From Mycolicibacterium neworleansense (lineage in GTDB: Bacteria; Actinomycetota; Actinomycetes; Mycobacteriales; Mycobacteriaceae), in NCBI RefSeq assembly GCF_001245615.1, contig NZ_CWKH01000001.1:248001-312000 (forward strand): DNA of 64,000 nt. Reading direction: 5' to 3'. The translations under genes were made by a program, and so were the position numbers. Each line of letters starts with the position of its first letter. Position 1 is the first letter of the stretch. Positions 1-64,000 of this stretch are shown here, piece by piece. The notes under the pieces were generated by a model that was not told the origin of the DNA, ran no database searches, and worked only from the letters and a program-made list of their open reading frames with translations.

Positions 1-1178
1 TGTTGGCCGACGGCGATGTCAACCGAGCGGTATCGGCCGCCCTGGCGGTGCTGGTGATCGCCTGCCCGTGCGCCCTGGGGCTGGCCACGCCGACGGCGAT
101 GATGGTGGCCTCGGGCCGGGGAGCCCAGCTGGGCATATTCCTCAAGGGACATCGCGCCCTGGAGGCGATCCGTGCGGTCGATACCGTCGTGTTCGACAAG
201 ACCGGCACCCTGACCACGGGGCAACCTCAGGTCATCACCGTCACCGTGGCCGAGGGATGGACCGAGGATGGGGTCCTCGGGCATGCGGCCGCCGTCGAGT
301 CGGCCTCCGAACATCCGGTGGCGCATGCCATCGTGACGGCTCGCGCCGGTCGCGAGATCGCCGAGGTCCAGGAGTTCCAGGCATTCGCCGGCCACGGTGT
401 GGCCGGCTCGGTGGACGGGGCGGCCGTGGTGGTCGGGCGTCCGGCTTGGGTGACCCGCGACCGGGTGGTATCGGCCAACCTCGCGGCTGCCCGCAAGGCG
501 GGCGAATCCGCCGGTCAGACCGTGGTATTCGTCGCGTGCGGTGACACCGTGTGCGGTGCCATCTGCATCGCCGATGCCGTCAAGGAGTCGGCGGCGGGTG
601 CGGTCGAGCAGCTGCACACCCAGGGCATGAAAACGATGCTGTTGACCGGAGACAACGCCGCGACGGCCGCCGCGATAGGGGCGGCCGTGGGAATCGACGA
701 TGTGGTCGCCGAGGTACTGCCCGAGGACAAGGTCGGCGCGATCGAGAAACTGCGCGAGCAGGGCCGGGTGGTGGCCATGGTCGGCGACGGGATCAACGAT
801 GGTCCCGCGTTGGCCTGTGCTGATCTGGGCCTGGCCATCGGCCGAGGGACCGATGTGGCCATAGGCGCCGCTGACATCATCCTCGTCCGCGACAACCTCG
901 ATTCGGTCCCGCAGGCGCTGGGCCTGGCCAGGGCGACGATGCGGACCATCAGGGTCAACATGATCTGGGCCTTCGGGTACAACGTCGCTGCGATTCCGAT
1001 CGCCGCGGCCGGCCTGCTGAATCCGCTGATCGCGGGCGCGGCGATGGCGGTGTCGTCGTTCCTGGTGGTGTCGAACAGCCTGCGGCTGCGCAATTACGGC
1101 AAGGTCCAAGCGAATTCGTTGCGGGATTCGGACGTTCAACCGCCGGCGCCGGCCGGCGCCGCGCGCATGTCCGGCTGA
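1..1178 (+). CDS. Cu(I)-transporting P1B-type ATPase, C-terminal part (5' cut by window edge)
   Basis: Heavy-metal pump that exports cytosolic copper using ATP. The reading frame is open at the left edge, so the metal-binding N-terminus and first membrane helices are missing. Visible parts in order (counting from the first in-window Met-equivalent at 3): the CPC metal site in [10 protein letters not shown] (residues 21-30), the phosphorylation motif DKTGT (about 65-69), the HP motif in [15 protein letters not shown], and the hinge motif [12 protein letters not shown]. The last two helices carry GYN and [15 protein letters not shown], the YN and M-SS signature of the Cu+ class (P1B-1). The 3' end overlaps the convergent membrane protein gene by 43 bp. 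The neighbouring metallothionein and CopD-CtaG genes agree with copper handling. Which paralogue it is (CtpA, CtpB or CtpV type) cannot be decided from this fragment. Confidence 0.93.
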
Positions 1179-1627
1179 GACGAGTCCAGCGGGACCAGGC
1201 AGATACCCAACCAGGTCGCGGTCAACGCCGCAGCGCTCAGGGTGCCCACTGCCGCCGGAACCCAGGAGGCGGTGTGGGCGGTGTGATGCCACCAGAATGC
1301 GCCCGCACCGTCAACACTGGCCAGCGCCGACGCGCATGTCGCAAGACAGCACCACCGAAATCGGCGTCGCACCAGAGCGAAAGCCGACACCGAAGCCGCG
1401 AGAGTGAACAGGGCGGTCGCCACCAGCGATATCCAGTGACCGTTGCGCGTTGCGCCGGCGGGTACTTCGCCGGTGGCCTGCAAGACCACGGCTGTCGCCG
1501 CCAAGCCGGTGGCAAGTGCCGCCACGACTCGGGCCCGCGCGGTGCTGATCCACACGTCCTCGAACACCCGGCGCTCGATGGCCCGCAACTCGGATTCGAC
1601 CGTGGCTGCGATATCCCTTGATGTCAC
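1136..1627 (-). CDS. Small four-helix membrane protein of unknown function
   Basis: 163-residue protein I do not recognise. A charged N-terminal segment (about residues 1-30, with [13 protein letters not shown]) precedes four hydrophobic segments at about 32-50, 65-86, 90-112 and 121-146, so an inner-membrane protein with a cytoplasmic N-terminal stretch is likely. The N-terminus vaguely resembles DUF3040-type actinobacterial proteins, but this is only an impression. It starts with GTG at 1627, overlapping the stop codon of the upstream WhiB gene (GTGA, 4 bp), which implies translational coupling. Its 3' end lies inside the end of the convergent copper ATPase gene. Confidence 0.7.
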
Positions 1628-2049
1628 CGAGATACCCCGCTCATCAATGTATTCGACGGTCCGGAGGCGAGCAGCGCATTGCGTTCGCTGGGCGTCAGAC
1701 CACCCCAGATACCGTGCTGTTCGGCAGCGGCGAGTGCATGGTCACGACATGCCGAGAGGACGGGGCAATCTTCGCACAGCTGCTTGGCCCGCTGAATTCT
1801 GCGGGCCCGGGTGGGCCGGTCTTCGCCATCTGCGCCGAAGAACATCGCCTGGTCGAAATTTCGGCACCTGCCGAGCTGCTGCCAGTCCCACAGCTCGACG
1901 CGGGGCACGGGCAACTGGTGTGACTGGTGCATGCGCAGCACATCCTCTACGTCTCGTCGTTCTGCCGATCGGCGACCTGGGGGATCGACGGATGGTGGTG
2001 CGGCGTAGGTCTCGATCGCCTCAGTGATTGGTCGGGAACACGGCGGCAT
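1624..2049 (-). CDS. WhiB-family iron-sulfur transcription factor
   Basis: WhiB proteins bind a [4Fe-4S] cluster through four Cys and act in the cytoplasm as redox- or NO-responsive partners of the sigma factor. Here the four Cys lie in GRCRNFD, KQLCEDCPV and SACRDHA, followed by the family beta-turn GIWGG and a basic C-terminal region. The 141-residue frame begins at ATG 2049 behind a good ribosome site (AAAAGGA, 5 nt before ATG). A shorter start at ATG 1932 would give about 102 residues, closer to the usual WhiB size, so the first 39 residues are uncertain. It is coupled by a 4-bp overlap to the membrane protein downstream and is divergent from the metallothionein-like gene, with only 50 bp between them. 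A role in metal or redox control of this region is inference. Confidence 0.9.
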   Translation of the reverse strand: MPPCSRPITEAIETYAAPPSVDPPGRRSAERRDVEDVLRMHQSHQLPVPRVELWDWQQLGRCRNFDQAMFFGADGEDRPTRARRIQRAKQLCEDCPVLSACRDHALAAAEQHGIWGGLTPSERNALLASGPSNTLMSGVSR

Positions 2050-2086
2050 TAGTTCCTTTTGCGGCCTGACCGGGACCTGCTGGGCG

Positions 2087-2092
2087 TAGCCT
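2087..2092 (+). promoter_or_regulatory. -10 element of a leaderless promoter for the metallothionein-like gene
   Basis: TAGCCT fits the mycobacterial TAnnnT -10 pattern. It ends 7 nt before the ATG at 2100, and no Shine-Dalgarno sequence is present. This spacing puts the transcription start on the ATG, so the message is probably leaderless. Confidence 0.5.
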
Positions 2093-2099
2093 CATATGC

Positions 2100-2210
2100 A
2101 TGACCAGCAATGAAACAGTCGAGTCGGCGAAGTGCGACAACCCGAACTGTAAGTGTGAGAACTGCACCTGCGGGAGCAATTGCACCTGCGGTTCTGGCGC
2201 CGCCGACTAG
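2100..2210 (+). CDS. Metallothionein-like Cys-rich peptide, 36 residues
   Basis: Short gene easily missed by length cut-offs. It reads ATG at 2100 to TAG at 2208-2210 and gives 36 residues with seven Cys spaced C-x4-C-x-C-x2-C-x-C-x3-C-x-C (core CKCENCTCGSNCTC). The spacing is typical of bacterial metallothioneins, which chelate Cu(I) or Zn(II) in the cytosol through thiolates. Codon choice is normal for the genome and no disruption is seen. It lies between a WhiB gene and a CopD-CtaG gene, close to a Cu(I) ATPase, which supports copper buffering. It does not look like a direct copy of M. tuberculosis MymT as I remember that sequence, so it may be a separate subtype. Metal identity is inferred. 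Confidence 0.8.
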   Translation: MTSNETVESAKCDNPNCKCENCTCGSNCTCGSGAAD

Positions 2211-2309
2211 TTGTGATGTCCAGGGGCGCTGTCCTGTTGGGTATCGGTCAGCCTGTGTGACAGGTGCAGGCTTCCGGCCCGGACGATTCGGTTCAGCTTG
2301 GGGCGCGGC

Positions 2310-4265
2310 TCAGCGACGGTTACGGGAAAGTTCGTGCAGCATCGCGTTGTACGCATCGAGCTCGTCGTCGTACCCGCGATCGCTGTGGCGATCCTCACGT
2401 GCTCCCGCCCGGCGATCCTGACGCGCCCACTGGGCCACCAGGGCGATCACCACGATGAGCACCGGCAGCTCGCTCGAACCCCACGCGATGGCGCCGCCGA
2501 GGTGTTGGTCATCCGAAATGCTCTGCAACCAAGGCAGATTGACAGACCGGTAGAAACTCTCACCGAGCGATGACGTCATCGTCATGGTGGCGATGCCGAA
2601 GAAGGCGTGGAACGGCATCACGGCGAAAAGAAGCCCGAGCCGCCCGAGGAAGGGGAGTCGTCTCGGTCCGGGGTCGATCCCGATGATTCCCCAGTAATAC
2701 AGGTAGCCGGTCAGCAGGAAGTGCACGCTCATGAACTCGTGGCCCCAGTGATACCGGATCAAGGTGTCGAACAACGGGGTGAAATAGACGAGGTACAGCG
2801 ACCCGACGAACAATATGAAAGCCGTCACCGGATGCGACAGGAACCGCGTCACCGGCGCATGCACGAACCACACCAACCATTCACGTGGCCCCGGCGTTCC
2901 GCCTTTCGCCGCGGCGGGCAGGACTCGTAGCGCGAGCGTGACGGGGGCCCCGAGCACCAGTAGTACGGGGACGAACATGTTCAGCGCCATGTGCTCACCC
3001 ATGTGCACGCTGAACATCGCCGATCCGTAGGCACGCACTCCGGAGCTCGTGGTGATCAGCAGTGCTGCACAACCCAGGCACCAGGCAACAGTGCGTCCCA
3101 CCGGCCACTGGTCACCGCGTCGCCGCAGCCGTGTCACCGCGATGAGATAACCCACCGCAAGGGCGATGGCTGTCGTCCCGATCAGCGGATCGAACCTCCA
3201 CTCCGTGACGAGGCTGACCGGGCTCGGGGGTGAGTCGAGCTGGTAGCCCAAAAATATGTCCCACGTTGAGAACTCGTGAACGGTGAACCGGGGCGGTACG
3301 CCGCTCGCGGCGAGCGTCAGCGCAGCGGTGACGACGATCATCGCGCCCGCAGACACGGCGTCGACCCACCGCGACGGGGCACGACGCGTCAGAAGAAGCG
3401 CCCCGTCGCCGACCCACACCAGTACCAGCAGCACACCGGCGACGGCCACGGCCCGCCCGTAGGCAGATCCCAGGATCGGTAGTCCGCCCAGCATCAGCGT
3501 GGCCAGCACGGCACCGTAGATGATGGCGACCGCTCCGCACGTCAGCTGCAGCATCTGGACCCGGCGCCGGAACGCGACGTCTCGCAATACGGCGGAAGTG
3601 ATTTTCGTTCCGGCCAGGACCGCGACCGCCACTGAGAAGACGATCACGGCACTGGTGGCGATGTCATGATCCGGGCCCTGTCCGGCATTGCCCGTCACGG
3701 CTACCGCGACCACCCCGATCAACGCCGGCAGCAGTGCCACGCAATGACCCATCCAGTGGAGGGTGAACCGCACGCCGACCGCCAACACCAGCGCGCATAT
3801 CGCTGTCACGCACCAGCCGCGCGCGACCTCTGATGCCGCGATGGTGCTGCCGAGGCCGGGTCCGGCGACCAGCCGGCCGATGGGAATTCCCGCGTCGGCG
3901 GACGCCGAGACGACGACCATCGCGGAGGCGCAACAGGCCCAGACGATGGCGATGCGTTCGACGAGCAGATGCGCCGCGAAGGACACCGTGTCGATTCGCC
4001 CGTCCTCGCGAGGTGTCGCGGTCGTCACGATCCAGACGAGCGCTCCGAGGCACAGCGCGCCCGCCAGGGTGCCCGCCCAGTGCCCGAACAACCGGGCTGC
4101 GCTGGTGGCCGGTCCCGGGTCGGCGATCCCTGCCGCGGCCAGCCGTTGTGCGCCCAGGTGCACGGCGCTCACGGACAACACCGCAGTGCACCCTGTGACG
4201 ATGCCGAGCAGTGTCAGGCGTTCCCGCCACACCCCGGCCGCAGTGGACATGCGCACACGCGCCAT
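2310..4265 (-). CDS. CopD-CtaG fusion membrane protein (copper transport / cytochrome oxidase assembly)
   Basis: 651-residue polytopic membrane protein from ATG 4265 (GGAAGG upstream). A longer frame opens at 4313, but a -10 element overlaps that region. The N-terminal half is CopD-like, a copper-import membrane domain. The C-terminal half, from about residue 370, is the caa3-type CtaG domain, recognisable by MFSVHMGEHMALNMFVPVLL, LVLGAPVTLALRVLP and the ending DDQHLGGAIAWGSSELP. His and Met residues in membrane segments are potential copper ligands. It probably moves or stores copper for cytochrome oxidase maturation in the cell membrane. A second fusion with the same architecture lies at 35069-37093. 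Divergent from the DUF5134 gene, with a 19-bp palindrome between them. Confidence 0.9.
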   Translation of the reverse strand: MARVRMSTAAGVWRERLTLLGIVTGCTAVLSVSAVHLGAQRLAAAGIADPGPATSAARLFGHWAGTLAGALCLGALVWIVTTATPREDGRIDTVSFAAHLLVERIAIVWACCASAMVVVSASADAGIPIGRLVAGPGLGSTIAASEVARGWCVTAICALVLAVGVRFTLHWMGHCVALLPALIGVVAVAVTGNAGQGPDHDIATSAVIVFSVAVAVLAGTKITSAVLRDVAFRRRVQMLQLTCGAVAIIYGAVLATLMLGGLPILGSAYGRAVAVAGVLLVLVWVGDGALLLTRRAPSRWVDAVSAGAMIVVTAALTLAASGVPPRFTVHEFSTWDIFLGYQLDSPPSPVSLVTEWRFDPLIGTTAIALAVGYLIAVTRLRRRGDQWPVGRTVAWCLGCAALLITTSSGVRAYGSAMFSVHMGEHMALNMFVPVLLVLGAPVTLALRVLPAAAKGGTPGPREWLVWFVHAPVTRFLSHPVTAFILFVGSLYLVYFTPLFDTLIRYHWGHEFMSVHFLLTGYLYYWGIIGIDPGPRRLPFLGRLGLLFAVMPFHAFFGIATMTMTSSLGESFYRSVNLPWLQSISDDQHLGGAIAWGSSELPVLIVVIALVAQWARQDRRAGAREDRHSDRGYDDELDAYNAMLHELSRNRR

Positions 4266-4316
4266 AGTCGAACCGGCCTTCCGCCGCGCAAACGAGTCAA
4301 ACGTCGCGGCCATGCG

Positions 4317-4322
4317 ATTCTA
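4317..4322 (-). promoter_or_regulatory. -10 element for the CopD-CtaG gene
   Basis: On the minus strand this reads TAGAAT, a strong match to TAnnnT. It overlaps the edge of the palindrome at 4320-4338 and lies about 50 nt before the preferred ATG at 4265, leaving a leader that carries the GGAAGG ribosome site. Confidence 0.45.
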
Positions 4323-4338
4323 CGACAATGCGTCGTAG
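4320..4338. promoter_or_regulatory. Palindromic operator candidate, CTACGAC-N5-GTCGTAG
   Basis: Perfect 7-bp arms separated by AATGC. It sits between the divergent CopD-CtaG and DUF5134 genes and overlaps the TAGAAT -10 of the former, so a bound protein would block that promoter. TAC/GTA outer half-sites recall BlaI/CopY-type repressors, but no such gene is present in the window. The identity of the binding protein is open. Confidence 0.55.
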
Positions 4339-4426
4339 TGCTGATGGGCGCGGGAACTTCGGCGCCCGCATCCGCGACCAACAACGGGGGACGACCGTCC
4401 CCACACACGTGTAGACAGGACCCGGA

Positions 4427-5065
4427 ATGATCGCCGATCTTGCGCTCCGCTGGGCGGTAACGGTGTTGTTCGCCTTCAGCGCGCTTGAGTGCACCTTCGC
4501 GTTGATGGGTTCTCGCGGCCGCCCGGGCACTGCGGTGAGTCAGCTGCTCCATTTGGCGATGGCCATCGCGATGATGGTGATGGCCTGGCCGCGTGGGGCC
4601 GAGCTGCCCACGCTGGGCCCGATGTACTTCTTCCTGGGCGCCGCTGCCTGGTTCCTGGCCGGATTGCTGAGGTCCGGGACGACCCAGGGGCGGGTGGCCG
4701 ACGGCTATCACGCCGCGATGATGCTGGCGATGGCCTGGATGTATGCCGTGATGAACGGCAATGTGCTTGGGCACCAAGCAGAAACGGCCGCCGCGGGTAG
4801 CCACGGCGCGCACGCGATGCACATGACGGGGCACCATGGCGGCGGTGCGGCGATGGCGATGGAACAGGTCTCGGTGCAGCCGCCCTGGATCCCTGCCATC
4901 AACTGGCTGTTGACCATCGGCTTCGTGATCGCCGCCACGTTGTGGCTGTACCGCTACTTCGCGGCACGTCACGGGGCCGAAACGCCGCCGTTCTCGCACT
5001 TCGGCACACTGTGCCGGGCAATGATGGCCGCCGGGATGGCGATCATGTTCGGCGTGATGCTGTAG
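4427..5065 (+). CDS. DUF5134 family His/Met-rich membrane protein
   Basis: 212-residue integral membrane protein with about five to six hydrophobic segments. Between the third and fourth lies a soluble loop (about residues 115-150) rich in His and Met (HGAHAMHMTGHHGGG), a plausible copper-binding stretch on the outer face. It matches the actinobacterial DUF5134 family, often found beside copper genes. AGGA precedes the ATG. It is divergent from the CopD-CtaG fusion and convergent, with a 4-bp gap, with the zf-HC2 gene. Function is unproven, but composition and neighbours point to metal handling at the membrane. Confidence 0.8.
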   Translation: MIADLALRWAVTVLFAFSALECTFALMGSRGRPGTAVSQLLHLAMAIAMMVMAWPRGAELPTLGPMYFFLGAAAWFLAGLLRSGTTQGRVADGYHAAMMLAMAWMYAVMNGNVLGHQAETAAAGSHGAHAMHMTGHHGGGAAMAMEQVSVQPPWIPAINWLLTIGFVIAATLWLYRYFAARHGAETPPFSHFGTLCRAMMAAGMAIMFGVML

Positions 5066-5069
5066 CCGC

Positions 5070-5795
5070 TCAGGCGGCCGGGTCGTCGGCGGCGCGGAGG
5101 TGACGCCGGGGCGGTGTGGCTGGGCGCGATTCGTCATCGTCACCACGTGCCCGGGGTGATGGGTCATGCGAATGCTCGGCGCGCGACGCCAAGATCGACA
5201 CGATCGCTGCCAACGCCACCGGCACATGACTCAGCACCCGGACCGGAGTCACCAGCCCCGCCAGCGCGTCTGACACCACGTAATACGCGAGGAATCCGCA
5301 GTAGATCGCCAGCACGCAGGCGAGACCGGGCGCGATCCGACGGCGGAAGGCCATCGCCACTGTCGCGATTCCCAGTGCCGCCGACCACGCCGTGGACTCA
5401 TTGAGCAGGTGGGCTCCGCTGGCCGACCCGTGATGTGCGGCGACCATACCGAAATTCATGCCGACCGCCTGCGCGACCGCCAAACTCACCTGGGCGATCC
5501 CGATGACGACGATCGCGGTGGTCAGCAGATGCCGGCTCAGCCGGTTCCAGAGGCCGCCCAGCGCACCGGGCTTCTGGTTCGGGCGTCCACTCACCGCGCC
5601 GATCAATCCGTTGTTGGCCAGGTCGCGCAATTGCAGCCCCAGCGCTTCGGCCCGGTCGTACCAGTCGGCACACTCCGGGCAGTCACGTAGATGCTCGTCG
5701 ACGCGCGCAGAGGGGACCGGCTCACGCTCCCCATCGAGGCGCGCCGAAAGCGCCTCTCGTGCCACCACGCAGTCCACCGGGCCATTCTCCCGCAT
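5070..5795 (-). CDS. zf-HC2 (anti-sigma-type zinc finger) membrane protein
   Basis: 241 residues from ATG 5795 (the frame extends to 5834). The N-terminal 60 residues hold a putative zinc-finger fold of the anti-sigma-factor type: CVVAREALSARLDGE, then HLRDCPEC, i.e. the C...H-x3-C-x2-C pattern. After a linker there are four hydrophobic segments (about residues 90-215) and a charged Arg/Asp-rich tail. Such proteins hold sigma factors at the membrane or act as redox sensors, but no sigma-factor gene is adjacent. The gene converges with the DUF5134 gene and its upstream end faces prpR. Function beyond family level is unknown. Confidence 0.75.
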   Translation of the reverse strand: MRENGPVDCVVAREALSARLDGEREPVPSARVDEHLRDCPECADWYDRAEALGLQLRDLANNGLIGAVSGRPNQKPGALGGLWNRLSRHLLTTAIVVIGIAQVSLAVAQAVGMNFGMVAAHHGSASGAHLLNESTAWSAALGIATVAMAFRRRIAPGLACVLAIYCGFLAYYVVSDALAGLVTPVRVLSHVPVALAAIVSILASRAEHSHDPSPRARGDDDESRPATPPRRHLRAADDPAA

Positions 5796-5852
5796 TGGTC
5801 TCGGTGATTGCACATCTGCTCGGCCCACAACCACGAACGCCGACAGCGCCGG

Positions 5853-7259
5853 TCACACCGTCGGCGAGTACGGCAGATTGCTGCTGGTCTGCGGGTCGAC
5901 ATGCACCGGCCTGCCCACATAGGGAAAGGCCCGTTGCGGGCAGGCCGGACGGTCGCAGATCCGGCAGCCCGCTCCGATGGGCACCGTGGCTTCGGGATCG
6001 CTCAGATCGATGCCCACCGAATAGACGAGCTTGTCGGCATGGCTCAGATCGCAGCCGAGCCCGATGGCGAAACTCTTGGGCGTACCCCGGTACCGGCTCG
6101 GTGCTGATGCCGACGTTCTTGCGATCCAGAAATAGCTCCGGCCGTCAGGCATCTGAGCGACCTGGGTCAAGAACTCGCCTGGACGGGAGAACGCTTGGTG
6201 CACTACCCACAGCGGACAGTTGCCGCCCACCCGGGAAAAGTGAAAAGCAGTGGCGGACTGGCGTTTCGATATGTTTCCCGCGCTGTCGGTACGGACGAAG
6301 ATGAACGGGACCCCACGCGCATCCGGCCGCTGCAGGGTCGACAGGCGATGGCAGATGGTCTCGAATCCCACCTCGAAGCGGCGGGCGAGCTGATCGATGT
6401 CGTACCGCAACTCCTCGGCGGCGGACAGGAACATGCGGTAGGGCAGCAATAGGGCGCCGGCGAAATAGTTGGCAAGCCCGATCCGCGCGACGTCCTTTGC
6501 CTCCGAGCTCAATTGGTCATCGGTGGCGACGATGGAGTTGATCAGTTCAGAGTGCAGCAACAAGGCGATCTGGGTGGCCAGCTGGAATGCGCGTTGGCCG
6601 GGCAGTAACCACCGGGCCACATGCAGCGTCCCGGCCTCGGGCTGGTACCGGCGTTTCACGCTGGAGCCCAGGACATCTCCGTTGTCCACGATCACCGAGA
6701 CGCCGAACTCGGTGGACAGCAGATCGGCCAATTGCCGGTCGAGCCCGCCGACCTGGAGGCGGTGCCGGGCAAAGAGATCCTCGGCGGCGCGGTCGAGGAC
6801 GTCGATGTAATTGCGCCGGTCGTAGAAGAAGTCACGCACCTCTTCGAACGGCATCGGCTGCTGGGTACCGGCTTGCGCATCCAGGTTGGTCCGGCCGTGG
6901 ACCGCCTCCAGTTCGGCGGTGGCGTCGTGCAGGCGGCGATGCATGCTCACCATGGCCTGGCCGACCTCGGGCATGCGCGCCACGAGCTCCTCGATCTGGG
7001 CGGTCGTGGCGCCGTCGGCGAGGACTTCGCGCAGGTCAGACACCAACCGCGCGTCGGCGTCGGGGGCGAAGTACTGGGTCGGTAGGTCGAAGCGATCGGA
7101 CAGCGCCAACAACACGGGGACCGTGATCGGCCGCTGGTCGTTCTCGAGTTGGTTGACGTAGCTCGTCGACAGTCCCAGCGCGCGCGCCAGCGCGACCTGT
7201 GTAAGGCCTCTCTCGTCGCGTAGCCGTCGCAGACGGGCGCCGGCGAATGTCTTGGTCAC
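5853..7259 (-). CDS. prpR: PrpR/RamB-type regulator of propionate metabolism
   Basis: 468 residues. An XRE helix-turn-helix (residues about 8-62: LRRLRDERGLTQVALARALG, then STSYVNQLENDQRPI) is followed by an IrrE/ImmA-like (DUF955) region and a C-terminal domain with a Cys cluster (AGCRICDRPACPQRAFP) that can hold an iron-sulfur cluster in PrpR homologues. The family senses short-chain acyl-CoAs and activates the methylcitrate or glyoxylate genes. Placement divergent from prpD, with a TTTGCAAA palindrome between, fixes the assignment to PrpR rather than a generic RamB. Start is GTG 7259. A TAGCCT -10 about 10 nt upstream suggests a leaderless or nearly leaderless message. Confidence 0.9.
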   Translation of the reverse strand: MTKTFAGARLRRLRDERGLTQVALARALGLSTSYVNQLENDQRPITVPVLLALSDRFDLPTQYFAPDADARLVSDLREVLADGATTAQIEELVARMPEVGQAMVSMHRRLHDATAELEAVHGRTNLDAQAGTQQPMPFEEVRDFFYDRRNYIDVLDRAAEDLFARHRLQVGGLDRQLADLLSTEFGVSVIVDNGDVLGSSVKRRYQPEAGTLHVARWLLPGQRAFQLATQIALLLHSELINSIVATDDQLSSEAKDVARIGLANYFAGALLLPYRMFLSAAEELRYDIDQLARRFEVGFETICHRLSTLQRPDARGVPFIFVRTDSAGNISKRQSATAFHFSRVGGNCPLWVVHQAFSRPGEFLTQVAQMPDGRSYFWIARTSASAPSRYRGTPKSFAIGLGCDLSHADKLVYSVGIDLSDPEATVPIGAGCRICDRPACPQRAFPYVGRPVHVDPQTSSNLPYSPTV

Positions 7260-7294
7260 CGGTGACGAGGCTACCCCGATCTGGTTTCACAACA

Positions 7295-7302
7295 TTTGCA
7301 AA
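7295..7302. promoter_or_regulatory. PrpR/RamB-type binding site TTTGCAAA
   Basis: Eight-base perfect palindrome in the 120-bp prpR-prpD divergent region. It matches the core site known for actinobacterial RamB/PrpR proteins. Its place upstream of both promoters fits activation of prpDBC and autoregulation. Confidence 0.7.
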
Positions 7303-7366
7303 AGCGGCCGCCAAAGGACACAAAAATACGCATTTACAGGTGGTTTCCCTGGTGACCGCGTCTGCG

Positions 7367-7372
7367 TACCGT
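7367..7372 (+). promoter_or_regulatory. -10 element of a leaderless prpD promoter
   Basis: TACCGT (TAnnnT) ends 7 nt before ATG 7380, placing the transcription start on the A of the start codon. This favours ATG 7380 over the upstream in-frame GTG at 7371. Confidence 0.5.
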
Positions 7373-7379
7373 GCGGAAC

Positions 7380-8885
7380 ATGCTTGAACATGACGTCAGA
7401 ACCCGGCGCAGTGCCGAAGACTTCCCGCGCAGTGAACACCTGGCTTGGAAGATCGCCGAGATCGCCGCCGACCCGGTGGCCGTGCTGCCCGAGACCGAGG
7501 CGATGGTGATCAACCGCATCATCGACAACGCCGCGGTGTCGGCCGCGTCGGTGATCCGCCGGCCCGTGACGGTGGCCCGGGCCCAGGCACTGGCCCACCA
7601 GGCACCGCGCGGTGCCACCGTGTTCGGCGTCGACGGCACGGTTTCGCCCGAATGGGCGGCCTGGGCCAACGGCGTCGCGGTTCGCGAACTGGACTTCCAC
7701 GACACGTTCCTGGCCGCCGAGTACTCCCATCCGGGTGACAACATCCCCGCGCTCGTCGCCGTGGCACAGCAACTCGGCGTGAACGGCGCTGATCTGATCC
7801 GCGGCATCGCCACCGCCTACGAGGTGCAGGTCGATCTGGTCAAGGGAATCTGCCTGCACAAGCACAAGATCGACCATGTCGCCCACCTCGGGCCGTCGGT
7901 TGCCGCCGGCCTGGGCGCCATGCTGCGGCTGGATCCCGAAACCATCTACGCGGCAATCGGTCAGTCGTTGCACCTGACCACCGCAACCCGCCAGTCGCGC
8001 AAGGGACTGATCTCCAGCTGGAAGGCCTACGCGCCGGCATGGGCAGGAAAGGTGGCCATCGAGGCCGTGGACCGCGCGATGCGCGGCGAAGGGTCGCCCG
8101 CGCCCATCTGGGAGGGTGAGGACGGTGTGATCGCCTGGATGCTCGCAGGTCCCGAGCACACCTACCAGGTTCCGCTGCCCGCCCCGGGCGAACCCAAACG
8201 CGCCATCCTGGACACGTACACCAAGGAGCACTCGGCGGAGTACCAGAGCCAGGCGCCGATCGACCTGGCCCGCCGCATGCGCGAGCGTATCGGCGACCTG
8301 GATCAGATCGCCACGATCGTGCTGCACACCAGCAACCACACGCATGTGGTGATCGGTACCGGATCCAACGATCCGCAGAAATTCGATCCGGACGCGTCCC
8401 GCGAGACCCTGGACCACTCGGTGATGTACATCTTCGCCGTCGCGTTGCAGGACGGCACCTGGCACCACGAGCGGTCTTACGCCCCCGAGCGGGCTCACCG
8501 TCCCGACACCATCGAACTGTGGCGCAAGATCTCCACCGTGGAGGATCCGGAGTGGACCCGGCGCTACCACTCGAACGACCCGACCGAGAAGGCGTTCGGT
8601 GCCAAGGCAATCATCACCCTCAAGAGCGGTGAGACGATCGTGGACGAACTCGCGGTCGCCGATGCGCATCCGCTCGGAGCCCGTCCCTTCGAACGCGAAC
8701 AGTACGTCGCGAAGTTCGCCGAACTGGCCGAGGGCGTCGTCGAAGCCGAAGAGCAGCAACGGTTCCTGTGCGCGGTCCAGAACGTTTCGGCGGCCAAGTC
8801 CGGTGGGCTCGGTGCGCTCAACGTCCGGGTCGATCCGCGGGTGTTGGACAAGGCGCCGACGATCCCCTCGGGGATATTTCGATGA
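7380..8885 (+). CDS. prpD: 2-methylcitrate dehydratase
   Basis: 501 residues, MmgE/PrpD family. It dehydrates 2-methylcitrate to 2-methyl-cis-aconitate in the cytosolic methylcitrate cycle, which detoxifies propionyl-CoA from odd-chain fatty acids, cholesterol and branched amino acids. Family features are [20 protein letters not shown] near residue 110, the helical core, and the second half with [23 protein letters not shown] 7380 is preferred because of the leaderless promoter just upstream. It overlaps prpB by ATGA, so the three prp genes are translationally coupled. Divergent from prpR. Confidence 0.95.
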
Positions 8886-9799
8886 CGGGGCTACTCGGCT
8901 CCGAGGTCCCGGCCTCGGAGAAGCGCCGGAAGTTTCGTCGAGGCCTGGAGTCGGGGCGGCTCCTGCGTTTTCCCGGTGCGTTCTCCCCGCTGGTGGCCAA
9001 GCTCGTCGCGCAGATCGGTTTCGACGGCGTCTACGTTTCCGGTGCGGTGCTGTCCGCCGACCTGGGTCTGCCCGACATCGGGTTGACGACGCTGACAGAA
9101 GTGGCGGGCCGTGGCGCCCAGATCGCTTCAGCCACAGACCTTCCGACGTTGATCGACGCCGACACCGGATTCGGCGAACCGATGAGTGCGGCCCGAACGG
9201 TGACGTTGCTCGAAGACGCGGGCCTGACCGGACTGCACCTCGAAGATCAGGTCAATCCCAAGCGATGCGGGCATCTCGACGGGAAAGCAGTGGTGGAGAC
9301 TTCCGAGATGGTCAAGCGGCTGCGCGCCGCTGTCTCGGCGCGGCGTGACCCGGACTTCATCATCTGCGCCCGCACCGACGCTGCGGGGATCGAGGGGATC
9401 CCCGCAGCGATCGACCGGGCCAAGGCCTACGCCGGCGCGGGGGCCGACCTGATCTTCACCGAGGCGCTGCACACTCCGGCGGATTTCGAGCAGTTCCGGG
9501 AAGCGGTCGATGTTCCGCTGCTGGCCAACATGACCGAGTTCGGAAAATCCGAGCTGCTGACGACCCGGCAGTTGTCCGAGATCGGCTACAACATGGTGAT
9601 CTACCCGGTGACCACGCTGCGCTTGGCGATGCACGCAGTCGAGGTAGGACTGCGTGAAATCGCTTCGGCAGGAACACAATCCGGACTGATCGATCAGATG
9701 CAGCATCGAAGCCGGCTGTATGAGCTCCTGCGCTACCACGACTACAACCAGTTCGACTCGGACATCTACAATTTCTCGCTGCAAGGGGCGACAGCATGA
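8882..9799 (+). CDS. prpB: 2-methylisocitrate lyase
   Basis: 305 residues, isocitrate lyase/PEP mutase superfamily TIM barrel. It splits 2-methylisocitrate into pyruvate and succinate, the last step of the methylcitrate cycle. Visible are the Mg-binding region [14 protein letters not shown], and the catalytic loop KRCGHLDGK (usually KKCGH) with its active-site Cys. The longer upstream frame is ignored because ATG 8882 overlaps the prpD stop (ATGA) exactly as prpC overlaps prpB. M. tuberculosis lacks a dedicated prpB and uses isocitrate lyase instead, so its presence points to a species outside that lineage. Confidence 0.95.
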
Positions 9800-10929
9800 C
9801 CGTTACCGCGAACGACACAGTCAAGCCGAGTATCCACAAGGGTCTGGCCGGTGTGGTGGTCGATACCACCGCCATCTCCAAGGTTGTCCCGGAGACCAAC
9901 TCGCTGACCTATAGAGGCTACGCGGTGCAGGATCTGGCTGCGCACTGCAGCTTCGAGCAGGTCGCCTACCTGCTGTGGCACGGGGAACTCCCCACAGATC
10001 AGGAACTGGGGCTGTTCTCGCAGCGCGAGCGGGCTTCTCGGCGCATCGACCGCTCGATGCAATCACTATTGGCCAAGATTCCCGACAACTGCCATCCGAT
10101 GGACGTGGTCCGGACCGCAATCAGCTATCTCGGCGCCGAGGATCCCGAGGAGGACGACAGCAGCCCGTCCGCCAACTTCGCCAAGTCGTTGCGGATGTTC
10201 GCGGTGCTGCCCACCATCGTCGCCGCCGATATGCGCCGGCGGCGGGGATTGGAGCCGATCGCGCCGCACAGCCACCTGGGCTACTCGGAGAATTTCCTCA
10301 ACATGTGCTTCGGCGAAGTGCCGGATCCGGTGATCGTCAAGGCTTTTGAGCAGTCGATGATCCTCTACGCCGAGCACAGCTTCAACGCCTCCACCTTCGC
10401 GGCGCGCGTGGTCACCTCAACGCAGTCCGATATCTACAGCGCCGTTACGGCCGCCATCGGGGCTTTGAAGGGGTCGCTCCACGGCGGCGCCAATGAGGCA
10501 GTGATGCACGACATGCTTGAGATCGGCAGCGCCGATCGCGCCGCGGAATGGTTGCACGGCAAGTTGACCCGCAAGGACAAGGTGATGGGGTTCGGTCACC
10601 GGGTCTACAAGAGTGGCGATTCCCGGGTGCCCACCATGAAGGCCGCGCTGGCCAGTGTGTCCGAGGTTCGCGACGGTCGGCGGTGGCTGGACATCTACGA
10701 CCGCCTGGAGCAGAACATGCTCGCCGCCACCGGGATCAAGCCCAACCTCGACTTCCCGACCGGGCCGGCCTACTACCTGATGGGATTCGATATCCCAAGC
10801 TTCACACCGCTGTTCGTGATGAGCCGGATCACCGGCTGGACCGCCCACATCATGGAGCAGGCCGGGTCGAACGCCCTCATCCGGCCGCTCAGTGACTACA
10901 GCGGGCATCCACAGCGGGCGCTGACCTAG
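9796..10929 (+). CDS. prpC: 2-methylcitrate synthase
   Basis: 377 residues, type II citrate synthase family. It condenses propionyl-CoA with oxaloacetate, the entry step of the cycle. Catalytic motifs are GSLHGGANEAVM (His) and GFGHRVYKSGDSR (His and the following loop), with the conserved Asp in the C-terminal segment. The short form (below 400 residues) and the operon context indicate methylcitrate rather than housekeeping citrate synthase. Start overlaps the prpB stop (ATGA). The stop is followed after 25 bp by the pyruvate carboxylase start, so read-through into pyc is likely. Confidence 0.95.
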   Translation: MTVTANDTVKPSIHKGLAGVVVDTTAISKVVPETNSLTYRGYAVQDLAAHCSFEQVAYLLWHGELPTDQELGLFSQRERASRRIDRSMQSLLAKIPDNCHPMDVVRTAISYLGAEDPEEDDSSPSANFAKSLRMFAVLPTIVAADMRRRRGLEPIAPHSHLGYSENFLNMCFGEVPDPVIVKAFEQSMILYAEHSFNASTFAARVVTSTQSDIYSAVTAAIGALKGSLHGGANEAVMHDMLEIGSADRAAEWLHGKLTRKDKVMGFGHRVYKSGDSRVPTMKAALASVSEVRDGRRWLDIYDRLEQNMLAATGIKPNLDFPTGPAYYLMGFDIPSFTPLFVMSRITGWTAHIMEQAGSNALIRPLSDYSGHPQRALT

Positions 10930-10954
10930 TACCAGCAAGCTCGGAAAGGAAACA

Positions 10955-13900
10955 GTGGTCGACAAGGTTCTGGTCGCCAACCGCGGAGAGATCGCCATCC
11001 GCGCGTTTCGCGCGGCCTACGAGCTCGGTCTCGCAACGGTCGCGGTCTATCCGTACGAGGACCGTAATTCTCAGCACCGGTTGAAGGCTGACGAGTCGTA
11101 TCAGATAGGTGAGGAAGGACATCCCGTCCGGGCCCATCTTTCGGTCGACGAGATCATCCGGGTTGCTCTCCACGCGGGCGCCGACGCGATCTATCCCGGT
11201 TATGGGTTTCTCTCGGAGAACCCCGAGTTGGCCAGGGCATGCGATCAGGCCGGTATCGCGTTTGTGGGGCCTTCGGCCGACGTGCTGGAGCTGACCGGCA
11301 ACAAGGCCCGCGCCGTCGCCGAGGCCCGTAAGGCCGGACTGCCGGTGCTGGCATCGTCGGACCCGTCGAGTTCGGTGTCCGAGTTGCTGGCCGCCGCCGA
11401 GGCGATGAGTTTCCCGCTGTTCGTCAAGGCCGTCGCCGGTGGCGGTGGCCGGGGGATGCGGCGGGTCAACGACGTGGGCGATCTGAAGGAGGCGATCGAG
11501 GCCGCCAGCCGGGAAGCGCAGTCGGCGTTCGGGGATCCCACGGTGTTCCTCGAGCAGGCAGTGATCAACCCGCGCCACATCGAGGTGCAGATCCTGGCGG
11601 ATACTCAGGGCAACGTGATCCACCTCTTCGAACGGGACTGCAGCCTGCAGCGGCGCCACCAGAAAGTCATCGAGCTGGCGCCCGCCCCCAATCTGGATCC
11701 TCATCTGCGGGAACGGATCTGTGCCGACGCGGTGGCGTTCGCCCGCCAGATCGGGTACTCGTGCGCGGGTACGGTGGAATTCCTGCTCGATGAGCAGGGA
11801 CGGCACGTGTTCATCGAGTGCAATCCCCGGATCCAGGTCGAGCACACGGTGACCGAGGAAATCACCGATGTCGACCTGGTGTCGTGTCAGCTGCGCATCG
11901 CGGACGGGGCGTCGTTGTCCGATCTCGGACTCGCCCAGGACGCGTTGAAGATTCGCGGTGCTGCCCTGCAGTGCCGGATCACCACTGAAGATCCCAGCAA
12001 CGGATTCCGTCCCGATACCGGCCGCATCACCGGATATCGCTCACCCGGTGGCGCCGGCGTCCGACTGGACGGCGGCACCAACCTCGGGGCCGAGGTGTCG
12101 GCGCATTTCGATTCGATGCTGGTGAAGCTGACCTGCCGCGGCCGCGACTTCCCGACGGCGGTGGCCCGCGCTCGCCGCGCCGTGGCGGAGTTCCGGATCC
12201 GCGGACTATCGACCAACATCCAGTTTCTGGCCGCGGTCCTGGAGGACCCCGAATTCGTCGCCGGGAGGGTGACAACGTCGTTCATCGAGCAGCGGCCCCA
12301 GCTGCTCACCGCGCGCGCCAGCGCCGACCGCGGCACCAGGATTCTCAATTATCTGGCCGATGTCACCGTCAACCAGCCGCATGGTCCCCGTCCGTCAGCG
12401 GTCTACCCGCGCGACAAGCTTCCCGCGTGCGACTTGAGCGTGGCTCCACCCCCGGGTTCCAAGCAGCGCCTGACCGAGCTCGGCCCTGACGGTTTCGCCC
12501 GATGGCTGCGCGACAGCAGCGCAATCGGCGTGACCGACACCACCTTTCGCGATGCGCATCAATCGCTGCTGGCCACCCGGGTGCGCACCAGTGGACTGCT
12601 GCGCGTCGCGCCCTACATCGCCCGCACGATGCCGCAGCTGCTGTCCGTCGAATGCTGGGGCGGTGCCACCTACGACGTCTCATTGCGGTTCCTCAAGCAG
12701 GATCCCTGGGAGCGGCTTGCGGCGTTGCGCGAAGCGCTGCCCAACATCTGCCTGCAGATGTTGTTGCGGGGGCGGAACACGGTGGGCTACATACCGTATC
12801 CGGAATCGGTGACCCACGCGTTCGTCGACGAGGCCGCGGCCACCGGTGTCGACATTTTCCGGATCTTCGACGCACTGAACAACGTGAAGTCGATGCGCCC
12901 GGCGATCGACGCGGTCCGCGGCACCGGCACGGCGGTCGCGGAAGTCGCGATGTCCTACACCGGAGATCTGTCTGATCCGCGTGAATCGCTCTACACGCTG
13001 GACTATTACCTCTTCCTGGCCGAGCAGATCGTCGAGTCCGGCGCGCATGTTCTGGCCATCAAGGACATGGCGGGCCTGCTGCGGGCGCCTGCGGCCACGA
13101 CGCTGGTGTCTGCTCTGAAATCGCGGTTCGATCTGCCCGTGCATGTGCACACCCACGACACCCCGGGCGGCCAGTTGGCCACCTATGTCGCGGCGTGGAA
13201 TGCCGGTGCCGATGCCGTCGACGGTGCGGCAGCTCCGCTGGCCGGAACCACGAGTCAGCCGGCGTTGTCCTCGATCGTGGCCGCCGCTGCGCACACCACC
13301 TACGACACCGGGCTGTCACTGGACGCGGTGTGTGACCTTGAGCCGTACTGGGAAGCTCTGCGCCGGGTCTACGCACCATTCGATGTCGCGGTTGCCTGTC
13401 CTTCATTTCCCACGGGGCGCGTGTACACCCACGAGATTCCGGGCGGGCAGCTGAGCAATCTGCGTCAGCAGGCCATCGCGCTCGGTCTGAGCGGTCGCTT
13501 CGATGACATCGAGGCGAACTACGCTGCGGCGGACCGGATGTTGGGCCGGCTGGTGAAGGTCACCCCGTCGAGCAAGGTGGTGGGCGATCTGGCACTGGCG
13601 ATGGTCGGCGCGGGCATCGATGCCGACGACTTCGCCTCCGACCCGGCTCGCCACGACATCCCCGACAGTGTGATCGGGTTCCTGCGGGGTGAGCTGGGGG
13701 ACCCTGCCGGCGGTTGGCCGGAACCGTTGCGCACCAAGGCTCTGCACGGCCGGGATCCGGCCAAGCCGATCCAAGAGTTGTCCGCCGAGGACGAAACGGT
13801 GCTGGCTGCGCCGGGGCCGAAGCGTCAGGCGACCTTGAACCGGCTGCTGTTCCCTGGCCCCACAGCCGAATTCGAGGCGCATCGAGATGAGTACGGCGAT

Positions 13901-14350
13901 ACCTCGCGGCTGAGTGCCAATCAGTTCTTCTACGGGTTGCGGCACGGCGAGGAGCACCGGGTCAAACTCGAACCCGGGGTCGAATTGCTGATCGGGCTGG
14001 AGGCGATCTCCGAACCCGACGAGCGGGGGATGCGCACGGTGATGTGCATCCTCAACGGACAACTACGACCGATTGTGGTGCGGGACCGCAGTATCAGCGG
14101 CGGGGCCCCAGTAGCCGAGAAGGCCGATCGGGCCAATCCGGCCCACATCGGTGCTCCCTTCACCGGCGTGGTCACGGTCAACGTCTCCGAAGGCGATACC
14201 GTCGAGACCGGTCAATCCATCGCCACCATCGAGGCCATGAAGATGGAGGCGACCATCACTGCGCCTGAATGCGGCACGGTCAAAAGGATCGCGATTGCGC
14301 AGACCGCGCAGGTCGAAGGTGGCGACCTTCTCGTCGTCGTCGGTCAGTAG
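10955..14350 (+). CDS. pyc: Pyruvate carboxylase
   Basis: 1131 residues; ATP, bicarbonate and biotin-dependent conversion of pyruvate to oxaloacetate in the cytosol. Domains in order: biotin carboxylase N-domain (about 1-115, starting KVLVANRGEIAIRAFRAAYE), ATP-grasp with GGGGRGMRRV (about 165), biotin carboxylase C-domain to about 450, carboxyltransferase TIM barrel from about 525 (DTTFRDAHQS; metal site HVHTHDTPGG), PYC/OADA region, and a biotinyl domain with EAMKMEA, the biotinylated Lys at about 1096. Length fits single-chain pyruvate carboxylase. GTG start behind GGAAAGGA, 25 bp after prpC. Oxaloacetate made here is the co-substrate of PrpC, and pyruvate is the product of PrpB, so the neighbourhood makes metabolic sense. 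Confidence 0.95.
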   Translation: MVDKVLVANRGEIAIRAFRAAYELGLATVAVYPYEDRNSQHRLKADESYQIGEEGHPVRAHLSVDEIIRVALHAGADAIYPGYGFLSENPELARACDQAGIAFVGPSADVLELTGNKARAVAEARKAGLPVLASSDPSSSVSELLAAAEAMSFPLFVKAVAGGGGRGMRRVNDVGDLKEAIEAASREAQSAFGDPTVFLEQAVINPRHIEVQILADTQGNVIHLFERDCSLQRRHQKVIELAPAPNLDPHLRERICADAVAFARQIGYSCAGTVEFLLDEQGRHVFIECNPRIQVEHTVTEEITDVDLVSCQLRIADGASLSDLGLAQDALKIRGAALQCRITTEDPSNGFRPDTGRITGYRSPGGAGVRLDGGTNLGAEVSAHFDSMLVKLTCRGRDFPTAVARARRAVAEFRIRGLSTNIQFLAAVLEDPEFVAGRVTTSFIEQRPQLLTARASADRGTRILNYLADVTVNQPHGPRPSAVYPRDKLPACDLSVAPPPGSKQRLTELGPDGFARWLRDSSAIGVTDTTFRDAHQSLLATRVRTSGLLRVAPYIARTMPQLLSVECWGGATYDVSLRFLKQDPWERLAALREALPNICLQMLLRGRNTVGYIPYPESVTHAFVDEAAATGVDIFRIFDALNNVKSMRPAIDAVRGTGTAVAEVAMSYTGDLSDPRESLYTLDYYLFLAEQIVESGAHVLAIKDMAGLLRAPAATTLVSALKSRFDLPVHVHTHDTPGGQLATYVAAWNAGADAVDGAAAPLAGTTSQPALSSIVAAAAHTTYDTGLSLDAVCDLEPYWEALRRVYAPFDVAVACPSFPTGRVYTHEIPGGQLSNLRQQAIALGLSGRFDDIEANYAAADRMLGRLVKVTPSSKVVGDLALAMVGAGIDADDFASDPARHDIPDSVIGFLRGELGDPAGGWPEPLRTKALHGRDPAKPIQELSAEDETVLAAPGPKRQATLNRLLFPGPTAEFEAHRDEYGDTSRLSANQFFYGLRHGEEHRVKLEPGVELLIGLEAISEPDERGMRTVMCILNGQLRPIVVRDRSISGGAPVAEKADRANPAHIGAPFTGVVTVNVSEGDTVETGQSIATIEAMKMEATITAPECGTVKRIAIAQTAQVEGGDLLVVVGQ

Positions 14351-14351
14351 G

Positions 14352-14379
14352 TCGACCGCGGGATCGGCCATGCGGTCGA
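14352..14379 (+). terminator. Hairpin after pyc
   Basis: Perfect 8-bp arms TCGACCGC (14352-14359) and GCGGTCGA (14372-14379) with a 12-nt loop immediately after the pyc stop. There is no T-tract, as is common for mycobacterial terminators. It would separate the prp-pyc unit from the iron-regulated genes. Confidence 0.45.
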
Positions 14380-14749
14380 GGAGGCGGCCTGGGCCTGACC
14401 GCGGCCCCAAAATCGGCTCACGAGAAATTTTGTGAATTGAGGCAGTCGTCGGTGCCGGCTGCCTACACGGACTTGGCTGTGACGTGACCCGCGGGGCCGA
14501 AAACCGACCACAACCGCCCAGGCTGCTGCGCGGCGCTGTTCGCCATGATCTTCCCGCCGCGTTGCTACCGCACTCACAGCAACTTCACAGTTGGGCGTGT
14601 TGGTGCGAAGCCGGTGCATGCGTTGCGGAGAGCGCGAAAAGCGCTGTTGTACTGCGCGTTTGAAATTGACGCCGAATTTTCCTGGCGGTGGTGAGTCGTC
14701 TCGCGCGCCGCGTTGAGTGCCGAAAGGGACGCCCCACCGCCGGAAAAGT

Positions 14750-14768
14750 ATTGGTTAGTCTCACCTCG
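14750..14768. promoter_or_regulatory. IdeR iron box upstream of mbtK
   Basis: The core GGTTAGTCTCACCT matches the 19-bp IdeR consensus TTAGGTTAGGCTAACCTAA at 13 of 19 positions, including nearly the whole central part. Iron-loaded IdeR binding here would repress the mycobactin genes that follow. A weaker match (about 11 of 19) lies before mbtL at about 15674-15692. Confidence 0.7.
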
Positions 14769-14923
14769 CTGATCTGAGGAGGCTGCGGGTCGGGGCGTGG
14801 CGCACACCTATTGGTGGCGCCCCCTGACTCGCACCGTGGACAGGGGGACTTGGCTTTGACGTGTGATGAAGTGCTGCAGCGCAGCGCAACTGGCATCTCG
14901 GTATCTCGAACGCAGCGCGCGGC

Positions 14924-15601
14924 GTGACCAACGTGTCGTCGCAGGCGGGGGTTGCCACGGCCGAATCGCTGACGCGGCATGATGGTGACTCGCCGGACTA
15001 TCCGGTGCTTCCACGGGAACTCAGGAACGTTTCCGACGCGGTGCGGCGCACTCCCGGGCCGCCGGTTCCACAATTGTTGCGGCCAAGCGCGATTCGTGTC
15101 GCCACCGATGGAGATTCCGCGATGATCGCGGAGTGGATGAATCGACCACACCTGGCCAAGGCCTGGGAGTATGACTGGCCCGTCGAACGCTGGCGCGCGC
15201 ATCTGAAAGCTCAGATCGAGGGCGACTACTCACTGCCACTCGTGTTGAGCATCGCCGGGGTAGACCGCGGGTATCTCGAAATATACCGGGCGGCCAAGGA
15301 TTCCATCGCCGATCGATACGACAGCCAGCCGCACGATCTGGGTCTGCACGGAGCCATAGCTGACGTGGAGTTGGTAGATCGTGGCCTCGGCCCCAAACTC
15401 CTGCCCAAGATCGTCGCAAGCATCCTGACCGCCGATCCGGACTGTCAGCGGATCATGTTCGACCCCGACCACCGCAATGCCACGGTGCGCGGGTTGTGTG
15501 AATTCGTCGGGTGCCGGTTCCTCGGCGAACACGAGATGTCCAACCGCAGGATGGCGCTCTACGAACTCGGCCGGAACACCGCCCGGCAATGGATGACCTG
15601 A
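14924..15601 (+). CDS. mbtK: Mycobactin lysine N-epsilon-acyltransferase
   Basis: 225 residues, GNAT fold of the siderophore acyltransferase type (MbtK/IucB). It transfers the long fatty acyl chain from the MbtL carrier to the side-chain amine of the (hydroxy)lysine of mycobactin. After a variable, probably disordered N-terminus (about 1-55) come conserved elements: [38 protein letters not shown], the acetyl-CoA loop region [10 protein letters not shown], and [23 protein letters not shown] 14924 is chosen, but the true start could be further in. It lies downstream of an IdeR box and is followed by mbtL and mbtM, the same functional set as the M. tuberculosis mbt-2 locus. Confidence 0.9.
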
Positions 15602-15714
15602 GTCCCGGCTTGGCCAAAGCTGCTGTCTGGCAGATGTTCCCAATCAGTTCAACAGATTTCGTACTGCAAAAGGAAAGGTGAGGCTGGCCGCGTGGGCCGG
15701 CCAGGTATGCACAT

Positions 15715-15978
15715 ATGACCGCGACCGATTCATCCATATCGTCCGCCGTATCCGAACCGCTGATCTCGATCCTGCGTGACGATCTCGAACTGCCCTGTCA
15801 ATCACTCAGTGCCAGTACCTGTCTGGTCGATGACCTCGGCATGGATTCGGTCTCGTTCGCCGTGGGCCTGGTGGCGATCGAAGAGAAGTTCGGCGTGCAA
15901 CTCAGCGAGGAAGACCTCATCAATTGCCGCACCGTCGGAGACCTACAGTCGGCGATCGACGGCCGGAGTGCGTCGTGA
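15715..15978 (+). CDS. mbtL: Mycobactin acyl carrier protein
   Basis: 87-residue acyl carrier protein. The phosphopantetheine Ser lies in DLGMDSVSF (about residues 40-48), with the acidic helix II EEKFGVQLSEEDL typical of carrier proteins. It carries the fatty acid that is loaded by MbtM and handed to MbtK. ATG 15715 is selected; the AGGAAAGG sequence about 40 nt upstream is too far for a ribosome site, so initiation may be weak or the message leaderless. The last codon and stop overlap the GTG of mbtM (GTGA), so ligase and carrier are coupled. Confidence 0.9.
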   Translation: MTATDSSISSAVSEPLISILRDDLELPCQSLSASTCLVDDLGMDSVSFAVGLVAIEEKFGVQLSEEDLINCRTVGDLQSAIDGRSAS

Positions 15979-17540
15979 ACCCGCTCGCGGGCGCCCTGCG
16001 CGAGGCGATGGTCGGCTCACCGCACGACCTGGTGGTCCTGGACCGCGATACCGATGCCTGGCAGCGCCGTCCGTGGCCGGAGGTGCACGGTCTCGCCGAA
16101 GGTATTGCGGCATATTTGCTGGGCCGGGACCGGCCGGGCGCGGTAGGGCTGGTCGGCGAGCCGACCGTGGAAATTGTCGCTGCCATTCAGGGGGCGTGGC
16201 TCGCGGGTGAAGGCGTGTCGATCCTTCCGCGGCCACAGCGGCGCGCCGAGCCGTCGGAATGGGCGCACGCCACGTTGTCCAGGTTCTCCGGAATCGGCGT
16301 GACGACGGTCTTCAGTTACGGCAGCACGCTGGAACTGTTGCGGACCGTTGACTCGCCACTGACGGTGTGCGACATCGCCGATGCCGCACGCACACCTACC
16401 TCGACACACCTGCAGTATCCCGACCATGCCGACGTCGCGATCCTGCAGGGCACTGCCGGGTCCACCGGCTCCCCACGCACCGCGATGCTGGCGCCGGAAG
16501 CCGTGCTCAACAACATGCTGGCAGTCACGCAGCGATTGTCCCTGAGCCGCAACGATGTCTGCTGCTCCTGGTTGCCGATCTATCACGACATGGGCCTGGC
16601 GATGGTGTTGGCGTCGACGATGTCGGGGATGCCGCTGTGGCTGGCGCCGACAGGTGCCTTCTCCGCGGCGCCGCTGCGGTGGGCCGAATGGCTGTCCGAA
16701 TCGTCGGCGACTTTCACCGCTGGGCCGAATTTCGGATACTCGGTGCTCGGCCGCTTCGCCAACCGCGTGTCCGACGTCGACCTCGGCGCGGTGCGTATCG
16801 CGATCAACGGGGGCGAGCCCGTCGACTGTGCCGGTGTCGACCGGTTCACCATAGGCATGAGCCGGTTCGGCTTCGACGCGGCGGCGATGACGCCCAGCTA
16901 CGGGATGGCCGAGTCGACCTGTGCGGTGACCATTCCCGCGCCCGGGGAGGGCTTGCGCATCGACATCCCGGATGCGGCCGATACCGGTCGGCGCTATGCA
17001 CTGCTGGGACGCCCGGTACCGGGCATGGAGATCCGCATCGTTGCCTCGCAACACGACGAGACCGGCGTGTCCGGCGAAGTCGAGATCCGCGGCTCCTCGA
17101 TGATGTCGTCCTACCTCGGGGATGCTCCCGTCGAAGCCGGCAGCAACGGCCAGTGGTTCCCTACCGGTGACATCGGCTATCTCGTCGACGGTGCACTGGT
17201 GATCTGTGGCCGCTCCAAGGAGATCATCACCATCGCCGGACGCAACATCTTCCCGACGGAGATCGAACAGGTCGCGGGTGAGGTGGACGGCGTACGCGAA
17301 GGTGCTGTGGTGGCCGTGGGCACCGAGTCCGGAGTCGCGCAGTCGCGGCTTCTGGTGGCCGCGGAGTTCGTCGGCACCGAACAGGACACCACACGCAGCG
17401 CGGTGATCCGGCGAATCGTGTCGGTCTGCGGTGTCACGCCGGCGGACGTCGTGCTGATGGCACCGGGATCGTTGCCACGCACATCGTCGGGAAAGCTCAG
17501 GCGACTTGAGGTCCGGCGTCAACTGGAGGGCGCGCGTTGA
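15975..17540 (+). CDS. mbtM: Mycobactin long-chain fatty acyl-AMP ligase (acyl-ACP ligase)
   Basis: 521 residues, ANL superfamily fatty acyl-AMP ligase. It activates a long fatty acid with ATP and loads it on MbtL. Motifs are the P-loop-like QGTAGSTGSPRTAML (about residue 156), WLPIYHDMGL, YGMAESTCAV, and the hinge region PTGDIGYLVDGALVICGRSKE, followed by the C-terminal PRTSSGKLRR Lys. GTG 15975 overlaps the mbtL stop; the frame extends further upstream but without support. The usual partner gene mbtN, an acyl-ACP dehydrogenase that makes the cis double bond, is not found next to it. Confidence 0.9.
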   Translation: MNPLAGALREAMVGSPHDLVVLDRDTDAWQRRPWPEVHGLAEGIAAYLLGRDRPGAVGLVGEPTVEIVAAIQGAWLAGEGVSILPRPQRRAEPSEWAHATLSRFSGIGVTTVFSYGSTLELLRTVDSPLTVCDIADAARTPTSTHLQYPDHADVAILQGTAGSTGSPRTAMLAPEAVLNNMLAVTQRLSLSRNDVCCSWLPIYHDMGLAMVLASTMSGMPLWLAPTGAFSAAPLRWAEWLSESSATFTAGPNFGYSVLGRFANRVSDVDLGAVRIAINGGEPVDCAGVDRFTIGMSRFGFDAAAMTPSYGMAESTCAVTIPAPGEGLRIDIPDAADTGRRYALLGRPVPGMEIRIVASQHDETGVSGEVEIRGSSMMSSYLGDAPVEAGSNGQWFPTGDIGYLVDGALVICGRSKEIITIAGRNIFPTEIEQVAGEVDGVREGAVVAVGTESGVAQSRLLVAAEFVGTEQDTTRSAVIRRIVSVCGVTPADVVLMAPGSLPRTSSGKLRRLEVRRQLEGAR

Positions 17541-17617
17541 TTGCGTAGGGCGCGATGAGTTTCTGGCTCGCCCCGAGTCCAATCAACGTCCATTGTTGAT
17601 CGAACGGGAGAGAACGC

Positions 17618-18265
17618 GTGCCCCAGCTGCTCAAAGTCCAGAACTTCAACGTCTCCAGCGACGGATTCGGCGCGGGTGAGAACCAGAGCTTCGAGCGACC
17701 GTTCGGCCACGCCGAGCCGGGGGAGATGTTCGCCTGGGCGGGCGCCACTGCGAGCTGGCCCAACCGCACCGAACCCGGTGGCAGTCGCGGGCTCGACGAC
17801 TACCTGACCCGCGACTTTCACCACAACATCGGCGCGGAGATCATGGGCCGGAACAAGTTCAGTCCGTACCGCGGTGCCTGGGAGAACCACGAATGGCAGG
17901 GCTGGTGGGGTGACGAGCCGCCCTTCCACACCCCGGTGTTCGTCATGACCCATTACCCGCGGCCGTCGTTGACCTTGTCCGACACCACGTTCCACTTCGT
18001 CGATGCCGATCCGGCCGCGGTTCTCGAACAGGCCCGGGCGGCCGCGCAGGGCAAGGATGTGCGCCTGGGCGGGGGCGCGATCACCATCCGGGAGTTCCTC
18101 GACGCCGACCTGGTGGACACCCTGCACGTGGCGGTGTCACCGATCGAGCTGGGCAGCGGGACCCGCCTCTGGGAGTCACCCGATGAGCTGGATGACAGGT
18201 TCCATCACGACGTCGTACCCAGCCCCGGCGGCTCGGTCACCCACCATCTGTTCTGGCGCCGCTGA
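17618..18265 (+). CDS. Dihydrofolate reductase / RibD C-terminal family protein
   Basis: 215 residues, NADPH-binding reductase fold shared by DHFR and the RibD C-terminal domain. Visible are an N-terminal strand (LLKVQNFNVSSDGFGAGE), IMGRNKFSP, and the dinucleotide-binding end VRLGGGAITIREFLDADLVD followed by the HVAVSPIELGSGTRLWE segment typical of stand-alone RibD_C proteins. Substrate is unknown; such proteins are common orphans in actinobacteria and are usually not essential folate or riboflavin enzymes. GTG start behind GGGAGAGAA, 77 bp after mbtM. Convergent with the tetR gene. Confidence 0.85.
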   Translation: MPQLLKVQNFNVSSDGFGAGENQSFERPFGHAEPGEMFAWAGATASWPNRTEPGGSRGLDDYLTRDFHHNIGAEIMGRNKFSPYRGAWENHEWQGWWGDEPPFHTPVFVMTHYPRPSLTLSDTTFHFVDADPAAVLEQARAAAQGKDVRLGGGAITIREFLDADLVDTLHVAVSPIELGSGTRLWESPDELDDRFHHDVVPSPGGSVTHHLFWRR

Positions 18266-18291
18266 GCCGGCCCGAGCACCGCGGGCGCGGA

Positions 18292-18858
18292 TCAGTCGCG
18301 GCAACGAACCCCGCGCTCGAAGGTGCGGATGACGGCGGGCGCGGCCGCGTGCTGCGGCATCAGCCCGTCCTTGGAGTCCTGGCAGGCCCACATCACCAGC
18401 CCGTACAGCGCGTGTTCGAGCCACTGTGTGCTTGATTCCGGATCGAATACGCCGTCGGCCTGGCCGCGTTCGATCAGGCTCGTGAGATAGGCGTTGTCCG
18501 GTATCGCCTCGGGCGGCAGCCCACGGAGAACGTTGGGGTCGTCGAAGAGGAACAGGAGCCGGTTACCGACCGAGATCATCGCGTTGATCACCCGTCGCAT
18601 CGCCTCGATCGCGCAGCCGTCCTCGGGCGCGGCAGCGGCCACAGCGTCGCTCACCACCCGCACCGAGTCCACGATGGTGGCGTTGATCAGGCTTTCCCGG
18701 TCGGGAAAGTAGCGGTGCACGGTGGTGCGGCCGACACCGGCCGCCTTTGCGATATCGGGCAGGGTGGCGGTCCGGTCATCAGCCAGAACTGCGGCGGCGG
18801 CCTCGATGATCGCGGCGCGGGTGCGCGCCTGGGTGCCCGAGAGCTCGCCTGTGCTCAT
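18292..18858 (-). CDS. TetR-family regulator of the mmpS-mmpL operon
   Basis: 188 residues from ATG 18858 (the frame extends upstream into mmpL without reason). The TetR N-domain is clear: ARTRAAIIEAAAAVLADD, then ATLPDIAKAAGVGRTTVHRY, the recognition helix, at about residues 30-52. The C-domain is divergent, as usual for ligand sensing. The gene lies 22 bp downstream of mmpL on the same strand, so it is probably co-transcribed with the exporter it regulates, an arrangement giving feedback. The candidate operator is the palindrome at 22283-22300 before mmpS. Confidence 0.88.
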   Translation of the reverse strand: MSTGELSGTQARTRAAIIEAAAAVLADDRTATLPDIAKAAGVGRTTVHRYFPDRESLINATIVDSVRVVSDAVAAAAPEDGCAIEAMRRVINAMISVGNRLLFLFDDPNVLRGLPPEAIPDNAYLTSLIERGQADGVFDPESSTQWLEHALYGLVMWACQDSKDGLMPQHAAAPAVIRTFERGVRCRD

Positions 18859-18880
18859 CCGTCGATGGTATCGGCGTACG

Positions 18881-21739
18881 TCACGAGGACCTTGCCACCG
18901 GTATCGGCGTCGTCCGGTCCGCCAGGAAACGCGCCGGACGTTGCCGGATCGGCAGCGGCCACCAGAACCACCGCCCCAGGATCGCGGCAATGGTGGGAGT
19001 CATCAGCGAACGCACGACGAGGGTGTCGAACAGCAGACCCAGGCCGATGGTCGTACCGCCCTGGCCGATCGCGATGAGATCGCTGGTGGCCATCGAGGCC
19101 ATCGTGAACGCGAACACCAGGCCGGCGGCGGTGACGACGCCACCGGTGGCGCCCATGGCCCTGATGATGCCGGTGTTGATGCCCGCGCCGACCTCCTCCT
19201 TCATCCGGGAGACCACCAGCAGGTTGTAGTCCGATCCGACCGCCAGCAGGATGATGACCGAGAACGCCAGCGTCATCCAGTGCAGATCGATTCCGAGCAG
19301 GTACTGCCACACCAGGACCGACAGGCCGAACGATGCGGCCAGGGACAGTATCACGGTGCCGACGATGACGAACGACGCGATCAGGGCACGGGTGATCAGC
19401 AGCATCACGATGAAGATCAACGTGATCGCGCCGCATGCCGAGATCAACAGATCCCACTGGGCGCCGACCTGGATGTCCTTGTAGGTGGCCGCGGTACCGC
19501 CCAGATAGATCTTGGCGTCGGCGAGCGGTGTCGCCTTGATCGCCTCACGTGCCGTCTTCAGCAGCGGATCGACGTGCGAAATACCTTCGGCGGTAGCCGG
19601 ATCCACGTCGTGGGTGATGATGAACTGCGCCGCTTGACCGTCCGGCGAGACCATCAGCTCCAGCCCGCGTTTGAAGTCAGGGTTGTCGAACGCCTCGGGC
19701 GGCAGATAGAACGAGTCGTCGTTGCGGGCATCGTCGAACGCCTGACCCATCACCGATGCCGTATCGGTCATCTTGGCGATCTGGTCCACCATGCCGTTGA
19801 ACGTGCTGTACATCGTTTTCATCGTGCCCTGCATGGACTTCGAGATCGCGATCATCGGCGGCAGTTGCGCCACCAGCTGTGGCATCAGCTGATCCATCTC
19901 GTTCATGTTCTTCACCGACTCCGACAGAGTCTCGGTCATGGTGTCGATGCCGTCCAGCCCGTCGAACATGGAGCGCATGGAATGGCACATCGGGATGTCG
20001 TAGCAGTGCGGTTCCCAGTACAGATAATTCCGGAGCGGCCGCATGAAATCGTCGAAATCAGCCATGTGATCCCGCATTTCGTTGGTGCTCGCCTGCATGT
20101 CGTTCATGCTCGCGGTGAGCTCGTGGGTGATGTCGGTCATCCGGTTCATCAGGCCCAGCATGTTCTCCATGATCCCGATCATCCGGCCGAGATCATCGGT
20201 GAGAGTGAGCATGTCGCCCATGCGTTCGCGCAGGAACTGCAGGTTCTCAGTCATGGACACCGACTGCATGCTGACCTGGAAGGGCACCGAGCTGTGCGCA
20301 ATCGGGCGGCCCAGAGGACGGGTGATGCTCTGGACGCGCGCCACGCCTGGCACGCGGATCAGCTCCCGGGCGATCTTGTCCAGGACGATCATGTCGGCGG
20401 GGTTGCGCAGGTCGCGTCCCGCATCCACCAGTAGCAGATCGGGATTCATTCTCGCGGCGGTGAAATGCCGCTCGGCGGCGGCATATCCCACGTTGGACGG
20501 GAGGTCCTTGGGGATGTAGAGCCGCTCGTTGTAGGAGGTCTTGTAACCGGGCAGGGCAAGCAGGCCGACGAGGGCGACCGCGATCGCCGCCGCCAGGATG
20601 GGGACCGGCCAGCGCACCACCGAGGTGCCCAAGCGGCGCCAACCGCGCGAGCGGATCTCGCGTTTGGCGTCGAGCAGGCCGAACCTGCTCCCGACCACCA
20701 ACATCGCCGGGGCGAGGGTGAGTGAGGCCAGTACCACCACGGACATGCCGATGGCACTGGGGACACCCATCGAGCTGAAGTAGTTCAACCGGGTGAAGTG
20801 CAGGCACAGCATGGCCCCGGCGACCGTCAGGCCCGAGCCGAGAATGACGTGCCCGACACCGTGAAATGCGGTGTAGTAGGCGTCTTCTCGTTCCTGACCC
20901 TTCTGCCGTGCTTCCTGGTATCGGCCGACGAGGAAGATGGCGTAGTCGGTTCCGGCCGCGATGGCCAACGAGGTCAGCAGGCTCACCGAGAACGTCGACA
21001 ACCCCAGCAGGCCGGCGTGGCCGATGGCTGCCACGACACCGCGCGCCGCCGACATCTCCAGCAGCACCACGATCAGCATCAGCAGCATCGTGGCGATCGA
21101 CCGGTAGACGACGATGAGCATCACCGCGATCACGGCGATCGTCACGAAGGTGATCTTGATCATGCTCTTGTCGCCGGCTTCGTTCATGTCCGTGGTGAGC
21201 GGACCTTGGCCGGTGACATAGGCTTTCACGCCGGCCGGCGGGTGGGACTCGTCGATGATCTTGCGGACCGCGGCGACTGATTCATTGGCCAGCGTCTCAC
21301 CCTGATTGCCGGCCAGGTTCACCTGGACGTAGGCGGCCTTGCCGTCGGTGCTCTGCGAGCCGGCCGCGGTGATCAGGTCACCCCAGTAGTTCTGCACGTG
21401 CTGAACGTGTTCGCTGTCGGCCTGCAGCGTACGGACCAGCTCGTCGTAGTAGTGATGGGCCTCGGTGCCGAGCGGCTCATCACCCTCCAACACGACCATC
21501 GCGATTGTGTCCGAGTCGAATTGATCGAACCGCTCGCCGATCTTCTTCATCGCCACCAGCGCCGGTGCGTCCTGGGGCGACAGCGACACGGCGTGCTCGT
21601 GGCCGACGACCTCGAGCTGTGGGATGAGCGCGTTCAGGACGACGACGAGCGCGACCCACGCCAGGATGATGGGGACGGCGGCGACGCGGATGACGCGGGC
21701 GACGCCTTTGTGCTCAGCAGTGGCGCTGTGGTTGCTCAT
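18881..21739 (-). CDS. MmpL-family RND transporter (MmpL4/5-like)
   Basis: 952-residue inner-membrane proton-driven exporter with the RND layout of two repeats, each with a large periplasmic domain. Membrane Asp-Tyr pairs for proton relay are visible in [12 protein letters not shown] and [12 protein letters not shown]. The second periplasmic region has a long Met-rich coiled-coil stretch (about residues 480-650, e.g. [14 protein letters not shown] and the Cys pair in PHCYDIPMC), a hallmark of MmpL4/MmpL5-type siderophore and drug exporters. The start overlaps the mmpS stop by one base (TGATG). With mbtKLM 1.3 kb away, mycobactin export is a reasonable guess, but lipid or drug substrates cannot be excluded. 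Confidence 0.92.
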
Positions 21740-22179
21740 CAGGCGGCCTTGTCCAAGCAGAAGGCCTGGGCGCTGTGCTGATTCACGGTCTGTTCGTCCC
21801 GGACATCGCCGTTGACGATGATCCGGCAGGTGATCACGTCGCTGTCTCCTTGTGCAACCACATTCGCGAACACCGTCGGCAGGGTGGTGACCACCTCATG
21901 CCGCCACGGCAGCGAGCTGAAGCTCTCGGTGTGGGGTTGGGCGTCGGCATCGAGGAAGCTGACGTGTCCGCTGGTTCCGCTGGGTCCCTCGATCTCGTAG
22001 ATGACGCGCTTCGGGTTGAACTCCACGATGTCGTCACCGGCTGAGGCGCCAGGCTCGGTGTTGATGTGTGTACCGAATATCCCGTGCATCCGGTTCATCG
22101 CGAACCCGCTGATCGCAAGGGCCACCACCAGCGCCAATGGGATCCAGAAGCGTCTCGCAAGCCGAAATACCGCCGCCAC
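21739..22179 (-). CDS. MmpS-family accessory membrane protein
   Basis: 146 residues from GTG 22179, which has a clear GGAGAGG ribosome site 10 nt upstream; the frame also offers TTG at 22236, without a site. One N-terminal transmembrane helix (about residues 9-28, [18 protein letters not shown]) anchors a periplasmic beta-rich domain. The domain carries two Cys (VITCRII and QAFCLD) that probably pair. MmpS proteins pair with MmpL exporters, and here the genes overlap by one base, so the two are made together. Promoter and palindrome lie in the 155 bp upstream. Confidence 0.9.
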
Positions 22180-22282
22180 GGCAAACCCACCTCTCCGGTT
22201 CGGCGCACGCCGAAAAACCCTGCCGACCGCGCTCAACCGGCTGAACGTAACAGCCCCTTAGTGGATCTTCAACGTTCCATTA

Positions 22283-22300
22283 AGGAATGTAGATATTCCT
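22283..22300. promoter_or_regulatory. Palindrome AGGAAT-N6-ATTCCT before mmpS, candidate TetR operator
   Basis: Perfect 6-bp arms around GTAGAT in an AT-rich stretch about 100 bp upstream of mmpS. Position and size suit the TetR encoded at the end of the same operon. No IdeR box was seen here. Confidence 0.5.
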
Positions 22301-22334
22301 CACAGTTACCTGCTGAAGGGAATTTTTTGTGTAC

Positions 22335-23294
22335 CTACACCGTGAGCAAACGCAGCGGAGATCCCGTGCAGTAGGCGGCGATGTCCTCGACGATATCGCG
22401 GTAGAAGATCGTCATCACGTTCTCTGTTACGTAGCCGAGGTGCGGGGTCAGCAACGTGTTCGACATTGCGGCCAAGGGGTGTCCCGGGGGCAGGGGTTCC
22501 TGTTGGTAGACATCGAGGGCCGCGCCGCGAATCTGTTTGCCACGCAGCGCTTCCACCAGTGCGGACTCATCGATGAGGCCCCCGCGTGAGGTGTTCACCA
22601 GGATCGCCGACGGTTTCATCGCGGCCAGCTCAACCGCGCCGATCAGGCCGCGGGTCGATTCGCTCAGCACCATGTGCAGCGACACCACGTCGGCCTCGGA
22701 GAACAGGGCGTCCCGCCCCACTCGAACCACGCCGGCCTTGGCGGCGCGCTCGTCGGTGAGATGGGGACTCCACGCGATGACGTTCATGCCGAATGCCTTG
22801 CCGATCGCGGCAACGCGGCTGCCGATCCGGCCCACCCCGACCAGGCCCAGCGTCCTGCCGTGCAGATCGGCGCCGATGGTGCTCTGCCAGAGACCATTAC
22901 GGATGCGCTGATCCTCGGTGACCACGTGCCGTTGCAGCCCCAGGATCAGTGCCCAGGTGTGTTCCACGGTCGGGGTGATCGCACCGCCGGTACCCGACAC
23001 GGTGATACCGAGGCGGTGCGCGGCGGCGACGTCGATGGCGGCGTTGAACGGACCTGTGGTCACGAGGAGTTTCAGGGCGGGCAGTTGGGCGAGCAGCGCC
23101 GCATCGAGGGGCGTGCGCTCACGCATCGCGACGACGACCTCGTGACCGGCCAGCGTTTCGATGAGGTCCGGGCCGCCCGCGATGTGCTCCCGCAGTGCGG
23201 TGATCTGGACCGGGCGGGGAATCGGTGACCAGTCGACGGTATCGGCGATGCCCTGGTAGTCGTCGAGGACGGCGATACGCAGCGGTGCGTTCAT
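22335..23294 (-). CDS. D-2-hydroxyacid dehydrogenase family protein
   Basis: 319 residues; NAD(P)-dependent oxidoreductase acting on a D-2-hydroxy acid or its 2-keto form in the cytosol. The Rossmann motif GLVGVGRIGSRVAAIGKAFG (about residues 149-168) is intact. Catalytic Arg is in VNTSRGGLIDE, Glu in the segment around ALDVYQQEPLP, and His in LLTPHLGYVTEN. It is the last gene of a tightly packed five-gene unit on this strand, 3 bp after the amidohydrolase. The substrate is unknown; context suggests a product of ring or side-chain degradation. Confidence 0.88.
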   Translation of the reverse strand: MNAPLRIAVLDDYQGIADTVDWSPIPRPVQITALREHIAGGPDLIETLAGHEVVVAMRERTPLDAALLAQLPALKLLVTTGPFNAAIDVAAAHRLGITVSGTGGAITPTVEHTWALILGLQRHVVTEDQRIRNGLWQSTIGADLHGRTLGLVGVGRIGSRVAAIGKAFGMNVIAWSPHLTDERAAKAGVVRVGRDALFSEADVVSLHMVLSESTRGLIGAVELAAMKPSAILVNTSRGGLIDESALVEALRGKQIRGAALDVYQQEPLPPGHPLAAMSNTLLTPHLGYVTENVMTIFYRDIVEDIAAYCTGSPLRLLTV

Positions 23295-23297
23295 CGA

Positions 23298-24566
23298 TCA
23301 GTAGGCGTTCGGATCGTTCTGCACCGCAAGAGGAACCGGATGCTGGTAGAGCCGGGACGCGTTCTCCCAGGTGATCTTCCGGATCACCTCGGCGGGCAGG
23401 CCCTGGATCTGTTCGTGGATCGTGCGCTGGGTGTGCGGCCACGTCGAGTCACAGTGCGGATAGTCGGCTTCGAGCAGGATGTTGTCGGTGCCGATCCGCT
23501 CATGCTGCACGAACGAGGACTGGTCCTCGACCGCGCAGAACCAGAAGTTCCGGCTGAACACCTCGGCGGGGGACAGGGTTTCGCCCAGCGCCTTCCAGGT
23601 CCCGTACATCTCGTGGTAGCTGAGCATGTGGTCGAGCCGATCGAGGAGTCCTGCCACCCAACCGATTCCGCCTTCGGACAGGCAGATCTTCAGGTCCGGG
23701 TACCGGCTGGGCAGGCCCGAATACAGCCAGTCGACCGCAGCGGTGATCGCGTAGGCGAAAAACAGCACGCCCTGGACGTCCGGCGGGGCATCGTCGGTGG
23801 TGGACGGCGCCGAGCCGGAGGACCCGATGTGCAGGTTGACCACCGTGCCGGTCTCGGCGCACGCCGCCATCATCGGCTCCCAGTAACCCGAGTGGATCGT
23901 CGGCAGCCCGAGCATGGCGGGGTTCTCACTGAATGTCACGGCGTGGAAACCGCGTTCGGCGTTCTCGTAGATCATCCGGGCACCGACCTCGGGGTCGAGC
24001 AGCCACGGCAGCTGGCAGGGGATGATGCGGTCCGGGTAGGCCCCGGCCCACGCTTCGAGGTGCCAGTCGTTCCAGGCCCGCACCGCGGCCATCGCGAGTT
24101 CGCGGTCCTTGGTCACCTGTTGCAGCCGCTGGCCTGCGAATCCGGGGAGGAACGAGGGGAAGTTCAGCGACGCATACACGCCGTTGAGGTCCATGTCCTT
24201 GACGCGTTCGTGGATGTCCCAGGCCCCGCGGCGCATCTCGTCGAACCGGGCCGGTTCGAAACCGTATTCGGACACCGGCCGGCCCACCACGGCGTTGAAG
24301 CCGACGTTGGGCAACGACTGCCCGTCATACATCCAGGTCTGCCCACCGTTGTCGGTGTCGACGACCCTCGGGGCACGGTCGGCGAACTTGCGCGGCACCC
24401 GGCCGGTGAACGTGTCCGGCGGCTCGACGATGTGATCGTCGACAGAGATCACGGTGTAGAGACGGTCGGACCGCTGCGGTTCGGGCAGAAATGTGACCGT
24501 GCGGTCGGCACCCTTCTGTGCCGTGGTGAAGTCGAGATTGCCGGCGAGTTCGTCGATGGACTTCAT
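23298..24566 (-). CDS. Amidohydrolase-2 family metal-dependent hydrolase/decarboxylase
   Basis: 422 residues, TIM-barrel amidohydrolase of the type that includes 2-amino-3-carboxymuconate semialdehyde and gamma-resorcylate decarboxylases. The first metal motif appears as VDDHIVEPPDTF (about residues 42-53), a second His region as AVTFSENPAML, and the C-terminal Asp as LEADYPHCDSTWPHTQ. Chemistry may be C-C hydrolysis or decarboxylation rather than amide cleavage. It lies between the class II aldolase gene (10 bp) and the dehydrogenase gene (3 bp), so the three act in one pathway. Substrate not assignable. Confidence 0.85.
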   Translation of the reverse strand: MKSIDELAGNLDFTTAQKGADRTVTFLPEPQRSDRLYTVISVDDHIVEPPDTFTGRVPRKFADRAPRVVDTDNGGQTWMYDGQSLPNVGFNAVVGRPVSEYGFEPARFDEMRRGAWDIHERVKDMDLNGVYASLNFPSFLPGFAGQRLQQVTKDRELAMAAVRAWNDWHLEAWAGAYPDRIIPCQLPWLLDPEVGARMIYENAERGFHAVTFSENPAMLGLPTIHSGYWEPMMAACAETGTVVNLHIGSSGSAPSTTDDAPPDVQGVLFFAYAITAAVDWLYSGLPSRYPDLKICLSEGGIGWVAGLLDRLDHMLSYHEMYGTWKALGETLSPAEVFSRNFWFCAVEDQSSFVQHERIGTDNILLEADYPHCDSTWPHTQRTIHEQIQGLPAEVIRKITWENASRLYQHPVPLAVQNDPNAY

Positions 24567-24576
24567 GGACAGTCTC

Positions 24577-25350
24577 CTAGGTCAGGACTTCAGGATCGGC
24601 CTTGATGGTCAGGCGGGCGGCTCCGGCCCAGTACACGTCGGCAGCCCGCTCGATGAGCGAGGCCTTCATGCCGTGCATGTCGGAGCGGTTCATCGCGGTG
24701 GGCTCCCGGCCGGTGAGCATCACCTCGTAGGCCAGTTTGCATACCCGGTCGATCGACGCGGCCCGGTACACGGCCTCGGCCACGGTGCCGCCGGTGGCGA
24801 TCACGCCGTGATTGGCCAGGATCGTGAGGTTGGCAGTACCGATCCGCTCGGCGAGCTGGCGGGCCCGCGGTGCCGAATCCACCTCGCCGTCATAGGTTTC
24901 CACAAAACACATGTCGTCGAGGAACAGTGACCCGGTCTGGTGCACCAGGGCCGGCAACTCGCCCAGCGCCGCGACGAGGCTCACGTAGTAGGGATGGTTG
25001 TGGATGACGACGCGGGCGTCGTCGCGCATGCGGTGCAGTTCGGTGTGGATGTGGATGGCCGGGGTGACATCCCAGCGGCCGCGCACCACCTTGGCGTCTT
25101 CGTCGACCACGCAGATGTCGGATGCGGTGAGCTCCTGCCACCACAGACCCCACGGGTTGACCAGCATCTCGGTGCGGCCCATGGGCTGCCAGGTGATGTG
25201 GCCTGCCATGTTCTCGGCGAATCCGATGGCGGCCAGGTGCCGGAATGCCACCGCCAGTGCCTGCTCCTCGGTCAGGTCGACGCCGATCGGCGGGGGCACC
25301 GACGGTGACCACACCTTCAACCCGCCCTGGCGCATCTCACCGACGTTCAT
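24577..25350 (-). CDS. Class II aldolase/adducin family protein
   Basis: 257 residues from ATG 25350, which has GGAGA 6-7 nt upstream. The metal-dependent aldolase fold shows the zinc ligands in VVIHNHPYYVSLVA (His-x-His) and the later LANHGVIATGG His, with an acidic residue before. The family covers sugar-phosphate aldolases, decarboxylases and dehydratases, and members in aromatic or hydroxy-acid operons are usually 3-hydroxy- or 2-keto-acid lyases. The start lies 14 bp inside the end of the ligase gene, showing tight coupling. Confidence 0.87.
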   Translation of the reverse strand: MNVGEMRQGGLKVWSPSVPPPIGVDLTEEQALAVAFRHLAAIGFAENMAGHITWQPMGRTEMLVNPWGLWWQELTASDICVVDEDAKVVRGRWDVTPAIHIHTELHRMRDDARVVIHNHPYYVSLVAALGELPALVHQTGSLFLDDMCFVETYDGEVDSAPRARQLAERIGTANLTILANHGVIATGGTVAEAVYRAASIDRVCKLAYEVMLTGREPTAMNRSDMHGMKASLIERAADVYWAGAARLTIKADPEVLT

Positions 25351-26926
25351 GGCCGTCTCCCAACCGCGTCCGGATATCCTCGCGGAGTTGACCTTTGGCG
25401 ATCTTCCCGCCAGAGGACCGGGGTAGTTCATGGAGCACGATGAGGCGCTCGGGAAGCAGCTCCTTCGACATCCCCTGGGCCAGCAGGTGTTCGACGAGCT
25501 CAGGTAGATCGATGCGTCGGCCGTTCGCGGGCTCTACATAGATACAGACCTTCTCGCCGAAGACCGGGTCCGGCATCGCCACCGCGGCCGCTACGGCCAC
25601 CCCGGGATGCGTTGTCACCGCGTCCTCGACCTCGCCGGCGCTGATGTTCTTACCGCCGCGCACGATGAAGTCCGAGGTGCGGCCGGTGACCGACAGGTAA
25701 CCCTCGGCGTCGACCTCGCAGACGTCGCCCATCCGCATCCAGCCGTCGGGGGTGTAGAGCTTGTCGTGGTCCACACCTCCCAGATAGCCGAGGCTGGTGG
25801 CCGGTCCGCGGCAGGCCGGTTGCCCACGGCCCGAGGAGGTCACGTCGTCATCGCCGTCGAACAGGCGGACCGCCATCTCCGGAACCACCCGTCCGGCGGT
25901 GCGCAGCCTGCGCTCGCGGGAATCCTGCAGCGTCGTCCCGCTCAACAGCCCGGTTTCGTTGGAGCCGTAGAACTGCAGGATGGTGGCACCGGTGAGCTCT
26001 TCGAAGTCGGCGGCCCGCCGATATGGCAGCGCCTCACCGCCGGTGAACACCACGCGCAGCGAGCTCAGGTCGTGCTCACGCGATGCCCGGTCGGCCATGA
26101 TCATCATCAATTGGGTGCTGACACAGCACAACACACTTACGCGGTGGCGGGCGATGGCCTCGCACGCGGCAGCGGCGTCGAACTTTTCCAGCAGGATGGT
26201 GGTGGCACCGAGGTAGATCGGGGTGGTGTGGGCAGTCCAGATGCCGAAGCCGAACGGCGCCGGGATCACCGGCAGGAAGATGTCGTCGGAACTCAGGGCC
26301 CCGTTGGCGACTGCCTGTTGATGGAAGTAGTGCCACCGGTTCTGGGTATGCACAACACATTTGGGCAGGCCCGTGGTTCCGGAGGTCGAGTTGATCAGAA
26401 AGACGTCATCGGCTCCGACGCCCGCGGCCGGTGGTCGCGATGGGGTGTCGGTGTCGAGGGACAAACGGTCCAACACCAGTGCTGTGATCTCAGGCGTCAG
26501 CGACGACACGGTGGCCTGTGCCGATGACTGCCGGGCTGGGTCACTGATCAGCAGCCGCGGCTGGGTGGTCCGCAGGATCTGGGTGGCCTCCCGGGTTCCG
26601 GCGCGGGCGCCGATCCCCACCACGACGGCGCCGCAGCGCTCGATCGCCACGAACAGCACATGGATGGCGGCGGTATCGCCGTGCCAGACCGCGACGCGGT
26701 CTTTCGGCCGGACGCCCAGGCCCGCCAGCTGCGCCGCGAGTACCGATGCGGCACAGTCGAATTCGTTCCAGGTGAACGTGGTGCCCGCGTAGTCGACGTA
26801 GGCCGGCTGGTCGGGATGGGCGCGGGCGTGTTCACGCACGGTCTGCGAGAGCGTGCGGTCCGACCACCATCCGGCCGATCGATAGCGGGCCGCGTCCGCG
26901 GCGGGGGCGGCGTCGCCAGCCTTCAT
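25337..26926 (-). CDS. Acyl-CoA synthetase (AMP-forming)
   Basis: 529 residues from ATG 26926 (a TTG at 26932 also opens the frame). ANL superfamily: the phosphate loop NSTSGTTGLPKCVVH at about residue 188, FYGSNETG, the hinge GYLSVTGRTSDFIVRGGKN, and the catalytic Lys in PRSSGGKIAKGQL. It probably activates an aromatic or other carboxylic acid as CoA thioester to start a degradation route carried out by the next three enzymes. A copy of the operator-like motif (ATGATTTG) sits at the ribosome-site region, in line with control by the GntR protein just upstream. Confidence 0.9.
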   Translation of the reverse strand: MKAGDAAPAADAARYRSAGWWSDRTLSQTVREHARAHPDQPAYVDYAGTTFTWNEFDCAASVLAAQLAGLGVRPKDRVAVWHGDTAAIHVLFVAIERCGAVVVGIGARAGTREATQILRTTQPRLLISDPARQSSAQATVSSLTPEITALVLDRLSLDTDTPSRPPAAGVGADDVFLINSTSGTTGLPKCVVHTQNRWHYFHQQAVANGALSSDDIFLPVIPAPFGFGIWTAHTTPIYLGATTILLEKFDAAAACEAIARHRVSVLCCVSTQLMMIMADRASREHDLSSLRVVFTGGEALPYRRAADFEELTGATILQFYGSNETGLLSGTTLQDSRERRLRTAGRVVPEMAVRLFDGDDDVTSSGRGQPACRGPATSLGYLGGVDHDKLYTPDGWMRMGDVCEVDAEGYLSVTGRTSDFIVRGGKNISAGEVEDAVTTHPGVAVAAAVAMPDPVFGEKVCIYVEPANGRRIDLPELVEHLLAQGMSKELLPERLIVLHELPRSSGGKIAKGQLREDIRTRLGDGHERR

Positions 26927-26929
26927 GAC

Positions 26930-26944
26930 CAAATCATATGAAAA
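26930..26944 (-). promoter_or_regulatory. Operator-like motif (TTTCATATGATTTGG) at the acyl-CoA ligase start
   Basis: On the minus strand this 15-mer matches 12 of 15 bases of the motif in the GntR/hydrolase divergent region (TTCCAAATGATTTGT), sharing ATGATTTG. It overlaps the translation start region of the ligase. It is a candidate binding site for the GntR protein encoded next door. Confidence 0.4.
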
Positions 26945-26984
26945 TAAGGATGTGTGTCAACGGTCACATTGTCTGCGCGCGCGA

Positions 26985-27767
26985 TCACGCCCGCCGCGGG
27001 GTGGTCTGAGCCCATGAGCGCACCATCGTCGGATCGACGACCCCCTCGACGCCCGGGTACTGCTGGGCGTTGACCAGATGCGCCGCGGCCAGATCGCGGG
27101 CCCGCTGCGCATCGCCCATGTCTATCGCGTCGATCACCTGCCGGTGGTCTTCCAGTACCGCCCGGCGCTCTTCGACGGGCACGGTCGAATGATCCGTCAC
27201 CTGCACCGACCAGTTTTGCTCGTGGGCGGACCACAGGGCTTCCAGTGCGCCCGCCAGGATGATCATCGTCTCGTTGCCGCAGTGGTGTACCAGCGCTTCG
27301 TGGTAGCGGCGGCTCGCCGAGGTGGCTTTCAACAGATCCGACACCGATCTGACCGACTCTTCATGTAATTCCCGAAGAATGGGCACGACCGTACGCTTGC
27401 GGTCCGGGCGCTGGGCGCACAGCGCGGCGCACGCCGGCTCGACCTGCAGCAGGGCCATGCCCACGTCGGCCAGACCGACCTGCCCGGCGCCCAGCACCAG
27501 CCCCATGGTGTACGCGAGGTTTGCCGAGTCCGGTCGGTGGACCACGGCGCCGCCCAGCTTGCCGCGCCGCACCGTCAACAGCCCCTCGGCCTCCAGGATG
27601 CGCATCGCCTCACGCAGGGACGGCTTGCTGATCGGGTATTCGACGAGGAGCTCGTCCTCCTTGGGCAGGATGCTGCCGTCGGGAAGTTCCCCGGTCAGGA
27701 TCCGGCGCCGCAACTGGTCGGCGACCTGTTCGGCAAGTCGCTGAAATCGGACGTTCGGCTGCGCCAC
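26985..27767 (-). CDS. GntR-family (FCD/FadR subgroup) transcriptional regulator
   Basis: 260 residues from GTG 27767; the open frame to 27878 runs over the divergent promoter region. The winged helix-turn-helix is clear (about residues 10-75: RRRILTGELPDGSILPKEDE, then SKPSLREAMRILEAEGLLTV). It is followed by an all-helical FCD ligand-binding domain with the metal/ligand His positions typical of this subgroup (RYHEALVHHCGN). Likely a repressor released by a pathway intermediate. The ligase gene starts 58 bp downstream on the same strand, and the metallo-hydrolase gene is divergent. Confidence 0.9.
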   Translation of the reverse strand: MAQPNVRFQRLAEQVADQLRRRILTGELPDGSILPKEDELLVEYPISKPSLREAMRILEAEGLLTVRRGKLGGAVVHRPDSANLAYTMGLVLGAGQVGLADVGMALLQVEPACAALCAQRPDRKRTVVPILRELHEESVRSVSDLLKATSASRRYHEALVHHCGNETMIILAGALEALWSAHEQNWSVQVTDHSTVPVEERRAVLEDHRQVIDAIDMGDAQRARDLAAAHLVNAQQYPGVEGVVDPTMVRSWAQTTPRRA

Positions 27768-27818
27768 GCATCGAGTGTGCCAGATGTGCGGCCGGCGAGG
27801 GTGCTGTGCGGAGCCTTG

Positions 27819-27833
27819 TTTCCAAATGATTTG
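27819..27833. promoter_or_regulatory. Palindrome CAAAT-G-ATTTG in the GntR/metallo-hydrolase divergent region
   Basis: An 11-bp perfect palindrome (27823-27833) lies between the two divergent starts. The longer motif TTCCAAATGATTTGT recurs with three mismatches at the ligase start. This is probably the recognition site of the GntR regulator. Confidence 0.5.
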
Positions 27834-27849
27834 TCTCATACGGTGAGCC

Positions 27850-28683
27850 ATGCAGAACTGGACGATCGGCACACTCACCGTCCATTCCGTCCTGGAGACC
27901 GTGGTGCCGACCAGGCCCGACCGCCTGTTCCGCGGGCTGCCGCCCGAACTGCCGAGCTGGCTGTCCCCGCACTACGTCGACGACACCGGCAACCTGCTGG
28001 TGGCGATCCAGTCGTTCTTGATCGAATCCGGCGACGAACTCGTCGTCGTGGACTGCTGCTTCGGGGAGGGCCACGACCTGCCGTACCAGATCCCCATGGA
28101 CCCCGACCAGTACGGACAGTCCTTGGCGGCGGCCGGCTTCACCCCGGACGATGTGACCACCGTCGTCTGCACCCATCTCCACCTCGACCACGCCGGCCGC
28201 AATACGACGCTGCGTGACGGTGCTTGGCTGCCCACGTATCCCAACGCCGCATACCTGCTCACCTCCGACGAGTACACGTCGTGGCAGCAGTCCTCGGCGC
28301 CGAACCGCGCCGGCGCCGAAACCGTAGAACCTCTTGTCGCACAAGATGTTCTGCGACTCACCGAGATGGACCACGCGATCACCGACGAGATCCGGTTGAT
28401 TGCCACGCCCGGGCACACCGCGGGGCACGCCGCGGTGCGGATCGAATCCGGCGGTGAGGTGGCGGTGATCAGCGGGGACGTCATCCACCACCCGATCCAG
28501 ATCACTCACCCCGACGCACAGGCCCTGCCGGACGACGACCCGGCTGCGGCCGCGGTGACGCGTAACCGGCTGCTGCGGAGCCTTGTTGACGAGCATGCGC
28601 TGCTGTTCGGGACGCACTTCGCGGCCCCGGCAGCGGGCACCGTGATATCCGACGACGACAGGATGATGTGGGTGCCGATGTAG
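27850..28683 (+). CDS. Metallo-beta-lactamase-fold hydrolase
   Basis: 277 residues. The dinuclear metal motif HxHxDH is seen as THLHLDHAGRN (about residues 111-121), with later ligands His in TPGHTAGHAA, Asp in ISGDVIHH and the C-terminal His in FGTHF. The family includes lactonases, thioesterases and glyoxalases. The N-terminus has no signal peptide, so it is cytosolic. It is divergent from the GntR gene with shared operator-like DNA, so it probably belongs to the same catabolic regulon, perhaps opening a lactone or cleaving a CoA thioester. That is inference. Confidence 0.85.
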   Translation: MQNWTIGTLTVHSVLETVVPTRPDRLFRGLPPELPSWLSPHYVDDTGNLLVAIQSFLIESGDELVVVDCCFGEGHDLPYQIPMDPDQYGQSLAAAGFTPDDVTTVVCTHLHLDHAGRNTTLRDGAWLPTYPNAAYLLTSDEYTSWQQSSAPNRAGAETVEPLVAQDVLRLTEMDHAITDEIRLIATPGHTAGHAAVRIESGGEVAVISGDVIHHPIQITHPDAQALPDDDPAAAAVTRNRLLRSLVDEHALLFGTHFAAPAAGTVISDDDRMMWVPM

Positions 28684-28694
28684 AGGGGACTGCC

Positions 28695-29183
28695 TCAGTC
28701 GGCGGTGTGGACGATCAGGATGTCCACCCTGACACGACGGGCAACGTCGGCAGGCACCGAGCCGAGCAGGCGCCCGGCCACCGAGTTCAATCCGATGTCG
28801 CCGACGACGATCAGATCCGCATCGACCTCTTTGGCGAGTTTCACCAGAGCCTCGACCGGGGCACCTTCGATCGCCCGCTCGACGATATCCGAGGCGCCGG
28901 CGGCCTTGGCTCGGTCGCGCGCCGTCTGGAGGATCTCGTAGACCGGGGCGGCGCCGTGCATCCGGTAACCCTCGCGCTTGAGGCTGTCCTCGGCACGGGT
29001 GTCGACCACGTGGTCGGGCGACGGCGGTCTCGACCAGCCGCCCTTTTCGGCCACCGGTTGATGAGCGCTCGCGACGATCAGCTTCGCGCCCTCCTGAGCG
29101 GCGATCATGGCTGCGCGATCCACCGCGCGCAGTGAAGAGTCCGATCCGTCAGTACCGACAACGATCGTCCGATAGGTGCTCAT
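28695..29183 (-). CDS. Universal stress protein, single UspA domain
   Basis: 162 residues with one Usp domain. The ATP-binding signature of the family (G-x2-G-x9-G-S/T) appears near the C-terminus as GDIGLNSVAGRLLGSVPADV, so this member should bind ATP. The N-terminal strand YRTIVVGTDGSDSSLRAVDR is typical. Such cytosolic proteins respond to hypoxia, stress or growth arrest, but no DosR box was found upstream; only a direct repeat of AGGACA (29208-29213 and 29217-29222) is seen. Convergent with the metallo-hydrolase gene. Confidence 0.9.
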   Translation of the reverse strand: MSTYRTIVVGTDGSDSSLRAVDRAAMIAAQEGAKLIVASAHQPVAEKGGWSRPPSPDHVVDTRAEDSLKREGYRMHGAAPVYEILQTARDRAKAAGASDIVERAIEGAPVEALVKLAKEVDADLIVVGDIGLNSVAGRLLGSVPADVARRVRVDILIVHTAD

Positions 29184-29324
29184 GTTGTCTCCGAACTGTC
29201 GGCTACCAGGACAAACAGGACATTAACGCACGCCAATCGTCCGCCGGTGGAATTTCTGCCCCGTGCCGTGTCAATGACAACCGAAGCAGGGTCAACCGTC
29301 GGTCGACGCCGTACAACACAAAAG

Positions 29325-29398
29325 CGCCCCCGGCAGGAATCGAACCTGCGACCTAGGGATTAGAAGGCCCTTGCTCTATCCAACTGAGCTACGGAGGC
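29325..29398 (-). tRNA. tRNA-Arg (anticodon TCT)
   Basis: Read on the minus strand from 29398. The acceptor arms GCCTCCG and CGGGGGC pair with one G-U. The D arm is GCTC..GAGC, the anticodon loop CTTCTAA with TCT, and the T arm GCAGG-TTCGATT-CCTGC. The last anticodon-stem pair is a C-T mismatch. The discriminator is G and CCA is not encoded. It reads AGA codons, which are rare in this GC-rich genome. Confidence 0.95.
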
Positions 29399-29534
29399 AG
29401 CGCTCGAAGATTCTATCTTGCCTGTGCCCAACACCACGCAAACCGTGTCACCGGCAAAGCGGACCCGCGCGGGCAGTGGCGGACTAGCGTGGACGCTGCA
29501 CTGGCGGCCAGGGGGAGGGGAGAGGGACCACGCT

Positions 29535-31004
29535 ATGAGCGACGTGCCGGAGGTGGATGCGGCCGGACTGCCTGAGGAGCTGAGCGCAGTCGATCAGCTG
29601 TTGCATCGGGGAGAGGCAAACCCGCGCACCCGGTCCGGGATCCTGGGAGTCGAGATTCTCGACACCACACCGGATTGGGACCGATTCCGGGCCCGTCTGG
29701 ACCACGCGTCGCGCAAGGTTCTGCGACTGCGCCAGAAGGTCGTCATCCCCACACTGCCGACGGCCGCTCCGCGCTGGGTCGTCGACCCTGACTTCAATCT
29801 CGACTACCACGTGCGACGGCTGCGGGTTCCGGCCCCGGGAACCTTGCGCGACGTCTTCGATCTGGCCGAGGTGGCCCTGCAGTCTCCGATGGACATCACC
29901 CGTCCGCTGTGGAGCGCCACGTTGGTCGAAGGCCTGGCCGACGGGCGGGCGGCGACCATCCTGCACCTGAGCCACGCGGTGTCCGATGGGGTGGGCATGG
30001 TCGAGATGTTCGCCAACATCTACGACCTCGAACGCGATCCCGAACCCGCCGCCGCGGCGCCGTTGCCCATCCCGCAGGACCTCTCGCCCAACGACCTGAT
30101 GCGTGAGGGCATCAACCGGCTCCCCGGATCGATCGCGGGCGGTGTGCTCGGTGCGCTCGGACAAGCTGCCCGCGCGGTGACCAAGGTGGTACGGGACCCG
30201 GTCTCGGCGGTCAGCGGCGCAGTCGACTACGCGATGTCCGGTGCCCGCGTGATGGGTCCGGCGGCCCACCCGTCGCCGCTGCTGCGTCGCCGGAGCCTGT
30301 CGACGCGCACCGAAGCGATCGACATCCCGTTCTCGGACCTGCACCGGGCGGCCAAGGCCGGCGGCGGTTCGATCAACGACGCCTACCTGGCCGGGCTGTG
30401 CGGCGCATTGCGTCTCTACCACGACGCGAAAGGCATCTCGATCGACACGCTGCCGATGGCGGTGCCGGTCAACCTGCGCTCGGAAGACGATCCGGCCGGC
30501 GGCAACCGCTTTGCCGGGGTCAATCTCGCCGCACCCGTTGGCATCGTCGACCCGGAGACCCGGATCAAGGCCGTCCGGGCACAGATGACGAGCAAGCGCG
30601 AGGAGCGCGCCATCGACGTGGTCGGCTCGATCGCGCCGGTGCTGAGCCTGCTGCCCGATGCCGTGCTGGAGTCGGTGGCCGGGTCGGTGGTGAACTCCGA
30701 CGTGCAGGCCAGCAACGTTCCGGTCTATCCAGGCGACACGTTCATCGCCGGGGCAAAGATATTGCGCCACTATGGAATAGGCCCCCTACCCGGGGTGGCC
30801 ATGATGGTGGTGCTGATCTCGAGATCCGGCTATATCACCGTCACCACCCGCTACGACCGGGCCGCCATCACCGACGACAAGCTGTTCGCCCAATGCCTGC
30901 TGGACGGCTTCGACGAGGTGCTGGCACTCGGCGGCGACGGCCGCGCGGAACCGGCCTCCTTCAGCAGCGACAACTCGGCAACGAACGGGAGTGCTGCACA
31001 GTGA
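29535..31004 (+). CDS. WS/DGAT-family acyltransferase (triacylglycerol/wax ester synthase type)
   Basis: 489 residues from ATG 29535. It resembles the mycobacterial Tgs family, which joins fatty acyl-CoA to diacylglycerol or alcohols at the membrane or lipid droplet. The catalytic HHxxxDG motif reads SHAVSDG here (about residue 151), so the first His is Ser while the presumed catalytic His and DG are kept. C-terminal features (PVNLRSEDD, NRFAGVNLAAPV, SNVPVYPG) are typical. The next gene starts within its stop codon (GTGA), and plsC and plsB follow, as in the Rv2484c-Rv2482c cluster of M. tuberculosis as I recall it. Confidence 0.88.
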   Translation: MSDVPEVDAAGLPEELSAVDQLLHRGEANPRTRSGILGVEILDTTPDWDRFRARLDHASRKVLRLRQKVVIPTLPTAAPRWVVDPDFNLDYHVRRLRVPAPGTLRDVFDLAEVALQSPMDITRPLWSATLVEGLADGRAATILHLSHAVSDGVGMVEMFANIYDLERDPEPAAAAPLPIPQDLSPNDLMREGINRLPGSIAGGVLGALGQAARAVTKVVRDPVSAVSGAVDYAMSGARVMGPAAHPSPLLRRRSLSTRTEAIDIPFSDLHRAAKAGGGSINDAYLAGLCGALRLYHDAKGISIDTLPMAVPVNLRSEDDPAGGNRFAGVNLAAPVGIVDPETRIKAVRAQMTSKREERAIDVVGSIAPVLSLLPDAVLESVAGSVVNSDVQASNVPVYPGDTFIAGAKILRHYGIGPLPGVAMMVVLISRSGYITVTTRYDRAAITDDKLFAQCLLDGFDEVLALGGDGRAEPASFSSDNSATNGSAAQ

Positions 31005-32632
31005 CATCGAATGATTCGGCTCCCCGCATAACCAAGCAGATGCGGCTGCCCGGGACGCTCGCCGAGATCGAGGGGAGCCCGGAGGGCCCGGAGATCGGTG
31101 CGTTCTTCGACCTGGACGGCACGCTGGTGGCCGGGTTCACCGGCGTGATCATGACCCGGGACCGGTTGCGACGCCGCCAGATGGGCGTCGGAGAGTTCAT
31201 CGGGATGGTGCAGGCCGGCCTCAACCACCAGCTGGGGCGTTCCGAGTTCGAGGACCTGATCGGCAAGGGCGCCCGCATGCTGCGCGGCAACTCGCTCAGC
31301 GACCTCGATGAGCTGGGCGAGCGGTTGTTCGTCCAGCATGTGCAGGGCCGCATGTATCCGGAGATGCGCGCCATGGTGCGCGCCCACATGGCCCGTGGCC
31401 ACACCGTGGTGCTGAGCTCGTCGGCGCTGACCGTTCAGGTGGAGCCCGTCGCCCGCTTCTTGGGGATCGACAACGTGCTGTGCAACAAGTTCGAGACCGA
31501 CGAGGACGGTCTGATCACCGGCGAGGTCGAGACCCCGGTGATCTGGGGTCCCGGCAAAGCCCGTGCGGTGCAGAACTTCTCGGCAGCCAACGGCGTGGAC
31601 CTGACCAAGAGCTACTTCTACGCCGATGGCGACGAGGACGTCGCCCTGATGTATCTGGTCGGCAATCCCCGGCCGACGAACCCGGCAGGCAAGTTGGCCG
31701 CGGTGGCCGCCAAACGCGGCTGGCCCGTACTGAAGTTCAGCAGTCGCAGCGGCAGCAGCCCGGTCGCGCAACTGCGCACACTGGCCAGCCTGGCCACCAT
31801 CCCGACCGTGGCCGCCGGTGCGATCGGACTCGGGTTGCTCACCCGCAACAAGCGCACGGGGATCAACTTCTTCACCTCGAACTGGAGCAAGCTACTCATG
31901 CTCACCACGGGCATCGAGCTCAACGTCCTCGGTGAGGAAAACCTGACCGCCCACCGTCCGGCGGTGTTCATCTTCAACCACCGCAACCAGGCCGACCCGA
32001 TGATCGCCGGCCGGCTGGTCGGGGTGGACTTCACCGGTGTCGGGAAGAAGGAACTGGAACGCAACCCGCTGATGGGACCACTGGGCAAGGTCATGGACGC
32101 GGCCTTCATCGACCGTGACGACCCGGAGAAGGCCGTCGAAGGCCTGCACAAGGTGGAAGAGCTTGCCCGCAAAGGCTTGTCGATCCTGATCGCCCCGGAG
32201 GGCACCCGGCTCGACACCACCGAGGTCGGCCCGTTCAAGAAGGGGCCGTTCCGCATCGCCATGGCCGCGGGTGTTCCGATCGTGCCGATCGTGATCCGCA
32301 ACGCCGAGGTGATCGCCCACCGGGACTCCAGCACCTTCAACCCCGGCAAGGTCGACGTCGCGGTGTACCCGCCGATACCGGTGGACGACTGGACCGTCGA
32401 CAACCTGGCCGACCGCATCGCCGAGATCCGCCAGATCTACCTCGACACGCTGAGATCCTGGCCGCAGGACGAATTGCCGACGTTCGACATCTACACCCGT
32501 GCCACGCCCGCCGAGAAAGCCGCACCGCGCCGGGCCACCAAGAAGGCGCCGGCCAAGCGGGCGCCCGCGAAAAAGGCCGCGCCCAAAGCGGGTACGGATA
32601 CGTCACGGTCGACTCCCAAGGGCCGGCCGTGA
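31001..32632 (+). CDS. plsC: Bifunctional HAD hydrolase / 1-acylglycerol-3-phosphate acyltransferase
   Basis: 543 residues from GTG 31001. The N-terminal half is an HAD-IB phosphatase domain (FFDLDGTLV at about 31-39, [20 protein letters not shown]). The C-terminal half is a PlsC acyltransferase with [10 protein letters not shown] (the HX4D motif, about residue 325) and [20 protein letters not shown]. It should acylate lysophosphatidate and possibly remove a phosphate, two steps of glycerolipid synthesis at the membrane. A basic Ala/Lys/Pro tail of about 40 residues ([18 protein letters not shown]) ends the protein. Both neighbours overlap by 4 bp, so the three genes form a coupled operon. 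Confidence 0.92.
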
Positions 32633-35004
32633 CCGCGGGGCTCGACGATTTCCCCAGCTTCAGCACCACCGACGATGCGCTGGTGCTCGCCTCGGTGTCG
32701 TCACCGGCCGAACTCGAGCTGCTCAACGACTGGCTGAAAACGCAGCGGCGCGAACACCCCGACTCGACGGTCGAGGTGCTGCAGTTGCCGGCCACCGACG
32801 AACCAACGCCCGGTGTGGTGGCCCGGTTGGTCGAGGAGCTGGAATCGGACGAGGACCGGCTGGTGGTGCCGGTACGGGTGTTCTGGGTGCCCGCCGGATT
32901 GCCCACCCGGTTGAAAGTGGTCGGCCTGATCTCCGGCCGCGACACCTACCGGCCGCCCGAGATCTTGCAGCGCCGCATCCTGCGCAAGGACCCGGCACGC
33001 GCACGGATCGTGGCCGGCGAACCGGCCAAGGTGTCCGAGCTGCGCAAGCAGTGGAGCGAGACGACGGTCGCCGAAAACCCCCGGGAATTCGCACGATTCG
33101 TGCTGCGCCGGGCGGTGCTGGCGATCGAGCGGGTCGAGCTTCGGCTGCTGGGCCCCGAATACAAGTCGCCGCGGCTGGTCAAGCCGGAGATGCTCGACTC
33201 GGCGCGCTTCCGGCAGGGCCTGGAGCAGATTCCCGGGGCGACGGTGGAGAAGGCCGGCGAGATGCTCGACGAGCTGTCCACCGGATGGAGCCGGTTCTCC
33301 GTGGACCTGATCCCGACCCTGGGCCGGGCGATCTTCAGCCGTGGGTTCGATCCGCGGATCGACTACGACCGCTCCGAGATCGAGTCGATGCGCCATGCCC
33401 TGGAACAACATCCGGCGGTGTTGCTGTTCTCCCATCGGTCTTATCTCGACGGTGTCATCGTCCCGGTGGCGATGCAGGAGAACCGGCTTCCGCCGGTGTA
33501 CACGTTCGCCGGGATCAACCTGTCGTTCGGCCTGATGGGTCCGCTGTTCCGGCATTCCGGCGTCATCTTCCTGCGTCGCAAACTCGATGACCCGCTGTAC
33601 AAATACGTGCTTCGGCAGTACGTGGGCTACATCGTGGAGAAGCGGTTCAACCTGAACTGGTCCATCGAGGGCACCCGGTCGCGCACCGGAAAGATGTTGC
33701 CGCCCAAGCTCGGACTGCTCGCCTATGTCGCCAATGCCTACCTCGACGGCCGCAGTGACGACATCCTGCTGCAGCCGGTCTCGATCAGTTTCGACCAGCT
33801 GCACGAGACGGCCGAGTACGCCGCGTATGCCCGCGGGGGAGAGAAGACGCCCGAGGGTTTGAGCTGGCTGTACAACTTCATCAAGGCGCAGGGCGAACGC
33901 AACTACGGCAAGATCTATGTTCGCTTCCCCGAGGCGGTTTCGATGCGCGAGCATCTCGGCGAGCCGGGCGGCGTGATGGTCCACGACGAGGCGGCCAAAC
34001 GCCTGGCGATGCAGAAGATGGCCTTCGAGGTGGCCTGGCGGATCCTGCGGGTCACCCCGGTCAACGCGACCAATCTGGTCTCGGCGCTGCTGCTCGGCGC
34101 CCGGGGCGTGGCCCTCACCCTCGATCAGCTGCACCACACCCTGCAGGACTCGCTCGACTACCTGGAACGCAAGAACACGCCCATGACCAACAGCGCGTTG
34201 CGCCTGCGGACCGCCGAGGGCGTGCGCTCGGCCGTCGACGCACTGTCCGGCGGGCACCCGGTGACGTTGGTGGACAGCGGCCGCGAGCCGGTGTGGCGGA
34301 TCGCCCCGGAGGACGAACTGGAGGCGGCGTTCTACCGCAACTCGCTGATCCACGCTTTCCAGGAGACCTCGATCGTCGAACTGGCCCTGGCGTATGCCGC
34401 CCGCGTCGCCGACGATCCGCTGCAGGCGTTCTGGGACCAGGTGATGCGGTTGCGCGACCTGCTCAAGTTCGATTTCTATTTCGCCGATTCGGCGGCATTC
34501 CGCGACAACGTCGCCGAAGAGATGTCGTGGTACGACCGCACGCCGGAAGGGCAGGCGGCGGGCGGATGGGAAGCGAAGGTCACCGCCGGGGGCGACGACA
34601 TCCTTCAGATGTTGCGGCGCAAACGACCGCTGTTGGTGGGGGCCATGCTGCGCCCGTTCTTCGAGGCCTACGGGATCGTCGCCGACGTGCTGCGCGACGC
34701 CCCGGCCGAGATCGGTGAACGAGACCTGACCAAGCGAGCGCTGGGCGTCGGGCGCCAGTACGTCGCCCAGGGCCGGGTCGGCAGCAACGAGTCGGTCTCG
34801 GCGCTGCTGTTCGCCACTGCGCGGCAGGTGGCAGCCGATCAGAACTTGCTGGTCAACGGTCCCGACCTGCAGGCGCGTCGCAACGCCTTCCGTGACGAAC
34901 TACGCGGGATCGTCGCCGACATGGACAAGGTCGACGAGATCGCGCGTGAGCAGTTCTACTACCGGGACAAGCAGCGCCGCGCCGAGTCGGACCTGTCGGA
35001 CTAG
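32629..35004 (+). CDS. plsB: Glycerol-3-phosphate 1-O-acyltransferase
   Basis: 791 residues, the large PlsB type, which acylates sn-1 of glycerol 3-phosphate, the committed step of phospholipid and triacylglycerol synthesis. The acyltransferase blocks are FSHRSYLDG (HX4D, about residue 265), the substrate site [10 protein letters not shown] (about 345) and LQPVSISFD. Long N- and C-terminal helical regions flank this core, as in bacterial PlsB. GTG start overlaps plsC by 4 bp (GTGA). Together the three genes cover the first acylation, the second acylation, a possible dephosphorylation and the final acylation to triacylglycerol. Confidence 0.93.
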
Positions 35005-35056
35005 CCGCCGGACTCACCTTTCGGCTGGGGGCGGGGGTGTGGTGGGGCCCACGCCA

Positions 35057-35062
35057 TACCCT
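35057..35062 (+). promoter_or_regulatory. -10 element of a leaderless promoter for the second CopD-CtaG gene
   Basis: TACCCT ends 6 nt before ATG 35069, without a ribosome site. This supports the short start and a transcript beginning at or next to the ATG. Confidence 0.5.
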
Positions 35063-35068
35063 TGGACC

Positions 35069-37093
35069 ATGACTTCTGCCGGCCACATGGCCGCCTCCAG
35101 CGTGCGCAACAGCGTGGTGTGGCCCGTGCTGGTCGGCGTGGGCCTGTTGGCCGGGGCGGTGGCCGCGGGCATCGGGGCGCTGTCCCTGGCCGACGCCCTC
35201 ACCGCCACCGGCCTGCCCGATCCCGGGCCGGTCACCACCTACGGCCTGCCGTTCGTGCGAGCCGCCGGCGAGATCGCCGCCGTCCTCGCGGTGGGTTCGT
35301 TCCTGTTCGCGGCGTTCCTGGCCGCACCCCAGACCAACGGCGTACTCGATGTCGCCGGTTACCGGGCGCTGCGGCTGGGCTCCGCGGCCTCGGGGGTGTG
35401 GACGGTGTGTGCGGCGTTGCTGGTTCCGCTGACAATCTCCGACGTGTCCGGCCAGCCGCTGCTCGACCACCTGGGGCCGGTCGAGGTGTGGTCGGCGGCT
35501 GGTCTCGTCGACGTCTCGGCGGCCTGGCGCTGGACGGCGATCCTGGCCGCGGCCGTGACCATCGCCAGCCTGCCGGTGCTGCGCTGGGGCTGGACGCCGG
35601 TCCTGCTGGCCGGGTCACTGCTGACCTTGATGCCGCTGGTTCTCACCGGGCACTCCTCGTCCGGCGGCGCCCACGATCTGGCCACCAACAGCCTGTTCAT
35701 CCACCTGGTGGCCGGCGCGCTGTGGGCCGGCGGATTGCTGGCGTTGCTGGCACACGCGATGCGGGCCGGCACCGACGGCCCGAACACCGCGCTGGCGGCA
35801 CGCCGCTTCTCGGCGCTGGCGCTCTGGTGTTTCGTCGCGATGGCCCTCAGCGGTGTGCTCAACGCACTCGTACGGATCCAGCTGCCCGATGTCGTGCGCA
35901 CCAGCTACGGCTGGTTGCTCGTGGCCAAGGTTGTCGCGCTGAGCCTGCTGGGCGTGCTGGGCTGGCGGCAGCGCCGGGTCAGTCTGACCGCCTTGGCCGC
36001 GGATCCCGGTGCCCGCAGACCGCTGATCAGGTTGGCGCTGACCGAGGCCGCGCTGTTCGGCGTGACGTTCGGTATCGCCGTCGGGCTGGGGCGCACCCCG
36101 CCGCCGCCCGAGCCGAGGATCCCCAGCCCCACCGAGGTCGCGATCGGATACGACTTCGCCGGACCCCCCACGGTCGCGCGGGTGTTGTTCGATTGGCGAT
36201 TCGACCTGCTGTTCGGCACCGCGGCGATCGTCGGAGCGGCGCTGTACCTGGCCGGCATGTACCGGCTGCGCCGCCGCGGCGACGCCTGGCCCGTCGGCCG
36301 CACGTTCGCCTGGCTGCTGGGATGCGCGGTCCTGCTGTTCACCACCTCGTCGGGGCTCGGTCGCTACATGCCGGCGATGTTCAGCATGCACATGATCGCC
36401 CACATGCTGCTGTCCATGCTGGTGCCGGTGCTGCTGGTGCTCGGTGCGCCGGTGACCCTGGCGCTGCGGGCATTGCCCACCGCGGGCCGCGGCTCGCCAC
36501 CGGGCCCCAGGGAGTGGCTGTTGTCGGCCCTGCACTCGCGGGTGTCCCAGTTCCTGACCAATCCCATCATCGCGACCGTGATGTTCGTGGCCGGGTTCTA
36601 CGGCCTGTATTTCGGCGGGATCTTCGATGCCGCGGTGAGCAACCACGCCGCGCACATCCTGATGAACGTGCACTTCCTGCTCTCGGGATACCTGTTCTAT
36701 TGGGTGGTCATCGGTATCGACCCGACGCCGAGGCCCATTCCGCACCTGGTCAAGATCGGGATGGTGTTCGCCTCACTGCCGCTGCACGCATTCTTCGGTG
36801 TGGTGATGATGGGCATGCAGACGGTGCTCGGCGAGAGCTTCTACCGGTCACTGCAATTGCCGTGGCACACCGACCTGCTCGGGGACCAGCACCTCGGCGG
36901 CGGCATCGCCTGGGCGGCCGGAGAAGTCCCGCTGGTCATCGTGATGCTGGCGCTACTCATCCAGTGGCGGCGCAGCGACCAGCGCACCGCCAAGCGGCTG
37001 GACCGCGCTGCCGACCGCGACGACGATGCGGATCTGGCGGCCTACAACGCGATGCTCGCCGAGATGGCGCGCCGTGACCGTCCCTCCGGCTAG
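35069..37093 (+). CDS. CopD-CtaG fusion membrane protein, second copy
   Basis: 674 residues from ATG 35069. It has the same architecture as the protein at 2310-4265. A CopD-like N-terminal half (about residues 1-330) contains VLTGHSSSGGAHDLATNSLF and LVAGALWAGGLLALLAH. A CtaG half contains FSMHMIAHMLLSMLVPVLLV, LGAPVTLALRALP and GDQHLGGGIAWAAGEVP. About fourteen membrane helices are expected. Role: copper delivery to or assembly of cytochrome oxidase, or copper uptake. It is not part of a visible copper operon here, since it follows plsB with its own promoter. The two copies differ clearly in sequence, so this is an old duplication. Confidence 0.9.
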   Translation: MTSAGHMAASSVRNSVVWPVLVGVGLLAGAVAAGIGALSLADALTATGLPDPGPVTTYGLPFVRAAGEIAAVLAVGSFLFAAFLAAPQTNGVLDVAGYRALRLGSAASGVWTVCAALLVPLTISDVSGQPLLDHLGPVEVWSAAGLVDVSAAWRWTAILAAAVTIASLPVLRWGWTPVLLAGSLLTLMPLVLTGHSSSGGAHDLATNSLFIHLVAGALWAGGLLALLAHAMRAGTDGPNTALAARRFSALALWCFVAMALSGVLNALVRIQLPDVVRTSYGWLLVAKVVALSLLGVLGWRQRRVSLTALAADPGARRPLIRLALTEAALFGVTFGIAVGLGRTPPPPEPRIPSPTEVAIGYDFAGPPTVARVLFDWRFDLLFGTAAIVGAALYLAGMYRLRRRGDAWPVGRTFAWLLGCAVLLFTTSSGLGRYMPAMFSMHMIAHMLLSMLVPVLLVLGAPVTLALRALPTAGRGSPPGPREWLLSALHSRVSQFLTNPIIATVMFVAGFYGLYFGGIFDAAVSNHAAHILMNVHFLLSGYLFYWVVIGIDPTPRPIPHLVKIGMVFASLPLHAFFGVVMMGMQTVLGESFYRSLQLPWHTDLLGDQHLGGGIAWAAGEVPLVIVMLALLIQWRRSDQRTAKRLDRAADRDDDADLAAYNAMLAEMARRDRPSG

Positions 37094-37254
37094 CCACCGG
37101 AGTTATCCCCAGCCCGCGTTTCATCCCCAGCCGACGGTTTCGTCGGGTCCGCATGCCCGCCGCGCGTCGGGGTTCGGGCGGTCAATGGCTGCGTAAGGCG
37201 GCCGCGCCGCTTCGGCGCCGGCCACCGCAATGGATGAAGCGAAAGGAACCAGAA

Positions 37255-37704
37255 ATGTTCGAAACCCCGTTCACGATCGTGGGCAACATCATCACCGACC
37301 CCGTCCGGCGGCGATTCGGCGATCAGGAGCTTTACAAGTTCCGGGTGGCCAGCAACTCGCGGCGCCGCACGCCCGACGGCAACTGGGAGCACGGCAACTC
37401 GCTCTACGTCACGGTCAACTGCTGGGGAAATCTCGCCACCGGCACCAGCGCCTCTCTGATGAAGGGCGACGCCGTGATCGTGGTCGGGCATGTCCACACC
37501 GATGAGTACGAGGACAAAGAGGGTGTGCGCCGGTCCTCGGTGGAGGTGCGGGCCACCGCGGTCGGGCCCGATCTGTCCCGCTGCACGGCCAAGGTCGCGC
37601 CGTTGCCGAAGCCGTCGGCCGGCCCGGTGCTCGAGTCCGACCCCGTCGCCGGCGACGAGCCCGAAACCGAGCCCGACGAGGGCGACCTGCCACTGTCGGC
37701 CTAG
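37255..37704 (+). CDS. ssbB: Single-stranded DNA-binding protein paralogue
   Basis: 149 residues from ATG 37255 (AAAGGA upstream). It has an OB fold of the SSB family: ETPFTIVGNIITDPVRR, YKFRVASNSRRR, LYVTVNCWGNLATG and VIVVGHVHTDEYEDKEG. The C-terminus is short and acidic (EPDEGDLPLSA) but lacks the DDIPF tip through which housekeeping SSB recruits repair and replication proteins. This is the secondary SsbB type; a role in stress or recombination rather than replication is probable. It precedes ettA, as does the homologue in M. tuberculosis. Confidence 0.9.
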   Translation: MFETPFTIVGNIITDPVRRRFGDQELYKFRVASNSRRRTPDGNWEHGNSLYVTVNCWGNLATGTSASLMKGDAVIVVGHVHTDEYEDKEGVRRSSVEVRATAVGPDLSRCTAKVAPLPKPSAGPVLESDPVAGDEPETEPDEGDLPLSA

Positions 37705-37723
37705 CCGGTTTCGGTCACGCCTA

Positions 37724-37777
37724 GGATGGGCGCGAGTGAGTTGGGCTTGACGCGACCCTTCGCGCAAGCGCCCATCC
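37724..37777 (+). promoter_or_regulatory. Long inverted repeat in the ettA leader region
   Basis: Perfect 10-bp arms GGATGGGCGC (37724-37733) and GCGCCCATCC (37768-37777) enclose 34 nt that contain a smaller hairpin CGCG-ACCCTT-CGCG (37751-37764). A -10-like TAGGAT overlaps the first arm (37722-37727). It could be an RNA structure controlling ettA, an operator, or the ssbB terminator. No T-tract follows. Confidence 0.45.
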
Positions 37778-37814
37778 GACATTCCCGAAGAGTTTCAGAA
37801 AGGCACATCACGGC

Positions 37815-39488
<1,674 letters not shown>

Positions 39489-39588
39489 CCCGTGACGAGG
39501 TAAATGGTCGCGGCGGGTTTGGTGACGCTACTAATGTCGCAGCTATGCACCAATGCCGGTGTATGGGCGTGAGTAGGGAGTGATCCGT

Positions 39589-42500
39589 ATGACGGCCGAG
39601 CCGGGAGCTCTTCGCGGACAGGGAATTAGCGACCGGGATCGCTCTCAGGCGCCGCCTGAGATGATCCACCGGCTCGCAGTCGCCTTCCTGTCCACCTATC
39701 GGGCTCCGCAGGCCGACGCACCGGGCGTCGCGGCCACCGGGCCTCAGGCCGCGGTGGCCGAGCGTCTCGTCTCCGATGCCACGGTGGCCGCCCACTATGC
39801 GTTGGGCGGCCAGCGGGCACCGGGGGAGACCAAGGTCGCGGTGTATCCGGGCGACGCCGACTCCGGCCCGGCGTTGCAGATCGTCACCGAGCAGGCGGCG
39901 ATGCTGGTGGATTCGGTGACGGTGCTGCTGCACCGCCACGGCATCGCCTACCCGGCCATCATGAACCCGGTCTTTCGGGTGCACCGCGATGCCGACGGGG
40001 TGCTGCAGGACTTCCAGCCCGCGGCCGAGGCCACCGGGGCCGACGGCGTCGACGAGTGCTGGATCCTGGTCCCGGTCAGCGGCGCGGCCGACGGGCCCGC
40101 CCTCACCGAGGTGGTCGGGCTGGTGCCCGGCGTGCTCGCCGAGGCCCGCCAGATCGGGCTGGATTCTCCGGCCATGGGTGCCGCTCTACACGCCCTGGCC
40201 AACGACGTGGCCACCGATGTCGAGGGCCGGTTTCCCAATGCCGATCGCCGGGACGTCGCGGCGCTGCTGCGCTGGCTCTCGGACGGACACTTCGTGCTGC
40301 TGGGCTACCAGCAGTGCGCCATCAACGACGGCCAGGCCTCGGTCGATCCGGCCAGCCGGCTCGGCGTGCTCAAGCTGCGCGAGGATGTGCTGCCGCCGCT
40401 GACCGCCGCCGACGATCTGATGGTGCTCGCGCAAGCCACGATGCCGAGCTACGTGCGCTACGGCGCCTACCCGTACATCGTTGTCGTGCGGGAGACCGGG
40501 CAACAACGTGACGCCACCGCTACCGAGCATCGTTTCGTGGGCCTGTTCACCGTGGCCGCGATGAACGCCAACGTGCTTGAGATCCCGTTGATCTCGCGGC
40601 GCGTCGAGGAGGCGCTGGCCATGGCCCGGCGCGACCCCAGCCATCCCGGCCAGTTGCTGCGCGACATCGTTCAGACCATCCCGCGCCCCGAACTGTTCGC
40701 GCTGAGCTCCAAGCAACTGCTGGACATGGCGCTGACCGTGGTGGACCTGGGGTCGCGGCGCCGCACCCTGCTGTTCCTGCGTGCGGATCAACTGGCGCAC
40801 TTCGTGTCCTGCCTGGTGTATCTGCCGCGTGACCGCTACACCACCGCGGTCCGGCTGGAGATGCAGGACATCCTGGTGCGCGAGCTCGGCGGCGAGAGCA
40901 TCGACTACTCGGCCCGGGTCAGTGAATCGCCATGGGCGGTGGTTCATTTCACCGTCCGCCTGCCCGACGGCACTACCGCGCACAGCGTGGACACCTCCAC
41001 CGAGAACGAGAACCGGATCCAGGACCTGCTCACCGAAGCCACCCGCAACTGGGGTGACCGCATGACCAGTGCGGCAGCGCACGCGGCGCTCAGTCCCGCC
41101 GCCGTCGAGCACTATGCCTCGGCGTTCCCGGACGATTACAAACAAGCCGTGGCCCCGGCGAATGCCATCGCCGACATCGCGATCATCGAAGGGCTGCAGG
41201 ACAATTCGGTGAAGTTGGTGTTCGCCGAGAGCGGGGAGGACGGGCTCGCCCAGCTCACCTGGTACCTCGGCGGACAGTCGGCCTCACTGAGCGAGTTGCT
41301 GCCGATGCTGCAGTCGATGGGTGTGGTGGTCCTCGAGGAGCGCCCGTACACCGTGCGCCGCGCCGACGGCCTGCCGGTGTGGATCTACCAGTTCAGGGTG
41401 GCCCGGCAGCGCAGCATCCCCGAGGCGCCCGACGCGGCTTCACGCGAGGCGACCGCCCAGCGGTTCGCCGACGCGGTGACCGCGATCTGGCACGGCTGGG
41501 TGGAGGTGGACCGGTTCAACGAACTGGTGCTGCGCGCCGACCTGACCTGGCAGCAGGTGGTGATCCTGCGGGCGTACGCGAAGTACCTGCGTCAGGCGGG
41601 TTTTCCGTACAGCCAGTCGCACATCGAGTCGGTGGTCAACGAGAACCCGCACACCACCCGGTCACTGGTGCAACTGTTCGAAGCGCTGTTCGACCCGTCC
41701 GAGGACACCGCCGGGGAGCGGGACGCCCAGGGGGCGGCTGCCGCCGTGGCCGCCGACATCGATGCCCTGGTGAGCCTGGACACCGACCGCGTGCTGCGCG
41801 CCTTCGCCACGTTGATCCAGGCCACGCTACGCACCAACTACTTTGTGCAGAGCCCGGATTCGGCGCGGCAACGCGGCGTGTTGGCGATGAAGCTGAACCC
41901 CGGCCTGATCAACGAGCTGCCGTTGCCGCGGCCCAAATTCGAGATCTTCGTGTACTCGCCCCGGGTGGAGGGCGTGCACCTGCGGTTCGGGTTCGTGGCC
42001 CGCGGTGGGCTGCGCTGGTCGGACCGTCGTGAGGACTTCCGCACCGAGATCCTCGGCCTGGTCAAGGCCCAAGCGGTGAAGAACGCCGTGATCGTTCCGG
42101 TGGGCGCCAAGGGCGGGTTCGTGGTCAAGCGGCCGCCCGAGCCCACCGGCGACACCGCCGTCGACCGCGAGGCGACCCGCGCCGAAGGTGTTGCGTGCTA
42201 CCAACTTTTCATCTCCGGATTGCTCGACGTGACCGACAACGTCGACAAGGGGACCGGTGCCGTCGTAACCCCGCCCGATGTGGTGCGGCGCGACGGGGAG
42301 GACGCCTATCTGGTGGTCGCGGCCGACAAGGGCACTGCCACCTTCTCCGACATCGCCAATGAGGTCGCCAAGTCCTACGGGTTCTGGCTCGGCGACGCGT
42401 TCGCCTCGGGCGGTTCCATCGGGTACGACCACAAGGCCATGGGCATCACCGCCAAAGGCGCGTGGGAGTCGGTGAAGCGGCACTTCCGGGAGATGGGGGT

Positions 42501-44442
42501 GGACACCCAGACCCAGGACTTCACCGTCGTGGGTGTCGGCGACATGAGTGGTGACGTATTCGGCAACGGCATGCTGCTGTCGAAGCACATCCGGCTGATC
42601 GCCGCCTTCGACCACCGGCACATCTTCGTCGATCCCAACCCCGATGCCGCCCGGTCGTGGGTGGAACGCCGGCGGCTGTTCGACCTGCCCCGGTCCAGTT
42701 GGGAGGACTACGACGCCAAGCTGATCAGCGAGGGCGGCGGTGTCTTCAGCCGTCAGCAGAAGTCCATCCCGATCAGCCCGCAGGCCCGCGCCGCGCTCGG
42801 GATCGACGGTGAGGTAGCGGAACTCACGCCGCCCGCCCTGATGAAGGCCATTCTCAAGGCGCCGGTGGACCTGCTGTGGAACGGTGGTATCGGCACCTAC
42901 GTCAAGGCCGAGACCGAGGCCGACGTCGGTGACCGCGCCAACGACCAGATCCGCGTGTGCGGAAACGAGGTGCGGGCCAAGGTCATCGGCGAGGGCGGCA
43001 ACCTCGGTGTGACGTCCCTGGGACGCATCGAATTCGACCTGGCCGGCGGCCGGATCAACACCGATGCCCTGGACAACTCTGCGGGTGTGGACTGTTCCGA
43101 CCACGAGGTCAACATCAAGATCCTGATCGACTCGCTGGTCACCGCTGGGCGCGTAGAGCCGGGCCAGCGCCGCGATTTGTTGTTGTCGATGACCGACGAG
43201 GTCGGCGCCCTGGTGTTGACCGACAACAAGGACCAGAACGACCTGATGGGCACCAGCCGGGCCAACGCCGCGAGCATGCTGTCGGTCCACGCTCGGATGA
43301 TCAAGGAGTTCGCGGCCAACCGTGGGCTCAACCGGGAGCTCGAGGCGTTGCCATCGGAGAAGGAGATCCGGCGCCGTGTCGACGCCGGAATCGGTTTGAG
43401 CTCACCGGAATTGGCTACCCTGATGGCCCACGTGAAGCTCAACCTCAAAGACGACGTGCTGGCCAGCGACCTGCCCGACCAGGAGGTGTTCGCCGCCCGG
43501 CTGCCGCGGTACTTCCCCGAGAAGCTGCGGGACCAGTTCACCGCCGAGATCCGGTCACACCAACTGCGCCGGGAGATCACCACCACCATGCTGGTCAACG
43601 ATCTCGTCGACACCAGCGGGATCAGCTACGCGTACCGCATCACCGAGGACGTCGGCGTCGGGCCGGTCGACGCGGTGCGCAGCTACGTGGCCACCGACGC
43701 CATCTTCGGGATCGGTGAGGTGTGGCGCCGGATCCGGGCCGCCGGCGATGACGGGGTGCCGGTGTTCGTGACCGACCGGATGACCCTGGACCTGCGCCGG
43801 CTGGTCGACCGGGCCGGGCGCTGGCTGCTCAACTACCGGCCGCAACCGCTGGCCGTCGGCGCCGAGATCAACCGGTTCGCCGCAAAGGTCTCCGCCCTGC
43901 GGCCGAACATGCCGCAGTGGCTGCGCGGTGACGACAAGGCCATCGTCGAGAAGGAGGCCGGAGAGTTCTCCTCGCACGGTGTGTCCGACGAACTGGCGTA
44001 TGCGGTGGCCACGGGGCTGTACCAGTACAGCCTGCTCGACGTGATCGACATTTCCGACATCGTCGACCGCGAGCCGGCCGAGGTGGCTGACACGTACTTC
44101 GCGCTGATGGATCGCCTCGGTGCCGACGGCCTGCTCACCGCGGTGTCCCGGCTGGGGCGCGATGACCGTTGGCATTCCTTGGCGCGATTGGCGATCCGCG
44201 ACGATATCTACGGTTCGCTGCGGGCCCTGTGCTTCGACGTGCTCGCGGTCGGCGAACCCGAGGAGACCGGTGAGGAGAAGATCGCCGAGTGGGAGCTGAC
44301 CAACAGCTCCAGGGTGACCCGCGCCCGCCGCACGCTGACCGAGATATACCAAGATGGTGAGCAGGACCTGGCGACGCTGTCGGTGGCGGCGCGGCAGATC
44401 CGCAGCATGACACGAACGAGTGGAACGGGAACAACTGCGTGA
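39589..44442 (+). CDS. gdh: NAD-specific glutamate dehydrogenase, large (about 180 kDa) class
   Basis: 1617 residues from ATG 39589, with GGGAG 8 nt upstream. It deaminates L-glutamate to 2-oxoglutarate using NAD. N-terminal ACT-like regulatory domains (about 1-700) precede the catalytic core (about 800-1300): [32 protein letters not shown] with the catalytic Lys region, [32 protein letters not shown] for the dinucleotide fold, and [15 protein letters not shown]. In mycobacteria this enzyme is held in check by the FHA protein GarA. Overlaps the thioesterase gene by 4 bp. Confidence 0.95.
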
Positions 44443-44846
44443 GTTTTACAGCACCGGTGCACGTGCGCTGGTCGGACATCGACATGTACCAGCACATCAA
44501 TCACGCCACGATGGTGACGATTCTCGAAGAGGCCCGGATCCCTTTTCTGCGTGAGCCTTTCGCGGCCACCATCGATACCATCGGCCTGCTCATCGCCGAC
44601 GTCAGCATCAGCTACAAGGGCCAGCTGCGGCTGGTGGACTCCCCGCTGCAGGTGACCATGTGGTCCAAGCGCGTGCGCGCGGTCGACTTCACCATCGGAT
44701 ACGAGGTGCGGTCGGTGAACGCCGACCCCGATTCCAAACCCTCGGTGATCGGCGAGACCCAACTCGCTGCCGTCCACATCGCCGAACAACGGCTGGAACG
44801 CCTGACGGCCGAGCAGCGCGGTTATCTGGAGAGCCATCTGAGATGA
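44439..44846 (+). CDS. Acyl-CoA thioesterase, 4HBT hotdog family
   Basis: 135 residues. The first strand and helix [19 protein letters not shown] hold the family catalytic Asp (WSDID) and the following His. [10 protein letters not shown] is the hotdog helix, and [14 protein letters not shown] is the central sheet. It hydrolyses an acyl-CoA of unknown chain in the cytosol. GTG 44439 overlaps the gdh stop, and its own stop overlaps the next gene (ATGA), so gdh, thioesterase and the next hypothetical gene are coupled. This order is the same as around Rv2475c. Confidence 0.88.
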
Positions 44847-45505
44847 CCGCTCCGGAGCGCGGCCTGTGGATCGACGATCCGCGCGACCGTAGGGATCTGG
44901 CGACGTTCGTCGACCGGGCGTTGCGGTTGGACGATGCCGCGGTGGTGCGGTTGCGGGAGCGGCGGGGGATCGGCGGCGCGGCCGTGGCATGGGTGGCGAC
45001 CGGTCTGGACGTGCTGGCCAGCAGAGTGGTGACCGGGCGGGTGCGGCCCTCGGACCTGTCCGCGGGGGCCGACGCCCTGGTGGCCGGATTGTCCACTGCG
45101 AGTGACGGTTACGTCGATCCGGGCTTCCCCATGGACTCGGCCTGGCGCGGTGGCCTGCCACCCGAGGACGGGTTCGTCCACCTCGACGACGTCCCCGCAC
45201 GGGTGATGCTCGACCTGGCCCAGCAGGGTGGTGCCCTTGCCCGCGAACACGGCAGCGCCCACGGACCGCCGGTGTCGCTGCTGGATCAAGAGGTGATCGC
45301 TGTCAGCGCAGGCGAGCAGCAGGTCGGCGTTCCGATGCGCTGCGTTTTCGCGTTGACCGCCATGGGGTTTCTGCCGCAGACCGGCAATCAGGTCAGCGAG
45401 CAGGAGATCGTCCGGGTCCGCGCACACCCGTCGTGGCTGCGGATCGATGCCCGATTCGGTTCGGTGTATCGCCGCCGTGACAGTGCCGCGTTGATCGTGG
45501 GCTGA
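44843..45505 (+). CDS. Conserved hypothetical protein (Rv2474c-like position)
   Basis: 220 residues from ATG 44843, which overlaps the thioesterase stop by ATGA; an upstream extension of the frame is not supported. I do not recognise a domain. The sequence is soluble, with Asp/Arg-rich helices in the first 60 residues and a beta-rich end (VPMRCVFALTAMGFLPQ, then VRVRAHPSWLRIDARFGSVY). Conserved position after gdh and the thioesterase gene suggests a housekeeping role linked to this operon rather than an accessory gene. Confidence 0.75.
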   Translation: MTAPERGLWIDDPRDRRDLATFVDRALRLDDAAVVRLRERRGIGGAAVAWVATGLDVLASRVVTGRVRPSDLSAGADALVAGLSTASDGYVDPGFPMDSAWRGGLPPEDGFVHLDDVPARVMLDLAQQGGALAREHGSAHGPPVSLLDQEVIAVSAGEQQVGVPMRCVFALTAMGFLPQTGNQVSEQEIVRVRAHPSWLRIDARFGSVYRRRDSAALIVG

Positions 45506-45510
45506 CCGTC

Positions 45511-46041
45511 GTGACGGCGGGCGACTTCGAGTTGACCATGGACGAACTCCGCGTCGTCGCCCGCTACGTGGCGGAGACTGCTGACGACGTCCTCGACGTG
45601 TTCGAGGGCACCCACCCTGACGACCTGCGGCCCCGCGCCGCCGTCGCCGCCGCCTGGGAGTTCGTCCACGGTGCGCCCAGATCCAAGGCGCAGCGGGTCA
45701 CTTCGCTCGACGCGCACCGGGCGGCCGCCGCGGCCGACTCCGAATCCGCGCGGCTGGCCGCACAAGCGGCCGGAGACGCAGCCTCGGCGGCGTACCTGCA
45801 TCCGATCGCCAAAGCGCATCAGGTCGGCCACATCCTGCGTGCCGCGGCGAACGCGGCACGGATAGCCGAGATCCGCGATGGTCCGCAGGCTCGGGACAGT
45901 ACGCTGCGTCGGGCTCGACAACGTGCCACACCGGCGTTGATCGACGTGCTGACCCGTTATCCGCCGGTGCCGTCAGGTCGCGGCCGCGTGGCCCAGCTGA
46001 TGGCGGCGCTGGACGCAGCGTTGCGCACGTCGTCTCGCTAG
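45511..46041 (+). CDS. Imm5-like putative immunity-type protein
   Basis: 176 residues, Ala-rich and entirely helical in appearance. The segment RAAVAAAWEFVHGAPRSKAQR and the following AHRAAAAA and AAYLHPIAKAHQVGHILRAA match, in my recollection, the Imm5-like family first described as immunity proteins of polymorphic toxins. No toxin gene lies beside it, so an immunity role is unproven and a housekeeping role is possible. GTG start 5 bp after the previous gene. The 3' end overlaps the convergent alpha-glucosidase gene by 4 bp. Confidence 0.65.
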   Translation: MTAGDFELTMDELRVVARYVAETADDVLDVFEGTHPDDLRPRAAVAAAWEFVHGAPRSKAQRVTSLDAHRAAAAADSESARLAAQAAGDAASAAYLHPIAKAHQVGHILRAAANAARIAEIRDGPQARDSTLRRARQRATPALIDVLTRYPPVPSGRGRVAQLMAALDAALRTSSR

Positions 46042-47585
46042 ACCAGCCAGACCGCGGCGTCCGCGGGCAGCGTGTCGTCGGTCAGCTCCGCGCTGCTCAG
46101 CAGGACCTGGCCTGACGGCAACGGCACGGCATCGCCGCCCGTATTGAGCACGCAGTTCAGGCCGCCGTCGCGCCGCACTGTCAGAAGTCCGTCCGAGCTT
46201 GTCAGCTCGATGCGGGCCCCGGCGAATTCCGCACGGCTGGAGCGCAATTGGATGGCCCGCCGGTAGAACCCCAGCGTCGATGACGGGTCGCCCTGTTGGC
46301 GGTGGACTGTCAGCGATGCCCATTCGGCGGGCATCGGCAGCCACGTGTCGGGGTTCGAGGAGAACCCGAACGGCGGCGCATCGCCGGACCACGGCATGGG
46401 CACCCGGCACCCGTCCCGCCCGCGTTCGGTGTGACCGGAACGCTCCCACACCGGATCCTGGAGCACCGCGTCGGGCAGGTCGACATTGGGCAACCCGAGT
46501 TCCTCGCCGTTGTAGACGAATACCGCTCCCGGCAATGCCAGCATCACCAGGGCCATCGCCCGCGCCCGCGCCAACCCGCGGGCCCCGCCGCCGTAACGGG
46601 TGACTTCCCGCTCCACGTCGTGATTGGACAGCGTCCACGTCGGCGTCGCCCCGGCCAGGTTGGCCGCGGCGATCGCGTTGTCGATCGCGTCGTGGACCTC
46701 GCCGGCATCGAAATCGGCTTGCACCAGACGGAAGTTGAAGCCCAGATGGAGCTCGTCGGGACGCAGATACCTGGCGAAGCGCTCGTTGCCGTGCACCCAC
46801 ACCTCGCCGACGGCCACCGCCTCGGGATAGTCGTCCAGCACGGTACGGATGAAGCGGTGGATGTCGTGCACGCTGTCGTTGTCGAACCGGGGATCGTCCT
46901 CGCTGTTGCGCAGCAGTGCCGAGTCGGTGACCGTCATGTCGGGCAGCTCGGGCGGCTTCGCCATGCCGTGGGCCACGTCGATGCGGAAGCCGTCGACCCC
47001 GCGGTCGAGCCAGAACCGCAGCGTTTTCTCCAGATCCTCGAACACCGCGGCGTGGTTCCAGTTCAGGTCGGGCTGGGCGGGGTCGAACAGATGGAGATAC
47101 CACTGGCCCGGGGTGCCGTCGGGTTCGGTGATCCGGGTCCAGGCCGGGCCCCCGAACACCGACACCCAGTTGTTGGGCGGTGCATCACCGCGCGGGCCGC
47201 GGCCGTCCCGGAAGCTGTAGCGGTCGCGGCGGGCCGGATCGGCCAGGGCCTCGACGAACCACGGGTGTGCCGAACTGGTGTGGTTGGGCACCAGATCCAT
47301 GGTGACGCGGATCCCGCGGGCGTGGGCGGCTTCGAGCAGGCGGTCGAGGGCGGCGATGCCGCCGAACAACGGATCCACATCGCGCGGGTCCGCGACGTCG
47401 TAGCCGTGGTCGGCCATCGGCGACACCATGACGGGGTTGAGCCACAGGGCGTCGACACCGAGCGCCGCCAGATAGTCCAGCCCCGCGCTCACCCCGTCGA
47501 GGTCACCGACCCCATCGCCGTTGCTGTCGGCGAATGAGCGGGGATAGACCTGGTAGAAAACCGCGTCCGTCCACCACCGGCGCAT
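46038..47585 (-). CDS. aglA: Alpha-glucosidase, GH13
   Basis: 515 residues, (beta/alpha)8 glycoside hydrolase family 13 enzyme acting on alpha-glucosides such as maltose or isomaltose. The four conserved regions are MDLVPNHTS, DGFRIDVAHGMAK with the nucleophile Asp, AVGEVWVHG with the acid/base Glu, and TLSNHDVERE. It begins AVFYQVYPRSFADSNGDGVG, with the Ca-site loop. No signal peptide, so cytosolic. It starts right after glbO ends (1-bp gap), so the two are probably co-transcribed. Confidence 0.93.
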   Translation of the reverse strand: MRRWWTDAVFYQVYPRSFADSNGDGVGDLDGVSAGLDYLAALGVDALWLNPVMVSPMADHGYDVADPRDVDPLFGGIAALDRLLEAAHARGIRVTMDLVPNHTSSAHPWFVEALADPARRDRYSFRDGRGPRGDAPPNNWVSVFGGPAWTRITEPDGTPGQWYLHLFDPAQPDLNWNHAAVFEDLEKTLRFWLDRGVDGFRIDVAHGMAKPPELPDMTVTDSALLRNSEDDPRFDNDSVHDIHRFIRTVLDDYPEAVAVGEVWVHGNERFARYLRPDELHLGFNFRLVQADFDAGEVHDAIDNAIAAANLAGATPTWTLSNHDVEREVTRYGGGARGLARARAMALVMLALPGAVFVYNGEELGLPNVDLPDAVLQDPVWERSGHTERGRDGCRVPMPWSGDAPPFGFSSNPDTWLPMPAEWASLTVHRQQGDPSSTLGFYRRAIQLRSSRAEFAGARIELTSSDGLLTVRRDGGLNCVLNTGGDAVPLPSGQVLLSSAELTDDTLPADAAVWLV

Positions 47586-47586
47586 G

Positions 47587-47991
47587 TCAGAACGCCGAGT
47601 TCACCATCGAGTCCGCGGCCATGTTCAGATAATCCAGCAACGCGCGCCGGTGTGGCTCGTCGAGCGTCGCCGAGTCGATCGAGGCCACCGCGGTGTGCAT
47701 GCAGCGCAACCAGGCGTCGCGCTCGAGATATCCGATCCGGAACGGGGCGTGACGCATCCGCAGCCGGGGGTGGCCACGCTGGTCGGAGTACGTGCGCGGT
47801 CCGCCCCAGTACTGCTCGAGGAACATCCGCAGCCGCTCCTCGGCGCCGTCGATGTCGTCCTCGGGATACAACGGCAGCAGGATCTCGTCCTCGCGCACGA
47901 GCTGGTAAAACCGCGACACGATCGCCGCGAACGTCTCGTGCCCACCGACTTCGTCGTAGAAAGATCGCTGCACCTGCGTCACGTCGTTCAT
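47587..47991 (-). CDS. glbO: Truncated haemoglobin O (group II)
   Basis: 134 residues with the 2-on-2 globin fold. Tyr B10 is in SRFYQLV, the CD-region Tyr in LLPLYPEDD, proximal His F8 in RMRHAPF, and Trp G8 in RDAWLRCMH, the residue set of group II trHbs. It binds O2 tightly and is associated with respiration or peroxide chemistry at the membrane in mycobacteria. Divergent from the HNH gene, with 144 bp between starts, and upstream of aglA on the same strand. Confidence 0.95.
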
Positions 47992-48135
47992 TGTGGTCCA
48001 TTGTGGCCCGACGGCGCTCAGGCGCCGGTCACAGCACCGTGGTCACCTGGTGTTCATTGGACTGACCTGCGAACACACAAAGAATTTTCGTGCAGATCTC
48101 CAGGATCCATGGTGGACTGTCTCCTCGGAGGCTCC

Positions 48136-48780
48136 ATGGCGCACAGCAAAAAAAGCCATATGCGACGGACCGGCCACATTCCCGGCCCATCGGGACCCCA
48201 TGTGCCAAATCGCCCCCTGCACAGCGTCGAGGTACTCCCGACGTCGAATCCGGACGCCTCCCTGTGGGGCCGCCGCCGGGTGCTGCTCCTCAACTCCACC
48301 TATGAACCACTGACCGCGCTGCCACTGCGGCGCGCGGTGATCATGGTGATGTGCGGCAAGGCCGACGTCGTGCACGACGACCCGTCGGGGCCGGTCATCC
48401 ACTCGGCCACCCGCACCATCGTGGTGCCTTCGGTGATCCGGCTGCGCACTTTCGTGCGGGTGCCCTACCGCGCCCGCATTCCGATGACGCGGGCCGCGCT
48501 CATGCACCGTGACCGCTTCCGGTGTGCGTACTGCGGAGGGCGGGCCGACACCGTGGACCACGTGATCCCGCGGAGCCGTGGGGGTGAGCACTCCTGGGAG
48601 AACTGCGTGGCGGCGTGCGCACCGTGCAACCACCGCAAGGCCGACCGCCTGCTGGCCGAATTGGGCTGGTCACTGCGATGCGCGCCGATGCCACCGAAGG
48701 GGCAGCACTGGCGACTGTTGTCGACGATCAAGGAGCTGGACCCGGCCTGGGTGCGTTATCTGGGCGAAGGCGCGGCGTGA
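48136..48780 (+). CDS. HNH endonuclease domain protein (Rv2469c-like)
   Basis: 214 residues from ATG 48136 with GGAGG upstream; the much longer frame running over glbO is not real. The N-terminal 45 residues are basic and flexible. The middle LLLNSTYEPLTALPLRRAV segment is typical of actinobacterial HNH proteins of this kind. The nuclease core has CAYCGG, DHVIPRSRGGEHSWEN and CAPCNHRKADR, so two zinc CxxC pairs and the H-N-H catalytic residues are intact. A DNA repair or RNA role is likely because the gene is conserved in the genus core, but no specific function is known. Confidence 0.88.
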   Translation: MAHSKKSHMRRTGHIPGPSGPHVPNRPLHSVEVLPTSNPDASLWGRRRVLLLNSTYEPLTALPLRRAVIMVMCGKADVVHDDPSGPVIHSATRTIVVPSVIRLRTFVRVPYRARIPMTRAALMHRDRFRCAYCGGRADTVDHVIPRSRGGEHSWENCVAACAPCNHRKADRLLAELGWSLRCAPMPPKGQHWRLLSTIKELDPAWVRYLGEGAA

Positions 48781-48826
48781 CGCCGACTTGCTGGGCACTC
48801 TCGGCGCATCGACGTATTGCGGCTGA

Positions 48827-48832
48827 TACGGT
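48827..48832 (+). promoter_or_regulatory. -10 element of a leaderless promoter for the small membrane protein
   Basis: TACGGT ends 6 nt before GTG 48839, with no ribosome site. This favours the GTG start and a leaderless transcript covering this gene and the DUF5130 gene. Confidence 0.5.
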
Positions 48833-48838
48833 TTGCGC

Positions 48839-49072
48839 GTGAGCACAGCACTTACCCATTCCCTCCTCGGAGGGGTTCCGCTGTTGTTGTTCGTGGTCCT
48901 CGCGTTGATCTATCTGACCCGCAAAGGACCGCACCCGGCCACCTACAAGATGTCCGACCCGTGGACCCACGAGCCCATCCTGTGGGCTGCGGAGGAGCCG
49001 CAGGGTCACGGGCATGGCGGGCATGATTCACACGGTGTGACGATCGGAGGCGGCGCAAGTGGCAAGTGGTGA
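48839..49072 (+). CDS. Small membrane protein with His-rich tail
   Basis: 77 residues from GTG 48839. One hydrophobic helix (about residues 8-27, [20 protein letters not shown]) anchors a short polar segment that ends in a His/Gly-rich stretch [11 protein letters not shown]. The tail could bind a metal or act in pH sensing, which is inference. The end overlaps the start of the DUF5130 gene by 14 bp, so the two are made together. A homologous small gene sits at the same place in M. tuberculosis as I recall. Confidence 0.75.
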
Positions 49073-49532
49073 AGTTACGACGGTCGCGCCGTCGGATCTG
49101 GAACTGCCGTACGGCTATGCCCTGACCTACAGCGGTCGGATCTCCGGGGTCACCGAGCCCGGCGAGCTGTCGGTGCACTACCCGTTCCCGACGATGGACC
49201 TCGTCGTCCTCGACGACGCGCTGAAGTACGGCTCGCGGGCGGCTAAGGCCCGATTCGCGGTCTACATCGGCGACCTCGGTGTGGACACCGCGGCCACCGC
49301 GCGCGAGATCCTGGCCAAGGTGCCCACCCCCAACAACGCGGTGCTGCTGGCGGTTTCGCCCGACCAGCACGCCATCGAGGTGGTCTACGGCGCCGACGTC
49401 AAGGGTCGTGGCATCGAAGAGGCCGCCCCGCTGGGCGTCTCGGCCGCTGCCGCCTCCTTCAAGGAAGGCAACTTGATCGACGGTCTGATCAGCGCCGTGC
49501 GCGTGCTGTCGGCCGGCGTTTCCCCTGCCTGA
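49059..49532 (+). CDS. DUF5130 (TPM-like) protein
   Basis: 157 residues, conserved actinobacterial family DUF5130. It has an alternating alpha/beta pattern resembling TPM-fold domains: [44 protein letters not shown], then a final helix [20 protein letters not shown]. No signal peptide, so probably cytosolic or bound to the membrane through its small partner. GTG start lies within the 3' end of the His-rich membrane protein gene. Followed by a strong stem-loop terminator. Confidence 0.82.
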
Positions 49533-49548
49533 ATCAGTACTCAGCACC

Positions 49549-49590
49549 GCGAGCGTGCGTGGTTGTCGACCGACAGCCGCGCACGCTCGC
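49549..49590. terminator. Long stem-loop terminator between DUF5130 and HNH genes; left copy of the HNH-flanking repeat
   Basis: Perfect outer arms GCGAGCGTGCG (49549-49559) and CGCACGCTCGC (49580-49590), continued inside by GGTTGTCG and CGACAGCC with one G-U, make a stem of about 20 bp with a tiny loop. It serves both convergent genes. The same outer arms recur at 49966-50030. Confidence 0.7.
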
Positions 49591-49607
49591 TGCATTTGCG
49601 GGCTTGC

Positions 49608-49949
49608 CTATCCGGTCAGGCTGTTGCGGATCTCCACATACCGCGTCAGGAACGCACGCTCATCGAGCCGCTTGCGGCGCATCCAGGTGCTGACCTCGAA
49701 GTTGCACTTGCTGGCATTGCACGATGCGCAGGCCGGCACCACGTTGTCCAAGGTGTAGCGGCCGCCGCGCGAGATGGCCATGACGCAGTCCTTCTGGAAC
49801 GGACCGGTCGTGCTGGTGCAGTAGGCGCACCCGCCCCACGCCGCTTTGATCGCATCCCATTGCTCGTCGGTGAGGTCGTGGACCACGAGGTCCATCCGGC
49901 GCTTGCGCTTGCGGGCGGCCCGTGCCGCGCGGGTTCGACTGACCGCCAT
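49608..49949 (-). CDS. Small HNH-type protein with altered first His
   Basis: 113 residues from ATG 49949. A basic N-terminus (SRTRAARAARKRKRR) is followed by a compact HNH domain with zinc pairs CAYC and CASC. The motif normally reading D-H-V is D-C-V here (FQKDCVMAISRGG), so the general-base His is replaced by Cys, while Asn (TLDNVVPA) and the last region (CNASKCN) are kept. The tail MRRKRLDERAFLTRY is basic. It is either an inactive or repurposed nuclease, or a binding protein. The gene is framed by two stem-loops with common arms. Confidence 0.82.
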   Translation of the reverse strand: MAVSRTRAARAARKRKRRMDLVVHDLTDEQWDAIKAAWGGCAYCTSTTGPFQKDCVMAISRGGRYTLDNVVPACASCNASKCNFEVSTWMRRKRLDERAFLTRYVEIRNSLTG

Positions 49950-49965
49950 CGGCACAGCGTATGGC

Positions 49966-50030
49966 CCGCGAGCGTGCGCAGAATGCTGCTCAGGCACGGC
50001 GTGTCGGGCAGCAGACACGCACGCTCGCGG
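49966..50030. repeat. Right stem-loop repeat flanking the small HNH gene
   Basis: Perfect 13-bp arms CCGCGAGCGTGCG (49966-49978) and CGCACGCTCGCGG (50018-50030) share the 11-bp outer arm of the hairpin at 49549-49590. Inside, TGCTGCTC and GGGCAGCA nearly pair. It lies between the HNH start and the pepN stop. Confidence 0.75.
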
Positions 50031-50040
50031 TGCAGGTGGG

Positions 50041-52626
50041 CTAGCTGACGTCGAAGGCGCGGGCCCGTAGGGAGCGCTCCACACCGGCGCGGCCCTCGAC
50101 CACCAGGCGACGCAGCGCGGGCGGCACCTCGGGATCGGACAGGAACGCGTCCGCCGCATCCAGCCCGTTCTGGCTGATGTCCCACGACGGGTACAGCCCG
50201 ATCACCACGGTCTGCGCGACCTCGCTGGACCGGCGCTCCCACACTCCGGAGATCGCCGCGAAGTAGCGGGTCGTGAAGGGCGCCAGCAGCTCGGACTGAC
50301 CGGGCTGCACGAATCCGCCGACGATCGCGCGGGTGGTGATGTTGGCGATCGTGTCGTCCTCGATGACCTGCTCCCATGCCGCGGACTTCACCTCGTCCTG
50401 CGGACGGGCAGCCGAGGCCGCCGCCGCGTGACGCTTGCCGGCCGCGGTGGGGTCGTTCTGTGCCTCGGTGTCGATGAACGGCGTCTCGGGCCCGTCGGCG
50501 TCGATGTCGCCGTTGCGGGCCAGCGCGGTGACGATCCGCCAGCGCAGATCGGTGTCGATCACCAGGCCGGGCAGGTTCACCGCGGCGGGCTCGTTGTCGA
50601 GCAGCGTCGACAGCACGGCGACGTGGTTCGGCGACAGGACCGAGCTGCAGAGCGCGTTGACGAACGCGAGCTGATGATCAGAACCCGGCGCGGAGGTGCC
50701 GGCCAGATCGAGCAGGGCATCGGCGAACGCCGGCCAGCCGGTCTCGTGGGCCCAGGCGGGATCGGCGTATGAGCTCAGCGCGGTCTGCGCCTGCATGAGC
50801 AGGCGCTGCGCGACCCCGACCTCGGTCTCGGCGTGCACGCCGCTCATCACCAGGGCGACGAAGTCGCGGGCCTTCATCTCGGCTTCGCGGGTCATCTCCC
50901 AGGCAGCCGACCAGGCCAGCGTGCGGGGGAGCGGATCAGCGATGTCGGCGATCCGGGACAGCACCGTCGACAGTGAGGCCGGGTCCAGCCGCAACGAGCA
51001 GTAGGTCAGGTCGTCGTCGTTGACCAGGATGAGCTTTCCGCGCGAAACGCCCAGCAGCGCAGGAACATCCGTGAGCGGACCTTCGACGTCGAGCTCCTCG
51101 CGGTGCACCCGGACCAGCTTGCCCGAGCCGTCGTCGTCGTAAATGCCGACGGCCAACCGGTGTACCCGCGTCTCCCCGGCGCCCGGCGCCGCGCCCGACT
51201 GCGCGATGGCGAACCGGGTGAATGCACCGGAATCGTCGGTGTCGAAGTCGGCCCGCAGCGTGTTCAGACCCGTTGTCTTGAGCCACTGTTGGCCCCAGCC
51301 GGACAGATCACGCCCAGAGGACTTCTCCAGTGCGCCCAGCAGATCGCCGAACGTGGCGTTGGCGAACGCGTGGTCGCGGAAGTAGTCGCGCAGGCCGGAC
51401 AGGAACTCTTCGAGCCCGACGTAGGCCACCAGCTGCTTGAGCACCGAGGCGCCCTTGGCATAGGTGATGCCGTCGAAGTTGACCTCCACGGCCGCCAGGT
51501 CCGGGATGTCGGCGGCGACCGGGTGAGTCGAGGGCAACTGATCCTGCCGGTAGGCCCAGGACTTCTCCACGTTCGCGAAAGTGGTCCAGGCCGTGTCGTA
51601 TTCGGTGGCCTCGGCCTGGCACAGCACCGACGCGAACGTCGCGAAGGACTCGTTGAGCCACAGGTCATCCCACCACTGCATGGTGACCAGGTCGCCGAAC
51701 CACATGTGCGCCATCTCGTGCAGCACGGTCTCGGCGCGACGCTCGTAGGAGGCCCGGGTCACCTTGGACCGGAAGACGTAATCCTCGAGGAACGTCACCG
51801 CGCCGGCGTTCTCCATGGCGCCCGCGTTGAACTCGGGCACGAACAGCTGGTCGTACTTGCCGAAGGCGTACGGCGTGCCGAAGTTGGCGTGGTAGAAGCC
51901 GAAACCCTGCTTGGTCTCGGTGAACAGCCGGTCGGCGTCCATGAACTCCGCCAGCGAGGCCCGGCAGAAGATGCCCAACGGGATCTCACCGTGGGAGTCG
52001 GAGTACGAGTCGCGCCACGCCGCGTACGGTCCGGCGATCAGCGCGGCCAGGTAGGTGCTCATCTTCGGGGTGGTGGCGAAGGTGTGCACGGTGGCCGGGC
52101 CGTCAGGCTCGGCGCTGACGGTCGCCCCGTTGGAGATCACCTGCCAGTGCGACGGCGCGGTGACCTGCACGTCGAAGGTGGCCTTCAGGTCGGGCTGATC
52201 GAAGCAGGCGAACATCCGCTTGGCATCGGCGGTCTCGAACTGCGAGTACAGGTAGACCTCGTCGTCGACGGGGTCTACGAAGCGGTGCAGGCCCTCTCCG
52301 GTGTTGGAGTACAGGCAGTCGGCATCGACCACCAGGACGTTGTGCTCGGTCAGGCCGGTGAGTGCGATCCCGGTCGATTCGTCGTAACCGGATACGTCGA
52401 GTGCGACGCCGTTCAGCGTCGCGCTGCGGACGGTCTCGGCGGCCAGATCGATGAAGGTATCGGCGCCGGCGAGGGCATCGAACTGCACGGTCGTGGTGGA
52501 ACGGAAGGTGCGTTCGCCCGGCTTGCCGTTGCCGTCGGTGAGATCGAGGACGACGCGGTAGTTGTCGACGGTGACCAGAGCGGCGCGCTCGATGGCCTGT
52601 TCGCGGGTGAGATTGGGAAGTGCCAC
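50041..52626 (-). CDS. pepN: Aminopeptidase N, M1 family
   Basis: 861 residues, zinc metallopeptidase that removes N-terminal amino acids from peptides. Motifs are the substrate-anchoring GAMEN in NAGAMENAGAVTF and the zinc site HEMAHMWFGDL with the third ligand Glu in LWLNESFATF. Domains are the N-terminal beta saddle, the thermolysin-like catalytic domain (about 200-450) and the C-terminal helical domain. Cytosolic, no signal. Order next to the HNH and DUF5130 genes is as in the Rv2467 region. Upstream begins the AT-rich accessory region. Confidence 0.95.
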   Translation of the reverse strand: MALPNLTREQAIERAALVTVDNYRVVLDLTDGNGKPGERTFRSTTTVQFDALAGADTFIDLAAETVRSATLNGVALDVSGYDESTGIALTGLTEHNVLVVDADCLYSNTGEGLHRFVDPVDDEVYLYSQFETADAKRMFACFDQPDLKATFDVQVTAPSHWQVISNGATVSAEPDGPATVHTFATTPKMSTYLAALIAGPYAAWRDSYSDSHGEIPLGIFCRASLAEFMDADRLFTETKQGFGFYHANFGTPYAFGKYDQLFVPEFNAGAMENAGAVTFLEDYVFRSKVTRASYERRAETVLHEMAHMWFGDLVTMQWWDDLWLNESFATFASVLCQAEATEYDTAWTTFANVEKSWAYRQDQLPSTHPVAADIPDLAAVEVNFDGITYAKGASVLKQLVAYVGLEEFLSGLRDYFRDHAFANATFGDLLGALEKSSGRDLSGWGQQWLKTTGLNTLRADFDTDDSGAFTRFAIAQSGAAPGAGETRVHRLAVGIYDDDGSGKLVRVHREELDVEGPLTDVPALLGVSRGKLILVNDDDLTYCSLRLDPASLSTVLSRIADIADPLPRTLAWSAAWEMTREAEMKARDFVALVMSGVHAETEVGVAQRLLMQAQTALSSYADPAWAHETGWPAFADALLDLAGTSAPGSDHQLAFVNALCSSVLSPNHVAVLSTLLDNEPAAVNLPGLVIDTDLRWRIVTALARNGDIDADGPETPFIDTEAQNDPTAAGKRHAAAASAARPQDEVKSAAWEQVIEDDTIANITTRAIVGGFVQPGQSELLAPFTTRYFAAISGVWERRSSEVAQTVVIGLYPSWDISQNGLDAADAFLSDPEVPPALRRLVVEGRAGVERSLRARAFDVS

Positions 52627-52862
52627 CCGTCCAACCTAGTGGCTGGCCGTCGGTGGGGTGCGTCTAAGGCCGTCGGGGCGTGCACCGACCGCGTCTGGTC
52701 GGCTGGTCCCGACGGAGGGGCCGAGGACTGTGTGGCGTAAGTGATTGTGCCACAGCAGTTTCCGCTTAGGTCCACAATCTCGCCGGCGTGGCCCGACAAC
52801 GGAGTTTCCTTTCAACGGTGGCGCCTGGAAGTTGCAGCGTGCAAATTGTCTTTGCGATAGCA

Positions 52863-52887
52863 AATTTTCGATTTATAGTCGAAAATT
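52863..52887. repeat. 9-bp perfect inverted repeat AATTTTCGA-N7-TCGAAAATT
   Basis: Arms at 52863-52871 and 52879-52887 are in the most AT-rich part of the region before the surface-protein genes. It may be a regulator site or a hairpin. No gene starts nearby on either strand except pepN, 240 bp away. Confidence 0.6.
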
Positions 52888-53556
52888 AAATTGAAATAAC
52901 GGCCATCCCATTCGGAAATAATCGCCACAAATTGCGGTTTCGGCCCAGAAAGTATAGTCTGTCTATTTTCTTGACGGTCCATTCAAAGTTATTCGATGGC
53001 CGTTCTTGTGATTCCCTGCGCCGCAGCGGATCTCGGGAGTAGTCAGCGGCTATGAATAGTTGCTGCAATATGTCGACATCCCATTTCTGGCGTCGATTTT
53101 GGCCGCCTGCAGTTGTGGGGACAGCAACGTTTAGGCGACGGTTCCGGCTGTGCACTCCGCGGTGGGTGGATTCTCAAATATGGCCTTTTAACTGGGTATA
53201 TATGGCCGTGGAAGAGGCATGCGGCTGGTTTACCTCACGGCCAGAGCGGTCGCAGGCAATGTGGCGACTGTCGTGGGCGATGCGCAATGAGCCAAGAGGC
53301 GAAATTGCTAGAGCATCTACCTAAGTATTGCCTGAGGAATTCATGCTCAGCTGTATCGGTGCAGCTCAAAATGTTAATATCAAGTCGATCGGGAAAGGTC
53401 CACGGAGGCGGCAGGTAATGCTGTGGGGCATTCCTCGAAAGTCTCCGTGATAGGTGACAAAAGTCCCTAGCGATAAATGGGTTATCTCCCTATCTTCGCA
53501 ACGGTATTTCCCTATTCAGCGAATTCAATGAGACCCATGTGGATTCGTGCACCCCT

Positions 53557-53574
53557 GGGCTCGTCATGAGCGGG
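53557..53574 (+). repeat. Leader repeat, copy 1
   Basis: 18 bases reading GGGCTCGTCATGAGCGGG, 23 nt before the start of the 1606-residue protein. It matches copy 2 (58589-58606) at 16 of 18 positions, and both are followed by ATGAAAGGA and then the start codon. The inner GCTC/GAGC can pair. Confidence 0.65.
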
Positions 53575-53597
53575 CCTTCAAATGAAAGGAAACTGTC

Positions 53598-56500
53598 ATG
53601 GCAACCAAGAAGAACACCAGGAGGATTGCGATCCGGAGGTCGGTGACCGCGGCCGGTGTACTCGCAGCCACCACCGCTGGGCTGCTCAGTCACCAGGCTG
53701 GTGCCTCAGCAGCGTGGGCGGTAGAGCTCAAGTCCTATTCAGACGCCCTGAGCGACATGCTGACCAGAACCAATGATGAGGACGGCAGGTCCAATCGGTT
53801 CTGGGCTTCGGAAGCCTCTGCGGCGCACGGCGACGCACGCACTTTGGCCGACGCGCAGGCGCTCGCTGACGCGATCGCGCAGAAAGCCAAGGATGCTGCG
53901 GCGCGAGCCGGGGAGTATGAGGCCGAGGCAGAGTGGATCGCCCAGGAGGTCGCGGGGAACACCGCGGTCGCCGAGAAGCAGGCAGCGGCGAAGTCCGCTG
54001 CGGAGAAGGCTCAGTTGGCGCGCCATGATGCCGAAATCGCAGCACAGGCAGCCCAGGAGGCCCAGGCCGCGGTGGACGCGCTGGCAGCCGCCCAGGCTGA
54101 AGCGCAGGCGGCCGCGGCTGCCGTCGAACAGGGATATCTCGATGCCAAGGCTGCGGCGGATGTTGCAGCCGCGCAGCAGCGGTCGGCGGAGGCCGCCAAG
54201 GCCGAAGCAGAACAGGCGTTCGCCGCCGCGCAGACCCATGCGGCTGAGGGTGGCCAGGCCTACCTGGACGCCAAGGCTGCCTTGGATACGGCGACTGCGC
54301 AGCAACAGCAGGCGGACGCCGTACAGGCTGCGGCAAAGAGCGCGCTCGCCGATGCACAGGCCACCGCCGCGGCGAACGAGAAGGCACTTGCGGACGCGAA
54401 CAGCGCACTGGTTGCGGCCGATAAGGTTGCCGGAGAGGCACTGGCCGCCAAAACCGACTCCGATGCGGCGCTGTCGACCGCCCAGCGGGCTGCCGCAGAG
54501 GCGGCGGCCGTCAAGGATGAGGCCGCGCAGAAGGCCAGCGATGCGGATAAGGCCGCTGCGGATGCAGCAGCGGTGCAGGTCGCTGCCGACCAGGCTTTCG
54601 CCGATGCCCAGATCCATGCAGTCCAGAGCGACCAGGCCTACCTGGACGCCAAGACTGCTCTCGATGCGGCTTCGGCCGACAAGGCAGTCAAGGACGCTGC
54701 CAAGGAAGCCGCTGACACCGCGCTGGCGGACGCCCTAGCGGGTGTGGCCGACGCCGAGCGGGCGGCAGCCGAAGCGGCCGCTGCGAAGTCGGCTGCCGAT
54801 GAGGCTGCCGCGGATGCGTTGGCGGCCAAGACCGCTGCCGATGAGTCGGTGTCGGCAGCAACGACCGCAGCGCAGGCTGCTGATGCGGACAAGGTGACCA
54901 AGGATGCCGCGAAGGTGGCTGCCGATGAGGCTGCCGCGGATGCGTTGGCGGCCAAGACCGCTGCGGATGCGGCGCTGTCCGATACCAAGGACGCGGCCGA
55001 TGCGGCCGACGCCGTCCTGGCCAAGGCCACCGCGGACAAGGCTGCGGCCGACGCCGACAAAGCGGCCAAGGGTGACGCCATGACCGTCGCCGATCAGAAC
55101 GCCGTCGCGGCGGAGGCTGCCGCGGAGGCTGCTGATGCGGACAAGGTGGCCAAGGATGCCGCGAAGGTGGCTGCCGATGAGGCTGCCGCGGATGCGTTGG
55201 CGGCCAAGACCGCTGCTGATGCGACGCTGTCCGATGCGCGGGCAAAGGCTGCCGCGGCCGACGCTGCCGCGGCGGACCTGCATGCCTATGAAGACCCGGT
55301 GCACGCCGCCTTGCAAGATGCGCGGGACGCCAAAGCGGACGCCGACAAGGAGTTGAGTGACGCGCAGGCAGCGATCGCCGGCATCGAGCAGGCCAAGGCC
55401 TATGCGGTCACCGCGGATGCCAATGTGCAGACCACCGCGACCGCCTTGCAGCAGGCCAAAGCAGCCGCGACGGCCACTCAGGCGCAGATCGACGCGGCTC
55501 AGGCCGAGGTCAACTACTACGCCTATGACCCGGTAGGAAAGGCTCAAGACTGGGCCTCGGGCTATGCCTTGCAGGGTGCGGCCCTGGACAAGCTCAACGC
55601 AGCGAGGGCGCAACTCGTGCTGGATCAGGCTGCTGTGTCCTCGGCGCAACAGGCTGCGGATGACGCGGTGGTCGCCAAGACGGCTGCCGACGCGGCCGCG
55701 GCTAACGCCCAGACTCAAGAAGCGGCGGCCAAGGCTGCGGTTGACTCGGCCAAGTTGGCCGTTTCCATCGCAGATGCCAACTTCGCGTCCGCAACCCAGG
55801 GGGTGGCCACGCTGACGCAGATGATCGCCGATGCTGACGCGGCCAAGGCATTGGCGGACAAGGAATTACAAGACGCGACCACGGTGGCTTCGGCTGCTGA
55901 TTCGGCGTCGGTTGCTGCGGATCAGCACGCTACTGAGGCAACGACGGCTGCTGAGGCGGCGGCACAGGCCAAGGCAGATGCGGACCAGGCGTTGTCGGAT
56001 GCGAACCGGGCTGCGTCGGATGCGCTGGCGGCCAAGACCGTCGCAGACCAGAATGCGATCGAAGCAAAGGCGGCGGCCGATGCCGCGGCTGAGGCCAAGA
56101 GTGCTGCCGACCAGGCGTTAGCGGACGCAGAGAAGGGGGCCTTTGACGCGGCTGCTGCAGCCGAGGATGCTGCCGATGAGGCCGCGGTCGCTGCCAAAGC
56201 GGCGACCGACGCTTCGGACGCAAAGGATCTGGCCGATCAGAGGGCTGCCGATGCGAACCAGGCTGCTCAGGATGCGCTGGCGACCAAGACCGCCGCGGAC
56301 CAGGATGCGCTCGAGGCCAAAGCGGCCGCGGACGCGGCTGTGGCAGCCAAGGTGGCCGCAGACAATGCCCTGGCCGCCGCCGAAAGTGCTGCCGCCGATG
56401 CGGTGACCGCCTCGGATGTGGCCGACGAAAAGATCGTCGATGCGACGAAGGCGGTGGCCGATGCGCAAGCCGCCAAGGACCTTGCCGACCAGGCGTTGGC

Positions 56501-58418
56501 GGCGGCCGATCAGGCTGCCAAGGATGCGCAGTCCGCACAGGAATCGCTGGCCCAGGCTGCTGACGACGCCAACAAAGCCGCCTCGGACGCCGCGGCCGCC
56601 AAGGAAGCCGCGGACGCGGAGGCTGCTGACGCCGCCAAGGCCGCTGCCGATGCGACTGCCGTCCAAGAAGCTGCCGACCAGAGCGTCGCTGACGCCAAGG
56701 CGGCTGTCGAGGACGCCGCAGCAGCGAAGACCGTCTCCGATAGCGCGCTCGCCGATGCACAGACGGCATACCAGGATGCCGCAGCAGCGAAAGATAGTGC
56801 AGATCAAGTTCTTTCGGGTGTGACACAGGCTGCTGCGGATGCCGCGGCGATCAAGGCCGCTGCCGACGAGGCATTGACCGAAGCTGAAGCCGCTGCGGAG
56901 ACTGCGAGGCAAGACGCCGACAGTGCGAGCGAGAAGGCTTCTGCTGCAGACATGGCCGCAACCGAAGCGGAGGCTGCCAAGGCTGCCGCAGACAAGGCTT
57001 TGGCGGATGCGGAAAAAGCAACTGCGGATGCGCAAGCTGTTAAGGATGCGGCTGTCGCCAAGGCTAGCCAGACCGCCGACGCGATGCAGGCCGCGACCGA
57101 TGCTGCCACAGCTGCTGAAACCGCCGCACAGCAGGCCGTACAGGACCAGAAGGGTACCCACGTCCTGCGTCACGACGTGGATCGTCAGCTACCGGGTGGC
57201 CTGGCTTCTGCTGGTGCGTATTCGATTTCGGTGATGGTGCGGGGTGAGCATGGGATGTACATGCCGGTGTCCTCGACGGTCTCCTACGTGTCGGTGCCGA
57301 TGCTGGGATTCGGTGTGACCCATGCGAATCAGACCAAGCACAACTATGTCGGAATCGAGGGTGTGAATGTAGATTTCGGTCAGAACGTGCTGGTGATCGA
57401 GACTCCGCTGAATGTGGGCAATCCGGTGTCGTTGGTGTACTCGATGGGCGGATTCAGCATCGGGCCCAACGGTGTGGGTTACACCGCTCCGTCGCTGTTC
57501 GGGGTGAGTTTGATCCCGCCGGTACAGATCGGGGCCGTACCCGGAATCGATGCTCGGACGGGGGTGCCGATTCAGGATCTGATTCCGCTGGATGCGATCT
57601 CGCCGAAGGGTTCGACGACGGTGTCGGCTGACATCGTCAAGGCGTTGACGCCGCTACACGACAAGTCTGGCGCACCGATGCTCCAAGCGATCTCGGATCG
57701 GCTGACTCAGGCGCGGGCGGACTACGACACAGCGGCGACGTTGCCGGGTGCCGACGAATCGTTGCGGGAGCTGGCTGGTCAGCTCAAGGAGCGGATCGAC
57801 TGGATGCCTGAAAAGCTCGTACCGGTGGGCACGACTCAGGCGACGGCGGCCGAGACCCCGGAGACAACTGTGCCGTCCGGCAGCGTCATCACCGATGGTC
57901 CTGCCGCGGTTCCGGTGACCGGCACCCCCCGGTCCGTGGCGCTCGATGTGCCGAGCACCGATAAGACAGTCGTCGCTGATGATTCGGCCCCATCCGCAGC
58001 CGATACCCCTGGGGGAGTTACCCGCGATGCTGTGGAGTCCACGGTTGGGTCTGTGCCTGACATCAAGGTCGAGGCGAAGGCTGAGGCTGACGCCAACGCC
58101 GAGGTGAAGTCTGTGGTCAGGTCAGAAGCTAAGGCCGACGCGAAGACCGAGGCAAAGTCTGAAGCAAAGCCCGGCGCGAAGCCCGAGGCCGGCGCCAAGG
58201 TTGACGACACTCGGAACAAGCGTTCTGAGGGCGGTTCGGCCAGCAGTGGACAGCGGGCTGCGGAGAAGTCCGGCGTTGCTGGCCGGGTCAAAGCCCCTGT
58301 CGGCGAGAAGGATTCGAAGTCCGGTAAGCCAGGTGGCGCCAAGGCGGGCACATCGTCTTCGTCGGGTGGTGCATCCACGGGATCGACTGATTCTGCCGGT
58401 GGTGGTTCGACCAAGTAG
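53598..58418 (+). CDS. Giant secreted Ala-rich coiled-coil protein, surface-fibre candidate
   Basis: 1606 residues, family not recognised. Start ATG 53598 with GAAAGGAAAC upstream. Layout: basic signal peptide (about 1-38; RRIAIRRS then a hydrophobic stretch ending GASA); short N-domain with NRFWA at 66-70; Ala-rich helical rod from about 75 to 1185 built of A/D/K/E repeats with coiled-coil or 11-residue character; a beta-rich globular domain at about 1198-1312 (GYTAPSLFG at its end); an amphipathic stretch; and a disordered Lys/Ala tail from about 1411 ending in Ser/Gly repeats. The rod has internal DNA repeats of about 90 bp (e.g. 54881-54971 and 55132-55222). N-domain, globular domain and tail recur in the next gene. 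Probably exported to the envelope; if fully helical the rod could reach over 150 nm. A perfect 12-bp hairpin follows. Confidence 0.8.
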   Translation: MATKKNTRRIAIRRSVTAAGVLAATTAGLLSHQAGASAAWAVELKSYSDALSDMLTRTNDEDGRSNRFWASEASAAHGDARTLADAQALADAIAQKAKDAAARAGEYEAEAEWIAQEVAGNTAVAEKQAAAKSAAEKAQLARHDAEIAAQAAQEAQAAVDALAAAQAEAQAAAAAVEQGYLDAKAAADVAAAQQRSAEAAKAEAEQAFAAAQTHAAEGGQAYLDAKAALDTATAQQQQADAVQAAAKSALADAQATAAANEKALADANSALVAADKVAGEALAAKTDSDAALSTAQRAAAEAAAVKDEAAQKASDADKAAADAAAVQVAADQAFADAQIHAVQSDQAYLDAKTALDAASADKAVKDAAKEAADTALADALAGVADAERAAAEAAAAKSAADEAAADALAAKTAADESVSAATTAAQAADADKVTKDAAKVAADEAAADALAAKTAADAALSDTKDAADAADAVLAKATADKAAADADKAAKGDAMTVADQNAVAAEAAAEAADADKVAKDAAKVAADEAAADALAAKTAADATLSDARAKAAAADAAAADLHAYEDPVHAALQDARDAKADADKELSDAQAAIAGIEQAKAYAVTADANVQTTATALQQAKAAATATQAQIDAAQAEVNYYAYDPVGKAQDWASGYALQGAALDKLNAARAQLVLDQAAVSSAQQAADDAVVAKTAADAAAANAQTQEAAAKAAVDSAKLAVSIADANFASATQGVATLTQMIADADAAKALADKELQDATTVASAADSASVAADQHATEATTAAEAAAQAKADADQALSDANRAASDALAAKTVADQNAIEAKAAADAAAEAKSAADQALADAEKGAFDAAAAAEDAADEAAVAAKAATDASDAKDLADQRAADANQAAQDALATKTAADQDALEAKAAADAAVAAKVAADNALAAAESAAADAVTASDVADEKIVDATKAVADAQAAKDLADQALAAADQAAKDAQSAQESLAQAADDANKAASDAAAAKEAADAEAADAAKAAADATAVQEAADQSVADAKAAVEDAAAAKTVSDSALADAQTAYQDAAAAKDSADQVLSGVTQAAADAAAIKAAADEALTEAEAAAETARQDADSASEKASAADMAATEAEAAKAAADKALADAEKATADAQAVKDAAVAKASQTADAMQAATDAATAAETAAQQAVQDQKGTHVLRHDVDRQLPGGLASAGAYSISVMVRGEHGMYMPVSSTVSYVSVPMLGFGVTHANQTKHNYVGIEGVNVDFGQNVLVIETPLNVGNPVSLVYSMGGFSIGPNGVGYTAPSLFGVSLIPPVQIGAVPGIDARTGVPIQDLIPLDAISPKGSTTVSADIVKALTPLHDKSGAPMLQAISDRLTQARADYDTAATLPGADESLRELAGQLKERIDWMPEKLVPVGTTQATAAETPETTVPSGSVITDGPAAVPVTGTPRSVALDVPSTDKTVVADDSAPSAADTPGGVTRDAVESTVGSVPDIKVEAKAEADANAEVKSVVRSEAKADAKTEAKSEAKPGAKPEAGAKVDDTRNKRSEGGSASSGQRAAEKSGVAGRVKAPVGEKDSKSGKPGGAKAGTSSSSGGASTGSTDSAGGGSTK

Positions 58419-58432
58419 TTCCTGACCCGGCC

Positions 58433-58459
58433 GGTGGGGATCGCAAAGCGATCCCCACC
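58433..58459 (+). terminator. Intrinsic terminator after the giant surface protein
   Basis: Perfect 12-bp stem GGTGGGGATCGC / GCGATCCCCACC with loop AAA, 14 bp after the stop codon. No T-tract. It indicates that the next gene needs its own promoter in 58460-58631. Confidence 0.8.
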
Positions 58460-58588
58460 CCCGAGGGTGCGGGCTCTCGGACCGTCGTGCTGGCCGTAAA
58501 CCTGAACGGATCAGCCATCTTCGAGGTGCGCACGAGTCCGAGATTCCGCCATATCTCCCGATGGCCATCCGCGGTCATGACATCGAGC

Positions 58589-58606
58589 GGGCCCGTCACG
58601 AGCGGG
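58589..58606 (+). repeat. Leader repeat, copy 2
   Basis: GGGCCCGTCACGAGCGGG, 25 nt before the start of the 641-residue protein and followed by ATGAAAGGA. It matches copy 1 at 53557-53574 in 16 of 18 bases. Conservation of this non-coding element suggests that the duplication included the leader and that it matters for expression. Confidence 0.65.
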
Positions 58607-58631
58607 CTCTCACATATGAAAGGAGCTGGCC

Positions 58632-60557
58632 ATGGCCGGCAGCAAGTCAAAGAAATCAAGAAAGAGTGCGGTGCGTCGGCCCGCGGCGACCGCAGGTATC
58701 TTCGCCACTGCCACCGCCGTTGGGCTGATGGCCTCGGCCGGCAACGCCTCTGCAGCCGCGCCCGATTATGCCGATGATGTGTCGAAGTTCTCGCACAGTA
58801 TCGACAACGTCGTCAGCGGTCTTACCCATACCACCGATGCCTTCAATAGGTTCTGGGCGCCCTTGGCGGCCAATGCTAATGGCGTGCTGCCCACCTTCAG
58901 TGCCAGCAACGAGAAGGTTGACATGACCGACATCTCGGAATTTCCGAGTGTCGTGCGCGCGATAGCCCGGGTACCGATGCCGACTGCTTTACCCGGGGTT
59001 GTTCCCCAGATCAACATTCCCGGCCAAGGCTTCGAGACGTTGCCTGTACCGACGTCACTGCCCGGTGCGGACCTGTTGGTCGGTTTCGCCGACGGCCTGG
59101 ACGCAGTCTTCAACGTTCCTGGAGTGGATTGGATTGTCGGCAGTATCCCGCCGCTCAGTGAGCTGGTTCCGGGTCTCGAGGCGACGCAGCAGACCTTCCA
59201 CTCTGGCTTCGGGGTACCGCTGCTCGGCATCGGCGGCTCGACGTCGGTGTCCAACACCTATGTGCAGACTCCGCCCGGCTCCCCGTCGATCACGGCGGAT
59301 CTGCCGGTGGCCCAAGGGGTGTACACGTTCCCGCTCGATGCGGCGATGGGTTGGTGGGCAGCGGCACCGACGTTGGCGGTATCCGATGGGATCAGCCAGA
59401 ACGATTTCGTGATCTCGCTGCCGACGGCAGCCGCCGGTCTCGAGGTACCGGGCGGCCTCGGACAAGCCGGCGTGTTCAGTGTGGCGGCTGTCCTGCCCAG
59501 CGCCAGCGGGCTCTACATACCCGTCGGTGCAACAATTTCCAACGCCTCGATTCCCTCACTCGGGTTCGGGCTCACCACCCTCAATGTCAGCAGCGGCAAC
59601 TACGTCGGCACCGACGGGGTCAACCTCAATAACGGACAGAACATCCTCGTGATCCAGAATCCGTTGACCGGTGCTGTGCCGATCCCGATCATCTATTCAC
59701 TGGGCGGTTTCAACTTGGGGCCGGAAGGGATCGGCTACACGGCACCGTCGCTGTACGGCATCAGCCCGATCTCGCCGATTCAGATCGGAACCGCGTCCAC
59801 GGGTCGCGATGCAGTAGGCATCATTCCGGCTGATCTGATTCCGGTCGGCGACATCCTGCCGACGCAACTTGTCTCGGTATCGGGATTGGCCTCGGGTCTG
59901 TTGGGCTTCGAAGACCCTTCGGCGGCCATCGGTAGCGGGCTGGCTCCGATCTACAGCGCGGTCGTCACGCCAGGTGCCCAGCAGTTATCGAACTTGCTCG
60001 CGCAGGAGTATGGCTCAATCGTGGATTCCTTGGCGTCCTCCGTTCTGCAGGCAAGTCAGGACTTCAAGAATCTGACCGATCGGATCGCGGCGAGATCCGC
60101 CACATCGCTCCCGTCGCTGCAGACCGAGTCGGTATCGGTGGTCCTCGACGAGGAGCCGGTCGCAAAACGGGTCGCGCCGGCGTCGGCTGCGCTGACATCG
60201 ACTCAGACCGCCCCTGTCGCCATCACACCGCAGGAGGCGGCGTCCCAGGACGTCGCCTCGGCCACGGCCGCGCCGACGACCACCAGCGGTGCATCGAACA
60301 AGGTAGACCCAGTGCCGTCGGATTCGCCGGAGAAACCGGAGAAGCCGGTTAGCGCGAAGGCCTCGCTTGGCGGCACCAAGACCCCGTCTCGTGAGCGGAC
60401 CAAAGCTGCTGTGCAAGGAGCGGTAAAGTCGATCACCACCAAGGTCAAGGACATCGCCAAAGTGTCGGGTCAGGGAACGAAGTCCGCGTCGGCGAAGAAA
60501 CCCACAAGTTCGAGTTCGTCGGGATCAGCCGGTTCCAGCGGAGGATCCGCTGACTGA
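58632..60557 (+). CDS. Secreted paralogue of the giant surface protein
   Basis: 641 residues, family not recognised. Start ATG 58632 with GAAAGGAG upstream. A signal peptide (about 1-42; AVRRPAAT then a hydrophobic stretch ending GNASA) is followed by NRFWA at 72-76. A Pro/Gly-rich segment (about 95-200) comes next, then a beta-rich region of which residues about 273-386 align with the domain in the giant protein: PGGLGQAGVFSV, FGLTTLNVSSGNYVG and GYTAPSLYGISPISPIQIG. The tail from about 490 is Ala/Ser/Lys-rich and ends in SSSSSGSAGSSGGSAD, like its neighbour. There is no coiled-coil rod. It could be the tip, anchor or minor subunit of the same surface structure. Ends in a strong bidirectional hairpin. 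Confidence 0.8.
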   Translation: MAGSKSKKSRKSAVRRPAATAGIFATATAVGLMASAGNASAAAPDYADDVSKFSHSIDNVVSGLTHTTDAFNRFWAPLAANANGVLPTFSASNEKVDMTDISEFPSVVRAIARVPMPTALPGVVPQINIPGQGFETLPVPTSLPGADLLVGFADGLDAVFNVPGVDWIVGSIPPLSELVPGLEATQQTFHSGFGVPLLGIGGSTSVSNTYVQTPPGSPSITADLPVAQGVYTFPLDAAMGWWAAAPTLAVSDGISQNDFVISLPTAAAGLEVPGGLGQAGVFSVAAVLPSASGLYIPVGATISNASIPSLGFGLTTLNVSSGNYVGTDGVNLNNGQNILVIQNPLTGAVPIPIIYSLGGFNLGPEGIGYTAPSLYGISPISPIQIGTASTGRDAVGIIPADLIPVGDILPTQLVSVSGLASGLLGFEDPSAAIGSGLAPIYSAVVTPGAQQLSNLLAQEYGSIVDSLASSVLQASQDFKNLTDRIAARSATSLPSLQTESVSVVLDEEPVAKRVAPASAALTSTQTAPVAITPQEAASQDVASATAAPTTTSGASNKVDPVPSDSPEKPEKPVSAKASLGGTKTPSRERTKAAVQGAVKSITTKVKDIAKVSGQGTKSASAKKPTSSSSSGSAGSSGGSAD

Positions 60558-60569
60558 ATCGAACGAGAC

Positions 60570-60610
60570 GTCGGGTTCTGTTGGGTCTGGGCGACCCGAC
60601 AGAACCCGAC
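60570..60610. terminator. Bidirectional hairpin terminator
   Basis: 18-bp arms (60570-60587 and 60593-60610) with one T-G pair and a 5-nt loop, between the 641-residue protein gene and the convergent DUF732 gene. No T-tract on either side. Confidence 0.8.
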
Positions 60611-60618
60611 CGTTGGTT

Positions 60619-61023
60619 CTACTGGGGGAAGCCGGCGATCCCGGCGAGTCCGTTCAGCGCGCCCAGGTTGTTCAGGATCGAGCCGTCGCTGATCGACGAC
60701 ATCATCTGCGGGCAGTACATCTGGATGGCGATCCCGGTGAAGAACGAGGCCATCTGCGGGGACATGCCGCCGTCGCCACGCATCTGGGAGGCCACCGACG
60801 CGAAGTCCTTACCGGGCTCGACCAGCATCGGACAGACGTCCTGGCCCATCTGGACAGCGGTGTTGGGGTCGCCGTAGCCCACCCCGGCGTCGTTCAGCGC
60901 GTTCAGGAACGAGCTGTCGGTCGTCGGATCCGGGACCGGGATCGGGTCGGCCTGCGCGGGGACTGCCAGCGCGAGGGCGGCCACGACCGCACCCGCAGTC
61001 GCCAGAAAGGCACGAGCGGCCAT
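60619..61023 (-). CDS. Secreted DUF732 family protein
   Basis: 134 residues from ATG 61023 with a GAGGAGC-type ribosome site. Signal peptide about 1-25 (AFLATAGAVVAALALAVPAQA, cleavage after AQA) leads a small mature domain typical of mycobacterial DUF732: FLNALNDAGVGYGDPNTAV and GQDVCPML, with a second Cys in MYCPQMM that can pair with the first. The C-terminus is Gly/Leu-rich. Function is unknown; the family is abundant in mycobacteria and secreted or envelope-located. It converges with the surface-protein pair and may belong to the same insertion. Confidence 0.88.
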   Translation of the reverse strand: MAARAFLATAGAVVAALALAVPAQADPIPVPDPTTDSSFLNALNDAGVGYGDPNTAVQMGQDVCPMLVEPGKDFASVASQMRGDGGMSPQMASFFTGIAIQMYCPQMMSSISDGSILNNLGALNGLAGIAGFPQ

Positions 61024-61229
61024 GTTCAGCTCCTCAGCTATCACGCAGAACCCTTATATCGCTCTGCTCACTTGGGCAACAGTGGTTGACCAGGGTCACA
61101 GGAACAACACGTTTCGGTAAAGCTTCGCGCACTTTGCGTTTCCTGTGCTGCTCCCGTGACTTCAGCATGCATGTCGACATGCGCGTCACCAAACTTGTCG
61201 TAATCGATCGCCGGATAGTTACTCGGATC

Positions 61230-61257
61230 GGGAACATCTCTGTGCAGGTGCAGAGTT
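61230..61257 (+). promoter_or_regulatory. SigH-type promoter for the DsbA-like gene
   Basis: GGGAACA (61230-61236) followed after 18 nt by GTT (61255-61257) fits the SigH/SigR consensus GGAAYA-N16-18-GTT. The homologue Rv2466c is a known SigH target under thiol oxidation, so the match is meaningful. It lies 46 nt before the start codon. Confidence 0.65.
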
Positions 61258-61303
61258 GTGCTGAATGCAGTTGTGCCGTGAACCACATCGAGAGGACGCG
61301 CAG

Positions 61304-61921
61304 ATGGCCCAGAAGGATCAGAAGGACACCGCCGGTTTCTGGTTCGACCCGCTGTGCCCGTGGTGCTGGATCACCTCGCGCTGGATCCTCGAAGTCGAGA
61401 AGGTCCGCGATATCGACGTGCAGTTCCACGTAATGAGCCTCGCGGTGCTCAACGAAGGCCGTGACCTGCCGGAGAACTATCAGGAGCTGATGAGGAAGGC
61501 ATGGGGACCGGTGCGGGTGGCCATCGCCGCCGAGCAGCTCAAGGGCCCCGAGATCCTCGGACCCCTCTACACCGCCATGGGGTTCCGGATTCACAACCAG
61601 GACAACAAGGACCTCGATCAGGTCATCGCACAGTCGCTCGAGGAGGTCGGCCTGCCCGCCGAATTGGCCGAGGCGGCCACCACCGACAAGTACGACGAGG
61701 AACTGCGCAAGAGCCACCATGCCGGCATGGATGCCGTCGGTGACGACGTCGGCACCCCGACCATCCACGTCAACGGTGTCGCCTTCTTCGGTCCGGTGCT
61801 GTCGAAGATTCCGCGCGGCGAGGAAGCAGGCAAACTCTGGGACGCGTCGCTGACGTTCGCGTCCTATCCGCATTTCTGGGAGCTGAAGCGCTCCCGCACG
61901 GAGGCGCCTGAGTTCGACTAG
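61304..61921 (+). CDS. DsbA-family mycothiol-dependent oxidoreductase (Rv2466c-like)
   Basis: 205 residues from ATG 61304 (AGAGGA upstream). Thioredoxin fold with a helical insertion; the active site CPWC lies in [15 protein letters not shown] (about residues 15-22), and the cis-Pro in VGTPTIHV. No signal peptide, so it acts in the cytoplasm, where such proteins use mycothiol to reduce oxidised substrates or nitro compounds. A SigH-type promoter upstream fits oxidative-stress induction. It marks the return to the conserved gene order after the accessory insertion. Convergent with kdgK, sharing CTAG. Confidence 0.92.
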
Positions 61922-62877
61922 CGCGAAACCGGATCGCCCGGGCCGCGACGGAGCCACTGCAGGTCGTCGCGGCTGGGAGCCGACTCCCAGTCACCGTCGC
62001 CGGTGCACGCGAACGCACCGCAAGCCAGTGCGGTGTCGAGGCACTGGCGCAACGTCGCGCCCCGGGCGAGTTCGGCCAGCCAGCCCGCGACGAAGGCGTC
62101 CCCGGCGCCGACAGTGTCGATCACCGGGACCGCGACGGCCGGAGCCGCACACCGGTCCTTGGTCGTGGCCGCCATTGCCCCCTCGGCCCCGCGCTTGAGT
62201 ACCGCACAGTCGATGCCAAGGCTCAGCAGAGCGTCGAGTTGCCGCCGGGGGGTATCGGCTCCGGTGAGCAGTTGGGCCTCCGCTTCTCCGGCGAACACGA
62301 TGTCAGCCCGCTGGGCAAGCTCGAGATAGGCCGCCGCTGCCGCCTGCTGGTCACTCCACAGGGCGCTCCGGTGGTTGACGTCGAACGACACCGATGCGCC
62401 CGCCGAGGTTGCGGCGTCGATCGCAGCGTGGGCCGCCGATCGGGCGGACTCACCCAAGGCGGCCGAAATGCCGGTGACATGCAGGATTCTCGTGTCGGCG
62501 ACGACCGCGATCGGGACATCCGCCGGTCGCAGCCGGCTGCCGGCTTGTCCGCGGCGGTAATAGCTCACGCGGGTCGCGCCGGGGTGCGGACGTTCTTTGA
62601 TCATGAGCGCCGTCGCGGTGTCGAGATCGAGCACGGGGTAGGGGTGCACACCTTCGGCCCGCAGTTCACGCAAGATCAACTCGCCGAGACTGTCCGCACC
62701 GAGCCGGCCGATCCAGGCTGCTGTGCCGCCGAGCCGGGCCACCCCGATAGCCACGTTGCTTTCGGCCCCGCCGAATCCCAGCCGCAGCGTGGGATTGTGG
62801 TGCAGGCGCCCCGGCTGCGGTGCCGTAAGCAGGCCGAGGCTCTCCCCGACGGTGACGACATCGAAGGTCGGGTTCAT
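61918..62877 (-). CDS. kdgK: PfkB-family sugar kinase, probable 2-keto-3-deoxygluconate kinase
   Basis: 319 residues. PfkB signatures: [20 protein letters not shown] (N-terminal region) and [15 protein letters not shown] with the catalytic Asp. Specificity is inferred from position: it lies directly after an aldolase that uses the phosphorylated product and an enolase-superfamily dehydratase, so 2-keto-3-deoxygluconate or its galacto epimer is the likely substrate. Start ATG 62877 overlaps the aldolase stop (ATGA). Confidence 0.85.
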
Positions 62878-63488
62878 CGCGCCAGCTGCTCCGCGACGGC
62901 GACGGCTTCGCGGGCCGCGTCGGCCACCGCGTCGGCACCGGCGTCGGCCCGGGCGGTGATCCAGCTGCCGCTGACAGCGAAAACCGCCTGCTGACTGAGG
63001 AATTCAGCCATGTTCGCGGAGGTGACACCGGCCGACGGCATGAACAGCATTTCCGGGAACACCACCGTGTACGCCGACAACAGAGACGGCGTGTCGACTG
63101 CGGTAGCCGGAAACAACTTGACCCGCTGCAGTCCGAGCCGGGCCGCGGTGTCCACCTCGGTCGGCGTGAGGACGCCCGGAATGACCGCCAGTCCGGCCTG
63201 CCCGACGCATCGCACCACCTCCGGATCCAGCCCGGGGGACACCACGAACCGCGCGCCCGCCTCGATGGCATCGCGGGCTTGCGCACCCGACCGGACCGTG
63301 CCGGCACCGACCAGAAGATCACCGCGGGCTGCGAGCCGGCGAATCGCGGCCAGGCCGTACTCGCCGCGCAATGCCACCTCGACCACCGGCAGACCACCGT
63401 TGACGAGCCCGTCGCCGATCGCGTCGACGTGGCCTGGATCCCGCACGGTCGCCAGCGGGATCACCCGGTGCTCGAACACCTCGCTCAT
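62874..63488 (-). CDS. eda: KDPG/KDPGal aldolase
   Basis: 204 residues from ATG 63488. Class I aldolase of the KDPG family, which splits 2-keto-3-deoxy-6-phospho sugar acid into pyruvate and glyceraldehyde 3-phosphate. Visible are the catalytic Glu in PVVEVALRGEYGL and the Schiff-base Lys in RVKLFPATAV (about residue 133), with GAGTVRSGAQA forming the phosphate site. Both flanking genes overlap by 4 bp, so dehydratase, aldolase and kinase are strictly coupled. The longer frame upstream is antisense-like composition and is ignored. Confidence 0.9.
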   Translation of the reverse strand: MSEVFEHRVIPLATVRDPGHVDAIGDGLVNGGLPVVEVALRGEYGLAAIRRLAARGDLLVGAGTVRSGAQARDAIEAGARFVVSPGLDPEVVRCVGQAGLAVIPGVLTPTEVDTAARLGLQRVKLFPATAVDTPSLLSAYTVVFPEMLFMPSAGVTSANMAEFLSQQAVFAVSGSWITARADAGADAVADAAREAVAVAEQLAR

Positions 63489-64000
63489 CGCGCATCGGCG
63501 AACGTCGGGCGGGTGCCGTAGCGCTCCAGCGCGGTCCGGTCCAGGGTGACGCCGAGCCCCGGGCCATCCGGCACCGCGAGCATGCCGTCGCTGTCGAGAT
63601 CCCATCCGCCGCTGACGAGTTCGTCTATATAGGCCGATCCGGTCTTGTACTCGACGAAGTCGGTGGCCGCCAGCGCCGACGCCAGATGCAGATCGGCAGC
63701 CAACCCGATCGCGGTGTTCCAGCCGTGCGGGATCAGCCGCACCCCGCGATCCTGTGCGGCCCAACCGATACGGCGGGACTCGCTCAGGCCGCCGCCCTTG
63801 GTGGTGTCGGGCTGCACGATGTCGAAGGCCCCGGCATCGAGAAAGGGCAAGAATGTCTGGCGACGGGTCAGAACCTCACCGCCACTGATGGGCACTTTGG
63901 AATGCCGCCTCAACTCGACGAAACCGTCGACGTCGTCGGGCGCCAACGCCTCCTCGAACCATGCGACGCCGAAATCGGCCAGCATGTCGGCCGTGCGTTT
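63485..64000 (-). CDS. Enolase-superfamily sugar-acid dehydratase, C-terminal part (5' cut by window edge)
   Basis: The frame is open at the right edge; about 171 C-terminal residues are visible. Mandelate racemase/muconate lactonising group: WFEEALAPDDVDGFVEL and SGGEVLTRRQ with metal-ligand Glu residues, FDIVQPDTTKGGGLSESRRI, and the catalytic His region RLIPHGWNTAIGLA. By context it dehydrates gluconate, galactonate or a similar acid to the 2-keto-3-deoxy acid that KdgK and Eda then use. Stop overlaps the aldolase start (ATGA). Exact substrate needs the missing N-terminal half. Confidence 0.88.
   Translation of the reverse strand, partial: KRTADMLADFGVAWFEEALAPDDVDGFVELRRHSKVPISGGEVLTRRQTFLPFLDAGAFDIVQPDTTKGGGLSESRRIGWAAQDRGVRLIPHGWNTAIGLAADLHLASALAATDFVEYKTGSAYIDELVSGGWDLDSDGMLAVPDGPGLGVTLDRTALERYGTRPTFADAR

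Follow-up and report, generated by a model that had tools for sequence, protein, structure and literature searches.

Tandem genes for a putative coiled-coil rod/beta chimera and a stand-alone relative in an 8-kb insertion of Mycolicibacterium neworleansense

To our knowledge, the number of protein families known at the mycobacterial surface is small. The mycobacterial envelope is about 35-40 nm thick. HBHA, the mycobacterial heparin-binding haemagglutinin, is a protein of about 200 aa that has no signal peptide and ends in a Lys/Ala-rich tail. Homophilic contacts of its coiled coil have been proposed in agglutination, according to the available part of the source (PMC8875947). In corynebacteria, proteins that join the mycomembrane to the wall are known, and the Mycobacteriales are described as having no BAM homologues, both as given in the accessible portion of a single paper (PMC12632848).

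The DNA analysed here (the window) is a stretch of 64,000 bp. It contains two tandem, intact genes on the plus strand, each an open reading frame with no internal stop, encoding P0001 (a chimeric rod/beta protein of 1,606 aa, 53598..58418) and P0002 (a stand-alone beta-family protein of 641 aa, 58632..60557). Both lie in an insertion of approximately 8 kb (52654..60618, blastn, no strand assigned), which further includes ~0.94 kb of AT-richer upstream DNA (G + C content 0.53) and contains no other genes, assembly genes included. The insertion sits between pepN (M1 aminopeptidase; 50041..52626, minus strand) and a block with a DUF732 gene (60619..61044, minus strand) and a gene for an Rv2466c-like mycothiol-dependent nitroreductase (61265..61921, plus strand), all identified with Pfam. 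Two close relatives, G020 and G021, are without the insertion (window 52647/52654-60618 missing by blastn): the flanks align 18 nt apart in G020 (window 52001-52646 and 60619 onward) and 11 nt apart in G021 (window 52001-52653 and 60619 onward), which bears out the placement between two core genes proposed in an earlier note on this DNA. No direct or inverted boundary repeats of 8-14 bp were found. A leader hairpin is present 5' of the large gene (53559..53575) and of the second gene (58591..58607), both on the plus strand, and each is like the other and like the leader of the M. houstonense beta gene. The hairpin was rejected as a widespread element, with 4+3 matches in its own genome versus 4+1 for the reversed control (at most 1 mismatch).

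All features of the two proteins given below are on the plus strand. Read by eye, both N-termini are basic, followed by a hydrophobic stretch and Ala-rich AxA-like sites; in P0001 this putative signal peptide, of the beta-family type, comprises residues ~1-38 (53598..53711) within residues 4-78 covered by the beta-family profile. The next segment of P0001, the N-domain (residues ~39-84, 53712..53849), was delimited by comparison with P0002 and by the profile, and carries the NRFWA motif that is present in both proteins. The common N-terminus was matched with an E-value of 2e-4. The beta region of P0001 (residues 1197-1344, 57186..57629), representing the second half of the family sheet in the P0002 comparison and the profile, is 48% identical to residues 271-418 of P0002 over 149 aa (E = 7e-42). 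Both tails are Lys-rich and then Ser/Gly-rich, that of P0001 (58065..58415) being Lys/Ala-rich in its first part. These matches agree with the earlier description of the pair as tandem, exported-looking paralogues, and the libraries searched yielded no described family: neither protein had a match reaching a cut-off in Pfam or NCBIfam, P0001 had no Pfam family at E <= 1, P0002 had no match to the PDB by sequence, and none of the papers listed was recognised as concerning these proteins. Comparison of the window with M. houstonense indicates purifying selection, dN/dS being 0.15 in the beta domain, 0.17 in the rod centre and 0.22 at the rod end (range over rod parts 0.10-0.22).

The rod of P0001 (residues 91-1184, 53868..57149) was defined by composition, periodicity and relatives. 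Residues 81-1180 contain 43.5% Ala, 12.2% Asp, 7.1% Gln and 6.6% Lys, and the periodicity of residues 91-1184 peaks sharply at 3.50 residues (power 49 versus a maximum of 9.4 in 1,000 shuffles). The Ala phase signal is weak at the rod centre and over the opening 125 residues of the rod. The central module (residues 560-680, 55275..55637) contains both prolines of the rod, a shift in heptad phase and the motif NYYAYDPVGK (55512-55541). By homology of its start, its central module and its end, and with one heptad phase per arm, the P0001 rod belongs to a family of giant Ala-heptad proteins found in 6 of 296 genus genomes; the central piece matches the five other genomes with E-values from 6e-49 to 1.7e-10. 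M. houstonense encodes its rod as a protein of its own, of 1,950 aa, next to a beta gene. The four further genomes (G073, G109, G113 and G317; apparently Mycobacteroides, judging by their beta genes) encode rod proteins of 3,183-3,380 aa with Gly-rich tails, unlinked to their beta genes, in which the rod stretch is 2,242-2,438 residues. The heptad phase persists across as many as 2,438 residues. The long coiled coil of the earlier note is supported, and the giant rods (2,242-2,438 residues) rank, as far as we know, with the longest coiled coils predicted in bacteria. The rod centre had no match among plasmids, and A3 matched only its own genome in 397 genomes of the order.

A 3-residue phase shift at the rod centre is identical in all six rods. 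The arms are of nearly equal length (within 5 residues) in the window, G073 and G109 (549/544, 1221/1216 and 1221/1216, respectively) and unequal in the other three (759/838, 1179/1216 and 1221/1020). Equal arms were rejected as proof of a hairpin rod, as they match in only 3 of 6 rods, two of which (G073 and G109, with the same beta-gene type) are probably kin. The +3 phase shift was likewise rejected as proof of antiparallel pairing: the heptad pattern is equal in both arms, so that any loop length yields some shift.

The beta-family profile, in which P0001 is not a row, matched P0001 at residues 4-78 and 1197-1594 (E = 2e-59). Absent from P0001 is the stretch of profile positions 85-297, which takes in the first half of the beta sheet predicted for the family. 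We call P0001 a chimera because its rod belongs to the separate giant Ala-heptad family and its ends to the beta family. As judged by these matches it consists of a beta-family leader, signal peptide and N-domain, the rod as its middle, the second half-sheet and the tail, and it would have arisen by replacement of the middle of a beta-family protein by a rod of the giant family. Of the earlier statement that a rod separates the N-domain from the beta domain, the long intervening rod stands, but it takes the place of beta-family positions 85-297. A search for proteins of rod length that carry the beta domain of P0001, limited to ~8,000 candidates, returned none; as P0001 itself was not returned either, this says little about absence. 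The chimera shows that rod and beta modules can combine. The families delimited here, both undescribed, are a lipid-type beta-sheet protein and the giant rods.

P0002 is a full-length member of the beta family and itself a row of the profile. AlphaFold2 models predict a long antiparallel beta sheet at residues 183-386 (59178..59789), which is nearly free of Lys and Arg; per row of A4 the sheet region holds 2-26 Asp/Glu (one of the 32 rows, L019, falls under the length filter). The beta part of P0001 has 16 charged residues in 156 and, by its composition, is less like a membrane sheet than that of P0002. The P0002 model is similar to apoB and to outer-membrane barrels at Foldseek values short of significance: no match to the PDB had E <= 1e-3 (the best were 0.019 and 0.020), and the rmsd to most small barrels was 9-11 Å, so that a closed barrel cannot be claimed. 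There was no MspA-type porin among the matches listed, which excludes nothing.

Our preferred reading, to which we assign a probability of roughly 0.5, is that P0001 is a spacer built on a long coiled coil, its lipid-facing end lying in the mycomembrane, and that P0002 is a stand-alone envelope protein. P0002 would be exported, with a Sec-type signal peptide followed by an N-terminal helix, the large antiparallel sheet, a long helix and, last, a tail of low complexity, and its sheet would most likely pack against or insert into the mycolic-acid layer. The mode of protein insertion into the mycomembrane is an open question of the field. The rod of P0001 is predicted to fold as a coiled coil, probably forming a spacer of great length at the surface or in the cell wall, possibly with an adhesive role, that would keep the beta end and the basic tail at a distance from the wall or on its other side. 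Weighing against this reading are the non-significant Foldseek matches, the acidic residues of the sheet region, the charged beta part of P0001, the weak Ala phase in parts of the rod, the unequal arms of three rods (for a hairpin), a tail charge that varies, and lipid-gene neighbours that may be coincidental. With a rise of 0.1485 nm per residue, the 1,094-residue rod would measure ~160 nm as one straight helix and ~80 nm if folded back at the YYAYDPVG module.

These lengths bear on an unlikely alternative, a periplasmic or wall-spanning tether with the rod between the inner membrane or wall and the mycomembrane and the outer layer taking up the beta end. The signal-like N-terminus, the coiled coil and the sheet without Lys/Arg would suit a tether, as would the corynebacterial precedents in the part of PMC12632848 available. 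However, 80-160 nm, and up to ~360 nm in the case of the longest rods, exceeds the thickness of the envelope several-fold, and the PGRS-like tails of the giant rods (a match in G073 only, E = 4.5e-4, below the cut-off) suggest exposure.

Less probable again is that the beta family comprises soluble lipid-binding proteins near lipid-transport genes, and that the fusion in P0001 is a neutral product of recombination. The apoB-like match points this way, as do mce-type genes adjoining beta genes (L009 and L027 by Pfam, six other loci by BLAST clustering); purA/fba neighbours were identified by Pfam on L057 only. The beta loci of M. houstonense and the window have neighbours other than lipid genes, and the lipid-gene neighbours may be a coincidence of core synteny. 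Against a neutral fusion, the frame is open over 1,606 codons and the rod parts differ from M. houstonense mostly synonymously, in a test that merges selection before and after the fusion.

The beta family was found in 22 of the 296 genus genomes, and also in Tsukamurella and Gordonia; most Tsukamurella tails are acidic, the tail charge thus being variable. A1 comprises 14 and A2, which adds L022, 15 of the 24 P0002 matches other than P0003 (identical to the query). The A2 profile search, limited like the rod-length search to ~8,000 candidates, returned the same 25 proteins. A4 (32 rows) excluded near copies (L020, L032-L035 and most Mycobacteroides P entries) and partial or split frames (L045, L047 and L049). 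Weak Pfam matches of A2 members were scattered, each in 1 of 17 and at no consistent place (MT0933 antitoxin, 6e-4; DotA, 7e-3; Tox-REase-2, 0.017). Plasmid carriage was dismissed, since the one match, Tsukamurella 'plasmid 18' (360 kb), looks chromosomal, with aceE, acpM and a KasA-type gene around it. A PE-PPE reading of L006 12630-15701 was also dropped (no Pfam family).

The earlier note read the pair as a stalk and a cap, or as the major and minor parts of a single envelope fibre, which we consider improbable. Tandem genes with similar leaders and a common domain favour it, as does the beta gene in all six rod genomes. However, in 16 of the 22 genomes carrying a beta gene no rod was matched, so that the beta protein mostly stands without a detected one, and a re-search of 20 genomes with the rod profile found none in 17. 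Moreover, the search of the M. houstonense rod gave no beta domain and none was seen in the sequence of the G073 rod, the four unlinked rods end in Gly-rich tails, and the insertion brings no assembly genes.

We regard it as quite improbable that the C-terminal half-sheets of oligomeric rods jointly form one mycomembrane barrel from which the Ala-coil projects; equally speculative is the corollary that P0001 is a rod-bearing form, obtained by module exchange, of a monomeric sheet protein P0002. If true, this would be an autotransporter-like architecture particular to mycolic-acid bacteria. Least probable is a secreted protein of low complexity that has no specific structure and serves as matrix or as protection from desiccation or cold, a reading which the composition alone (43.5% Ala) would permit but which the heptad phase over up to 2,438 residues, the conserved central module and the rod dN/dS of 0.10-0.22 oppose.

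The chimera suggests small constructs for probing location and lipid binding. Among known systems, type V autotransporters, both trimeric and classical, likewise have a rod followed by a C-terminal beta segment, and their barrels are among the top, non-significant Foldseek matches of P0002; autotransporter models had no Pfam match, and a YadA-type anchor was absent from P0001 and P0002 at E <= 1. The weak PGRS match in the G073 tail is a likeness to PE_PGRS proteins, but a signal-like N-terminus and a giant coiled coil set the present proteins apart, and P0001 had no PE domain or PGRS in Pfam at E <= 1. The giant extracellular proteins of Apilactobacillus are also very large secreted surface proteins, but of an unrelated lineage, a comparison by description only and from the available part of the source (PMC12863079). 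Streptococcal antigen I/II, compared by description only, has a long Ala-rich heptad stalk bearing a beta domain, in another lineage. HBHA shares the coiled coil and the Lys/Ala-rich tail, but is set apart by description, the rod of P0001 being more than 5 times longer and joined to a beta region.

The P0001 gene (53598-58418) and the P0002 gene (58632-60557) are both intact on the forward strand, encode proteins of 1,606 and 641 aa, respectively, and are separated by 213 bp. The two proteins have in common an NRFWA-containing N-terminus (E 2e-4) and a beta region (P0001 residues 1197-1344 versus P0002 residues 271-418, 48% identity), confirming the earlier note's view of the pair as neighbouring paralogues of like plan. 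Neither protein had a match above cut-off in Pfam or NCBIfam, a PDB sequence search with P0002 gave no relative, and the published literature searched held nothing recognisable about either; the claim that no described family covers them was thus upheld for these libraries and this literature.

By Pfam, the pair is flanked in the window by the M1 aminopeptidase gene pepN, by a DUF732 gene and by an Rv2466c-like gene. In 27 of 29 sampled loci with an Rv2466c homologue in other genomes, pepN lies within the 1.5 kb covered on that side. In two close relatives (G020 and G021), whose pepN and Rv2466c homologue proteins are 91-95% identical to those of the window, the segment 52647/52654-60618 is missing, and the window's aligned flanks are only 18 and 11 nt apart. 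No beta-family match was found in either genome. As had been proposed, the pair is an insertion between core genes. In M. houstonense the beta and rod genes are present at a different genomic site, where the beta gene is preceded, approximately 2 kb upstream, by a uracil phosphoribosyltransferase gene, and a TetR-type gene lies downstream of the rod gene; apart from the beta and rod genes, no ORF of this locus had a match in the window.

The P0002 search yielded 25 proteins, one of which, P0003, is identical to P0002. Named genome matches comprised 17 loci: one from M. houstonense, seven of Mycobacteroides type (some with the record title Mycobacterium sp.), eight from Tsukamurella and one from a Gordonia MAG. 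The beta family was present in 22 of 296 genus genomes, including M. neworleansense itself, and in 3 of 61 genomes of a separate set of relatives, all three within the genus. In all seven Mycobacteroides-type loci the beta gene and the YrbE-like genes of an mce operon are divergently oriented (in one, L009, with Pfam MlaE twice and MlaD). In all eight Tsukamurella loci its neighbourhood includes an aceE-type gene together with one of acpM type, one of kasA type or both; these types are sequence clusters named from their sequences, with which the T. tyrosinosolvens annotation agrees. Genome G108 (L047, L049) has a beta-family gene in two frames, split near profile position 325, and the copy in G033 (L023) lacks profile positions 214-349. 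At locus L006 the neighbour of the beta gene (12630-15701) encodes a protein of 1,023 aa that looks exported and had no Pfam match; a Lys then Ser/Gly tail is common to it and the beta protein, suggesting an exchangeable tail module.

A 137-aa rod-centre query matched 6 of 296 genus genomes (M. neworleansense, M. houstonense, G073, G317, G109 and G113), all six with a beta gene, which is of Mycobacteroides type in the last four. With a rod-centre profile, M. neworleansense was the sole match among 397 genomes of the order, and 20 chosen genomes gave three matches, all known before. The M. houstonense rod is a separate protein of 1,950 aa, in which no beta domain was detected; its gene follows the beta gene at a distance of 785 bp. 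The other four rods (3,183-3,380 aa) are encoded on a different contig from the beta gene or megabases away, between purA- and fba-containing neighbourhoods (Pfam on L057), and end in a Gly-rich tail, with a weak PGRS match in G073. These giant rods (L057 5647-15759 and matching genes in L058, L059 and L060) have an extra helical segment, which contains their few Cys residues.

Two segments of P0001 matched the beta-family profile, residues 4-78 (profile 6-84) and residues 1197-1594 (profile 298-678), with no match in between, and residues ~89 to 1185 align with other rods. The rod N-termini of M. houstonense and Mycobacteroides type are alike, but P0001 is unlike both. Its gene leader resembles those of P0002 and the M. 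houstonense beta gene, and is unlike the leader of the rod gene in M. houstonense. A further exact leader match lies 5' of the beta gene in M. houstonense; the P0001-like start behind it reaches a stop after eight codons. Directly past this decayed start (L004 ~9250-9620), the assembly has an N between two near-identical copies of ~150 bp. The simplest account, with a direction that we infer, would be that in the window lineage a beta-family gene took up a rod, and that M. houstonense kept the separate rod and lost most of its other copy.

The putative leader hairpins lie just 5' of the RBS of P0001 (53559-53575) and P0002 (58591-58607), on the forward strand; similar leaders occur in M. houstonense (L004 9203-9219 and just 5' of 10001). 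Leaders of P0001, P0002 and the M. houstonense beta gene have a potential 7-bp stem, G-U pairs allowed, with loop TYAYGAG. Two stem pairs are compensatory (T-A in M. houstonense, C-G in P0002), which, in three sequences from two species, is no more than suggestive.

The rod has a periodicity of 3.50, with super-repeats of 21 and 42 residues, and a single heptad position is Ala at 77-93% per arm (three rods tabulated). In all six rods this position moves by +3 across the centre; the heptad signal is weak at the centre and over the first 125 rod residues. N-arm/C-arm lengths are 549/544, 759/838, 1221/1216, 1179/1216, 1221/1216 and 1221/1020. The common offset is -5, from which three rods depart by +84, +42 and -196, all multiples of 7, suggesting selection on heptad phase; turnover of 21-residue units accounts for +84 and +42, but not for -196. 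Near-equal arms in three rods and the YYAYDPVG break at the centre would allow, though not prove, an SMC-like hairpin.

The best-supported reading is that P0001 and P0002 are exported, putatively lipid-facing sheet proteins, with a long coiled-coil spacer keeping the sheet end of P0001 at a distance. Support is strong for the coiled coil, good for the predicted export, moderate for the predicted lipid contact and weak for a putative surface location; a role in adhesion, by analogy with rod-like adhesins elsewhere, would be a guess. Long coiled-coil surface proteins are known already; what is new is these two families and the exchange of modules between them.
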